Positions 1 to 64,000 of a stretch of DNA of 64,000 nucleotides are shown here, one piece after another. A program made the position numbers and the translations under genes. The notes beneath the pieces are model-generated. The model ran no database searches and had not been told where the DNA came from. It saw only the letters and a program-made list of their open reading frames with translations. This DNA comes from Sapria himalayana (taxonomy: Eukaryota; Streptophyta; Magnoliopsida; Malpighiales; Rafflesiaceae), in contig JAREIK010003121.1 of the NCBI GenBank assembly GCA_029783825.1, positions 29,672 through 93,671 of the forward strand, given 5' to 3'. Position 1 is the stretch's first letter. Every line of letters begins with the position of its first letter.

Positions 1-3000
1 AGAATATCTAAAATAAGTAGAATAACTAAATAAGTTGAATAACTAAAATAAGAAGAATAAGAAGAATAAGAAGAATAAGAAGAATAAGAAGAATAAGAAG
101 AATAAAAAGAATAAAAAAGAATAAGAAGAATAAGAAGAATAAAAAGAATAAAAAGATTAAGAAGAATAAGAATAATATATATAATAAAAAAATAAAAAGA
201 ATTAGAAGAAAACATAAATAAAACAGGAAAATGAAGATTACGATGAATAAAAATAATAAGAAAAATAAAAATAATATGAATAATAATTAAAATAATAAGA
301 ATAAATAAAATAATAAGAATAAGAAAAATAAATAAATATGAAGAATAAAGATAATTAGAGTAATAGGCAGCATAAGAAGATTTAAAAAATTAAGAAAATA
401 AGAAGAATCATAAGAATAAGAAGAATAAAAAAATACACGAATAAAAAGAATATGAATAATAAGTAGTATAAGAAGATTAAGTTAAATAAGAAGAATATAA
501 ATAATAACTAGAATAAGAGGAAAAAAGAGAAGAATAAGTAGAATAAGTAAAATAAAAAGAATAAGAAGAATATGAATAATAAAAAAGAATAAAAAGAATA
601 AGAAGAATTAGAAGAATTAGAAGAATTAGAAGAATAAGAAGAATAAGAAGAATTAGAAGAATAAGAAGAATAAGAAGAATAAGATGAATAAGATGAATAA
701 AAAAATAATAATAATAAGAAGTATAAGAAGAATAAAAAGAATAATAAGATAGGATGAATAAGAATAATAAAAAGAATATTTAAAATATGAAGAATAAGAA
801 AAGTTAGAACAATAAAAATAATTAGAAAAATAACAAGAATAATAAATATACGAAGAATAAGTAGAATAAGAAGAATTAAGATATTAAGAAGAATAAAAAG
901 AATAAAAAGAATAAAAAGAATAAGAAGAATAAAAATAATATGAATAATAAGTAAAATTAGAAGAATGAGTAAAATAATAAGAATAATATAAAAAATTATT
1001 ATATGAAGAATAAAAATAATTAGAATAATAAGCAGCATAAGAAGAATAAAAAAATTAAGAATAATAGGAAGAATAAGAAGAATCATAAAAATAACAAGAA
1101 TTAAAAGAATATGAATAATAAGTTGTATAAGAAGAAAATATAAAATAAAAAAAATAAAAAAAATAAAAAAAATAAAAAAAATAAAAAAAATAAAAAAAAT
1201 AAAAAAAATAAAAAAAATAAAAAAAATTACTAGAATAAGAAGAATAACAAAATAATAAGAATAAGAAGAAAAATAATAATAAAAATATGAGTAATAAGAA
1301 GAATAAGATTATAAAGAATATGAATAATAAGTAGGAAAAGTAGAATAAGAATAATAAGAAAAATTAGAAGAATTAGAATAATATGAAGAAAAAAATTAAG
1401 AAGAAAAAAAATCATAAAAAGAATAATATGTATTAGAAGAATAAGAAGAATAAGTAGAATAAGTAGAATAAGAAGAATAAAAAGAATAAGAAAAATAAGA
1501 AGAATAAGAAGAAAAAAAGAATAAGTAGAATAAGTAGAAACACAAAAATAAGAAGAATATGAATTATGATAAGAATAAAAAGAAAAATAAAAATTAGTAG
1601 AATAAGAATAATAAGAAGAATAAGAAGAATAAAAGAAATAACTAGAATAAGTGAAAGAATGATAATAATAAAAATAAAAGAATAAAAGATTAAGAAGATT
1701 AACAATAATAATAAAAATTAGAATAATTAGAAATATAAAAAAAATATGAATAATAACTAGTATAATAATAATAAGTAAAATAATAAGAATAAGAAGAATA
1801 AAAAGAAGAAGAATATTAATACTAAGAAGAATTAATAAAATAAGAATAATAAAAAGAATAACAAAAAAGAATAAGAAGAATAAGAATAAAAGAAGTATGA
1901 GAAGAATAAATTAAAAAGAAGAATAAGTAGAATATGAAGAATTAAAGATTAAGAAGCATAAGAAGAATAAAATGAATAAGAAGATTAACATGAATAACAA
2001 GAATAAAAAATATGAATAATAAGTATAATAAGAAGAATATGAAGAATATGAAGAATATGAAGAATATGAAGAATATGAAGAATTAGAAGAATAAAAAGAA
2101 TAAGAATAATAAGAATAATAAAATGAAAAGATTAATAAGATGTATAAGATTATAAAAATGAGTAAGATGAGTAAGATGAATAATATGGATAAGAAGAATA
2201 AGAATAATATTAAGAATAAAAATAATTTTAAGAATAAGAAGAATAAAAATAATATGAATAATAAGAAGAATATGAAGAATAATTGAAATATGAAGAATAA
2301 TAAGAATAATAAGAATTAGAAGAATAAAGAAAAAAAATAAAAAGAATTAGAAGAATAAGAACAATAAGAACAATAAGAAGAATAAAAAGAATAAAAAGAA
2401 TAAAAAGAATAAAAAAAATAAAAATAATAAGAAGAATAAGTAGAATAATAAAAAATAAGAAGATTAAAAAGAATAATAAGAATAACAAGAATAAAAAGGA
2501 TATGAATAATTTGTAGAATATTAATAATAAGTAAAATAATAAGAATAAAAGGAATAAGATGAATAAAAAAAATGAAGAATAATAGTAATATGAAGAATAA
2601 AAAGATTAAGAAGAATAAAAAGAATATTAATAATAAGTAGATAAATAATATTAAGAAAAATATAAATAATATTAAGAATAAAAAATAAGTAGATTAAGAA
2701 AAATAAAATCATAAGAACAAAAATAAGAATAAGAAAAATAAGAAGAATAAGAATATTAAGAAGAATAATAAGAATAAGAAGAATAAGAAAAAAAAGAAGA
2801 ATAATAAGAATAAGAAGAATAAGAATAAAAGAAGAAAAGAAGAATAAGAAGAATAATTAAAATTCCTAGAATAATAAAAATAAAAATAATAAGAAAAATA
2901 AAAAGAAGAGAAAAAATAAGAAAAACACAAAGAATGAAAAGAATATAAAAATAAGAAGAAAAAAAAAATTTGAAGATTAAGAAGAATATGACGGATAAAA

Positions 3001-3549
3001 AGATTACAAAGAATTTGAAGAATAAGAGAATAAGATGAATTAAAATAATAATAAGAATAAAAAGATTAAGAAGAATAAATTAAATATGAATAATTTGTAG
3101 AATAAGAAGAATAAGAATTATAAAAAGAATATATAGAATCAGAAGAATAAAAATAAAAGTACAATAAGAATAATAACTATAAAAAGATGAATAAGCAAAA
3201 TAAGTAGAGTGAAAGAATAAGAAGAATAATAATAATAACTAGAATAAGAATAATTATAAGAATAATAAGAATTAGAAGAATTAGAATAATATGAAGAAAT
3301 AAGAAGAATAAGAAGAATAAATAGAAAAATAATAATAGATTAAATAAGAAGAATAAAAAGAATAAGATGAATACATAAATAAAATAAGAATAATAAGAAA
3401 AAGAAGAATAAGACGAATAATAAATAGTATAAAAGAATAAGTAGTATAAGATAAGTTAGAAGAATATGAAAAATATGAAGAATTAGAAAAATAATAACAA
3501 AAAGTATAATAAGAAGAATAAGAAAAATAATAAGAATAAAAAGAAAAAT
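1..3549 (+). repeat. Degenerate (AAGAAT)n hexamer array 1
   Basis: The stretch is built from AAGAAT-type hexamers, drifting into AAT, AAAAT and AATATG variants, with almost no C on the + strand. Long open frames on the minus strand translate only as runs of Ile/Leu, Phe/Leu or Ser/Tyr, as expected for such a repeat, and are not genes. The array runs off the left edge and stops abruptly at about 3549, where LINE-A 5' sequence with tagagagaaa motifs begins. Confidence 0.97.
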
Positions 3550-3639
3550 TATGTGCTCTCAATTCTAGAGAGAGAAAGTGGCAAGTCTAGAGAGAAAAAT
3601 CTTTATTATTGAGGGTTTAAAGTTTGATTTGAAGCAAAA

Positions 3640-5160
3640 ATGAAGAATATGTTTTTAAAAAATCATTTGCTTTTATTTTTAAAGAGACCATGGCCTTATG
3701 TGGATAAAATGCTTGTAAGGATGGAACTCCCGTGGCTATCTTCACAAATGAGGCATTCTCGATTTTTGAAGAACCATTTAAACTCACTCTAATTTGGAAG
3801 TTTTTGCACGATAGGCCGATGTTTGAAAATATACAAGCATTTGTAGCATTGCTGAAGCTTAAGTAATGGTGAAGCTATTTTTCTTCGACGTGAAACATGT
3901 GTTCTTATAGTTTAAATAGGAATTGAATTTTTATAGATTATGGTTAAGGAGGCATGTCTTGTTGCAGGCCTTCCAATGCAAGTTTTCAAGTGCTTGCTGA
4001 AGTTTAATCCATTGAAGTAGCCTCCTCAAGCCCTGGTATGGTTCTGCTTACCGAGATTGCCTCTACACTTAATTAATAAATACTCTCTCTTCCTCTTTAC
4101 TCAATGTTTGGATATCTCATGGATGCTTGATGAAGCAATGGCCTGTATGGCCACCTCGAGTGTAGTAATGGGGTGTGTGGAGGTGAATATGCTTGTTCCT
4201 TTACCAAGAGAGTGTGGGTAGGCACAGATACTGAAAATGGGTTTTGGCAGCCCTTAATTACAGAGAATCTTTCCATCTACTGCTTGAAATGTTATAAAAT
4301 GGGTCATGGGGTAGAAGAATGCATTGAAGGGAGGGATAAAGTTAGTATGGAAGATAGAAAGGGTAGAGATAAAGAATGGTTAAAAAAAGGCCAGGAAAAT
4401 GGGAGGATAGTAAGCTAAAATGGGGGAGAAGGAGAGATAAACATGTAGAAGGAAAGGGAAGATGAGAGGGGGGCAAAAGAAGGGAGTAATCTAGAATGGG
4501 GAGAGATAGATGTAGAAAAGGGGAGAGGGAAGGTGAGAGAGGGAAGCTCAGTTAGATTATGGAAAAAAGAAGTAGAACTACAGCAGAAAAAGAGGGCAGA
4601 TTCTATTGAGGTAGGAATGGAAATAGTGGGATTGGGAATGGAGGCAAAGGAGATAGATGCAGTGGGAAAGGATGGAACAGAAAAAAGTAAGGAAAATAAT
4701 GGAGTTAGATGAGAAGGGGAGGGTAAGGAAGGGATAGGAAAAGATAGGAAGGAGAATGATTTAATTATTGAATTAGAAGGAGGGGAAAAAGGGGTTTCAT
4801 GAAAGCTAAGTTTAGATAAAGGGTAGGGAAAGATAGGAGAAGAGTGGGAAGAGATACATAGGAAAAGAGGAGGATTAGGGAGGGGGAGGGGAAGGAGAAG
4901 AGTGAGAAATCTTGAAAGGGAAATGGAAAAATATAATTGGGTAGAGCATGAACTTTTAATGGAGGAGGAATCAGAATCAAAAAGATGGTAAATCGTTAAT
5001 ATAAATAAAGAAAGAATTGAAGAATCACATGGATGATTATAATAGAACACAAGATGATGTTGGACTATATAAGAACATGCTGGCCATCGGAGAACTAGAG
5101 AACAAGGAAAAAGCAATGGAAGCCATCAAGATTATGGGATTGGGCTTGGTAAAGGTATAA
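3640..5160 (+). pseudogene. LINE-A ORF1 (gag-like) pseudogene
   Basis: ORF1 of plant LINEs encodes the RNA-binding protein that coats the transcript. A DUF4283-like stretch is readable at about 3717-4170 in shifted frames: it begins KDGTPVAIFTNEAFSIFEEP and continues to LINE-typical 'ALVWFCLPRLPLH'. A CCHC zinc knuckle follows in the open frame at 4173-4418, with Cys37, Cys40, His45 and Cys50 (4281-4322), spacing CX2CX4HX4C. Downstream is a charged Glu/Lys/Gly-rich tail with several stops, ending near 5160. The start at 3640 is only the first plausible ATG. Frameshifts in the DUF4283 part and stops in the tail make it a pseudogene. Confidence 0.85.
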
Positions 5161-5291
5161 CAGAATTTGACTTGGAAAGTTTATCATTCTAAGCTTAGTA
5201 TAATTAAATTAACAAAATACAAGAATAAATATCTAAACAAAAAATATGAGACAAAGTGTAACTTGAGATCACAAGCTAGCTACTTAAGAAA

Positions 5292-5494
5292 ATGAATAGT
5301 AGTTTATTTTGGAACATAAAAGGAGTAGTGCACACAACATCGATAAATTGGGTTAAAAAACTTATCAAATGGCATAGGATTAAAATTATTTTTCTAGCTG
5401 AACTGATGATAAACTATACTCAACTAAATACATTTAAAAGTAAGTTTGGCATGGATAAAGCTTATGATAATCATAATGGGATGCTATGGATTAT
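5292..5494 (+). pseudogene. LINE-A ORF2, endonuclease N-terminus, 5' of the CACTA-1 insertion
   Basis: This is the start of ORF2, the endonuclease/reverse transcriptase polyprotein. It opens MNSSLFWNIKGVV and aligns residue by residue with the LINE-B ORF2 start at 59269 (MDFMDRCLYWNIMGV). The 'WN' of the AP-endonuclease first motif is present, and the 'AEL' at 5397-5405 stands where LINE-B has 'AEP', the catalytic Glu region. The frame reads to NGMLWII and is cut at 5494 by the CACTA element. It resumes at 17428 as MWNNAIDIYIIKDS once the insert and one target-site copy are removed. An ATG 12 bp into the conserved block was chosen as start by alignment with LINE-B. Confidence 0.9.
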
Positions 5495-5999
5495 CACTAC
5501 AAGAAAAATCCCAAATAGCTAGGTAAAATTCCCTAGCTAAATGGGGTTTTCCTTCGCTAAAGTGGATATAACGATGGAATAACAATGAAATCTTTCCCAA
5601 TCAAAAGTGTCTGTCACAAAAATTAATGAGTAAATATATTCCCTAGAAAAATTTCTGAGAAAAATTCCATAGCAAAATTAGCGAGGGAAAAATACCTAGC
5701 TATTTTCATTCCAAAAATTTTTTCACATTTTTAATTTTTTACATAAAATTTAATTACATTTTTAAAAATTTTTATATTAAATTTAATAAAAACATAAACT
5801 ATAAAACATTATTTATAATTAACAAAAAATAAAATCAGTTATTAAAATATTCTGATACATTATGTTGCATAGTTAATACAGAAACATAACAAAACTTGAT
5901 TACATGTTTTTTATCAATGTTTCAAATGACAGTGCATAAAATATAATGTGTACATGAAATTGACGTTGCTTTCTCTCCCCCAACTCTTCAAGATATGCA
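5495..5999. repeat. CACTA-1 left terminal and subterminal region
   Basis: This holds the terminal repeat followed by short motifs ('ccctagctaaat', 'ttcgctaaa', 'attagcgaggga') in both orientations to about 5710. An AT-rich stretch conserved with CACTA-2 (28100-28590) and CACTA-3 (32421-33100) follows. In En/Spm elements such subterminal motifs bind the element's DNA-binding protein; that role here is inferred. Around 5960-5999 lies 'gacgttgctttctctccc', also present in both homologous copies in CACTA-3. Confidence 0.85.
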
Positions 6000-6125
6000 T
6001 ACTACTCTAGCACTCGAGCATGTCCCTCCATGGCCATCTGCATTGCTTCCTTTAGTTCTAGTCTACATTTCCTCTCCACTTCCACATCCTTCATCCTTTT
6101 ATCTGCCAATGCCCTTTTTTTAACA
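6000..6125 (-). pseudogene. Charged helical C-terminal tail, probably of a CACTA-encoded protein
   Basis: On the minus strand this reads as an uninterrupted Lys/Glu/Arg/Met-rich helix-like segment (KRMKDVEVERKCRLELKEA and on), then a stop and 'YAYLEELGERKQRQFH' towards the element end. The position just inside the left end, and the conserved flanks in CACTA-3, suggest the 3' exon of an element gene transcribed leftwards. No family is recognised with certainty. Confidence 0.4.
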
Positions 6126-6674
6126 AGCTACTCTTCCAACATCAATATTTTTATTTTGCGATCAGTTGCATGTATGTATACTTGTGCATGTATGTATGTT
6201 CCTATGTGTGTGTGTGAACATGGACACATGTACTTTCATGCAACTACACATACCATTAAAGACAATAGAAAAAAAACTAGGTCTTTAAAAACACACATAT
6301 AAGTCCCTCAGGCATGGTTAGGATCGTATAGTTTTTTGTCCTCTGGTATTCCACGTAGATAGAGAACATTGTTACACTAAACATGGAGCATAACATAGAA
6401 AACGACACATTACTACTGATAAATAGATAGACTAGCGCATGCAACACTAACTACCATTTGCTAGAAATTTCACCCAATGAGACAATCATGAGCTTATTTT
6501 TAAATTACCGAATCAAGATTTTTCCAAGATTTCCAGTGAACTGCCCATCAACAAATTCTTCTATATTTCCCAGTCTCACGCATCAATCCATGGTTAATTA
6601 TATGAAAGTTAGAAAGGTGTTTTGTATGGACATAATATATTTTAAATAAAAAATCCAAAATATGATGTTTGCTT
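6126..6674. other. CACTA-1 interior, no gene seen
   Basis: AT-rich DNA with a short TG/TATG-rich patch near 6170-6225. Open frames here (for example 6458-6649) show no recognisable domain or codon-like constraint. Confidence 0.5.
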
Positions 6675-8515
6675 GAAAAATATTACCAAACTAGTGCTTC
6701 TAGAAATAGGGTGGAAATGGCTATCATTGTGAACGATGGTCATTGCCATGATATTGAATTTTAAAAATCAAGACCTTCATCAATGTCTGCCTCACTTGAT
6801 GATGCCAAATTCGGGCTTGAAATTGGGTTTGACATGAGATCCAGTTTGGTTTCGTTTTTGCTTCAATATTGCATCTTGGCCATACAGATTTTCAAGTGAG
6901 AAGCTATGTTAAGTTGGTAGTTTGATCAAGAGATAATGTAGAAATGGAAGATGAAGAATATGAACTTAATTTGATGGTTTTCTCTGGATTGAAATGGAGA
7001 AAGTCACTTGTGGCAAGCATCTCTTGATTTGTTGAATTTTACAGGATCACTCTAAATCATGATTAAAGAAAAAAAAAACAAATCATTTAATAAAAAAAAT
7101 AGGCACCTTATCATCTCCCCTCTTTTTTTCTTTATACAGCTGGAGAAATGATAGTAAACTCGAGCAAGCATAACTTGCAAAAATGAACTCATGGTTTAGA
7201 ACTTGAGTTTCTTTGTCGAGGTTAATGGAGCAATTGGGGCTGCATGTTACACTTTTTGTAAGTAATATAGATTCAATCTTTTGCCAGCCAGAGCCACTCT
7301 CACATGTAGATGTGTTGCTCCTGCACCGATTTTTCTTCTTTTTTAAACTCAGTCAAATGTGTGATTAGTGAGATATGAAGTATTTATGCGCACATATTAC
7401 AATAGTTGACACAATGATACATATGAATAAGTGTGTGGGTGTGTGTTTGTGCGTGTCTTTGTGGGTGTGTATTTGAGTCATTGATGGGTAGCATAAGTGA
7501 TTGATATATCGCACTAGAAGAATCTGAGAGAAAAAAAGTAAAAAAAGAAAGAATTGTTTTACCCGTTGAGATTGAGGCTAAGATTCAGGCTTCCAATTGG
7601 AACAGTGACTAGCTAAAGTTCCTAAATAGTCTCTAGAGAGGGAAAGCCTTTTTTACACTTGATGTAAGTTTAGAATGTGGCAATTCCAATGAGCCATACT
7701 CTTCCTGCCTCACTGCCTATTCCACATTTCAGACTTTGCATCTCTATTTTAATGTACTCTATAATGTTGTTACATACTTGCCAACCATAATTTGGCCATA
7801 TATCAGAGACCCATTTAAGATCACCCACATATAAAACAACTCCTCTACTCAAATAACCATCTATGATGCACTTTAGCTCAATTAATTTATTGTCAACATC
7901 TACTTTTGAATGATTCCTTAAAAAGAACAGAGAGAATGTTACTAATCTAACCATTTCCATTTTCTCTCTCACTCCTTATGCTATACTCTTTATGCTTGCC
8001 ACACACTCTTTCGTAATCACAATGTTTCTTTTATTCCTCTCCATCACCTTCGTTCTTTGTTAGTTCTTTGTTAGTTCTTTGTCAGTTCTTTGTCAGTTCT
8101 TTTTCAGTGTTTCTAATGACGATCTTAGTGTCCTTCCCCAATGGTTCAAATTAATTGAAAGAAAGAAATGGAGGAGGAGAAGAGTTGGATGTGGTGAGAG
8201 ATTTTATGGCTTCTTTCAGGTAAGAATTCCTGAGAGCTGAAGTGATATTTGTAGTGGTAGCCATGGCAGATGATGTACTTCTGGAATAAATATCGATGGA
8301 TATGGCTTGTTCAACCTTGTTTTTAACTAGGTTGGATGTCAGACACTCTTTCATTATTCCAAATGCCTGCATTTTAGAATTTTTAAAATTTAATAGCCGA
8401 CATTCACAATGTCAGCCTTTGATTTTTAAAATTCAATAGCGTGGCAATGACCCTCATTCACAATGATGCAAATTACCATGCTATTTCCAGATGCAATAGT
8501 TTGGTAATATTTTTC
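6675..8515. mobile_element. Inverted-repeat-flanked 1.84-kb segment, possible Pack-MULE, nested in CACTA-1
   Basis: An approximately 98-bp sequence at 6675-6772, beginning GAAAAATATTACCAAACT and ending in TTGAATTTTAAAAATCAA, recurs inverted at 8419-8515 with scattered mismatches. The pair bounds exactly the SMXL-like gene fragment. Long terminal inverted repeats around a host gene piece are the pattern of Pack-MULEs. However, I could not find a convincing 9-bp target duplication, so the superfamily assignment is an inference. Confidence 0.6.
6780..8390 (-). pseudogene. Captured SMXL4/5-like (SMAX1-LIKE, Clp-N/AAA-type) gene fragment
   Basis: SMXL proteins are nuclear HSP101/ClpB-related repressors in karrikin/strigolactone-type or phloem developmental signalling. 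Reading leftwards, the fragment starts after an acceptor-like 'atgcag' at about 8373 with an ..IMKECLTSNLVKNKVEQAIS segment. It then gives a GVVLYVGDLKW segment and CGIGSEAGRVWLIGIATF (7670-7972 frame), continuing through two in-frame stops to TVPIGSLNLSLNLNG at about 7560, where a 'gtaaaa' donor-like site stands. Further pieces are VTCSPNCSINLDKE..SSLLSFLQLYK (about 7140-7310) and SSPNLASSSEADIDE (about 6790-6880), in the family's order. A 12-bp tandem repeat (agttctttgtta-like, 8059-8110) has expanded inside it. Introns appear retained, so capture was from genomic DNA. The remainder of the roughly 1,000-residue protein is missing. Confidence 0.85.
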
Positions 8516-9995
8516 AAACTGTATTAATATCATTCACGAAAGCAAAAAATCTATGAATATCTCGTGTACACAAAAAATTATATCAAACAAGAAAACTTGA
8601 TTACTACTCCATACAAATTTTCTTTTAACTTCTCATTATCATCATCAATGAAATATCATCTCAACACTATTATGAATAAATATTACTCTAACCAAAAGAA
8701 CATGAGATCAATCAACAAGAATACCAAATATACTTCATAAAGGATGCTTGTCAAATCATCTATCATTATGTTCGAGTAGATGTCTTACCTACACTCCATT
8801 GCCATTATAATAGTCCATCTAGCTTCTCAACACAACTTCAAAGTTTCAATGCATGCAGTTTGTCACTGGTGTAATCTGGTTCACCTTGATAAGAAGGGTC
8901 TATGCCCTATCCAAGCAACCAAATCAAATTAATAACAAAAAAATACAAAAACAAAAACTTTTAGAGCTCAATGATATGCCAAGCCTGTTATGAACTCACA
9001 AAGAAATCAACATTTTGCCTCTTGCTTGTATTTGAGGTCGTAGAGTATCTGATCCAGCTCATAAAACTTAGATTCAGCAACTTCCACCCTTATGGGTCAC
9101 ATATGGCATTAATGTAGTTGGAATTGAGGCTTAAGCCATGTGAGCACTGATTTCAATAATACAAAATGGAAGTGCGACGGTTTCGATAACATATAGTGAG
9201 CCTGCGAAGATTTGCATATTACACAATGCATGGGTAATCGTGGATGCTAGTGCATAGTTGATGCACTCCTTCTAGTGGTTTAAAGCTCTTTTTGACACAC
9301 CCCCCATAGAGTTTATATTTCCCTAGGATCGCTTTTGCTACCATGTAAAACATTAAATCACACAACATAATATAAATATAATACACTTGATTAATAACCT
9401 CATACAAACAATGCCCTTATATAAAATGTTATTTTTATTAGGGCAACTCATAGGATGAATAACCTCTAAATCACTTTCAAAGTGTACCTGTTTGTACCAG
9501 GCATGCCTCAATGTGTAAGACATGCTAATTCTTTCTCCAAAAAGCTATCAATAGAACAACGTATCAATTGATAAAGTAGAAAACATGGCAACCAGCATAA
9601 CATAAGCAATATCACAAATATTGTGCTCATCAATAAGATAGTTATATATAGTATATATGTACATATAATATTGTAGTGTATATGTACATATACTGAGTAT
9701 ATATGTACTTATATACTATAGTATATATGTACATATATACTATAGTATATATACATATACACTACAATATATATGGATCTCTTATCGATGTAGAACAGAA
9801 CGTAAAGTATTATCTCATGTATACATCACAAAGAAAGCACAAAACAACACTATCAATATTAATAAGAAATGTCAATATGATTTAAATTTTTGAAAATATA
9901 TCTAAAAACTCTTAGAGGAAAACCTGTAAGAAAAGCCATGAGCTTGGCTTGGCGCATCAAAGTTCGCACCTTGCCTCTATACAACCAAAATTTTC
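8516..9995. other. CACTA-1 interior with coding-like scraps and an AT palindrome cluster
   Basis: Two minus-strand stretches look coding-like but unidentified: about 9005-9105 (RVEVAESKFYELDQILYDL) and about 8797-8905 (IDPSYQGEPDYTSDKLHALK, with later stops). They could be neighbouring exons of another captured gene. At 9636-9775 there is a cluster of self-complementary tatatgtacatata units; similar clusters occur twice in CACTA-3 (near 33300-33490 and 34690-34890). The remainder is featureless AT-rich DNA. Confidence 0.45.
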
Positions 9996-10140
9996 TCATG
10001 GTCCAAGGCCTATAAGGGGGTTGATCTGCCCCGTCACCCCCCGCATCAACCCTGTAGCTTCTGCTGCCATATGGTTCCTCTCTTGGTTCGAAACAAGGAC
10101 CATCACTTCATTGTATGCTTCAATGTAACTACTGAATAAT

Positions 10141-10204
10141 TCAATATGCACTCCAAAAAATAATATGCACTCCATAAAAACAATATGCACTCCATAAAAA
10201 TAAT
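10141..10204. repeat. Three tandem copies of a ~21-bp unit
   Basis: The unit 'aatatgcactccataaaaac' occurs three times with small changes. It lies just downstream (minus-strand sense) of the BPC fragment and inside a spurious minus-strand open frame (9996-10289) that is otherwise unrecognised. Confidence 0.8.
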
Positions 10205-10309
10205 ACACATTCAAAGAAAAAAAGAGGAACAAAACTCTAAAAATTGGATGTTTTTTATTCCAAATATAAAAAAAAAGCAATTGCTGCAAAATTTACATTC
10301 TTCATATAG

Positions 10310-11038
10310 TAAGGTATCTTGACTCATCTTCCTCCCAACTATTCTCACTCTTCTTCTATTCATGCTCATTGGTAGAAGATACATCAAAGTGCTAGTTGTA
10401 CAGCATGTGGTTTGGCACCAACCACAACCCCATCGATAGCATTTCTAAAACTTGCATGTAGATGTGCATATTGGTATGGGAATCTCTAAGATATCCATTT
10501 CATTGATATCGATGATCACGTCCAAGCATTTCTTTGGAACTTTCAAATGTGGAACATAAATGGAGTTTGGGTCCTTTGGTTTCCTCAGTTTCTCTGGTTT
10601 TGATTTTCTTAGGGGATCCCCACTTTGCGTTCTCTTGGATTGGCTACCTTGTTCATCAAGGCTTGGTTGATCGATCTTACAAATCCTTTTATCTCGCAAA
10701 GAATCATGTGGGTGTAGAATCTGCAATGGTTAAGCTCCAGAAGTTTATGTGAGAATAAGATAAGAAGCTTTTGGAGGTAACATGTTCAAAAATTTATCTC
10801 TCTGGTTTATCCAGCCATCTCTCATGTATTGTAGAGCAAGAGAAGTGTTTGAGACAATGCATTCGTGGGGATGGAATGATTTGTTGGCATTAATGATAAA
10901 GTTGTTAAGATCACATCCTTGTAAGAAAGGCTTCATGTCGTGGTCTTCCATGCTAGGTATCAGTTGTAGACCAAGATGCCCCTTGAAAGATAGCTCGTAA
11001 TAGCCATAGTTCCTCATGTTCATCCCATCATCATCCAT
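10310..11038 (-). pseudogene. Captured BASIC PENTACYSTEINE (BBR/BPC class I) transcription factor pseudogene
   Basis: BBR/BPC proteins bind GA-repeats and recruit repressive or activating complexes in plant nuclei. The copy starts at the family's usual Met (MDDDGMNMRN, 11038). It runs through GYYELSFKGHLGLQL and YMRDGWINQRDKFLNMLP, then a basic linker (KSKPEKLRKPKDPN) and the conserved VPKKCLDVIIDINEMDILEI (10445-10726). After a 1-bp frameshift near 10443 the pentacysteine domain continues as CYRWGCGWCQTTCCTT, then PMSMNRRRVRIVGRKMSQ, where homology stops at about 10310. The RTHWARHGTN-type C-terminus is missing. Two in-frame stops lie at 10730-10750. The coding region is intronless, as is common in this family. 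About 70 bp upstream of the ATG may be its 5' leader. The copy is non-functional. Confidence 0.92.
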
Positions 11039-11214
11039 GAAACTATGAACATGCAGGAGAAGGAGAACAAGTAGAATGAACACATTTAATTGAATTTCAT
11101 TAGCAAGCATTATGAAATTAACAATTCAACAGTTTAATTCCACCAATGACCGATAAAAAGTAGTCGTAGATCTGAACAGTGACAAAATAGATCTGCACGA
11201 AATAAGAGTGTCAA

Positions 11215-11330
11215 GAAGAAACTTGCGTCTATATGGGACCAGATTTTTTTTGTTCATCTCACAACTTCAGAAGCTAATGTGCTATTCCCAATACCAGGAG
11301 GACCAACTAAGCCTTTTATATACCTATAAT
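11215..11330 (-). pseudogene. Short captured fragment with Walker-A P-loop (uridine kinase/phosphoribulokinase-like)
   Basis: The minus strand reads GLVGPPGIGNSTLASEVVR, a stop, then TKKIWSHIDASFF. It resembles the P-loop exon of the plant phosphoribulokinase/uridine-kinase-like family (GPPGxGKST...EVVRRVNKLW), with the catalytic Lys changed to Asn. A 'tag' acceptor-like site precedes it. In CACTA-3 the corresponding position is occupied by GC-rich triplet repeats instead. The match is short, so the family call is tentative. Confidence 0.5.
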
Positions 11331-11859
11331 AGGCTAAAAATCTACCCAAAATATTTGAGTACACATAAACATTTCACAGATATATAAAAATAGTAATTAT
11401 AGACATGAAAAAATATGAATGTGAGTTGATAGTCATACAACTTTAAACAGATATCTAAAAGATGGCCAGCAATGATGTTTAGAGAGAGTATGTGTGTGCG
11501 AAAATAAAATGTTTCAGAAATAATAAAGTTAATAGAAGCTCGGCCTCTTTTTGATCTAGCTGAAATTGATAAAGATGTGACCCATTCATAGGAAGGACTA
11601 TGATAATATATGAAGGCTTTGAATTAGAATTTTTTCGTGCATCTCATATGAGATATCCTACAAAGATTCATGATTAGGTTAATCAACAAAGCATAGAACA
11701 AAACCAGAATAAAGAATAATGATACATCCAAAAAAATCTCATCCTGTTTAGCTACACATAGATAAAAATCAAAAATAGTTCGGAAATTATTTTGATACAA
11801 AATCATCCTCATTATTAGTTGGTGCATTTGTGCTAGCCTCTCCTATGTGGTTTCATAGT
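11331..11859. other. CACTA-1 intron-like DNA shared with CACTA-3
   Basis: AT-rich sequence with no gene, but clearly homologous to CACTA-3 at 34130-34280 and to each 1,031-bp unit there (for example 35330-35830). Shared landmarks are 'tacctataataggctaaaa', 'cagatatataaaaat' and 'cccattcataggaaggac'. It probably represents intron or untranslated sequence of the element's own minus-strand gene. Confidence 0.6.
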
Positions 11860-12800
11860 TGGATCTTGAAATGCTATCTATCCCATCAATGCCACTAATT
11901 GTAACTCCATATAGGACATCTACTATTGTATTAAATTTTTAATTTCTTTCATCTCATCATTCATTTATTTCATGTCATCATTCATTTCTTTAATTTCTTG
12001 CATTTCTTCCTTGAAATGATTAATCTACTCATCCATCTCTTCTTTCATTTCCCGCATTTCTTCCCTCAAATAAGATATCTGCTCATCCTTCACTTTCATT
12101 TCGGTCTCCATAACTTCAAAATGTTTATTTGTTTCCATTACTTGTGTTCGACCGCCTTATCCACCATTACTGTGACAAATGAATTAGAAGCATGACTACT
12201 ACAACAAAATGCTACTCCATTTGAGCCGATGTTATATACTCACTGCTTCTTATAACCTTTTATCGTCTCCAAATAGATAGGATCAGAGTCAATTAGTTGA
12301 AGATCCATAGAACCCTCAACTTGTTGAGAAGCAACTGTAACACATTCCTCCATGAGTTCCTCTGATAAAATAAGAAAAAAAATTCTATTCTAGTTATACA
12401 TAAAATAAATTTAATATTTTGCATTCCAAACAACTTTGAAAATTTACTGTAGTATTATAAAATTTTATTAATATAACAGATTCTTACACCATTCATCTTA
12501 GACTTGTCAAAAAACTATCCATCCACTCTCTTCACATGCAACTTCCTAAAAAGCTCATAAAAATTGGGATCTCGGTCAAATTCTCCAGCCTAAAGTCTGT
12601 ATTTATTAAGTCAAAAAATAACAAATGTTAAAAATTTTTAACAAAATTAATAAAATCATGCACAGATTTGATTTATTTGAACTATTAGAACAACTACTAA
12701 ATATATAAATGTTTTAAATTTTAAAATTGTACCAAATATATAGTGTGCTCAATGCTCAACTTCGACCCTCCTGTGTGGTGAGACATTTCTGTACCTAGTC
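11860..12800 (-). pseudogene. CACTA-1 Transposase_24-like (Ptta/En/Spm) gene remnant
   Basis: Transposase_24 proteins are plant CACTA accessory/DNA-binding proteins with a conserved core and a C-terminal coiled coil. On the minus strand I read HTGGSKLSIEHT (about 12730-12800) and DRDPNFYELFRKLHVKRVDG (about 12490-12600, followed by a gtaag donor-like site). Next come EELMEECVTVASQQVEGSMD and DSDPIYLETIKGYKKQ (about 12230-12370), then a long Glu/Met/Lys coiled coil (about 11940-12110). Several stops interrupt it. The coiled-coil end is repeated in CACTA-3 (35830-38250) and partly in CACTA-2 (28590-28740), which supports its being native to the element rather than cargo. Family assignment is by motif pattern only. 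Confidence 0.7.
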
Positions 12801-13329
12801 CAGCTGATATTTAGAGATAAAGACATGTTTTTGGCTCTAAAGATTAGATCGGGTTAGGGGTACTTTTTTTTCCAAAAAGTTGAAACCGTGAAACCCATCC
12901 CCTTTTCCCCTAGATGGATCAACCCGCAACACACACCTCCCCCCCCCCCCCCCCCCACATACATTTTTTCAAAAAATTTGGTTCTGGCTATGAAATAGGT
13001 GCCTATCTTTCTCTTATATGAGTGTTAATGTAGAGTACACAACTCATCCCTCATAAAAAGGGTGATTTTTTATTGAGATCCTGGTAAAGGCTAAAGGAGT
13101 GTCAAGTGTCTTTTATTTTTAATAGCTTGCCTCATATTTGGTTTCGAGAAGAAGAAGTTTCTGCATAAAAGGTGCTTCGCAGACCATGTTCAAGGCTAGA
13201 GGTTGTTAATGCTTGATTTTTTTTGTTTTATAATTCTTATATCCCAATATAAAAATCTTCAGGTCTGACAGAGTATGCATGTACGTAGATGTGCATTTAA
13301 TTTGGTAATCTATAGTAGATTTCATGATT
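12801..13329. other. Unassigned CACTA-1 interior with an 18-bp C homopolymer
   Basis: No coding signal recognised. A run of 18 C lies at 12939-12956, striking in DNA this AT-rich. The stretch separates the Transposase_24 remnant from the RNA polymerase pseudogene and shares no obvious homology with CACTA-2 or CACTA-3. Confidence 0.6.
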
Positions 13330-15850
13330 TAATGAAGAATATCTAGGATTAGGTATATTATGATATTGAGAAGGATCTTGAAAGATGTCAAAGTACTCGT
13401 TCGAATGTAATGAGTTATCAGGATGAAGTAGTGGATATATTGAGAAAGAATTCTAGGACTCATTTCACAGAGAGTGAATTATTCAGTTTGCAAAAGTTAA
13501 TTGAGAGATATACTTCAATGTATGACGAGGAGAAACCTAATTTGTATGGTCATACAAATGAAATATTTAAGATGAAGATCTCTCAAGAGAAGACAACTAC
13601 TAAGAATTATCTCAAGATTTACCATGATCACTATGTCTTAGTATCAACTATTCAATATTTGGAGATTGTTATTGTTTATGTACTTGGTTCTCTCTTCAAC
13701 TATATTAATGATTACCCCATAGTTCACATATCAACTCTAATTAAGCATTTGGAAATGTGTGTAAGATTCCAAGCTAAAGTCTTGAAAGATGCAAAATGCT
13801 AGATAAGAAAATAGTGTCAGACAAGGCTTCTAGCTGTAATGAGTAGACACAACAGGTTAAGTTGTCTGACGACAACCCTAAAAATAAAAATGTAAGAAAT
13901 ATGTGATAGTTATGTGTTTAGTTGAATTCTTATTGGATAGACATATGATTGAGGTTACAAGTCAATTCAACTTTAGTGAATATTATGTAAAGGGTTCACA
14001 TATCAACTCTAATTAAGCATTGGAAATGTGTGTAAGATTCCAAGCTAAAGTCTTGAAAGATGCAAAAATGCTAGATAAGAAAATAGTGTCAGACAAGGCT
14101 TCTAGCTGTAATGAGAAGACACAACAGGTTAAGTTGTCTAACGACAACCCTAAAAATAAAAAATGTAAGAAATATGTGATAGGTATGTGTTTAGTTGAAT
14201 TCTTATTGGATAGACATATGATTGAGGTTACAAGTCAATTCAACTTTAGTGAATATTATGTAAAGGATAAGGATAGTAAAAAAAATCTCAATCCCAAGCA
14301 AATTATATGCAATTGCAATTTTGAGATTGACATGATTCTGATCAAACTCAATCTACCAATGGTATGTAAGCCTAAGGCTTGGAGACCCATAAGTGAGTAT
14401 TTAATCCCACCTTTATATCAAAATTTGCATGGTGAGTACTTATTTGACCCAATAGGTGATATTTATTAGAGCTTTCACATAATTACATCTCATAACTTGA
14501 CCCATTTAAAATTCATCTAAATACTAGATTTATAGATTTGTGCTTAGCCCTGAATACATTACAAGAACATGCTTTTGATATTAATAAGGATGTATTGAGC
14601 TTCATGGAAAAGAATCATCAACTCTTTGTTAACATGGTTTACTTATGCATAAAAGTCTTTCAAAAGTGAATGTTAGCAGGGCCATAGAAATAGTAAGGTA
14701 TACTTACATACAGTTTAAGAAAAAGTAACCCATTTCTAAGTAATTACCATGATTTGGTTAAGATTCTCATGGAGCGTATCCAATGTGCTTGATATGAAAC
14801 TGTCACAATCAAACTAGTATCTGCCTACAAGGCTTATAAATTATATCTGCCAACCTTCGTTGACTTCGTAATAGAATTTACCATGTTAGGGTATTCCATT
14901 TTCATGAGTGTGATTTAGCTAGAATTTTAATTCTTTTCTCTAGTAAGAATGCAGTAGATGGTAAATTGACCGCTGAAGTAAATGTATATAGAACAATAAG
15001 CAGTGCTGCTACTTTTTATTGTAAGAAGGTATTATAACTTATGAGAATGCTTTCTTATGGTATAAAAATATTATGGATGATAATTTATCGGATGAGGATC
15101 TCTTCCAAATTTTAAAAGATAATGATGCAGTTGATCTCTATCAGTTCATAAGCAAGTATCTATCTCTTAATAATAGTACTAATCTAATGCAAATTTCTAT
15201 CATACAAGATGCCTCAGCAAGTGCTTATCAGATTATGAGTTATTTTATTTTAGATACTAAATTAGCCTCATTTACTAATCTTATACCTTTGATTGAAGAT
15301 AATACTCTATAGTAGTATTCTAGATGAACTTCTGAGATACTAGAACAAGAAATTGTCTAAAAATGTACTTAACATAGTAATTCCAAGTCTCACTTGTAAA
15401 TTAATCAAAGTACTCTTCATGGCTATGATATATGGTAAAACTTTATTAAGTATATCAAATGATATTTATCAAAATTATAAACCATTTTAAGACAACAAGA
15501 ATGCAGCGAATTAGCTAAAGATATACAATCCTTCTTTAAAGAATGCTATCTAGTTATACTTTATCTATTGGAATTGATCTGCAATGTGGGTTGGTTAGCA
15601 TTAGCCATGAATAAATCCATTTTATATAGTGTTGGTCCTTACAAAACTAAGTAAGACTATATGAAGTTTAAAACTGAACAAATATATGTATTTGATCATA
15701 ACCTAAAAAGGAGGCAAGTTACTTTATGAATTTCCACGAATGATAGGGATCAAAGGAAGAGTCATACCTGTACCTTTGCTAACTTCATTCATCAAAAAGA
15801 TTTGTACATGGCCATGCACATGATAAAGGAAATACATTATTTAAAGGCTT
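13330..15850 (+). pseudogene. Phage-type RNA polymerase pseudogene, linear mitochondrial plasmid type
   Basis: This single-subunit (T7-family) DNA-directed RNA polymerase resembles those encoded by linear invertron plasmids of plant and fungal mitochondria. Readable blocks in order are a thumb/palm-proximal N-terminal part (13410-13802), LPMVCKPKAW (14353-14382), FKIHLNTRFIDLCLALNTLQ (about 14510-14560), and YLPTFVDF then FHFHECDLARILILF (about 14850-14940). Motif A follows as QDASASAYQIMSYF (15205-15246) with its catalytic-type Asp. Motif B is KVLFMAMIYGKT (15407-15442) with the Lys and Tyr-Gly. KRRQVTL and NFIHQKDLYMAMHM (about 15787-15830) come last. The motif C HDS block is absent: homology stops at 15850, just before DNA common to CACTA right ends. 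Frameshifts, stops and a 272-bp duplication kill it. The N-terminal third is not seen. Confidence 0.86.
13722..14265 (+). repeat. 272-bp tandem duplication inside the RNA polymerase pseudogene
   Basis: Copy 1 (13722-13993) and copy 2 (13994-14265) both start 'gttcacatatcaactct' and end 'tattatgtaaagg'. They differ at only about seven positions. The second copy restores a longer open frame (14020-14469), while the first carries a TAG and small deletions. The junction 'gtaaagg|gttcac' lies at 13993/13994. Confidence 0.95.
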
Positions 15851-15859
15851 AATAAATTA

Positions 15860-17427
15860 TTTTCAACAAGTTAATGTGCGTGTAGCAATACACACATGAA
15901 AAACAAATACCTTTCAATTTTTAATTATCAAATTAATTAAACAATAAATATATACACAATTTCGAAAAATTAGATGCTTGGCTTTCCAAATAGAAAAACA
16001 AATCAAATGGCTACAAAATTTGTAAACTTAATATAGCAAGGCACACATGAAAAAAATTATTGGTCTTCAAGCCACTTTCTTAAAAATTTATAAATACCCT
16101 TTATGTTAAAAAATATATAAATATATATATTTTAAGTTCATAAATTTTTAAGAATTCATATTAATTTTATGAATATAATAAGAAATAATTTTAATGGCAT
16201 AAAATTTCATATTATTTGATATAATTTATAATTTATAAAATTCTAAAAATTACTTAAAGTGAGATGATTATTAAGAAAATTTATCTTTATTAAATTTAAT
16301 AAAGACATAATATTAAAAGATAATAGTATAAATTTAACTCAATTATTTAGTTCTTATAAATTTCAATAGGGACAAATATCTATGTATTTATCTTTAATAT
16401 CAATTTATTTCATTTAAATATTATCAAAAATTAGAAATTTTTTTATAATTCAAAAATTTCAAATTTTTTAGTAATTATTTTTTAAAAAATTTCATTTAGG
16501 TATAAAACTATTTTTTATACTTAAAATAATATTATATTTACTAGTTTTTTTGTTAATTATGATGTTTTTGTAAATATCTTATATTTTATCATATAATGAA
16601 TTATTTTATCTTTTTATTAGTAGAAATTTTAATGTATGTTCATTATCTTTTTATATATCTTTAAAATTTTTAATAATTATAGAATTAATTATTTAATGTT
16701 ATTCTAGTCTATATTAATAGGTATTATAGTCTATATTAATAGTTATTGTAGTTTTTATTAATATTCAAATTTTTTGTATTTATATATTTTAAAATTATTT
16801 ATTTATAATAACCTATTTTTCTAATTATACGAGGAGAATGTGTCTTTCAAGGATCGCTCATCTATAGACCATGGCATATGTACCTTTAATATACAAAATT
16901 AAATAAAATATTAAAACTAATAATATATAAAAAAAATTAAATCATTAAAGATTAGCGATGAAAATTATCTCTAGCCCAAATAAATAGGTAAAAATCCCTA
17001 GATAAATGAATATATTTGTGAAAAATAAAATTTAAGGAAAATCACTTGCAATAAAATATAAAATAGTGAACAAAATTTTCATATAATTATTTATTGATGG
17101 ATTTTGTCTTGATCTAATAAGCTACAGATATTCCGTCGCTATATCCATCCATCACTATATCCGTCGTTATATCCTTCGCTATATCCATCACTATATCGAT
17201 CACTAAATTCCCTACTTTTCATTATGTGGAAATCTACAAAAATATTAGCAATGAAATATTTTCAATCAAACATTTCCATCGCTAATCATTTACTAATCCT
17301 TCGCAAAAGTTTAATTTAATGTAAAATCAAAAATTTTTTTTTATTCCCTAGCTAATCCCTCGCTAATTAGCTAGGGATTTTATCCCTAGATAAATTTCCC
17401 TATCTAAATCGACATTTTCTGTTAGTG
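15860..17427. repeat. CACTA-1 right-end region with subterminal repeats
   Basis: From 'attttcaacaa' onward the sequence parallels CACTA-3 from about 46000, sharing 'aatgtgcgtgtagcaa' and 'cacacatgaaaaacaaa'. From about 16130 it also parallels CACTA-2 from about 52490. The last 450 bp are dense in 'cgtcgctatatcc' and 'ccctagctaat' motifs and end TTTTCTGTTAGTG. No gene is present. A conserved block with 'tatagaccat' at 16860 occurs in all three elements. Confidence 0.88.
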
Positions 17428-20400
17428 AATGTGGAATAATGCCATAGATATATATATAATTAAAGACTCTTGTCAAATGGTTAGCTTTAAAATAGGAAGA
17501 GACTCTAAAGCAATATTTTCAACTATTTATACAAGTAATGCCAAGGAAACAAGGAAATCACTCTGGAAGGAAATGCAAGAGATAGCGCAGAACAACTTTC
17601 CCTAGATCATAAGAGGAGCCTTTAACATGATAAGGCATTCTCTTGAGAAGAAAAAAGGTTGACACTCGGATCATGTAGTAATAGCCCAATTCAATGAGAC
17701 ATTAGATCACAAAAATCTGATTGAGGCATACTTCCTGGGAATAAGGTACACATGGTGTAACAACTAAAAGAAAAGAGGAGCAATCTAGTTCAGATTTGAC
17801 CAAGTTCTATATAACTCCAAATGGATAGATAAGTTCGGAAATATAATGGTAAATTATTTAAATTGAACTTGCTCAGATCATATCCCATTATTAATATCTT
17901 GGCAGAAAAGATAAAGAAAGCAGAACGAATTTAAGTTTCAGAATGCATGGGGACTGCACAAAGACTTCGACAGGGTAGTAAGAGATGCATGGGAAGACCA
18001 ATTTCTGGAAACCCTGTGTAGATTCTAGCAACTAAACCTATAATAAAAACACTTTGGAAATATTAATAAAAAGATTCAGGATGTAGAAGATAGGGTTGCA
18101 AGGTTGGAAATCATCTATGAGGAAGTATAAGATGAGTGCTCAAAGGTAGAATTAAGCAAAGCGAAAGCAGAACTAAGACTCAGATTGCATATGGAAGAAG
18201 TCTTTTGGAAGCAAAGAGAAAAAACTAAATGGTTGAAAGATGGGGATAAGAATACAGAGTTTTATATGCCATGGCAAAAATTAGGATTCAAAAGTATAAA
18301 ATAAAAGGCTTAAGAACTAATTTTGGGCAATGGGTAGAAAGGGAAGAGAATATAAAAGGAGAGATAGAAGAGTTATCTAAAATTCACCCATACAAAAAAA
18401 CACCTCAAAAGAGTGTCTCGCTGATGCAATCTATAGAAAAACAAATAACATAGGAGGAGAACAAATGGCTTGAAGAATTCCCATCAGAAGAGGAGGTTAA
18501 AGAGGTAGTCTTACTCTAACAAAGAAAGCATAGTAGGTTACGATGGATAGAATAGTGGCTTTTTCCAATGTAGCTGCAGCATTATAAAAAAGGACCTTGT
18601 GGCAGCCATCACATGGATATTTGTGGGAGCACATATTACTAAGAAATGGGAATGCTTCTTTATTGTATTGATTCCAAAAAAGGAGAACCCTCAGAAATAT
18701 GAGGATTATAGGCTAATTAGCTTATGTAACACCATATACAAGATACTAAATAAACTACTTTAGAGTAGGTTTAATAGGATTTTTCCTTCTATTATATCAA
18801 CTTAGCAAGTGGGCTTCATCAAAAATAGGTCAATAATGAAAAATATCAATTTAGCCGTAGAAATGATGAGAGAAATAGGAACTAAAAGAAGTGGGCACAA
18901 TGTAATATTTAAATAAGATTTATCTAGAGCTTTTGACAGAGTAGAATGGGAAATTCTATTCACATAATGAGAAAAATGGAATTTTCAGAAATTTGCATAG
19001 ATCTAATATATAGATGTGTTTCGAGTGCGTGGGTGAAGATCCTGGTAAACGGACAGGCTAGAGAGGAATTTAAACCAATTAGAGGATTAAAACAATGAGA
19101 TCTATTCTCGCCCTCACTATTTAACATATACCTTGAACTATTAATAGTAAATCTAAAAATTGAAATGAGGAAGGGTAAAATCTTAGCCTATAAACACCGA
19201 GGTATACCCCAAAATGTGTGCTGCCTAGCATACACGTATGCTATTATTATCTTCTCAAATGTTAGCAGAACATCCTTAGAAAATATGATAAGCCTACTAT
19301 AGGTATTAGGCGAGGAAACTGGACAAATATGAAATAAGAATAAATGACAATTTATTATAAAAAGGAAATCACCTACAAATATAGCTCAAAAATTAAAGAA
19401 GGTGATAGGCTTTTCACAAAATATAGGAGTGCTAATGTATTTGGGATGCATGATCTTTGAAAGTAGACTGAAAGAAGAATATTTAGCCTTCCTAGTAGAA
19501 AAATTAAGAAAGAAAATTATGGGTTGGAAGGAAGACCTGCTAAGCATGGCAGGTAGAGCTACTTTAATCTCACATGTGCTTCAAAGCTCACTAGCATATA
19601 TTCTAATGGAGGTACAGCCACCAAAAAAGTTGATAAATAAATTAGAAAAAGATATGTCTAACTTTTTATGGGGTAAGAAAGAAGAGAAACCCAAGCCACA
19701 TTGGAAAAAATGGAAAGACCTATGCTTCCCAAAAGAGGAGGTGGGTTTAGGTTTTATTGGCCTAAATGATATAACCAAAGCCTGGGCCTACAAAATTTAG
19801 TGGTGTTTGAAGAATAATACCAGCTTATGGGTAGAATATATGAGAGCTAAATATAAATGATAGGATAACTCACTTAGGGAATCAATACAGTTGTCTAAAT
19901 GTTGGAAACTAATGCAGAATCAGCAAAGCATAGTGGACAAGCACTCAATCATGGTAAATAGTGGATGGAAATGGACCTTGAACGATCAAGGAAAATTCTT
20001 TTTAAAATGTGCAAAAAAGCTAATAAGAAAGAAAAGGGAACCTCAATATATTTTCAAATGGGCATGAGAGGAAGAAATGCTGCAAAAAAACGATGTTTTC
20101 ATGTGGAGGGTTCTATCAAATGCCATTCCACTAGATGCGAATATTCAAAAGAGAGGCATAAAATTAGCATCCAAGTGTGAATGGTGCTTAGAGGCAACAG
20201 AAAGTATAGATCACTTATTTTCTACAGGAAGGATAGCATTAGAAGTTTGGAACAAATTAGAAGCATATGTGGGTATGGAAAAATGAGAGTTAGCGTTAAA
20301 GGCTAGAATTGAATATTAGAGGAAAGCTCACATAAAGGGAAAGCTATTAGAATGGATTAGAAAAAGCATACCACACATAGTAGTCTAGTGTATTTGGAAA

Positions 20401-21050
20401 GCCAGAAACAAATGTAGATTTTAGAATGTTCAAATGAGTGCCAAAGCATACTAGAAGATATAAGAAGAGAAAGCTCTTCATTTACAGTTGGCAATTTGAT
20501 AAGAGTTAGCAACAAGGATAAAGAGGTAGAAATTAAAAAGCTATGGAGGCTAGAAACCATTAGAAAAAAGTGACCAGGATTTAAAAAATTCACTCAGAAC
20601 AAACCATCGAATAGTACACTAGCCTTAATACGGATTGAAGCTATAAAAGAAATATGGGGGTGAGAGGAAGAGGAGGGGTTATAAGAGATGAGCAAGAAAA
20701 GGGCATTAAAACATTCTCTTTGAGGGGAATAGCCATATCAGCCTTGCATATGAAAATTAGGGCCTTTCATAAGGGCTTGGAAATATGCAGCAAATATAAA
20801 TTCCCAAAAATACAAGTACATGTGGATTCATGCCTACTAGTGAATTTAGCTACAGAAAAGATAGAATTATGGGGATTCGAAGAAGAAATATGAAGTATCA
20901 GATAGGCCCTAATAGAGTTGAATGGTGAAGTAGCACATATATACAGAGAAGCAAACACACTCATAGACAGGCTAGTAGAAGAGTGAAAGAAGAAAAGTTT
21001 CAAGAATTTGGTGGAGAGGACATTCCAGACAGATACAAAGGTATAATTAA
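17428..21050 (+). pseudogene. LINE-A ORF2 continuation: endonuclease C-terminus, RT, zf-RVT, RNase H
   Basis: ORF2 resumes after CACTA-1. The endonuclease ends with a 'TCSDHIPLL' block (about 17868-17895) containing the SDH motif. The RT region (about 18480-19400) includes VGFIKNRSIM and DLSRAFDRVEWE. The catalytic box is destroyed: LINE-B has A-Y-V-D-D, while here it reads A-Y-T-Y-A at 19228-19242. The RT thumb reads open at 19402-19800. zf-RVT (about 20077-20286) has FMWRVLSNAIPLDANIQKRG and CEWCLEATESIDHLF. RNase H (about 20654-21000) has HVDS, but the usual Glu in AExxA is Lys (HMKIRAF). Many stops and frameshifts make it inactive. Confidence 0.92.
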
Positions 21051-22910
21051 TTTAGATAGAATAGGCGTTCCTTACGTCAAAGTCACAAAAATTAAGAAAT
21101 AATAAATAGGAAGAGTTCATGTTGGTGGGCATAAGCTAGTAGCACATGGGTCACCCTGGTACTAGGGGGGGGGGGGGGTTGTAACTTCAAGAAAACAGAA
21201 ACATAACTATTGGTAATAAACAATTAAATCTGAAACATAGAACATAATTAGAAGTAGGGTAGAAAGATTAAAATAGATAAAGATTTAACATAAAAGATAA
21301 ATACTCACTTAAAGATTAAATAAGTTGTGTTATGTCTATGTTGGTTGCTTTGGTTGGCCTAGCTTCCTAGAACAACAAATAAACCATCACACTATTGGCA
21401 CAAAAAGTAGATTTCAGGAAAGATAAAAAAAATCATGAAACAGATTTTATGCAGGATGTAATTGATTTATTTTTTGTTTTTACTATTTGTATCACTGGTT
21501 TGTTTGGTCCTATGAAAGGGTAGAAGATAACTAGAAGCAAAGAAGAAAGGAAATGCTAGAAGCAGCAAATTCAAATCACTAGTAATGTAGGTTGTTGCTA
21601 GGATGTGATGGATGTATTGCTTGGTATTTGCTTGCTTGTTTGATTTTGTAAGGGCATGAGAATCATTAGAGGATGTGATGGAGATGAAGCAGAAAAAGAT
21701 TATAGCATATGGTACACTACCTATCTATGCTTTGTAAGGACATGAGACAAATCTGAGGCATAAGAAGAAATGCAGGGCTAGAAGCAGCCGATTCAAAATA
21801 ATAGAAGTGTAGGTTGTTGCTAGGATGTGATGGTATGGCTTATTTGTTATTGCCTACTTGTATGATTTTGTAAGGGTAGGATCAAAGGATGTGATGGAGA
21901 CGAAGCAGAGGCAGATCAAAGATATGTTGTACTGAAGCAGGATACTGCCTGATCAGAGGTAGTAGAAGAACTAGAGGCATAAGAAGCACAAAACATAAAA
22001 ATAGAAGCATGAGCTGGAGCAGGCTATTGCTATGTGGCAGTAGGATAATCTAAGTAGGTAGAGTTGTTTTTAAAACGCAAGCATGCAGATTGTTTAGACA
22101 ACAAGAACCCTCACTATATTGGCACAAAAAGGAGAGGGCAGAAACTATAAAGACAATATGTTTAATTATTTGCATGTTACTACTATTATTGTTTGTTTGG
22201 TTTTTTTGAAAGGGCAAAATATAACTAGAGGCAAAAGGAGAAAGGCAGGAAAGAGGCAGCAAGTTCAAAATAATAGCAGTTAGCAGTTGCTATTTTTTGT
22301 TTAGTAGGAATGCTTGTTAAAAGAAGGAAAATTCAGGGGAGAAGAAGGATGGAAAGAGGATGTGGACTCTATGCAGGATGTGATGGATGTATTGCTTTTT
22401 ATGAATTATTTTTTATTACTTGATTGTTTGATTTTGTAAGGGTAGGAGCCAAAATAAAGGATGTGATGGAGACAAATTAGAAAGGCAGAAGGTGAACTAA
22501 AGGCAAAAGCAGCACAAAAGAAGAATTCTAACCCAAAGCTAAAGGGAGCAAACATTAGGATAGAGGAATGCTATAACTAATGAATATAGTAGCAAAATGA
22601 GGGGAAAAGGTGATAGTAAGATAATCCAAAAAGGTAGTGCGGTCTAAAAGACAAGCAAGTAGATTGTGCAGTCGACAAGGAAGAATCATATGATCCAAAA
22701 TAGAAGTTTAAAAATGAAAACTTTAAAGGAATAAAGCAACACACATTTCAAATACGATGAGAAATTAACTAAAAATGGCTAAAATGCTAAATGATTTCTT
22801 TTATTTTAGTGCACAGAATGGTGTAAAAGGGTAAAGGGTAGTAACTTAGAATGTACTAAAGGTATTCTTCTACCAAAAGAGAAGGTATTAATAATAAAAC
22901 AAATCTTTTA
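21051..22910 (+). other. LINE-A 3' region with degenerate internal repeats
   Basis: No ORF is supported. A 14-bp G run lies at 21165-21178. The phrases 'ggatgtgatggatgtattgc' and 'gattttgtaaggg' recur near 21601-21660, 21831-21880 and 22377-22445. 'ctattggcacaaaaag' recurs at about 21393 and 22117, indicating a diverged direct repeat of about 0.7 kb plus a partial copy. The region ends in 'cttttaaaaaaagaataag' leading into array 2. Confidence 0.75.
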
Positions 22911-24440
22911 AAAAAAGAATAAGAAGAATAAGAAAAATAAGAAGAATAATTAGAATAAGAAGAATAAGAAGAATAAGAAGAATAAGAAGAATAAGAAGAA
23001 AAAGAAGAAAAAGAAGAAAAAGAAGAAAAAGAAGAAAAAGAAGAAAAAGAAGTAAAAGAAGAAAAAGAAGAAAAAGAAGAAAAAGAAGAATATGAAAAGT
23101 TAGAAAAATAAGAAATATAAGATTAATTAGAAGAATATGAAGAATAAGAAAAATTAAAAAAAAAGAATAATAAGTGGAATAAAAAGAATAAAAAAATTAA
23201 AATGAATAAGAATATTAAGACAAATAAAAAGAATATGACTAATAAGTAGAATAAGTAAAATAAGAAGAATAAGAAGAATAAAAAGAATAGGAAGATAGGA
23301 AGAATAAGAAGAATAAGAAGAATTTGAAGTATAAGAAGAATTTGAAGAATAAGAAGAATAAGAAGAATAAGAAGAATATTAAAAAAATAAAAAGTTAGAA
23401 GAATAAAAAAATTAGAAAAATTAGAGCAATAAAAAGAATGAGTGGAATAAGAAAAAGAAAAAAAAGATTAAGACGAATAAGAAGATTGAAAAGAATAAAA
23501 AGAATATGAATAATAAGTAGAATAAGAAGAATAAGTAAAATAAGAAGAATAAGAATAATAAAAAGAATAGGAAAAAAATGAAGAATAAAAATTATAAAAA
23601 GAATAAAATAATAAGAAGAATAGGAAAAATAAAAAGAAACAAAAGAATAAAAAGAATAAGAAGAATAAGAATAATAATAATAATAACTAGAATAAGAAAA
23701 ATGAGAAGAATAAGAAGAATAAAAAGAATTAGTAGAATTAGAAGAATTAGAATAATAAAAGAAAGAAGAGAAATTGGAAGACAAAAAGGAATAAAGAAAA
23801 AAAAATAAGAAAAATTAGAAGAATAAGAAGAATAAAAAGAATATGAAGAAAAAAGAAGAATAAAAGAATAATAAGACAAATAAAAAAAGAATATGATTTT
23901 TAAATAGAATAAGAAGAATAAAAGAATAATAAGAATAATAAGAAAAAAAGTATATGATTTATAAATAAAATAAGAAAAATAAGAAGAATAAGAAGAATAA
24001 ATAATAAAAAGAATAAGAAGAATAAGAAGAATAAGAAGGATAAGAAGAATAAAAAAATAAGATGAATAAGAATAATAAGAAGAGAAAGGAAGAATTAATA
24101 GAATATGAAGAATAGAAAAAATAAAAAGAAAAATCAAAACAAGAAGAATAACAAGAATAAGTAGAATAAGAAGAAAAAAAGAATAAGAAGAATAAAAGAG
24201 TAAGAAGAATAAGAATAAAAAGAAGAATAAGAACAAAAAGAAGAATAAGAAGAATAAAAATGAATAAGAAGAAGAAGTAGAATAAAAAGATTAAGAAGCA
24301 TATGAAGAATTTGAAGAATTTGAAGAATAAGAAGAATAACATGAGTAACAAAAATTAAAAAAAATTTGAATAAGAAGTATAATATTAAGAATAAGTAAAA
24401 TAAGAAGAAGAAGATTAAGAAAAAAAAGAAGAAGAAGAAG

Positions 24441-24471
<31 letters not shown>

Positions 24472-27400
24472 TAAGAAAAATAATAATATTAAGAAGAATA
24501 AGAATAATAAGAAGAATAAGAAGAATAAAATGAATAAGATGGATAAGATAAATAAGAACAATAAGAATAATATTAAGAATAAGAAGAATAATAATAATAA
24601 CAAGAATAAAAAGAATATGAATAATAAGAAGAATAAGTAAAATAAGAAGAATAAGAAGAATAAGAAGAATAAGAAGAATAAGATAAACATGAAGAATATG
24701 AAGAATATGAAGAATAAGCATAATAAGAAGAATAAGAAGGATAAGAAAATTAAGAAGAATAAGCAGAATAAGAAAAAAAAGAAGAATAAAAAGAATAAGT
24801 AGAAAATGAAGAATAAAAAGAATAAGAATAATAAAAAAATAAGAAGATTAGGAAATATAAGGAGGGAACAAAGAATAAGAATAAAAATAAGAATAATTTG
24901 AATAATAAGAATGAGAAGAATAAGTATAATAAGAAGAATTAGAAGTATAAGAAGAATAACAAAATAAGAGAAATTAGAAAAATAAGAGTAATAAAAAAAT
25001 AAGAAGAATTAGAAGAATAAGACGAATAAAAAGAATATGAAGAATAAAATAATAATAAGAATAATAACAAATAAATGTATATGATTTATGAATAGAATTA
25101 GAAGAATAAGAAGAATAAAAAAATTAAGAATAATAAGAAAAAGAAGAAGAATAAAAAGAATAAATATAATAAGAAGAATAGGAAAAATTAAAATAAGAAA
25201 AATCACAAGAATAAAAAGAAAACAATAAAAAGAAGAATAAAAGAGTAAGAAGAATAAGAATAAAAAATAATAATAATAAAAAGAAGAATGAGAAGAATAA
25301 GAAGAATATGAAGAGTTAGATGAATAAGAAAAATAAGAATAATTAGAAGAATAAGAAGAATAAGAATAATTAGAACAATAAGAAGAATAAGTGGTATAAG
25401 AAGAATAAATAAAAAGATTAAGAATAATAAAAAAGAATTAAAAATATATGAATAATAAGAAGAATAAGAAGAAAAAGTAAAATAAGAAGAATAAGAAAAA
25501 TAAGAAAAATTAGAAGAATAATAAAAATAAGAAGAATAAAAAGAATAAGAAGAATAAGAAGAATAAGCAGAATAAGAAGAATATGTAGAATAAGAAAAAC
25601 AATAAAAATAAGAAAAATAAGAAGAATATGAAGATTAAGAAGAATAAGAAGAATAAAAAAAAGATATAATAAGAAGAATAATAAAAATAAGAAGAATAAG
25701 AAGAATAAATAGAATAAGAAGAAGAATAAGAAGAATAATAAAAATAATAATAATAACATGAACAATTAAAAGAATAAGAAGAATAAGAAGAATACGAAGA
25801 ATAAAAAAAAGAAGAATAAAAAGAATAAGAAGAATGAGAAGAATAAAAAGAAAAAAAGAATGAGAAGAAAATTAAAGATAAAAATAAATAGAAGGATAAG
25901 AAGAATAAGAATATTAAGAAGAATAATAGGAATAAAAGAATATGAAGAATAAGAAGAAAAAGATGAATAATTAAAAAAAGTAGAATTAGAAGAAAAAGAA
26001 GATTAAAAAGAATAAAAAAATAAAAAGAATAAAAAGAATAAAAAGAATACGAAGAATAAGAAGAATAAAAAAAATAATAAGTATAACTAGAATAAGAAGA
26101 ATGATAAGAAGAAGTAGAAAAAAAAAGAATAATAAGAATAAGAAGAATAAATAGAATAAGAATAAAATGAAGGATAAGAACAAAAAATAAGAATAATCAG
26201 AATAAGAAGAGAAAATAAAATAAGAAAAATAAAAAGAATACATAGAATAAGTAGATAAAAAGATTAAGAAGCATAAGAAGAATATGATGAATAAGAAGAA
26301 TAAATTCAGTAACAAAAATAAAAAAAATTTGAATAGTAAGTATAATATGAAGAATATGTAAAATAAGAAGAATAATATGTTTAAGAATAATAATTAGAAT
26401 AAAAAAAATAAGAAAAAAAAGAATAATAAGATGAATATGAAGAATAAGAAAAATAAGGAGAATAAGAAAATAGTAAGAATAAGAAGATTAAGAATAATAA
26501 TAACAATTACAAGAATAAGAAGAATAATATGAATAATATTAATAAGATGAATAAAATAAATAAAAAGAATAAGAATAATATTAAGAATAAAAAGAATAAG
26601 AAGAATTAAAAGTATAAGAAGAATAATAAGAATAACAAGAATAACAAGAATATAAATAATAAGTAGAATAACAATAATAAGTAAAATAAGAAGAATAAGA
26701 AGAATAAAAAGAATAAGTAGATAAAGATGAGTAAGGAGAATAAGAAGAATAAGAAGAATAAGAAGAACATGAAGAATAAGAAAATAATAAGAATAAAAAG
26801 AATAAGAAGAATCTAAAGAATAAGAAGAATATGAAGAATACGAAGATTAAGCAGAATTTGCAAAATAAAAAGAATAATACGAATTATTAAAATAAGAAGA
26901 ATGAAATGAATAATAAGAATAATAAGAATAATCAAAATAAACAGGATAAGAAAAATAAGAATCATAAGATGAATAAGAACAATAAATAAAATAAGAAGAA
27001 TAAGATGAATATGAACAATAAGATTAATAAGAGGAATAAGAAGAATAAAAATAAATAAGGAGAATAAAAAATATAAAAAATAAGTATAATCAAAAGAATC
27101 ACAACATTATGAATAGTATTTAGAATAAAAAGAATAAGAAAAATAAAAAGATAAAAAAGAATAAGAATAAAAAGTAGAATAACAAAAATAAGAAGAATAA
27201 GAAGAATATAAAAAAAGGAAGGATAAGTAGAATAAGAAGAATAATAATAATATGATGAATAATATTAATAATAAGAATACAACAAAAGGAAGAATAAAAA
27301 GAATTAAAAATCAAAAGAATTAGAAGAATTAGAAAAATAAAAAGAATAAGAAGAATAAGAAGAATAAAATGAATAAAAAGATTAAAAAGACTAATAAGAA

Positions 27401-28099
27401 TATTAATTATAAGTACAAAAAGAAGAATAATAATAATACAAAGAATAAGAAGAATAAGTAGAATAAAAATAATTATAATAATAAGAAGAATACGAAGAAT
27501 AACTAGAATAAGAAGAATATGATGAATATGTAGAATAAGAATAATAAATATAATAAAAAGAATAAAAAGAATAAGAAGAATAATAAAAATAAAACAATAA
27601 TTAAAAAATTAATAAGAATAAGAAGATTAAAAAGAATAATTATAATAAAAAATTATAAGTAAATAAAGAAGTATGAATAAGAAGAAAAAAAAGAATAAGA
27701 ATAATAAGAATAATAAAAAGAGTTAGAAGAATAATAAGAATAAAAAGAAAAAGAATAATAAAAACAATACTAAGAATAATAAGAATAAGTAGAATTAGAA
27801 GAATAAGAAGAATAGAAAAATTAAGAAGAATAATAAGAATAAAAATAATAAGTATATGAATAATAAGAAGAATAATAAAAATAAGAAAAATAAGAAGAAT
27901 ATGAAGAATATGAAAAAGATGAAGAATGTGAAGAATAAAAAGAATAAGAAAAATAAGTAGAATAATTAGAATAAAAAGAATAAGAAGAATAATAAGAATA
28001 TGAAGAATATGAAGAATATGAAGAATAAGAAGAATATCCACAATAAAAACATAATAAGAATAAAAAAAATTAAAACTATAAGATGAATAAAAAGAATTA
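22911..28099 (+). repeat. Degenerate (AAGAAT)n hexamer array 2
   Basis: Same hexamer family and strand as array 1, with local patches of (AAT)n near 24440-24470. All open frames in it are low-complexity artefacts. It ends at the CACTA-2 left terminus and continues on the other side as array 3, so arrays 2 and 3 were one tract of about 8.9 kb before that insertion. Confidence 0.97.
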
Positions 28100-28590
28100 C
28101 ACTTCAAGAAAATGCCCAAATAGCTTCTGAAATATCCTAGCTATATGGGTTTTTTCTATCACTAAAATATTATAACAACAATATAACGATGAAAATTATT
28201 CCAAACTAATGTTTTCGTCTCAAAATATTAACTAGAAAATATAATTCCATAGCAAATTTTTTAACTATGAAAATTCCATAGTTAGTTTTTTTCCCTTCCA
28301 AGTTTGATCGTAATTATGAATAGTAATTAATATTTTTTGACTGAATATATATAGATAATTCTTTAGCTAAATTTGTTAGGAAAAATTCTTTAGTTTTTTT
28401 CATTCCAAAGCTATTTTCATAATTTTTTTTACCAAAAATTAGATTACATATTTAAAATTTATATATTAATTAGATTACAAAATTAAACTATAAACAATTT
28501 TTTATAATTAACAAAAAGTAAAAGCAGTTCACAGATTATTCTGATACAAATGTTACATAGTTAAAACAAAAACATAACATAGTTATATAA
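28100..28590. repeat. CACTA-2 left terminal and subterminal region
   Basis: Homologous to 5495-5890 of CACTA-1. It has 'tcctagctatatgggtttt', 'tataacgatgaaaattattcc' and 'attccatagcaaatttt', followed by the same AT-rich block ('ataattaacaaaaagtaaaa' against 'ataattaacaaaaaataaaa'). Confidence 0.85.
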
Positions 28591-28740
28591 CCATTTAAAA
28601 CAAAATCATCATCCTCATCGTTAGCTGATGCTTTTGTGCTAGGCTCTCCTACTTGGTTTCCTTGCAGAGACTCTATATAAGATATCTATTGTTGTATTGC
28701 ATTTGGAATTTCTCAGAAAAATTATTTTGAACTTCTTCAA
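28591..28740 (-). pseudogene. CACTA-2 remnant of the Transposase_24-like gene
   Basis: The 'aaaatcatcatcctcatcgttagctgatgc' stretch and the following 'tgtgctaggctctcctac' match CACTA-1 near 11801-11850, and then the start of the coiled-coil exon. Only this short piece survives. The coiled coil itself is missing or replaced. Confidence 0.55.
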
Positions 28741-28849
28741 CAATATAATTATCAACACTGAAATCATGAATCAAAGCCACAATATTATAAACTAATTAAA
28801 GACACACTTTAGACATAAAACAAAAGCAAACACACATAAAAGGAAAATA

Positions 28850-29447
28850 TTACTAAAATTCTAGATGCATTGGTTGATCAAATCCAATAGATAAAACATC
28901 TATAACAAGTTTATAAATTTCATGTACTTTACGGATACATTTTCATTCTTTTCAAGGGCTACGTCTATAAAATAGTACTTATCATTGAGCATGTTCTAGT
29001 CCTTGATTGTTGCTTCCTCTACAAATGTAGATAGAGTCTAAAATTTTTTCTGAGTAGATTATGAAGTATAATTATGAAAAAATAAATAAGAGAAAAAACT
29101 AATCAAGAAATAACAAACTAACAAAGTAATTAAATAATATAGTGTAGCCAGAAGAAGTAATTAGAAACAAATACAAAAATGGGAACTAAGATTCAATGAG
29201 AAATCAAATCTTGTAGTTTTTTCTGGAGACGGGTTCCCAGGTCCAAGTCCAACACCATGTTCTTCACTTCAGTATTAAGGATCAAGACACTCGCTGGAGC
29301 CTCTAAGAATCCGACACCAACCCCATTAGCTAACTCATTTTAATATTCCAAGATGCCACACTTGTGTGCCCCATGTTTCCCTAATGAAGATGAATATTTC
29401 TTCACTATATCCAACAACTCAAACCTAGCAAAACTAGATGATGCCAT
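28850..29447 (-). pseudogene. Unrecognised captured-looking gene piece, two exons
   Basis: Exon 1 (29193-29447) begins MASSSFARFELLDIVKKYSS and continues through one TAA to APASVLILNTEVKNMVLDL, then a stop. After an AT-rich gap, about 28855-29040 reads as FVEEATIKD, a stop, then MLNDKYYFIDVALEKNEN. In a neighbouring frame it ends EIYKLVIDVLSIGFDQPMHL before a stop. Residue composition and the ATG context look like a real gene, but I do not recognise a family. It could equally be a native element gene. Confidence 0.4.
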
Positions 29448-29781
29448 CAATTGAAAAGATATATATAATTATACACAAACTGATTATAAACTTGTTTTTT
29501 TAAACACCTAGAAATAATAGACACCCAATGTAAGGTGAAATACAGAAGGAAGCTGTAAAATCAAATGAGAATCAGCTGAGCAAATAATTGGATTAAAATG
29601 GAAGTAAAAGAAGGGAGCTTTGCTCGTCTATCATGCACCCTTTTTACTATGATCATCTTCTTCCTCAAAACTTAAGTGCAAAACATGAATTCAAAAAAAA
29701 GTAATCTCAAAAATTCTCATATTTTGATTTATCTCAACCCTAAAAATAACCAAAGTGAATGAAAATTCAGCATATGCTTAC
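29448..29781. other. CACTA-2 interior, no gene seen
   Basis: AT-rich DNA between the unknown piece and the ARIA-like fragment. It may be the retained intron downstream of the last ARIA-like exon, whose gtaagc donor lies at 29776-29781. Confidence 0.4.
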
Positions 29782-30745
29782 CTTGCAATCCGAATCATTG
29801 CCACAAACTATGCCAGTAATAAAGTAGCTTTCCTCTGGCTCTTAGGGCAACATGAGCTATTTATCAGAAAAGCCTTTAGAAAATTATTAAAAAAATTTAA
29901 ATATCAAAATTATAGTAAATCAAAGTAAATTCAAATAGTAACTTTAGATACTGATATAAAAATAGAATTTGATTAGATACATAATGAATAGAGATTCAGT
30001 TCTCCACAAAATGCTATAATTTGAAGGACATAAGCAAACTGATAATAGGCTGCAATGTCCCAGCAAATAGAACTTTTTTTTTAATGTTTGGAGATGAATA
30101 AACCAAATTTCCAATCACACCAACCTGCAGCAACAAAAATAATTGGTCCAAATAAGAAAACAAAGGCCAAGATCAACATTTTAGAATAATGATAACTAAA
30201 AAATTAATTGAGGTCTTTATTTTAAGCAAAGTAACTGCTTTATAGTGTATAATAGCATCTTCTGAGAGCAACATTAAGATGAGAGTGGGAAGAGCATTGC
30301 ACTCGACAATCTGAAAAGTCAAAAAAAAACATTATTTTCTCATGGAAAAGTAAATGAAACAAAATCAGCAATCACAATAAGGAACATCACCTGATTTTTA
30401 TTCTCATCATTCTTAAAAGTTAAGGTTCTCAGTGCTCCGGTAGATACCCTTTGCACTTTAGCATCAAAGAAATCCAACAATTCACCCAGAGATGGGATCC
30501 CGACAATTCATCCTAAGAAATAACTCATTAATAGAAAGCATTGTGCATAGTGTCAAAAGAAATTACATTAAAAATAGCAACCTAATATGAGTTTTAATGT
30601 TATTATTCTTATGGGCAAGGTTGGTGATTGCATCGGCTACCTGTCTTAAAATGCTATTCACTCTCCAAGAATTAGATCCATTTTGGTGTCTCTTCAACAG
30701 TCCACAAGAGGTGGCAAAGCACTTGTGTCAATAATATGCAACTGA
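29782..30745 (-). pseudogene. Captured armadillo-repeat fragment of an ARIA/ABAP1-type (ARM-BTB) gene, introns retained
   Basis: ARIA/ABAP1 proteins combine armadillo repeats with a BTB domain and act in ABA signalling and cell-cycle control. Reading leftwards, exon pieces appear in family order. First is ALPPLVDLLKRHQNGSNSWR..ADAITNLAHKNNNIKTHI (about 30589-30745). Next are GIPSLGELLDFFDAKVQR..TLTFKNDENKNQ (30391-30503) and IVECNALPTLILMLLSEDAI (about 30238-30311). Last are VGVIGNLVYSSPNIKKKVLF..LQPIISLLM (about 30010-30130) and SQRKATLLLA, a stop, then a frameshifted DSDCK (29782-29870). Donor-like gtgatg and gtaagc sites flank exons, so the capture was of genomic DNA. The BTB half and N-terminus are absent. 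Confidence 0.9.
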
Positions 30746-32420
30746 TGTTCTAGCTATTCCACGACAAAATGGTAAAGGCTCATTAGAATAACATCTAAAC
30801 ATAGTACAAACAATAGTCAACAATAGAATGTTGCAATAGCTTACAAAACAAATAACTAAAGCCATTTAATGTGTGAGACACTTCATTGTTCATGGATTTT
30901 GAACTCATGAATTACTCACATATTTTATTGAACCCATTATTAACTAATATTACCATATTAATATCATATAAAAATAAACAATATATTAATTAATACTAAT
31001 TATTGTAGTTTATAATCATACCTTTTGTGTTTTTTACTTTTTTTATTATTTCTTTGTTATTGATTAAAGCACCTAACATATAAACTGCTTCAATTCATTG
31101 GCCCATTATATTATATGAGAAGATTGCTTGTTATTTTTTTTACTGAGAGTTTTTCATCAAGTTTTATGGTTGGCATAAAATTATGCATTGTATCAAAGCC
31201 AAAACTCTAAGGAAAACAAACCTTGAAGCATGTAAGGGTTCAAAATTCTAAAAAATGAGAGAACATACATTGTGCCAACATAGAGGACATGGAAATACAT
31301 GCTATAGTAATGCCCCATATATTTCAATCAAACACTATGTAAGATGAGCATCAACTCCATTAAGAGGATGTTGCATGGTTGTGCATGATGGAGAGTTTGT
31401 GCATGGTAGTAGGCACCTCAATTGCGCAATAGGCATTGCAGTTGTGTAGTATTGTTTTCATTGAGTGAGTGCATGGTCATGCATGGTAATATGGCATAAT
31501 AGTTGACACTTCAATTATATGATTTGGGAAAAAAGTAACATTTGCAGAGAATCCAAATAAAGTTTAATTTTTTGGCAGGACTTCAATTTTTTGGCAAACA
31601 TTAAGGTTTGGGCAGAAACTTTAATTTTTTGGTGTGCTATTTTTCTTTTTTTTCTTATGGGTTGATATCTTGGATGCTTTGTTGAGTATTGAAAGAGATT
31701 ATCACGACAAAGACAAAAGAGTCGTAATTCAATATATACACTACATAATGCTAGATCATATTAGAGATTATTATTGAAAATTATTTCCATAAAGAATATT
31801 AAAAATATTAAAGACAATAGAGAGAGAAAAATTAACTACAAGAAACATCCAGAAACTTTCACAAAGAATTACCTAGGATATTGATAATTCCTTTCCAACG
31901 GGACAACAACAAATCATTTCCAACCTCCAAGCACTATAATTTTTGTATCTTATTTTTTGTTTCATGCTCTTGAATTATTAACTATGAAACCAATATTCAT
32001 GTTACATATGATCAGTATTTTTACTACTTTTTATTCTTGTTCTAGAAATATTATGAAAGACACCGACAATCCTTCAAAAATCATTGATTGTGATAGTATT
32101 TAACTTTGATCATTATTTCTTCCATGTATTTTACTTATTCATAATTATCCTATTATATATATATATATATATATATATTCTAGACAACTCTATTTAGACA
32201 TTAATTTTTCTTTTTCTAGTATTTATTTGATGATTGGATAGAGTGAACTACGAGTCTTCTCTCTATGATAGGTATTTGAGTATTTTAGATTATTTGTAAG
32301 TTCATTCCCAACTTTGTCATCTATCATTGGCTAAGTTGAGAATTTTATATCTTAGTCTAAAGAATATTTCTATCACTTGCTAAATTAAAAATTTTATACT
32401 TTAGTCTTATGGATATTTAT
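30746..32420. other. CACTA-2 interior up to the CACTA-3 insertion, unassigned
   Basis: AT-rich DNA with no recognised coding signal. It has an (AT)n run at about 32152-32178. The last part adjoins, across CACTA-3, the copia pol remnant at 48690 and might be leader or LTR sequence of that element, but I see no LTR pair or primer-binding site. Confidence 0.4.
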
Positions 32421-32870
32421 CACTACAAGAAAAATCTCATATATCTAAGGAAAATTTTCTAACTAAATGGGCATTTTCCATTGCTAAATGAGATATAGTA
32501 ACGGATTAACAATGGATTTGTTCCCTATCTAAAGTGTTGGTCACTAAAATTTAGCGAGGGAAATTGTCCCTAGCTAAAAATTTAGCGATGTAAAATCACT
32601 TGCTAAAAAAGATAAATTCCCTAGCTAAATTAGCAAGCTAAATCAGAATTTTTGCTGCTAAACAAAAATAATGATGGAAGATTTCCCAAGCTAAAAGTGT
32701 TGGTTGCTAAATTTTAGCGATGGAAATAGTCCCTAGCTAAATAAATTTTGCGACAGAAAATCCATTGCTAAAATAAAGATTTCCATTGCTAAATTAGCTA
32801 GGGAAAATTCCCTAGCTAATTTAGCAAGGAATTTTTCCCTGGCTATTTTAATTTCAAAACTAATTTTAAA
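32421..32870. repeat. CACTA-3 left subterminal repeat block
   Basis: About twenty short motifs of the types 'attccctagctaaat', 'tttagcgagggaaat' and 'cattgctaaa' occur in both orientations. The block is denser than in CACTA-1 and internally duplicated: 'aaagtgttggt..ctaaattttagcga' recurs near 32540 and 32695. Confidence 0.88.
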
Positions 32871-32879
32871 ATTTAATTT

Positions 32880-34098
32880 ATTTTAAAATGTTTTAATTAC
32901 ATAATTTAATATTTTTATATCAAATTGAATAAAAAATGAAAATATAAATAATTTATAAAAAATAAAAAAAAATCATTTAATAACTTATTTTAATTCAATA
33001 TTTTACATAATTGAAACAAAAAAAAACAAAATCTTATTTCATCTTATATATCAATGTACCTACCGACAGTGCATAGTGTATAATATATCCATTAATTGAT
33101 GTTGCTTTCACTCCCTCTGCTCCTCCGATCACTATTTTTCTACTTCGATAAAGCAGTCTGAGTCATGGTATGTAATGTCTAGTGACAATTTTCATCACTT
33201 ATGCAAGCTTTGTATGAGTAACAATGCGGTATCATATTTGTAAAAAATTTAAACCACTTAGTCAAATCAAAATAAAAAAAAGTTATATTTTGATAAATAT
33301 ATAATCTTGTAATATATATGTAAATATATACTAGTATTTCACTCGTACATATATTACTATAGTATATATAAATAAAAACTACCGTATTATATGTACATAT
33401 ATACTGAGTACAAATATACTTAGTATATATGTACATAAAATACTACAGTATTATATGTACGTATATAATGATTTTATTTGTACATATATACCGAATTTGG
33501 TACTGTTGCTGCTGCTCCCGCTGCTGCTCCTGCCACTGCTACCACTGCCACTACCAATGCCACTACTGCTACCGCCACTACCTCTATTGCCACTGCTCCT
33601 GCCAATTCCACCACTGCCACACACCACTACTGTTGCACTGCCACTACTGGCCACTACATCAGCCACCGCCACTACCATTGGTGTCGATGCTGCCGCTACA
33701 TGTCATAGCTACCACTGCTACCATCGTCACCACTGATGATACTGCCTCCGTTGTTATTGCTGCCACCTCTGCCACCTTAGCCGATGCTGCCACTGCTTCA
33801 GGTGTTTCCACTGCTTCCGGCGCTACTACTATTACTGCCACTACCACCACTGCCGCTGCCACCGCTCCTGCTACTGCCGCTGCCGATGCTGCCACCGTTG
33901 CTGCTGCCACCGATGCTGCCATCACTATTTCCATAATTGCCACCACTACCACTACCACTACTCCCACTAATGCAGCTACTGCTACTCCGGCCACTGCTAC
34001 TGATGCCACTAACGCCTCCGCTACCACCACCACCACCACTGCCACTACTATCGCTTCCGCTGCTACCACCACTACCTCCGCTGCCATTACTGCCACTG

Positions 34099-34130
<32 letters not shown>

Positions 34131-35780
34131 GATAATAGGCTTTTACATACCTATAATAGGCTAAAACTCTACACAAAAAATTTGGAGACACAAACATATT
34201 CACAAATATATAAAAATAGCTATTATAGACACAAACAAATACAAATTAAAGTTGATTGTCATACAGCTTCAACAAAAATCTAATTTAATAATTTAATATT
34301 CTTATATTAAATTGAATAAAAATAGAAACTATAAATGAAAATTTTAAATTACATAAAAAAATTTATTTAATAACTTATTCTAATACAATATTTTAAATAA
34401 CTAAAACAAAAAAAATAAAAAAATTATATTACATCATATTAATCAATGTATTTGCTGATTATGCATAAAGTATAATCTATTCATTGTATTGACGTTGCTT
34501 TCTCTCCTTTTACTCCTCCGATCACCAATTTTCTACTACGAAAAAGCTATCAGAGTCATAGTGTTTCATGTCTGTTGAAAAATCCCTTCACTTATACAAG
34601 CTTCGTATTGGAAACAAGGCAGTACCATATCTGTAAGAAATTTAAACCACTCAATTAAATCAAAATAAATAAAAAAAACTATGTTTTGATAAATATATAT
34701 TACTGTAGTAAATATGTACATATATACTAGTATTTCACTCATAGATATATTACTACAGTATATGTACATATAAATTATAGTATTATGCATACATATATAC
34801 TGAGTATATATATATTCAATATATATGTACATAAAATACTACAGTATTATATGTACGTATATACTAACTATATACATATGTATATACCGTATTTGTTGTC
34901 GTTGTTGTTGTTCCCACTATTGTTACCGCTCCTACTGCCATTGTTGCTGCCATAGCTATTGCCACTACTGCCAGTGCTGCCACTACTATCGATATTGTCG
35001 CTGCTGCCACTGCTCACACTACTATCATTGCTATCGCTGCTGCCACTGCTTCCGCTGCTACTACTGCCACCGCCGCTACCATTAGTGCTGGTGCTACCAC
35101 CACTACAGGTGCTGCAGTTGCACTACCATAGCCACTGAGGCCACCATTGCCTCCGCTACCACTAATGTAGCCACTACCTCTACTTCCACCGCTAATGCTG
35201 ATGCCGCTGCTACCTCCACTACAACTACTGCCGCTACTGCCACCATTGTCGCCACTACCACTACCACCACTACGGTCACCCCCCTGTCGCCACTGCCATC
35301 CCTGCCATTGCTTCTGCTGCTGAATATAGGCTTTTACATACCTATAATTTCCTAAAAATCTACCCAAAAAATTTGGAAACACACAACCTTATTCACAGAT
35401 ATATAAAAATTATTATTATAGACATGAACAAACACGAATTAAAGTTGATTGTCATACAGCTTCAACAAAAATCCAAAAGAAATCCAGCAATTATGTTTAG
35501 AGATAAAGAGAGTGCAAAAATAAAATGTTTTAGGAATAATAAAGATAAAAGTAGCTAGCCCTCCTTTTGATAAAACTGAAATCAGTAAATATGGGACCCA
35601 TGCATTGGAAGGACCATGACAATGTTTGAATGCTTTGAATCAGATTTTTTTAATCTGTCTCACTTAATATGTCCTGCAAAGATTAATAATTAGGTTAATT
35701 AAAAAAGAATAGAACAAACCCAGAATAAAAAAATTGAAACCTACCAAAAAATATCATAATTATTTGCTACACATAGACAA
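32880..35780. repeat. Direct duplication (~1.4 kb) of the CACTA left interior
   Basis: Copy A (about 32880-34270) and copy B (about 34270-35470 and on) share the AT-rich entry block and the 'gttgctttc..ctcctccgatcac' stretch (33095 and 34490). They also share the tatatgtacatata palindrome cluster (33300-33490 and 34690-34890), a GC-rich triplet tract, and the 'cttttacatacctataat' block. Copies are clearly diverged. Minus-strand open frames in the palindrome clusters (33179-33436, 34566-34832) are Tyr/Ile-rich artefacts. Confidence 0.8.
33495..34131. repeat. GC-rich degenerate triplet tract (ctgccactaccacc-type)
   Basis: About 640 bp of ACC/ACT/GCC/GCT triplets, ending in a clean (CTA)n run at 34104-34130, and much richer in GC than its surroundings. 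It is open in several frames on both strands, giving Ala/Thr, Pro/Leu or Val/Ala strings. The open frames (33429-34283 +, 33659-34102 -) reflect triplet periodicity and are not supported as genes. Confidence 0.9.
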
Positions 35781-38077
35781 AAATAAATAACAGTTCAAAC
35801 ATAATTCTCATATGAAATCATCCTCATAATTTATAAGAAATGTTAGCTTCTCCTGTGATGTTTCGTAGCTGGATCTCAGAATGCTATCTGTTGTGCCAAT
35901 GCTGCTAATGTGACTTCATATCGGGCATCTGATGTTGCATTACATTTTTAATTTTCTTTCATCTTATCATTCATTTCTTTAATTTCTTGCATTTCTTCCA
36001 TCAAATCAGTATATACTATCGATATTGTCGCTGCTGCCACTTACTCACACTACTATCATTGCTATCGCTGCTGCCACTGCTTCCGCTGCTAGTACTGCCA
36101 CCGCCGCTACCATTAGTGCTGGTGCTACCACCACTACAGGTGCTGCAGTTGCACTACCATAGCCACTGAGGCTACCATTGCCTCCGCTACCACTAATGTA
36201 GCCACTACCTCTACTTCCACCGCTACTGCTGATGCCGCTGCTACCTCCACTACAACTACTGCCGCTACTGCCACCATTGTCGCCACTACCACTACCACCA
36301 CTACGGTCACCCCCCTGTTGCCACTGCCATCCCTGCCATTGCTTCTGCTGCTGAATATAGGCTTTTACATACCTATAATTTCCTAAAAATCTACCCAAAA
36401 AATTTGGAAACACACAACCTTATTCACAGATATATAAAAATTATTATTATAGACATGAACAAACACGAATTAAAGTTGATTGTCATACAGCTTCAACAAA
36501 AATCCAAAAGAAATCCAGCAATTATGTTTAGAGATAAAGAGAGTGCAAAAATAAAATGTTTTAGGAATAATAAAGATAAAAGTAGCTAGCCCTCCTTTTG
36601 ATAAAACTGAAATCAGTAAATATGGGACCTATGCATTGGAAGGACCATAACAATGTTTGAATGCTTTGAATCAGATTTTTTTAATCTGTCTCACTTAATA
36701 TGTCCTGCAAAGATTAATAATTAGGTTAATTAAAAAAGAATAGAACAAACCCAGAATAAAAAAATTGAAACCTACCAAAAAAATATCATAATTATTTGCT
36801 ACACATAGACAAAAATAAATAACAGTTCAAACATAATTCTCATATGAAATCATCCTCATAATTTATAAGAAATGTTAGCTTCTCCTGTGATGTTTCGTAG
36901 CTGGATCTCAGAATGCTATCTGTTGTGCCAATGCTGCTAATGTGACTTCATATCGGGCATCTGATGTTGCATTACATTTTTAATTTTCTTTCATCTTATC
37001 ATTCATTTCTTTAATTTCTTGCATTTCTTCCATCAAATCAGTATATACTATCGATATTGTCGCTGCTGCCACTGCTCACACTACTATCATTGCTATCGCT
37101 GCTGCCACTGCTTCCGCTGCTACTACTGCCACCGCCGCTACCATTAGTGCTGGTGCTACCACCACTACAGGTGCTGCAGTTGCACTACCATAGCCACTAA
37201 GGCCACCATTGCCTCCGCTACCACTAATGTAGCCACTACCTCTACTTCCACCGCTACTGCTGATGCCGCTGCTACCTCCACTACAACTACTGCCGCTACT
37301 GCCACCATTGTCGCCACTACCACTACCACCACTACGGTCACCCCCCTGTCGCCACTGCCATCCCTGCCATTGCTTCTGCTGCTGAATATAGGCTTTTACA
37401 TACCTATAATTTCCTAAAAATCTACCCAAAAAATTTGGAAACACACAACCTTATTCACAGATATATAAAAATTATTATTATAGACATGAACAAACACGAA
37501 TTAAAGTTGATTGTCATACAGCTTCAACAAAAATCCAAAAGAAATCCAGCAATTATGTTTAGAGATAAAGAGAGTGCAAAAATAAAATGTTTTAGGAATA
37601 ATAAAGATAAAAGTAGCTAGCCCTCCTTTTGATAAAACTGAAATCAGTAAATATGGGACCCATGCATTGGAAGGACCATGACAATGTTTGAATGCTTTGA
37701 ATCAGATTTTTTTAATCTGTCTCACTTAATATGTCCTGCAAAGATTAATAATTAGGTTAATTAAAAAAGAATAGAACAAACCCAGAATAAAAAAATTGAA
37801 ACCTACCAAAAAATATCATAATTATTTGCTACACAAAGACAAAAATAAATAACAGTTCAGACATAATTCTCATATGAAATCATCCTCATAATTTATAAGA
37901 AATGTTAGCTTCTCCTGTGATGTTTCGTAACTGGATCTCAGAATGCTATCTGTTGTGCCAATGCTGCTAATGTGACTTCATATCGGGCATCTGATGTTGC
38001 ATTACATTTTTAATTTTCTTTCATCTTATCATTCATTTCTTTAATTTCTTGCATTTCTTCCATCAAATCAGTATATT
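34986..38077. repeat. Three tandem copies of a ~1,031-bp unit
   Basis: Units start at 34986, 36016 and 37048 ('ctatcgatattgtcgctgct'), spaced 1,030 and 1,032 bp, and are nearly identical. Each holds about 340 bp of GC-rich triplets, the 'cttttacatacc' intron-like block, the 'atgggacccatgcattgg' block, and the beginning of the Transposase_24-like coiled-coil exon. Each ends 'catcaaatcagtatat'. The junction joins 'cagtatata' to 'ctatcgata'. Identical short open frames repeat with the unit (122 aa on minus, 61 aa on plus) and are by-products. Confidence 0.97.
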
Positions 38078-38260
38078 GCTCAACCTTCTGTTCTTTAATT
38101 TCATTTATTTCTTCCTTCAAATGAGATATCTGCTCATCATTATTTTTTCATTTTGGTCTCTATAACTATAATATGTTGATTTGTTTCCATTGCTTGTTAT
38201 TCTACTGCCTCATCCACCATTGCTAAGACAGATGAATTAAAAGCACGACCTTTATTTGTA
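38000..38260 (-). pseudogene. CACTA-3 coiled-coil end of the Transposase_24-like gene
   Basis: Reading leftwards, the segment is homologous to 11940-12190 of CACTA-1. 'ccaccattgctaagacagatgaattaaaagc' parallels 'ccaccattactgtgacaaatgaattagaagc', followed by the Glu/Met/Lys-rich helix. The rightmost part is complete only in the third 1,031-bp unit. The core found in CACTA-1 is missing here. Confidence 0.65.
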
Positions 38261-38379
38261 TGCATATATTACATATTTTGTCATACATAAGTTCATATTT
38301 GAGCCGGAGACCGAAGGGTCGGGATTAGATAAGAGTACGACCCTTATTTGTATTTTACCATATACGAGCCTGATCAACA

Positions 38380-40103
38380 AACACCCTCTTGCTATGTGCT
38401 TACATATTGTTGATATTATATCTTTTGCCATTTAATTTCAAGTTAGTGCAACAAATTAGTATTATCCCATATATAATTATATGTTAGGATACATATATTA
38501 AATATAGTTATAAATAGTTACATATAGTTAACCATATAATTATATATAGATATATGCATAAAAGTAGCTTTAAGTAAATATAAATAAATGTATACAAAGT
38601 TATAAACAATTATATAGATTTACATATATGTATACATAATTAAAAATAAAGTTATATTTATATATATAGAGTTTTTTATAGTTATACAAATATTTATATT
38701 TAGTTATACACATATAGTCAAACACTGTTTGTTTTTATACATATAATTAAAAATATAGTTACATGTGGTTTTACATATAGTTACACATATATTTAAACTT
38801 ATATTTATACATGTATGTGTATATATATATTATCATATAATTTCATATATTTATATATATAGTTATATATAAGTATGGATATACTAAAATACATTTTTTA
38901 TACTAATATATAAAAATGTATATTAAATACATGTTGTTAATTATATATTTAATTATAGTATGTATAAACTTATTAAGTTATACATATAGTAAGATAGAAT
39001 TATTTATAGTTATATGTTAGTATACATATAATATATATAGTTATAAAGCATTATATATAGTTAAACATTTAGTTATATATATATATTCATACTAGTTGTT
39101 ATATTTATTTATACATAAATATATACAATGTTATAAAAAAAAATATAGATGTACATATATGTATACATATATGTATAAATAGTTAAAAATATCGTTATAT
39201 TTAATTATATAAAGTTTTATATAGTTTTACAAATATTTATATATAGTTATAAACATAATTAAACATAATGTTGTGTGTTGTTATACATGTAATTATAAAT
39301 ATAGTTACTTGTGGATATACTTATAGTTACACGTATAGTTAAACTAATATTTATACATGTAGGTATATTTATTTATTGATATACTTTTATATATCTATAC
39401 ATATAGTTATGTATAGGTATAGATATAGTAAAATACATTTTTGAATACTAATATATACAAATGTATATTAAATATAAGTTGTAAATTATATATTTAAATA
39501 TAGTTATGTATAAAGCTTTTATAGTAATACATATAATAACATACAATTATTTATAGTTGTATGTTATTATACATATAGTAGATATAACTATAAATATTTT
39601 TATATAGTTAAACATATAGTTATATATAGATATATTCATACAAATAGTTATACTTAAATATATACAGTTATAAATAAATATATAGATTTACATATATGTA
39701 TACATATTTACAAATATAGTTATATTTAATTATATTAAGTTTTATATAGTTATACAATTATTTATATATAGATATACAAATATTTATATATAATTATACA
39801 CATATAGTTAAATATAATGTTGTATGTTATTATATATGTAATTACAAATATAGTTACAAATGGTTAGACATATAGTTATACTTATATTTATACATGTAAG
39901 TATATATATATATTTATATAATTTTATATATCTATACATATAGTTATGTATAGGTATAGATATAGTAAAATATATTTTTGAATACTAATATATACAAATG
40001 TATATTAAATATAAGTTGTAAATTATATATTTAAATATAGTTTTGTATAAAGATTTTATAGTAATACATACAGTCAAAGAAAAATATTTATCGTTATATA
40101 TTT
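38380..40103. repeat. AT-rich tandem repeat, ~530-560-bp period, about three copies
   Basis: Long units built of 'tatagttatacatatagtta' words. The landmark 'agatttacatatatgtatac' or close variants recurs near 38617, 39145 and 39681, and 'tttatacatgta' near 38804, 39350 and 39886. A further partial copy (41032-41560) follows the ARF pseudogene, so that gene copy sits within the array. No coding content. Confidence 0.8.
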
Positions 40104-40322
40104 TTATACCTTTGGGATCCAATGGCAACAAAACACAAAATAAAAAACAAATAAGTTCAGCTTACAATAGATTAGATCAAAGTAAATGCGATCTTGTATT
40201 TCAGGCATGCAATATATAAATATAAATACAATTTGAATCCCCCTAGAAATAGATGATGTCATCCACATAACAGAACAAAACTCAAGTAATATAGGCAAAG
40301 ATTAGATCCACATCTAGATATA

Positions 40323-40901
40323 TCAACAAAGTTTGCCTAATCCTGCTAAAATTGTTTTTGATTTGCTGGCAATGTAATTGGAAAGCCAATCAAGACGCTC
40401 ATAGAGGCCTTCGCCAAAGGTAGCACATGTCCTTTGAATGTGCCAATGGCATTGGAGAAGAGAGTGAAGTACTAGCTTTTCAATAATTTTAGTTGCATTC
40501 ATCACATTGGGAAGATCTTGCTTATTGGCAAACACCAGCAAAACTGCATCTCGAAGCTTTTCGTCATTTAGTATTTTATGCAACTCATCTATGGCTTCAA
40601 CTACTCAATCTATGTCATTGTTGTGCACAACAAATATGAGACCTTGGGTATTTTGGAAGTAATCCCTCCAAAAAGGATGAATCTTGTCTCGACCCCTAAC
40701 ATCTCACACAGTGAAATTGATGTTTTTGTATTTAACAGTCTCTACATTGAAGACAAAAAAAATAATTGAAGTGACAATTTCACCAAGCTTCAACTTATAT
40801 AGAATGGTTGTCTTTTTGCCAGCATCAAGACCTAACATCAAAATCCTCATCTCCTTGTTGGAAAACAGCTTGCTGGATAGCTATGTGAACGTAAACCCCA
40901 T
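40323..40901 (-). pseudogene. Full-length intronless ARF-family GTPase pseudogene
   Basis: ARF GTPases recruit coats to Golgi membranes. The whole 181-residue family frame is readable from MGFTFT (40901). It runs through a degenerate P-loop (GLDAGKKTT; family GLDAAGKTT), [25 protein letters not shown] and the switch II region ([20 protein letters not shown]). It continues with [12 protein letters not shown], the base-specificity NKQD motif ([19 protein letters not shown]) and [18 protein letters not shown]. No intron interrupts it. In-frame stops occur after FTFT, at the Trp before DVRG (TGA) and before VVEA, and the normal stop is lost, adding about 12 residues. Flanking DNA at 40902-41023 and 40112-40322 may be its UTRs. 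The intronless state suggests a retrocopy. It is dead. Confidence 0.94.
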
Positions 40902-41031
40902 TTCTTCCACTAAATCTCAATCCATTTGTCATATGGTAGTAATGAGATCTGATAAGAGAAAAAGAAGAATCAATAGACCTCAAGAGATGGTCACTAGAGA
41001 GGGAGGTCAACCTCTATATGTTCTTATACCT

Positions 41032-41565
41032 ATAGTATATATAATTAAAAATAGAGTTATATATAGTTAAACATATAATTATATATAAATAAATTGATAC
41101 AAGTAGCTATAAGTAGGTATACATAAATATATACAAAGTTATAAATAATTATATAGATTTAATAATATGAATACATATATGTATACATAGATAAAAATAT
41201 AGTTATATTTAATTATATAGAGTATTACATAGATATACAAATATTTATATATAATCATACACATATAGTTATTAATATGTATGTACTTAAAGATATAGTT
41301 ATATATAATATTTTTATAAATATTCGTATAATAAAATACAATTATATATTGTTATATATTATTATACATATTATATATTTTGTTAAAAATATAGTTATAT
41401 AGAATTACTCATATAGTTATAAAATATTATATAGTTTAAAAAATAGTTATATATAGTTATTGATATAGTTAAAAAATAGTTTGCATAGTTACAAACATAG
41501 TTAAATATAATTATGAAGAGTTTTATATAGTTATACAAATATTTATAAATAGTTATCATATACTA
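41032..41565. repeat. Partial fourth copy of the AT-rich tandem repeat
   Basis: It resumes the 'atatagttaaacatataattatatata' wording of 38380-40103 on the far side of the ARF copy, then degrades into mixed tatagttata words. Confidence 0.65.
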
Positions 41566-41569
41566 TGAT

Positions 41570-41990
41570 TAAAACACACTCTAAAATGACCAATTGAATT
41601 ACACCACTATATAAAGAACTTATATCAACAATCTTTTCTTTTGGTAAATTAATATCATATTTAGTGGGGACCAAAGTCATAGTATTTACTAAATATTCTA
41701 TAATCAAATATCTCATAGAAAAGTAAGATGTCAGCCCTTGATTGATTTGATGGATTTTACTATTACAATAGTTTTAACTAGAGATATTAGATAAGGAATG
41801 TGCATATAATCAAAATTGAAAATAGCTTATCATGACTAGAAAGAGAAGATATAAAAGTTGTTGAAGAAGATATTAGATAGATTTTTTTATTTGAACAAAT
41901 TATAGTATTGAATGAAAATATAACACCATGGTATTTAGTATTGAATGAGCCTTTATCATTGCAAGTATTACTCTGATCAAATTTTGAGGC
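41570..41990 (+). pseudogene. Ty3/gypsy pol fragment (RNase H to integrase linker)
   Basis: The + strand reads DQLNYTTI, a stop, then KELISTIFSFGKLISYLVGT and KVIVFTKYSIIKYLIEK (41633-41720), parallel to the gypsy RNase H core (YTTTEKELLAVVFA..FRSYL, KVIVYTDH). WILLLQ and a degenerate end (IKVVEEDIR, LNENITPWY) follow. Several stops are present. The catalytic Asp of YTDH is replaced (FTKY). No LTRs or upstream RT were seen, so this is a fragment embedded in CACTA-3. Confidence 0.85.
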
Positions 41991-43580
41991 AAAGTGTTAT
42001 AGATGGGAGATTAATTGTATCTTGTAATAATGTCACTTTTTGCTCCTGCTCTCACTAATTTGTGGAACATGTTAATATTTATGCGCTCAAGTATTTTTCT
42101 TCTCAAAATTAATGTTGATTTTTACATATATATGCATAAATATATATGTGCATATACACTACCCTACACACACAAACATATATACATCCATATACATTAC
42201 TATACATTATATATCAGCATACACATTTTTGTACTTTTGTATATATTCACACATGTATCTACAATTTCAAAGTAGTGTGTATATACTTGTATGCATCCAT
42301 ATACTACTGTGCACCCACACAAACACACATATTTACCTATATACATAATGTATTTTTAAAGTTACACATGAAACTATTAGATGTGTGTGTGTGTGTGTGT
42401 AAATGTATTTAAAATTTTTTGATTTTGTAAATTTTATAAAAATAAAATATTAAATATTGTAAAAAATTTATAAAATATTATAATTTTTTTATAACTAAAA
42501 CAAATATTTGTGAGTGTGTGTGTATGTGTATGCGTGTGTGTCTGTGTGTTTGATGCATATTAATGCATAAAATGAAATTATGAATTAAGTATATGAGCTT
42601 CTATTATATTCAAATAGTTGTTATTTTAATATTTATATTAAAATAACTATCATTATACTCATATAAATAAATGAAATTGACATATCTGTAAATTATTTTG
42701 ATTTTACAATTATGTTAAAAATGAAAATATAGTTCATAAATAGATAATATTGTTTTTGTTTGTTTAATTGATTTTACAATTTTGATTTATATATACTTTT
42801 TTTATTAAAATATTAATATCTATGATAAATTTCTACCTATTATGTATTGTTATAAATAAATTTTTAGAAACTTCAAAATTCAAACAAATATAATGTAGTG
42901 CATATAAATACATGCATTTTATGTTTCGTAAAAAATCAATTATTTCTTTAATTATGTTCAAACAAAATAGATTACCATATAAATACAAGAGTACATTTTT
43001 CTACAAGTAATTATTATTTTATTTTATTCAAAATATATAAATGACCATATAAATATATGAATTTGTTTTTATAAATAATTTTTTTAAAATTTAATACATT
43101 ACAATGTTTTTTTTGTAATTAATAGATACATTTCAAACATTATTTATTTATAATAAATATAACATATTGAATATTATGAGGTTTAAAATTTATTTTGTAA
43201 ATAAATTTTATTTTTAAAGTTTTTACTTTGTAAATTGAAACTATATCACATATATATAATAGAAATCTTTTATAATATTTATTACACAAACATATTGTTA
43301 TCCGTTTTAAAAATTACAAAATGAATTTTAACAAATGAACATTTAATTAGAAATCAATTTTAGTTAAATGATATTAAGTGAAACAAACATACAAAGCCTA
43401 AACATATTAAATCATAATGATTTATATAAACTTATAAAAATATCATAAAAAAAATATTTAAGATTGAAAGAATTAAATTTAAGTTCCTAAAATATATGGA
43501 AAAATGATAAAGATTTATACAATATTCAAAAAAACATGGATGAATGAGATGAATGATATGAATGGATAATAAGTTTCTGA
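41991..43580. other. CACTA-3 interior, AT-rich with TG/CA microsatellites
   Basis: No gene supported. Short (TG)n tracts lie near 42381-42400 and 42510-42550, and a tacatata/cacacaca-rich patch at 42120-42350 generates Tyr/His/Ile-rich spurious frames. Confidence 0.6.
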
Positions 43581-44467
43581 AGCATGTAGTTATATATATT
43601 TTTTCATGTAATTATATATATTTAGACATATGACTATGTATAGGTATTGATGTAGATAAATACATTTATATATAGTAATATTTTGATATACATATTGTTA
43701 AATATATTTATATATAGTTATATATATTTATATATGTATATGTATATTAAATATATGTTATTATATTTATATATAGTAATGTTTATGTATACTATTTTTA
43801 TAGTTATATAGATATAGTAAAATACACTTATATAATAAATTAGAATTATATCACACATGCATATTGAAATATAGTTATGTTTAAATACACTTATATAAAA
43901 TACACTTATGTTTATTGTATACTGTTTATGTATACTGTTTATATATAGTTATGTATATTGATGTTGATATCAAGTTGACATACCTTATACTGTTTATGCA
44001 TACTGTTTATATATAGTAAAGTATATTAATGTAGATACATAAATTTATATATAGCAATATGTTTATATACATATTGTTAAATACATTTATTATATAGTTA
44101 TATATATATATATGTATGTATGTATATTAAATGTACGTTGTTAAATTTATACATAATTATGCTTATGTATACTATTTTTTTAGTTATATATATAGTAAAA
44201 TACACTTATATAAGAAATTCGAATTATATCACACAGGCATATTGATGTATAGTTATGTTTAAATACACTTATGTTTATGTATAATATTTATGTATACTGT
44301 TTATATATAGTTATGTATATTGATGTAGATATCAAGTCGGCATACCTTATGCTATTTATGTATACTATTTATATATATTTATGTATATTAATGTAGATAA
44401 ATACATTTATATATAGTAATATGTTTATATACATATTGTTAAATACATTTATATATAGTTTTATAGT

Positions 44468-44508
<41 letters not shown>

Positions 44509-44710
44509 TAAATATACGTTGTTAAATTTATATATAATTATGTTTATGTATACTATTTTTTAGTTATATATATAGTAAAATGCACTTATATAAGAAATTC
44601 GAATTATATCACACATGCATATTAATGTATAGTTATGTTTAAATATACTTATTTAAAATACACGTATGTTTATGTATACTATTTTTGTATATTGTTTATA
44701 TATAGTTATG
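43581..44710. repeat. AT-rich tandem repeat, ~375-bp period, three copies
   Basis: The landmark 'gaattatatcacaca' recurs near 43847, 44222 and 44601, within units that also share 'gttaaatacatttatatatag'. Two units also share 'gatgtagatatcaagt'. Copy 3 contains a (TG)n run at about 44476-44507. Confidence 0.85.
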
Positions 44711-45545
44711 ACGGCATACCTAAGTATGTATACTATTTATATTGATGCATAAATGTATACTAGTTATGTAGATATCAAGTCAGCATGCCTAAGTATGTAT
44801 ACTAGTTATGTAGATATCAAGTTGGCATACCTAAGTATGTATACTAGTTATGTTTAAAATACACATGCATATTGATGTATACTATTTTTGTTGATATCAA
44901 GTCGGTAGACCTAAGTATGTATACTATTTATATTGATGTATAAATGTATACTAGTTATCTAGATATCAAGTTGGCATACCTAAGTATGTATACTAGTTAT
45001 GTATAAAATACTCATGCATATTGATGTATACTATTTTTGTAGATATCAAGTTGGAATACCAAAGTATGTATACTAGTTATGTATAAAATACACATGCATA
45101 TTGATGTATACTATTTTTGTAGATATCAAGTTGGCATACCTAAGTATGTATACTATTTATATTGATGTATAAATGTATACTAGTTATGTAGATATCAAGT
45201 TGGTATACCTATGTATGTATACTAGATATGTAGATATCAAGTTGGCATACCTAAGAATGTATACTAGTTATGTAAAAAATACACATGCATATTGATGTAT
45301 ACTATTTTTGTAGATATCAAGTCGGCATACCTAAGTATGCATACTATTTATATCGATGTATAAATGTATACTAGTTATGTAGATATCAAGTTGGCATACC
45401 AAAGTATGTATACTAGTTATGTAGATATCAAGTCGGAATACCTAATTTTTTATACTAGTTATGTATAAAATACACGTGCATATTGATGTATACTATTTTT
45501 GTAGAAATCATGTCGGCATACCTAAGTATATATACCATTTATATA
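44711..45545. repeat. Minisatellite of 'gatatcaagt..ggcatacctaag' units
   Basis: About a dozen units are built from three interchangeable modules: 'gtagatatcaagttggcata' plus 'cctaagtatgtatactag', 'ttatgtataaaatacacatg', and 'catattgatgtatactattt'. Units are combined in variable order, giving a higher-order pattern. Each GATATC is a short palindrome. It follows directly from the 375-bp repeats, which contain the same module once each, so it probably arose from them. Confidence 0.88.
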
Positions 45546-45995
45546 TTGTTTTTGTATACTGTCACCATCAAAATCTACACAATGACAATGCATTATATCA
45601 CAGGTGCATAAAGTATCTATATGAATAAGTTTATTTATGCAATCTAAGCATACAATGGTGATTAAAAAAGATTTTTGGAAACAAAAAAAATAGAAACAAA
45701 ATGCTTAATCTTCGATTAAGCAATACAAGATAATCGATGAAGAATAAATATATTAATCATACCTCAAATCAATAACAAATTAAAATCCAAACCTCATTTA
45801 AATTTTGTTGCGACAGCATCGAGAGATAGATGGCGGAATGTGGAGGACTTCGGTTCATGTGTTAGAGATGCATCGGCGTCGAGAGACAGAATGTATATAT
45901 TAAAAAATATTTATATGTTTAATTATTACAACATTAAATAAACAATATATATATAATTACAAAAATACTCATTAATTTTATTTACTATCAAAATT
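45546..45995. other. CACTA-3 interior, unassigned
   Basis: Unique-looking sequence with an unusually CpG-containing patch at about 45811-45890 (gcgacagcatcgagaga ... catcggcgtcgagagac). A short minus-strand open stretch is present but not recognised. It precedes the conserved right end. Confidence 0.4.
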
Positions 45996-45999
45996 TTTT

Positions 46000-48227
46000 C
46001 AACAAAATTAATGTGCGTGTAGCAAGGCACACATGAAAAACAAAAACCTTACAATTTTTTATTATGATATTAATTAAACAATAAATATATAAACAATTAA
46101 TACAAATATGTTTAGCCTTATTAAAAAAATATCAAATAGGTACAAAATTAACAAACTTCTTATAATAAGACATAAATAAAAAGATGATTTATCTTCTAGC
46201 TACTCGCCTAAGAGTTATAAAATACTCTTAATGTTAAAAATATATAAGAATTTATATTGTATGTTTATACAATTTTAAGAATTCATATTAATTTTTACGA
46301 AGATAATATGAAATAATTTTAAAGACATAAAATTTCATATTATTTGATGTCATTAATAATTGTTAAAATTCAAAAAATTACTTAAAGTGAGACGATAATT
46401 TTAAAAAGTTATATTTATTATTTTAATAAAAACTTAATGTTTAAAGATAATTATAAAAATATTGTTGAATTATTTAATTTGTATACATTTTAGTAGGAGC
46501 AAACTCCATATGTATTTATTTATAAATATTAATTTATTTTCTTTTAACTTTATTGAAAAATGAATATTTTTATTATATTTTAAGATTTTAAAAATTTGTA
46601 TTATTTATTTTTTTAAAAGTTTTCTATAATCATAAAATTTTGTTATACTTATAATAATATTAATATTTACTAGTTTATTCATCAATTCAGATATTTTGAA
46701 AATCTTTTCTATTTTATCATATAATGAATTAATTTACATTTATATTAGTAGAAATTTTAATGTATGTTAATTTAATTTTTAAAATATCGAAAAAAAATTA
46801 TTATACTTAATGAATTTATTATTTAATGTTATTTAATACAAATTATTTAGTTTCTTAATTAAAAATTTTAGAAAAGTTTTTTTATAATTTTTAAAAAAAT
46901 TAATAAATCATAATTTAGTTATTTTAGTCATTAATAATATTTTTATTTTGTATTTTTATAATGTTTAAATTATTTATTTATAACATCATTTTTTATGATT
47001 TTAAGAGGAGAAAGTATCTTTCAAAGATTGCGCATCTATAGACCATTAACATATATTTATTAAACAAAATTAAATAAAATATTAAAACTAATAATAAATT
47101 AAAAAAATTAAATAATTAAATATTGGCTAGGGAAATTTCATCGCTATGTTCGGGATTTAATTAGCTTGAGAAGTTGAGTCACTAAATCCGTCGCTATATT
47201 TCAAATTTAATTAATTAGGAAAGTTTTATCGCTAAATTCGTTGATATATTTCAAATTAAAATGCTAGGGAAGATCCATCACAAAAATCCGTCGCTATATT
47301 TAGGAAGTAATTGGCTAAGGAAGTTATGTCGCTATAATCGATCACTATTTTCAGTATGTAATTATCTAGAAAAATTCCGTCGCTAAATCTGTCACAATAT
47401 TTTGGGATGTAATTAGCTAGAAAAATTTTGTCGCTAAAATCCATCAATATGTTTCGGATGTAATTAGCTAGAAAATTTCATCACTAAACTCTATCCCTAT
47501 GTTCTATATATAAATAGCTAGGAAAATTCCATCACTAAATCTGTATCTAAATTCCATATTTTATTAGCTAGAGAAATTCTATCTCTAAATCCATAGTTAT
47601 ATTCAAGATTTTATTAGTAAGAGAAAATCCATCGCTAAATCTTTCGCTAAATTACTAATTTTCTTAGCTAGGGAAATTCCATCACTAAATATGTTGCTAA
47701 ATTCCAAATTTTATTAGCTAGGGAAATCCGTCATTAAATTATAGATTTTATTAGCTAGGAAAAATCCGTCGCTAATTCCATCGCTAATTCCATCTCTAGA
47801 TTCTAAATTTTATTAGATAGGGAAATTCCGTCACTAAATCTATAGCTAAATCCCACGTTTCTCTTGAGCAGAATTTATGAAAATTTTCCGTCCCTAAACC
47901 CGTCGCTAAATTCTCCGCTTTTCTTGAGCGAAATTTATGAAAAGTTTTTTTCACTAAATCCGTCGCTAATCCATCACTAAATTCCTCACTTTTCTTGAGC
48001 AGAATTTATGAAAATTTTCCGTCGCTAATCCATCGCTAAATTCCCTTATTTTCTTGAGCAGAATTTACGAAAATTTTCCATTGCTAATCCGTCGCTAATC
48101 CATTGTAAATTTTTATTTCAATGAAAAATCATAAATCTCTTACTATTCCCTAGCTAATCCCTCCTAATTTAGCTAGGGATTGATCCTTAACTAAAATTCC
48201 CTAGCTAAATGAACATTTTCTTTAGTG
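46000..48227. repeat. CACTA-3 right-end region with dense subterminal repeats
   Basis: 46000-47100 parallels 15860-16930 of CACTA-1. 47100-48227 carries roughly 25 or more units of the form 'tagctagggaaattccgtcgctaaatccgtcgctaaattc', the largest subterminal block in the window. Three longer units with 'cttttcttgagcagaattta' lie at 47855-48075. The minus-strand open frame 47256-47447 is an artefact of this repeat. Confidence 0.88.
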
Positions 48228-48230
48228 TAT

Positions 48231-48689
48231 ATTCTAGAATGTGAGACATATATGCATTTGTTTATAAATATTGTGACATATACTTCTACAATGGGACTCA
48301 CTTCATAAAAGCTTGTGCCTTATATGCACCCCATGCACTAGAGAACTTTGCTCCTTAATGCACGTTTCACCTTTTAAAATAATGGACTGGTAAGTCTATA
48401 TATATTGTGATATATACTTCCAATTACTATCTAGAAAGAACATAAGTTGTACTCAACATACAAACTCACATATGTTATCATATATTCTCTTTTCTTTTAT
48501 TTATGATATGACTTCTCTTAATGAAATTAAGATGTACAAGTTTATGAAATATTATCTCCCTTTAAAAGATGTTAGGGTATATTAGAAATGATATTTTCCA
48601 CTCTAATAAAAATTTAAAACTAATATCACAACATATCAAAAAATCTATTGTTAATTGTATGTATATGTTCACTATGAAAAATATGTTCA
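48231..48689. other. CACTA-2 interior after CACTA-3, unassigned
   Basis: Contains 'attgtgacatatacttc' twice (about 48268 and 48402), hinting at a short duplication, but no recognised coding signal. It may be upstream pol sequence of the copia remnant, too decayed to read. Confidence 0.4.
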
Positions 48690-49860
48690 AGAAAAAAGAT
48701 AGATCAACTTAATATAAGATATATAGCTAGGGAATACACCATGATGCTGGGTATAGACTATTAAAACATTTTTTTTCATAGCTAAATAAATATTTTTTCA
48801 CAATTTTTTATTACACCAGTAATATCTCACATTTAAATAATATATTAGCTAATCATAAAGAATATTTTTTTTCATAGTAAGTATGAGGATGAGATGTAAA
48901 TAAAGCAATCACTTAAAGTTAAAATAGTATAATAAGATAGTTTACAAATTGCAAAAAATACTATATAACCAAAATAAGTAATTGATAGCCAAGTTTATAA
49001 AATTTTTTGACAATCATCTTGTTTAATTTACACAAGTAGGTTATAAATATTTTTTTCATGCCCTAATAAAAGGATAATTTATCTTAATGTCTACATAAAT
49101 TGATACCTATTTATGAAGGATGACAAATTAAAAATCACTCAACTCAATAAATATTTTCAATCATAGTTCGAGATGAATGAGCTTATGATACCCAAATATT
49201 ATCTTAAAATAGAGATGACTTACTCTAGGAAAAATATTATCTTATGATAGTGGATATATGTATTTGATACTCATATTGATCATGTACTAATTTTATTTTT
49301 GATAATATTCATCTAATTAATTCTACTACATATATAATCATTATAATTAATTATTTCTTAAATTTTTCTTAGAAAACTCACTTAGATGTAGATCTTCAAA
49401 TATTGAGGTATGTGAAAAAAATATTCAAGACTTGAAGTCTTTTTTATGAATCACAAACACTTGTAGTCAACTAGTAATTTTAGTCGAATACTAATTAGCA
49501 CCAAGAAAAAATTTTACGACATGGTTTTATATTTTTTGAAAGACAATCTTGTTTCCTAAATTAATAAAATAAAAATAATTATTTTAAAATCTAGTACAAA
49601 TATAAAATTCAAGATAATTATAATGATTACTTGTGAGATATTTTGAATAAGGCACCTATTCGAGGAGATTGAGTATCCTTTTTCTATTCTCATGACTATT
49701 TTATAAGTAGATGAAATACATAAAAGTTATCTTATTCCTCAAAAAAGAGATTCAAGATAAAATCAACTACAACATATATTCAAATAATAGAGAATCTAGA
49801 ACAACAGTATGAATGTCATAAATAGATCTCAAAATTTTTTTCCTCTAAACTTGGTATTCT
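48690..49860 (+). pseudogene. Heavily decayed Ty1/copia pol (RT and RNase H)
   Basis: Copia RT/RNase H landmarks appear in order despite many stops. An 'RYIAREYTMMLGIDY' block (about 48718-48765) corresponds to the family's ARGYTQ..GIDY. 'VYKLQKILYN' then 'KFIKFFDNHLV' (about 48941-49020) corresponds to KLKKSLYGLKQ..QWYKKFD. An LNKYFQS..FEMNELM-like stretch (about 49140-49200) and a 'HLDVDLQILRYVKKIF' block (about 49380-49425) follow. Last is 'IIMITCEIF' with 'EEIEYPFSILMT' (about 49620-49690), the RNase H MTTCEI..EEIGYPFSIPMT segment. Gag and integrase are not seen. CACTA-3 inserted upstream of it. Confidence 0.75.
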
Positions 49861-52437
49861 ATATTTGTATGCACTAGCTTCATGATAATATTATAATTTA
49901 TAATTGTGCCTTTTTAAAAAATTTTTTGTTGTTGTACCATTATTAATGAGAGCAACCAAAATAAGAGTTTTCTAAATTTATTGACCTATTATAAAAGTGT
50001 ATTTCTTATTATTATTTTGTGATTAAAAGTTTTTAATATTATAATGAATACATTAATGAGTATATATAAGAAGTAAAATAAAATTATTGCACTTCAAACT
50101 TCTAGAAAGAGTCATACATAAATAAACAATATATAAAATATAATTTAAGAATCTCAAGCTACTAGTAGCACTTTTACATGAATAAAAAAAGCATGAACAA
50201 ATATATCCCCATATTATAATAAATTATGCACAACATCAAAACAAATTTCCAATATAAATATGATCAACAATATAAATTTTAATTTTCTAAATAGTTTATA
50301 TGACATAAATACACATGTCAAGTGTAGATATCTTCACAATAAAATTTGTATGTCTTATATCCAATCACATGTAGTTTTCTTTCCAAATATGAGATAATAA
50401 AACACTTTGATTATGTACAAATCCCATCCATTCCAAGTGCATGTTGTGACTAAGGTATCTAATCTTATTTTTAAAAAATTAATCACAATGAGTGTAAGTG
50501 TTGTTAGTCGATGAATGATCTTCATGTTTATCCATATTACATGAATGCTTATTTTGAAATTGCACCTTGCAACTATATCCTTGATCATTAATACTATGAA
50601 AAAAACTCTACAACAATCACTTTGATGGTGGATCAATAACTTTAGTTATGAAAAAGAAAATAGTTTTATTGGAATATAAAATCATTAATACATGTAAACA
50701 TGCAACTCATTAACTTTCTTCAATATGCGATACTTTGATTAATTAGTGTTAAAAAATTTATCATATACTCATATTGCATCTCACTATTATGTATTCATAT
50801 TAGAGATAACAAATGATTTATCAATTACAATAACAAATGATTTATCAACATGTATATTTACTTTAAAATATCCTTCTATGATATATCATTTCTTTATATG
50901 ATATATACATCATAGAAATAATCCATTGTGTATGCATACAAGCATCATATTGTACATCACTATTATCTTAGTTGCAAATTTATATTTGAGTATAAACTTT
51001 TATATATAAAGGAATATGATTATATAAATATACAAGTGTTTAGATATAATGGCGTGTTTACAATATTTTAATAAATGTTACATATATATAAATATATATA
51101 TGTAACACTTTTATGAATATTATAGTGTATATATATCACATTTATATAAAAATTATAAATATTATATATTTATATAAAAATTTATAAGTTATATAAATGT
51201 TTACAAATATGTATAAACATTTTATATGTTATATAAATGTTATATAAAATATTATATAAATAGATAGTTTTATGTAAATGTTGTATAAATATTAATAAGC
51301 ATCTATACATATGTATCAATATTTATATATAACATTATATGTTTATATAAACATATCAATGTTTATATATAATGTAATACATTTATATATATTAAAGTAT
51401 AGACATTTATATATAATGTCGTATGATTATATAAATGTATAAAATTTATATTTAATGTTATTGATTTATAATATTTCTGAGACAATCAAATCTGAACCTA
51501 TAAACATTGTGTTTCTTTTTTCTTAAGTTACAGAAGCAGAAACTAATAAGCATGCATTTAGTATTTGAAATTAATAAAGCCCCAAAAAATTAATTTGTAA
51601 AAGAACACTGTTAACACTAACCAAATGTTGTTTCATTAATGGTGGAGAGTCAAAATCATATAAGTGATGTGAAATTAGAAGAAAGAAGAAAAAATGGTGA
51701 AAAATGAAAAAAAAATTAAAACCGATTAATTTGTATAAACCAGACTCTACTAGTGGTAATCAAATTGAGAGAGACAGAGAAATGTATTTAGTATTCTGAA
51801 GGAGAAGAGCAATGATAATCTTACTTGGTAATAAGAAGAGGTAGAATTTGTAGGTTGCTTTCATAGTCCCATTTTGCTTCTCCTCTCTTCCTCTTTGCAA
51901 AGATAGCAAAAATGCTTTAAGAGCTTGAATGCCTTAGCATTTTTTTTTCAGGGAAACTATAAATAAAAAAATGGATAAATATATAGAAAAAAAGAAACAC
52001 AAATATAAAAGTAAACTAAAATTATAAAAATTAAATAATTTATATAAAAAAATGAAATAGATTTTTATTTAATTATAAATAATATTTTTTTCATAAATAA
52101 ATAAATTTATGGTTAATAATTTAAGAAATTTTAATGGTTATTTTTTGTAAAATTAATTATAATTTAATGAAATGAATTTCAGAAAAAAAAAATTTATTAA
52201 TGGTTATAAAAATGATGAATAAAAAAATTATATTACTAATAACTATGATAACTAATAATTGGTAATCAAGTTTTCATATTATTTCATTTATAAAAAAACA
52301 AATTATTTAATATAAGTATAAATAATTTATATAAATGTATAACATAAAATATTTATAACATTTCATATTATTTTTAATTTATGGATAAATTTATAATATT
52401 TTTTTTATAAATAAAAAAATAATATATTATAATAAAG

Positions 52438-52484
<47 letters not shown>

Positions 52485-52489
52485 GGTTA
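49861..52489. other. CACTA-2 interior, AT-rich, no gene seen
   Basis: Includes an AT-rich tract of 'tttatataaatgttta' words at 51000-51470 and an unassigned, slightly less AT-rich stretch at 51480-51950. A perfect (AT)n run lies at about 52443-52482. The minus-strand frame 50355-50636 shows no recognisable domain. Confidence 0.5.
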
Positions 52490-53976
52490 TAAATTTTTAA
52501 GTATTCAATTTTTTTTTATGAATATAATATGAAATAATTATAGAGACATAAAATTTGATATTATTTGATATAATTTATAATTTATAAAATTCCAAAAATT
52601 ACTTAAAGTGAGAAAATCATTAAAAAAAGCTATATTTATTATTTTAATAAAAACATAATATTAAAAGTTATAGTAAAGATCTTACTCAATTATCTAATTC
52701 TTATAAATTTCAGTAGTGACAAAAAATAAAACATGAATTCTAATCAAAGTAGGGTCAGTTTGGTAGTACTTTTAAAAAGTGTTTATGAGGCTAAAAACAA
52801 TTTTAAGTATTTTTAGGATAAAAAAATTTCATTAGTAATATTTTAAATAACTCTTTTGAAACCCTAAAAAAATACTTGAAGTGTTCTATTAATAACCACA
52901 CTTAGATATTTATTTTTTTAAATCATCAAATTTTTTTAATGTAATTAAAACATCTATATATTAATCTTTAAATATCAATTTATGTTCTTTCAAATTTTAT
53001 TAAAAATTTCAAATTTTTTTTATAATTTAAAATTTTTAAATATTTTAGCAATTATTTTTGTAAAAGATTATTATAATCATAAAAATATTTTTTTTAATTA
53101 AAAAAATATAAATATTTACTTGTTTATTCATTAATTCGAATATTTTTATAAATTATTATTATTAAAACATATAATTAATTATTTTAGCTTTTTATTAAAT
53201 GTAATTTTTATATATGTTAAAATGTGTTAAAAAATAATTATAATTATATAATTAATTTTTTAATTTTTTTAAATAACATAATTAAATATTTTAAAAAAAA
53301 TAATTTGTATAATTTTTTAAAAATTTTATAATCATAAAAATAGTTATTTTAGTCTTTATTAATATAAATTTTTATTCGTATTTATATATTTTTGAAATTA
53401 TTTATTTATAATATTTTATTTTTATAATAATATGAGGAGAAGGTGTCTTTAAAGGATTACTCATATATAGACCATGGCAAACCAATAATAAACAAAATTA
53501 CATAAAATATTAAAACAAATAAAATATAAAAAAAAATTAATTTGTATAGATTAGTGATAGAAATTATCCCCAACAAAAATATCTAGGAAAAATCTCTAAC
53601 TAATTGTATATATTCTATGAAAATTATCATTTTAGGGAATAATCACTTACAATTAATTATAAAATCATAAAAAAAAATTTTAAAATATTATTTAGGGAGG
53701 GATTTTATCTAGAAATAATTAGCTAGGAAAAAACCAAGTCTAAAATCGTTGCTAAAATGCCTGCAATCCTTTGAGTGAAAATTTACGATAATATTAGATA
53801 GGGACAATTTAAAATCGAAAATGTTCATGTCTAATCGGTCACAAATATGTGGCAAATTTGTAATTCAATGAAAAATGAAACACCTCTTGCTATTTCTTAA
53901 CTAACACCACACTAATTAGCTAAGGATTATTTCCATAGCTAAATTTTCTAAGCTAAAGAAATATTGTCTAATAACG
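52490..53976. repeat. CACTA-2 right-end region
   Basis: Parallels 16130-17427 of CACTA-1. 'gaggagaaggtgtctttaaaggatta' and 'tatagaccatggca' are conserved near 53440-53475. The last 350 bp hold decayed subterminal motifs ('tagctaggaaaa', 'cgttgctaaaat') and a corrupted terminus. An extra ~180-bp block at about 52728-52905 is absent from CACTA-1. Confidence 0.8.
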
Positions 53977-55741
53977 AGGAAGAATAGAATAAAAAGAAAA
54001 AAAAGATGAATAAGATGAAAAAGAAGAATAAGAAGAATAAGTATAATAGGAAGAATAATACGAATAAGAAAAAAAAAGTAGAATAAGAAAAATAAGAAGA
54101 ATAATAACAATAAGAAGAATAATAAGAATATGAAGAATAAGAAGAATATGAATAATAAGAAGAATAGGAAGAATAAAAAGAATAGGATGAATAATAAGAA
54201 TAGGAAGAATAAGAAGAAAGGAAGAAAAAGAAGAATAAGAAGAATAAGAAGAAAAAGAAGAATAAGAAGAATAAGAAGAACATGAAGAATATGTAGAATA
54301 ATAAAGAACATGAAGAATAAGAAGATGATGATGATGAATAAGAAGAATAAGTAGAATAACAAAAATAAGAAGAATAAGAAGAATAAGGATAATTAGAAGA
54401 ATAAGAAGAATAAGGATAATTAGAAGAATAAGAAGAATAAGAATAAAAAAAAAGAATAAAAATTAGAAGAATTATAATAATAAAATAAATAAGAATGAGA
54501 AAAATAAGAAGAATAATAAGAATAATAAGAATAATATGAAAAAGAAAAAAATGAAGAATACGAAGAAAAAGAAGGATGAGAAAAATAAGTAGAATAAGTA
54601 GAATAATAAGATTAAAAAGAATAAGAAAATAAGAAGAATAAGAAGAATACAAAGTATAAAAAGAATAAGAAGAATAAGAAGAATAAGAAGAATAAGAAGA
54701 ATAAGAAGAATAAAAAGAATAAGAAGAATAACAAGAATAAGAAGAATAATAAGAATAAAAAGAATAAAAAGAATAAAAAAAATAATTGGAATAAGAAAAA
54801 TAATAAGAATAAGAAGAATAAGAGGAATAAGAAGAATATGAAGAATAATAAAAAAAAAATAAGAAGAATAAGGGTAATAAGAAAAATAAGAAGAATATGA
54901 ACAATAAGAATAATATGAACAATAAGAAGAATATAAAAAATAAGTAGAACAAGTAGTATATAAAGAATACAAAAAAAATGATGAATAAGAAAAATTAGAT
55001 GAACAAAGGGATGAGAATAAGAAGAATAAAAAAAATAAGAAGAATAAAAAGAATGAGAAGATTAAGAAAAATAAGAAAGATAATAAAAATAAAAAGAATT
55101 TGAATAATTGGAAGAAAAAGAATAATAAAAAGAAAAAGAATAATAAGAAGAATAAGATAAATAAGAACAAAAATAAAAAAAAATAAATAAGAGAAAAAAA
55201 TAATAAGAATAGAAATAATAAGAAAATAAGAAGAAAAAAAACAAGAAGAAAAAAAACAAGAAGAATAAGAAGAATAACTAGAAAACAAAAATAAGAAGAA
55301 TAAGTAGAATATGAATAATAATAATAATAATAAGAAAAAAAAAGAATAAGAAAAATAAGAAGAATAAGAAAAATTATAAGAATAAAAATATTAAAAAGAA
55401 TAAGAAGAATAAAAAAATAATAAGAATAAAAAGATTAAAAAGATTAAGAAGAATAATAAGTATATGAATAATAAGTAGTATAAGAAGAATAAGAATAAAA
55501 ATTAGAATAAGAATAAGAAAAAAAAAATAAGAAGAATAAGAAAAAAATAAGAATAACTAGAATAAGAAGAATAAAATAAATAAGAAGAATAAGAAGGATA
55601 ATAAGAATAACTAGACTAAGAAGAATAAGAAGAATAATAAAAAAAATGAAGAATCAGAGAATAAGAAGAATAAAAAGAATAAGAAAAATAAAAAGAATAA
55701 GAAGAGTATGAAGAATAAGAAGAATAAGAAGAATAAGAAGG

Positions 55742-55781
<40 letters not shown>

Positions 55782-55803
55782 GAATAAGAAGAATAAAAAG
55801 AAA

Positions 55804-55837
<34 letters not shown>

Positions 55838-57652
55838 CTAAGGAGAATATAAAGAATTAGAAGAATAAGAAGTATAAAATGAATAAGAAGTATATGAATA
55901 ATAAGTAGAATAAAAAGAATAAGAAGAGTAAGAAGAATAAGAAGAATATGAAGAATAAAAAGGATAAAGAGAATAGGAAGAATAAAAAGAATAGCTAGAT
56001 TAAAAAGATTATGTATTATAAGAAGAATAAAAAAAATAATAAGAATAAGTAGAATAATAAGAATAAAAAGAATAAGAAGAATAACTAGAATAAGAAGAAT
56101 AAAAAGAATAAAAAGAATAAAAAGAATAAAAAGAATAAAAAGAATAAGAATAATAAAATGAATAAGAAGAATAAAAAGAATAAGAAGAATAAAAGGAATT
56201 AAAAGAATAAGAATAATAAGACTAAAAAAATACAATAATAAGAATAAAAAGGCTAAGTAGAATATTAAAAATAAAATAAGAATTAGTAGAAAAGTATTAA
56301 TATAAAGAAAATAAAGAAGATTAAAAAGATAAAAAAATGAACAAAAAGAATAAGAATAATAAGAATAATAAGATGAATAAGAATATAAAAAAGAATAAAA
56401 AGAATAAAAAAAATAAAAAGAATAAAAATAATAAAAATAATAAAAATAATATAAGAATAAGAATAAAAAGAAGAATAAGAAGAAAAACAAAAATAATAAG
56501 AATAAGAAGAATAACATGAAGAATAAGAATAACAAGAAGAATAAGAAGAACAAGAAGAATAAGAAAAATAATAAGAATATGAAGAATATGAAGAATGAGC
56601 AAAATAATAAGAAGTTGAAGAATTAGAAGACTTAGAAGAATAAAAAGATAAAGAATTATAATAAAAATAATAAGAATAAGAAGAATAATAAGAATAAAAA
56701 CAATAAGTAGAAAATTAAGAATACTAAGAATAAGAAGTATTAGAATAATAAGAAGAATAAAAAAAATAAGATAAATAAAAATAATAAGAAGAATAAAAAA
56801 AATAAGAACAATAAGAAGATTAAGAAAATAAGAATGATAATAAAAATAAAAAGAATATGCAGAATTAGAAGAGAAAGAAAAATAAGAAGAAAAAGAATTA
56901 TAAGAAGAATAAGACAAATAAGAACAATAATTAAAAAAAATAAAAAAATAAGAATAATAAGAATAATAAGAATAATAAGAATAATAAGAATAATAAGAAT
57001 AATAAGAATAATAAGAATAATAAGAATAAGTCAAATAAAAATAATAAGAAGAATATGTAAAAATAAGTATAAGAAAAATAAGTAGAATAAGAAGAATAAG
57101 AATAAAAAGAATTATAAGAGTAAGAAGAATAAAAAGAATAAGAATAATAAGAATAATAAGAATAATAAAAAGAATAAGAAGAATAAAAAAATAATAACAA
57201 TAAAAAGATTAATAAGAATAAGAAGTATATGAATAATAAGTAGAATAAAAAGAATAAGAAGAAAAATAAGAATAAGAATAATAAGAAAAAATAATAAGAA
57301 TACGCAGAATAAGAAGAATAAAAATAAAAATAAGAATAAAAAAGAATAATAAGAATAATAAGAATAAGTAGAATAATATGAATAAAATGAATAAGAAAAT
57401 TAAGTAATAATAAAAATAACTAGAATAAGAAGAATTAACAAAATAAGGAGAATAAGAAGAATAAAAAGAAAAGAAGAATAATAAGAATAAGAAGAATAAG
57501 AAAAATAAGAACAATAAGAGAATAAAAAGAATAAGAAGAATAATAAGAATAAGAAGTATAAGAAGAATAATAAGAATAAGAAGTATAAGAAGAATAAGAA
57601 TAATAATAAGAATAAGAAGAATAAGAAGAATAAAAAAAGAAGAAGAATAAGA
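53977..57652 (+). repeat. Degenerate (AAGAAT)n hexamer array 3
   Basis: Continuation of array 2 beyond CACTA-2, same strand and hexamer family. It includes clean (AAT)n runs at 55743-55778 and 55806-55834 and an (AAGAAT)-to-(AATAAG) run at 56950-57020. Open frames within it are artefacts. It stops where LINE-B 5' sequence begins ('tatagagagaaaatgaac'). Confidence 0.97.
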
Positions 57653-57879
57653 TGAAAGATATTTTCTATAGAGAGAAAATGAACTCAACTTATAGAGAAA
57701 GAAACTCACTTCATCTTCTTCTTTTCAATAACGTTCTCAATTTCTAGATAGAGAAATTTCAATTCCTCCTAAATCCAAGCTGGTTGCAAGCTCAAAATGT
57801 AACAAATAGACCTCTTATCAATTAATAAGTCTTTTGCCTCAATTTTAATGGAAACCGTGCTATATACTCCAATTTTCAG

Positions 57880-59112
57880 GAACAAAGATGGAAGTCCTGT
57901 GATATATTTCCCATCTGAATAGTTATAGAAGCTTACATTGGTCTTCTAGTTCATGTTGATATAGAATTTCTCCCATGGCAGACCTCGTGAAAATCAGATA
58001 CAAACCTTCATTAATTCACTAAAGCTCAAAGGAATGGTTAAATTTGTCGAATTCGATGCTAAACACATATTTTTATTATGCATGATGTAGGAGGATTATC
58101 TCTGAATTTGGTTACGGGGGCAATGAAATGTTAATGGCTACCCTATGTGAGTATAGAAATGGATTAAAATCTTCAGTCCACATGAGGAGGCCCTGATAGC
58201 CTTGGTATGGTTTTCTCTCCTGAACCTTCCAATATTTTTGTATAATATGCATTCTCTTCACTCTATTGCTTCATGCTTGGGTATTCCAATGATGTGGGAT
58301 GAGGCGATAGTAAACATGACTAGGTTGAGTAAGGCTCGAGTAGGTGTTGAGTGTAACTTGCTTTAACATCCACCTACAAGAATCTGGATAGGTATAGGAG
58401 AGAAAGATCAAAGTCTAGTTTTCTAGCAACCTACCATGCCAAAAAACATACCACCCTATTGTAGTGTATGTAATAGGCTAGGGCATGACAAGCGAGAGTT
58501 TATGCTTAGGCTAGAGGAGAAGGGAAAGGAGAGGGGGCATGAAGGTAGAGGATGGGTAAGGAAAAAGAAGTATGGATTAGGAGGCAAGAGGGGGTAGTGA
58601 TGAGAGAAGGCAATTCATTAGAGGCAATTTTAGGCATTGTTGAAGGCAAGGAGAGGGGGGGAGGAGGCAATGCATTGGGTCTTCTAGATCTTCCAAAAGG
58701 TCCAGATATGGAAATCTGGAAGGAGGAAGGAATGGGCAGTAACATAGGAGGGCTAAGGCTAGAAGAGGATGGGGGAGGTAACCCTAAAAGAGTAGAGAAG
58801 TATGGCAGTAAGGGCACAAAGAGCAGGGAGGAATGGGCAGAAGTTGACAGGGGTGAAGGCTTGATGGAGGTGAAAGTGAAGAAAAAGAGGGATAAAAAAT
58901 TAAAGTCAAGGAGGGTTTTGAGAGAGAAAGGGGAAGAATATAGCTGGATGGATGAGGATCATTTGGATTTTCTAGAAGTAGACTCAAACATATTTAGCTG
59001 TCCCTCATTAGGCAGGGATGAAGTAGAAGAAATGGGGGATATGAAAAAGGTGAAGGATGATTTAGTGCTCTATGAGGAGGATTGGGAGAAGCTCACTAGG
59101 GATAAGCTATGA
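57880..59112 (+). pseudogene. LINE-B ORF1 (gag-like) pseudogene
   Basis: Readable parts are NKDGSPVIYFPSE (about 57885), matching the DUF4283-like entry of LINE-A, then LKLKGMVKFVEFDAKHIFLL and ALIALVWFSL..NLPIF. After these come a 'GIPMMWDEAI' block and a CCHC knuckle YCSVCNRLGHDKREF (about 58455-58500) in which the last Cys is Phe. A Glu/Gly/Arg-rich acidic-basic tail follows, open from 58552 to 59112 and ending in a stop. Several stops and frameshifts occur upstream, so no functional start can be given. Confidence 0.85.
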
Positions 59113-59268
59113 AATCCATAAGAAAAATGGCAATGCAACTCGGGCTGCAACCTAAATATAGGGAGTTAATGCAAATTACTCATTATGTTGCAAAACAATC
59201 AAGAAATAGAAAGAAACATTTAAATAAGACACATGGGTCGAAATGTACTATGAGAGATCAAGCCAACT

Positions 59269-62200
59269 ATGGATTTTATGGATAGGTGCCTATACTGGAA
59301 TATAATGGGTGTGGCCAATAACCCCTCGATTAATAGGCTAAAAAAGTTAATAAAAATACATAAAATCAACTTAGTTATTATTGCGGAACCTATGATAGAA
59401 AAGGACCAGTTGGATAAATATAGTAAGATTTTAGGTTTTAATAACACATATGCTAATCTAAATAGTTAGCTCTAGATCATGTGGAGAAATAAACTAGATA
59501 TTATAATCCTAAAAGATACGGAGTAGGTAGTTCATTTTAAAATTGATAAAGAAGCAGAAGGAATAATATCAGTGGTATATGCAAAAAATGCTAAGAAAGA
59601 TAGATTGGAGTTATGGAAGGAGATGGAGGACATAGCTATCAAAAATACTCCATGGATCATTGGAGGATATTTTAACGTAATAAGGAATGCACATAAAAAG
59701 AAAGGAGGTAAAACTCCTGATAATGTGGCCATGACACAATTTAATGATATAATATCTAGAGCCAACTTGATGGAAGTGGATGTTATAGGATCTCGATTCA
59801 CTTGGGGTAACAACTGGCATAAAAGAGGAGCACTATGGGCTAGACTAGACAAGGTTATGTATAATGCTAAGTGGGTTTCTGAGCAAAGTGTTACAGGGCT
59901 AAGGTATTTAATTAGAACATGCTCGGATCACGGTCCATTGTTACTCTCTATTCATAAAAATCATTGGATTGTTGGAAGCTTTAAATTTCAGAATATGTAG
60001 GCAAAGCACATGGATTTTGGAATAGAAGTGAAGGAGTCATGGAAAGAACCATCATTTGGAAAACCAATGCAGGCACTATCATTCAAGTTACGTAGATTAA
60101 AAAACTATTTGCAATTATGAAACAAAGAAATTTTTGGAAATCTAAATTCAAAGATTAATAAAGCCGAAGAAGTAGTGGAGAAGCTGGAATTAGAATTTGA
60201 GAGTAATCAGAGTGAGGAGTCCAGATTTAAACTAAGTGAGGCTAAAGGGCAAATAAATCTCATATTGCACATGGAGTAAATTTTCTAGAAACAACGGGCA
60301 AAAATTAAATGGCGGAAGGACGGGGATCGAAATACAACATTTTTTCACAATATGAGTAACGCTAAAACATAGAGAAATAAGATTAAGGGTATTAATAATA
60401 AGGAAGGTACATGGGTGGAAAATGATAAAGAAATAGTAGCCCTTTTTAATGACTTTTTTAAAAGTCATTTATGCGGGCAAGAAATACATGAAGGAAACTC
60501 ATTATTGAAATAATTTAAATGAACATAATCAGAGAATGGAAAGGATTTCTAGGGAGGAAGTAGTTAAAGAAGTTGTGTTTAGTTTAGATAAAGATAGTGC
60601 AGTAGGCTCGGATGGCTGTAATAACTATTTTTTTCAGTTATGCTGGCATATTATTAAAAATGATCATGTAATGGCTATTTTAAGCCTTTTTGCAGGTGTG
60701 GATATTCTAAAAGCATGGGTAAATTCTTTTATTGTGCTTATCCCTAAAAAGGTATCTTCTAAGAAGTGTGATGATTTTAGACCAATTAGCTTATGTAATA
60801 CAGTTTATAAAATTCTTGTAAAAATCTTGCAAAGTAGGCTAGGCTGTATTTTGTCAGAGATAATTTCTAAAGAACAAATGGGTTTCATCAAAAATAGATT
60901 AATGATGGAAAATATAAGACTGACATCTGAAATGATGAAGGAAATAGCTATGAAAACTTGAGGTGAAAATCTACTAATAAAGATAGATTTGTCCAAAGCT
61001 TTTGACAGGCTATAGTGGAACACACTCTACTTTGTCATGAGGAAGCTAGGATTTTCAGAGTTATGCATAGATTTAATATACAAAGCATTTCTAGCGCATG
61101 TGTAAGAATCATCGTGAGTGGAAAGAATGGGGATGAATTTAAGCCAAGAAGAGGCTTAAGGCAAGGGAATCCTTTGTCTCCTTTATTATTTGATATATAT
61201 CTAGATTTACTGATTCTCAGCTTAAATAGCAGTATGTCAGATGGTAAAATTATACCCTTCAGGCAACCTAAAAACATTCCGAGAATAGGCTATTTAGCTT
61301 ATGTGGATGATTTAATAATTTTCACAAATGCTAGTAGAAGATCATTAATGAATTTAATGAAGTTATTGGAAAGATTCGAGACTGAGACGGGGCAAATAAT
61401 GAATAAAAATAAGTTTTAATTTATGTTAAGATCTAAAATGTCTGATAAAGTGACTGCAAAAGTTAATAATATTATAGGTTTTAAGCAAATTAAAGGAGCT
61501 TTAACGTACTTGGGTTGCCCTATATATGAGGGTAGATTACGAGAGGAATATTTAAGCTTTTCATAAGACAAATTGAGAAAAAAAATTATAGGGTGGAAGG
61601 AGAATTTATTGGGATTCAGGGGTAGGATTACTCTTAGTTCTCATGTACTCAAAGTACACTGATACATATTTTGTCAGTTATTCACCCTCCTAAAAAGTTT
61701 ATAAAGAGATTAAAGATGAAAATGACAAACTTTTTATTGGGCAAAAAATGAAGGGAGGCATAAACTTCATTGGAAAAACTAGAAAGATATATGTTGTCCA
61801 AAAAATGAAGTAAGTTTATGATTAATTAGTTTCGAAGATATCGCCTCATCATGGGATTGCAAAGGTTGTTGGAGATTGAAAGAAAATAAAAGCTTGTGGG
61901 CAAAATATATGTAGGCTAATTATGGGTGGGAAAGTAATAAAAGTTTGAGAAGGCCTCAAATAATTAGAAAGCACTGGAAAAATAGAAAGGGGTAGTAGAA
62001 TCATTCTCGATACTGCACAAGAGTGGCTGGAAATGGATGTTCAACCCACAATAAATTTTCACATTAAAATTGGTAAAAGAAGTGATTAGAAAGAAAAAAA
62101 CATGTTCAATCTATTTTTAATGGTCCTGGAATAAAGATAACCCACATAAAATGTGTTTACTTGCTTGGAAGGTTTTTTCTAATGCTATACTAGTGGATAA

Positions 62201-63158
62201 TAATGTGCAAAGGAAGGGTATTAAGTTGGTATCTAGATGTGACTGTTGCTTTGCAGCAATAGAAACTACAGATCATCTATTCTCAAAAGGTAAATTTGTA
62301 GCTAAAGTTTAGAAGGAGCTAGAAAAATCTGCTTAGATAAATATTAAAGAGACATGATTAATAGTTAGAGTTAGGAAATGGGAAGGAGAAAATTTTAAAA
62401 GTTCAACCAAAATATGGATTACTCAAAATCTTTCGCATGTTGTTATCTAGAGTTTATGAAAAGCTAGAAATAAGAGTAGACATGATAAAAGAATGAACTC
62501 AGCGGATATATTAAAAGATGTTAGGAGAGAGATCAGTATTATATTTTAATATAGCGAATAAGGGCTGAAAATATAGATGCGAAAAGAGCAATTAGGAACT
62601 CACGGGGGCTTGCAATGAGTTGCAATGAGTAAGGAGAAGCCTAGGAGTGTAAAAAGCATAAGATGGAATAAGCCTTCTACATGACATTTATCTCTTAATA
62701 AGGATGGAAATTTTAATAGAGACATGGGGGCGGCATGAGGGGGAGGCATAATTAGAGATTCACAAGGGCGAATTATTAAAGCTTACTCTCTGTCATGCAA
62801 GGCTACATCGGCGATAAACTCAGAAATTAGTGCACTCGCAAGAGGGTTGTAGGTCTACAAGGAGCTTGAATTGAAAAACATACAAATCCATGTGGAATCT
62901 AGCTTGATAGTAGATTTAGAAAAAAATAAAATATCTTTATGGAAATAAGAAGAGGAAAGAGAGGAGATTGTAAATCTTATGTAGGAGCTAAAGGCATCTA
63001 TTAAACACATTTATAGGGAGGTAAATGTGTTTGCTGACTCTTTAGCTTGAATAAACCTCCTTAAAGGGGCTAAAGATTTTAATGAGGAATTTTTGCCGGT
63101 TTAGTTACAAGAATTAGCTGGACTGGATAGATTAGCTTTCACCTATCTAAGGGTTTAA
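59269..63158 (+). pseudogene. LINE-B ORF2: endonuclease, RT, zf-RVT, RNase H
   Basis: The endonuclease (59269-60000) has YWNIMGV, a catalytic-Glu block IIAEPMI, the WIIGGYFNVI (GDFN-type) block and TCSDHGPLL, with one stop near 59467. The RT (60536-61419) has FRPISLCNTVYKILVK, GFIKNR, LSKAFDRL and GLRQGNPLSPLLFDIYLD. It has an intact A-Y-V-D-D box (Asp codons 61306-61311), where plant LINEs usually have YADD. zf-RVT reads CDCCFAAIETTDHLF (about 62238-62285). RNase H (about 62724-63158) has GGGIIRDSQGRI, SEISALARGL and IQIHVESSLIVDL, where LINE-A has HVDS, and ends FADSLA..LAFTYLRV. Several stops and frameshifts make it non-functional. Confidence 0.93.
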
Positions 63159-64000
63159 AAGGCTAGGATATGAGAGATGGTGGGAGAGGGGCCACTAGGG
63201 GAAGAAGGAGAAGTAGAATTGTTTAAAAAGGGGGCACATAGGTTTTTTGTTGTTTGCTATTTTGCAGGTCAAGAGCACTACTAAATTTGGAAGAGATGCT
63301 AGCTCTAAGAGGTCTGCTCTTTGTATTTTGTGTAGGGTTTCTACAGGTGAATGGAAGGTCGAACAAGTTTGAACTTGGGCAAAAGATTATTGTTGCAGGG
63401 AAGGGGAAGAGATAGAAGATGAAAGTAGAAGGATATTTCTATTTTTTATATATATATTTTTTAGGATGCATTGTATTGTAAATAAATAAGGGAGGGAAGG
63501 GTAAATGGACAAGAAGTTATATTCGATTGTATGGAATATCTGGTTGTTTGAGAAAACTATATTACTGCTGGAGATTAGAGCTTGTGTTTTGCTCAAGTCT
63601 CTATTGCAGGAAGGAGCCAGTGGTAATGACAAGAGTAGCAGCAAGCAGGTTGTGCACTATTTGGAGAAGGCCAATGGTCTACCTGAAGTAAAGTAGGCAG
63701 GAGGCTTAAGAAATCAGTAGCAAGAATGAGTTCTGCCACAATTGGTAGGCATAAAATAATCAGCTTGGAAGTTTGAGGAAGGAAGAGGCATGCAAGGGAG
63801 AAGAGTAATCATATATGTAGTTAAATTTTTGGACCTATTCGAACAAAATTTCAAGTTGTAATGTAAATAAGGGGGGAAAGGGAAATGGGTAGGAGGCTAT
63901 GTTTATCTGGTTTTGCAAGAGAGCAAAATTCTAACCTCGTGAGAAGATAAGGAGCATTATCAAGAGAAGCGGGTGGAAGGATCAAACACCCTGGATTGGC
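63159..64000 (+). other. LINE-B 3' region, incomplete
   Basis: No gene supported. 'gtaaataaataagggagggaagggtaaatgg' (63478) and 'gtaaataaggggggaaagggaaatggg' (63862) suggest an imperfect ~380-bp direct repeat, echoing the repeat-bearing 3' region of LINE-A. The A-rich tail is beyond the edge. Confidence 0.6.

Follow-up and report, generated by a model that had tools for sequence, protein, structure and literature searches.

The window, as we call the whole 64,000-base stretch of Sapria himalayana DNA analysed here, carries at about 12950-15848 what is, by its sequence, the decayed remains of part of an RNA polymerase gene of the mitochondrial linear-plasmid type, and this fragment lies inside a nuclear transposon, CACTA-1. 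An earlier sequence-only reading of the same DNA had placed such a polymerase within one CACTA element, and that placement stands: the ends of the element match each other and a host LINE reads through the empty site.

Results

The plasmid-derived segment occupies 12950..15848 (+) and comprises an upstream part and an RNA polymerase gene whose 3' end is lost. The decayed T7-family RNA polymerase of mitochondrial linear-plasmid type was annotated at 13353..15850 (+), with motif A, QDASASAYQIMSYF, at 15205..15246 (+) and motif B, CKLIKVLFMAMIYGK, at 15395..15439 (+). The T7-family motifs that the sequence-only reading had reported are thus where it put them, in order on one strand, though stops and frameshifts split them among three frames. 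Its limits for the polymerase, 13330-15850, agree with our right end at 15848, but the segment starts farther left, at about 12950. A tandem duplication of about 272 bases within the fragment (13722..14266, +; copies 13722-13993 and 13994-14266) is also present in L014 and L015.

A read-through translation, with frames picked by eye and X placed at stops, matches PF00940 (RNA_pol) at 3.6e-5, with 23.2 bits against a curated cut-off of 22; no individual frame of the window scores against this profile, and the separate pieces are without significance. In two-sequence blastp comparisons the read-through aligns with the RNA polymerase of phage Aristophanes across motifs A and B (7e-9) and gives short matches only with T7 polymerase. 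A tblastn search of 50,697 phage records with a 277-residue part returned three records from two phages, all annotated as RNA polymerase, at weak expect values of 0.2-2. In frameshift-tolerant alignment the segment outscored all 100 shuffled versions with each of two phage polymerases and 98 of them with T7, but the test is weak: the controls were 44 segments from the window, and LINE controls rivalled the polymerase for two of the three enzymes (observed versus top LINE control: Aristophanes 219 versus 220, T7 160 versus 200, Petty 244 versus 222). Solved structures searched with the read-through yielded no polymerase, and no match was obtained from bacterial plasmids (277-residue part), from NCBIfam, or from Rfam (whole window). 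Scans of viral contigs for the polymerase gave no match save one unrelated locus, apart from a scan with the NFIHQ pattern. That scan returned nine loci, and since three of the nine were read by eye as T7-type polymerases, NFIHQ is not plasmid-specific. The sequence-only reading had assigned the enzyme to plasmids by the wording of its motifs; the wording argument is weakened for NFIHQ, and the assignment itself holds through the relative described below.

The evidence for plasmid identity that we regard as decisive is a relative on contig C9301 of the same assembly (2.06 Gb, 18,497 contigs). This locus, L052, contains at C9301:92433-98277 a polymerase frame of 783 residues (PF00940, 1.9e-9), its continuation after a frameshift (PF00940, 0.0024, below the cut-off) and, following the RNA polymerase, a 962-residue frame for a type-B organellar DNA polymerase (DNA_pol_B_2, PF03175, 6e-99). 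The plasmid-type assignment is therefore supported from within the plant's own mitochondrial DNA, and both marks of a plasmid polymerase are present, a T7-family domain with motifs A and B and a relative linked to a type-B DNA polymerase. In DNA the window is 81-86% identical to L052 across the polymerase, and a piece of 134 bp farther upstream is 75% identical. The homologous region starts at L052 position 2598 (window about 12950) and reaches window position 15848, or about L052 position 5545 in longer sister copies, which extend through a HDNFITTALYAFQ stretch taken as polymerase motif C. A frameshift also splits the C9301 polymerase, and the distance between it and the captured gene is therefore not purely that of a working gene. 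Upstream of this polymerase lies a 345-residue open frame (L052:1321-2355) that matches nothing in Pfam at 0.01. Plasmid-type polymerase copies that are nearly open were also seen on two other contigs, at G000:C8405:90607-92781 and C7992:10370-12544.

We conclude from its contents that C9301 is mitochondrial, because it carries a nad4-like exon and group II introns; its GC content is 0.43-0.46 in four stretches and 0.48 in L073, against an average of 0.30 across the 30 loci L022-L051. One open reading frame matches Proton_antipo_M at 9.4e-46 and is read as a nad4 exon, a second frame so read has no Pfam match, and there are two group II introns. No tRNA was found in the C9301 stretches scanned, parts of the contig being N, and Rfam gave no match on the pieces initially scanned. 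The terminal inverted repeats that mark a whole plasmid were not found in the 15 kb around the polymerase, and we therefore take the C9301 copy to be a plasmid sequence that has integrated into mitochondrial DNA; what lies in the nucleus is a fragment and not a plasmid.

Nuclear RpoT genes belong to the same polymerase superfamily as the segment, but that the segment descends by decay from an RpoT gene of this plant is extremely improbable on the comparisons made. Searched against solved structures, the 783-residue relative found mitochondrial/RpoT-type proteins in 10 of its 14 matches, at only 0.005-0.007, whereas an RpoT-like bait of 100 residues scored 3.5e-26 in the same kind of search; moreover, the relative adjoins a type-B DNA polymerase in mitochondrial DNA. 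RpoT origin was rejected on the comparison of 0.005 with 3.5e-26 for the RpoT-like bait. The sequence-only reading had likewise set the enzyme apart from RpoT, and the intact relative is indeed far from the mitochondrial/RpoT-type enzymes, lacking strong RpoT-type similarity as judged against that bait.

CACTA-1 spans 5495..17427 (11.9 kb), as delimited by its terminal inverted repeats and by the rejoining of its flanks. The repeats lie at 5495-5507 (+) and 17415-17427 (-), the termini being CACTACAAGAAAA on the left and CACTAACAGAAAA on the right, opposite strand. The 3-bp target duplication reads TAT on the left (5492..5494) and AAT, with one change, on the right (17428..17430). Three sister copies at the same site that retain the exact end have TAT on the right, and AAT in the window is therefore probably a later change. 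The host LINE is divided into a left part at 3546..5494 (+; protein alignment 5292-5494) and a right part at 17428..22914 (+; alignment with LINE-2 to about 19490), the far limit of each being placed at the edge of a repeat array. When the flanks are rejoined minus one copy of the target duplication, they form one LINE frame that aligns gap-free over the junction with LINE-2, which is also in the window (tblastn 4e-82, 44% identity over 357 residues). Because the empty site reads gap-free as LINE, both ends derive from one insertion, and the possibility that the ends at 5495 and 17427 belong to different elements, raised in the sequence-only reading, is ruled out; the ends and target duplication that it had called identifiable were recovered together with the empty site.

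The left arm of CACTA-1 (5495..5979, +) is common to a second element in the window, CACTA-2 (there at 32421-33115), and partly to a third, CACTA-3; the right arm (15854..17427) is homologous to CACTA-2 at 45991-48227. These two relatives had gone unmentioned in the sequence-only reading. CACTA-2 (32421-48227), which has both arms in common with CACTA-1, is nested in CACTA-3 (28100 to about 53970), and the outer limits of both are approximate. In the rest of the window downstream, CACTA-2 and CACTA-3 included, no polymerase similarity was found beyond short, chance-like matches (E of 0.008 or worse), and Pfam scans of parts of CACTA-3 and of one CACTA-2 stretch returned nothing of note. Right-arm homology to CACTA-2 begins at 15854, six bases past the last plasmid-matching base at 15848, and the cargo boundary in the window is therefore sharp. 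The polymerase segment thus lies directly against the right arm, an arrangement that a later insertion with subsequent deletion would equally produce.

CACTA-1 also contains pieces of host genes. A captured fragment of a SMAX1-like gene, covering its nucleotide-binding domain, lies at 7568..7948 (-; PF23569, 7.2e-14, in an X-at-stops frame), and a captured BASIC PENTACYSTEINE / GAGA-binding (BPC) fragment lies at 10316..11038 (-; PF06217, 1.6e-35, in one X-at-stops frame), spanning positions 1-246 of the 284 in the profile. Both are additions to the sequence-only reading. The interval 11310..12945 (-; right limit approximate) is probably the remnant of an En/Spm-type element ORF, of which 11310-12196 is common to CACTA-2. 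A Pfam scan of 5950-13330 in six frames, with X at stops and E up to 1, found no transposase domain. Hence the "transposase remnant" of the sequence-only reading has no Pfam match in the window itself and is made plausible by a sister copy, L029, in which Transposase_24 matches at 3e-6 (27.9 bits against a cut-off of 28.7) over a stretch corresponding to about 12477-12584; another sister, L025, has no Transposase_24 match. CACTA-1 is thus without a working transposase domain in the window, as the definition of Pack-CACTAs demands, and it has CACTA-type terminal inverted repeats, a 3-bp target duplication and host coding fragments. On these features we classify CACTA-1 as a Pack-CACTA element.

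Sister copies carrying the polymerase fragment are numerous in the genome. With a motif-A DNA query, 40 of 273 candidates were scored and 40 matches obtained; with the read-through, 60 of 1,087 were scored and 75 matches obtained. The figures 273 and 1,087 count first-look candidates and are not total copy numbers. The best matches comprise 38 polymerase loci at 36 places (two were returned twice), the window's own included. The search for further CACTA copies with the fragment, proposed alongside the sequence-only reading, was therefore productive: all 38 of these best-match loci, which are no random sample, have the ORF-remnant module, the right arm or both next to the polymerase. A sister element on C2527 contains both the SMAX1 fragment (8.2e-5 and 5.7e-4) and the GAGA-binding fragment (2.6e-16), in the same order as in CACTA-1. 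At 21 of the 38 loci, L022-like sequence of about 1.1-1.3 kb continues beyond the point at which the polymerase stops in the window; it consists of some 173 more polymerase bases and then DNA that, in L022, holds a prolamin-like fragment. This extension has been lost in the window's subgroup, and L042 and L046 show earlier ends or other deletions among the copies. The prolamin-like gene fragment, between polymerase and right arm (L022:3932-5060; PF05617, 1.9e-6), is another captured piece.

The right ends of the copies fall at two kinds of site. Of 15 examined, six lie in a LINE (the window and L065-L069), all at one point, with about 570 bases intervening in L067 and a damaged end in L065, and nine (L058-L064, L042 and L046) lie beside a GATA-rich flank. 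The right flanks of L042 and L058-L064 are a GATA-rich repeat over hundreds of bases or more. Alignments between the GATA-rich flanks extend from several hundred bases to 1 kb, with roughly 70-96% in at least the pairs listed, the flank of L046 being compared over 25 bases only. Since this flank is a simple repeat, it is weaker evidence of a single event, and the LINE copies can be assigned to one and the same point with more certainty. In the 9 kb retrieved for a second element no left end was found, the target duplication being read at the LINE site. When the site-A copies were compared beyond the LINE, the comparison met another LINE piece.

Two kinds of insertion site imply at least two insertions, and hence past movement of the element. 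That the nuclear copies multiplied mainly by CACTA transposition is nevertheless improbable in our judgement. Exact CACTA termini occur at both of at least two insertion sites, the copies are on many contigs, and similar GATA-rich repeats could have taken separate insertions. Against this, six of the 15 right ends are at one LINE position and nine are beside the same kind of GATA-rich flank, and a polymerase copy 99.6% identical to that of the window (L015, G000:C3121:14604-14904) lies 30,087 bases upstream on the same contig, which suggests a recent tandem block duplication there. With right ends at just two kinds of flank among the 15, spread mainly by transposition was rejected for the sampled copies, which appear instead to have spread mainly with host repeats, multiplying with their surroundings via block duplication or via the LINE.

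The history of decay was read from an alignment in which the window and 33 retrieved loci, 34 nuclear copies in all, were set against L052; L014 (which is the window), L018 and L020 (the places of L040 and L038), L015 and L016 were left outside it. All 34 copies share gaps relative to L052 of 27, 6, 75 (96 in two copies), 6 and 12 bases, every one a multiple of three. A single-base deletion is present in 21 of the 21 copies that reach its site, and a single-base insertion, near L052's own frame break, in 30 of 32. Fixed differences are distributed over codon positions 1, 2 and 3 as 49, 40 and 74 (p 0.003), while the sites that vary among the copies are even (248, 224 and 217; p 0.30), indicating that the copies evolve without coding constraint. 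We read this pattern as that of a gene that evolved as a gene in the plasmid lineage and then followed separate, unconstrained lines of decay.

A tree with L052 as outgroup divides the copies into the window's subgroup (seven in the alignment) and the rest (27). A stop at codon 57, near the start of the frame, occurs in both subgroups (5 of 6 and 27 of 27) and is the sole stop in nearly all copies of both, among those tabulated. Stops at codons 263, 340, 372 and 383 are found in 27, 25, 26 and 21 of the 27 other copies and in none of the seven in the window's subgroup. With one stop common to both subgroups, the gene was probably captured nearly intact and decayed afterwards.

Retention of the polymerase as a working gene of the transposon is hard to reconcile with these data and highly improbable. 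The polymerase is present in every sister copy examined, though the sisters were found by searching for it, and open polymerase frames exist at C9301 (mitochondrial), C8405 and C7992. Yet all 30 of the 30 best read-through matches have internal stops, the variation among the 34 copies is even over codon positions and the 3' end is lost in the window's subgroup. For the copies seen, the stops and the even variation led us to reject a working transposon gene.

Discussion

The identity of the segment, the ends of the element, the sister copies and the decay without coding constraint are direct results, and we consider it probable that one account joins them. A 2.9-kb piece of a mitochondrial linear plasmid, comprising an upstream region and most of the RNA polymerase gene, would have become cargo of a non-autonomous nuclear CACTA element that also took up fragments of the SMAX1-like and GAGA-binding protein genes. 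The uptake would have been single, with the gene still nearly intact; the loaded element would then have come to lie in at least two places, the LINE and the GATA-rich repeat, and most sampled copies would have arisen by multiplication of those surroundings. The cargo would be passive and yield no protein, its DNA having depended for movement on transposase from another source and having been copied afterwards along with host repeats.

How the plasmid DNA entered the element is less certain. The segment sits at one edge, flanked by the ORF remnant and the right arm; in CACTA-2 and CACTA-3, which have the arms, nothing similar to it was found; and plasmid DNA is known from plant nuclear genomes (PMC10583447). 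It is accordingly possible, if rather unlikely, that plasmid DNA integrated into a pre-existing CACTA and was not taken by a capture process. However, two other captured gene fragments lie in the element and a third, prolamin-like, in longer sisters, and no plasmid termini were recognised at the edges of the segment. Several captured fragments make uptake as cargo likelier than chance insertion, and we favour it. We suggest only tentatively that such uptake was direct, the element taking plasmid DNA that had escaped from mitochondria and had not first inserted into a chromosome; such DNA could, for instance, have filled a break under repair where an element had excised. If true, direct capture makes organelle plasmids a direct source of transposon cargo.

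Tgm-Express of soybean is reportedly listed with the Pack-CACTA or Pack-TYPE transposons. Nuclear insertions of mitochondrial DNA (NUMTs) represent organelle-to-nucleus transfer, as does the present case. Unlike NUMTs, the segment is in a mobile unit at two kinds of site, and no other mitochondrial sequence was recognised in an unsystematic look.

Both components of the case are known: plasmid sequences in plant nuclear genomes are established (PMC10583447), as is gene capture by Pack-CACTAs (PMC8903248 and PMC13317346). Like the Pack-CACTA and Pack-TYPE elements of PMC8903248, CACTA-1 has CACTA terminal inverted repeats, a 3-bp target duplication, several host gene fragments and a sister family, and has no usable transposase of its own. 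It differs from Pack-CACTAs in that one piece of cargo comes from a mitochondrial linear plasmid and in that the sampled copies have largely spread with host repeats. The main text of PMC8903248 has no words for mitochondria, organelle or plastid, and that of the review PMC13317346 none for mitochondria, organelle or plasmid. The mitochondrial linear plasmids (invertrons) treated in PMC10583447 resemble our case in linking a T7-type RNA polymerase to a type-B DNA polymerase and in having relatives in the mitochondrial and nuclear DNA of one plant. The nuclear segment differs from them in containing the polymerase part only, in lacking terminal repeats and in being enclosed by a CACTA; that paper reports transposon-related domains within plasmid elements, the opposite direction. 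In the literature searched (titles and the starts of abstracts, subscription journals lying mostly outside it) we found no description of a plasmid polymerase as CACTA cargo. This agrees with the view of the sequence-only reading that such carriage is not a described class, and the combination of the two components is without a report found there.

The case brings together two known processes, the transfer of plasmid DNA from mitochondria to the nucleus and the capture of gene fragments by transposons. It is strengthened by the donor relative in the same plant and the many sister copies (dozens were seen); that the gene has decayed and has spread passively makes it more modest. If capture was direct, some reported plant nuclear plasmid sequences could be transposon-borne copies. 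Surveys of nuclear plasmid insertions could count copies carried by repeats as separate transfers. A plasmid gene with many nuclear copies could also be a source of small RNAs that match a mitochondrial replicon.

Other features of the window

Repeated partial ORF-remnant modules, three of them about 1,031 bases apart, occur at 34137-38249 within CACTA-2. Kilobase arrays of a 9-base purine-rich repeat (AATAAGAAG) lie at 12-3545, 22915-28097 and 53979-57656, and CACTA-3 appears to lie inside one purine-rich array, which itself separates the two LINEs.
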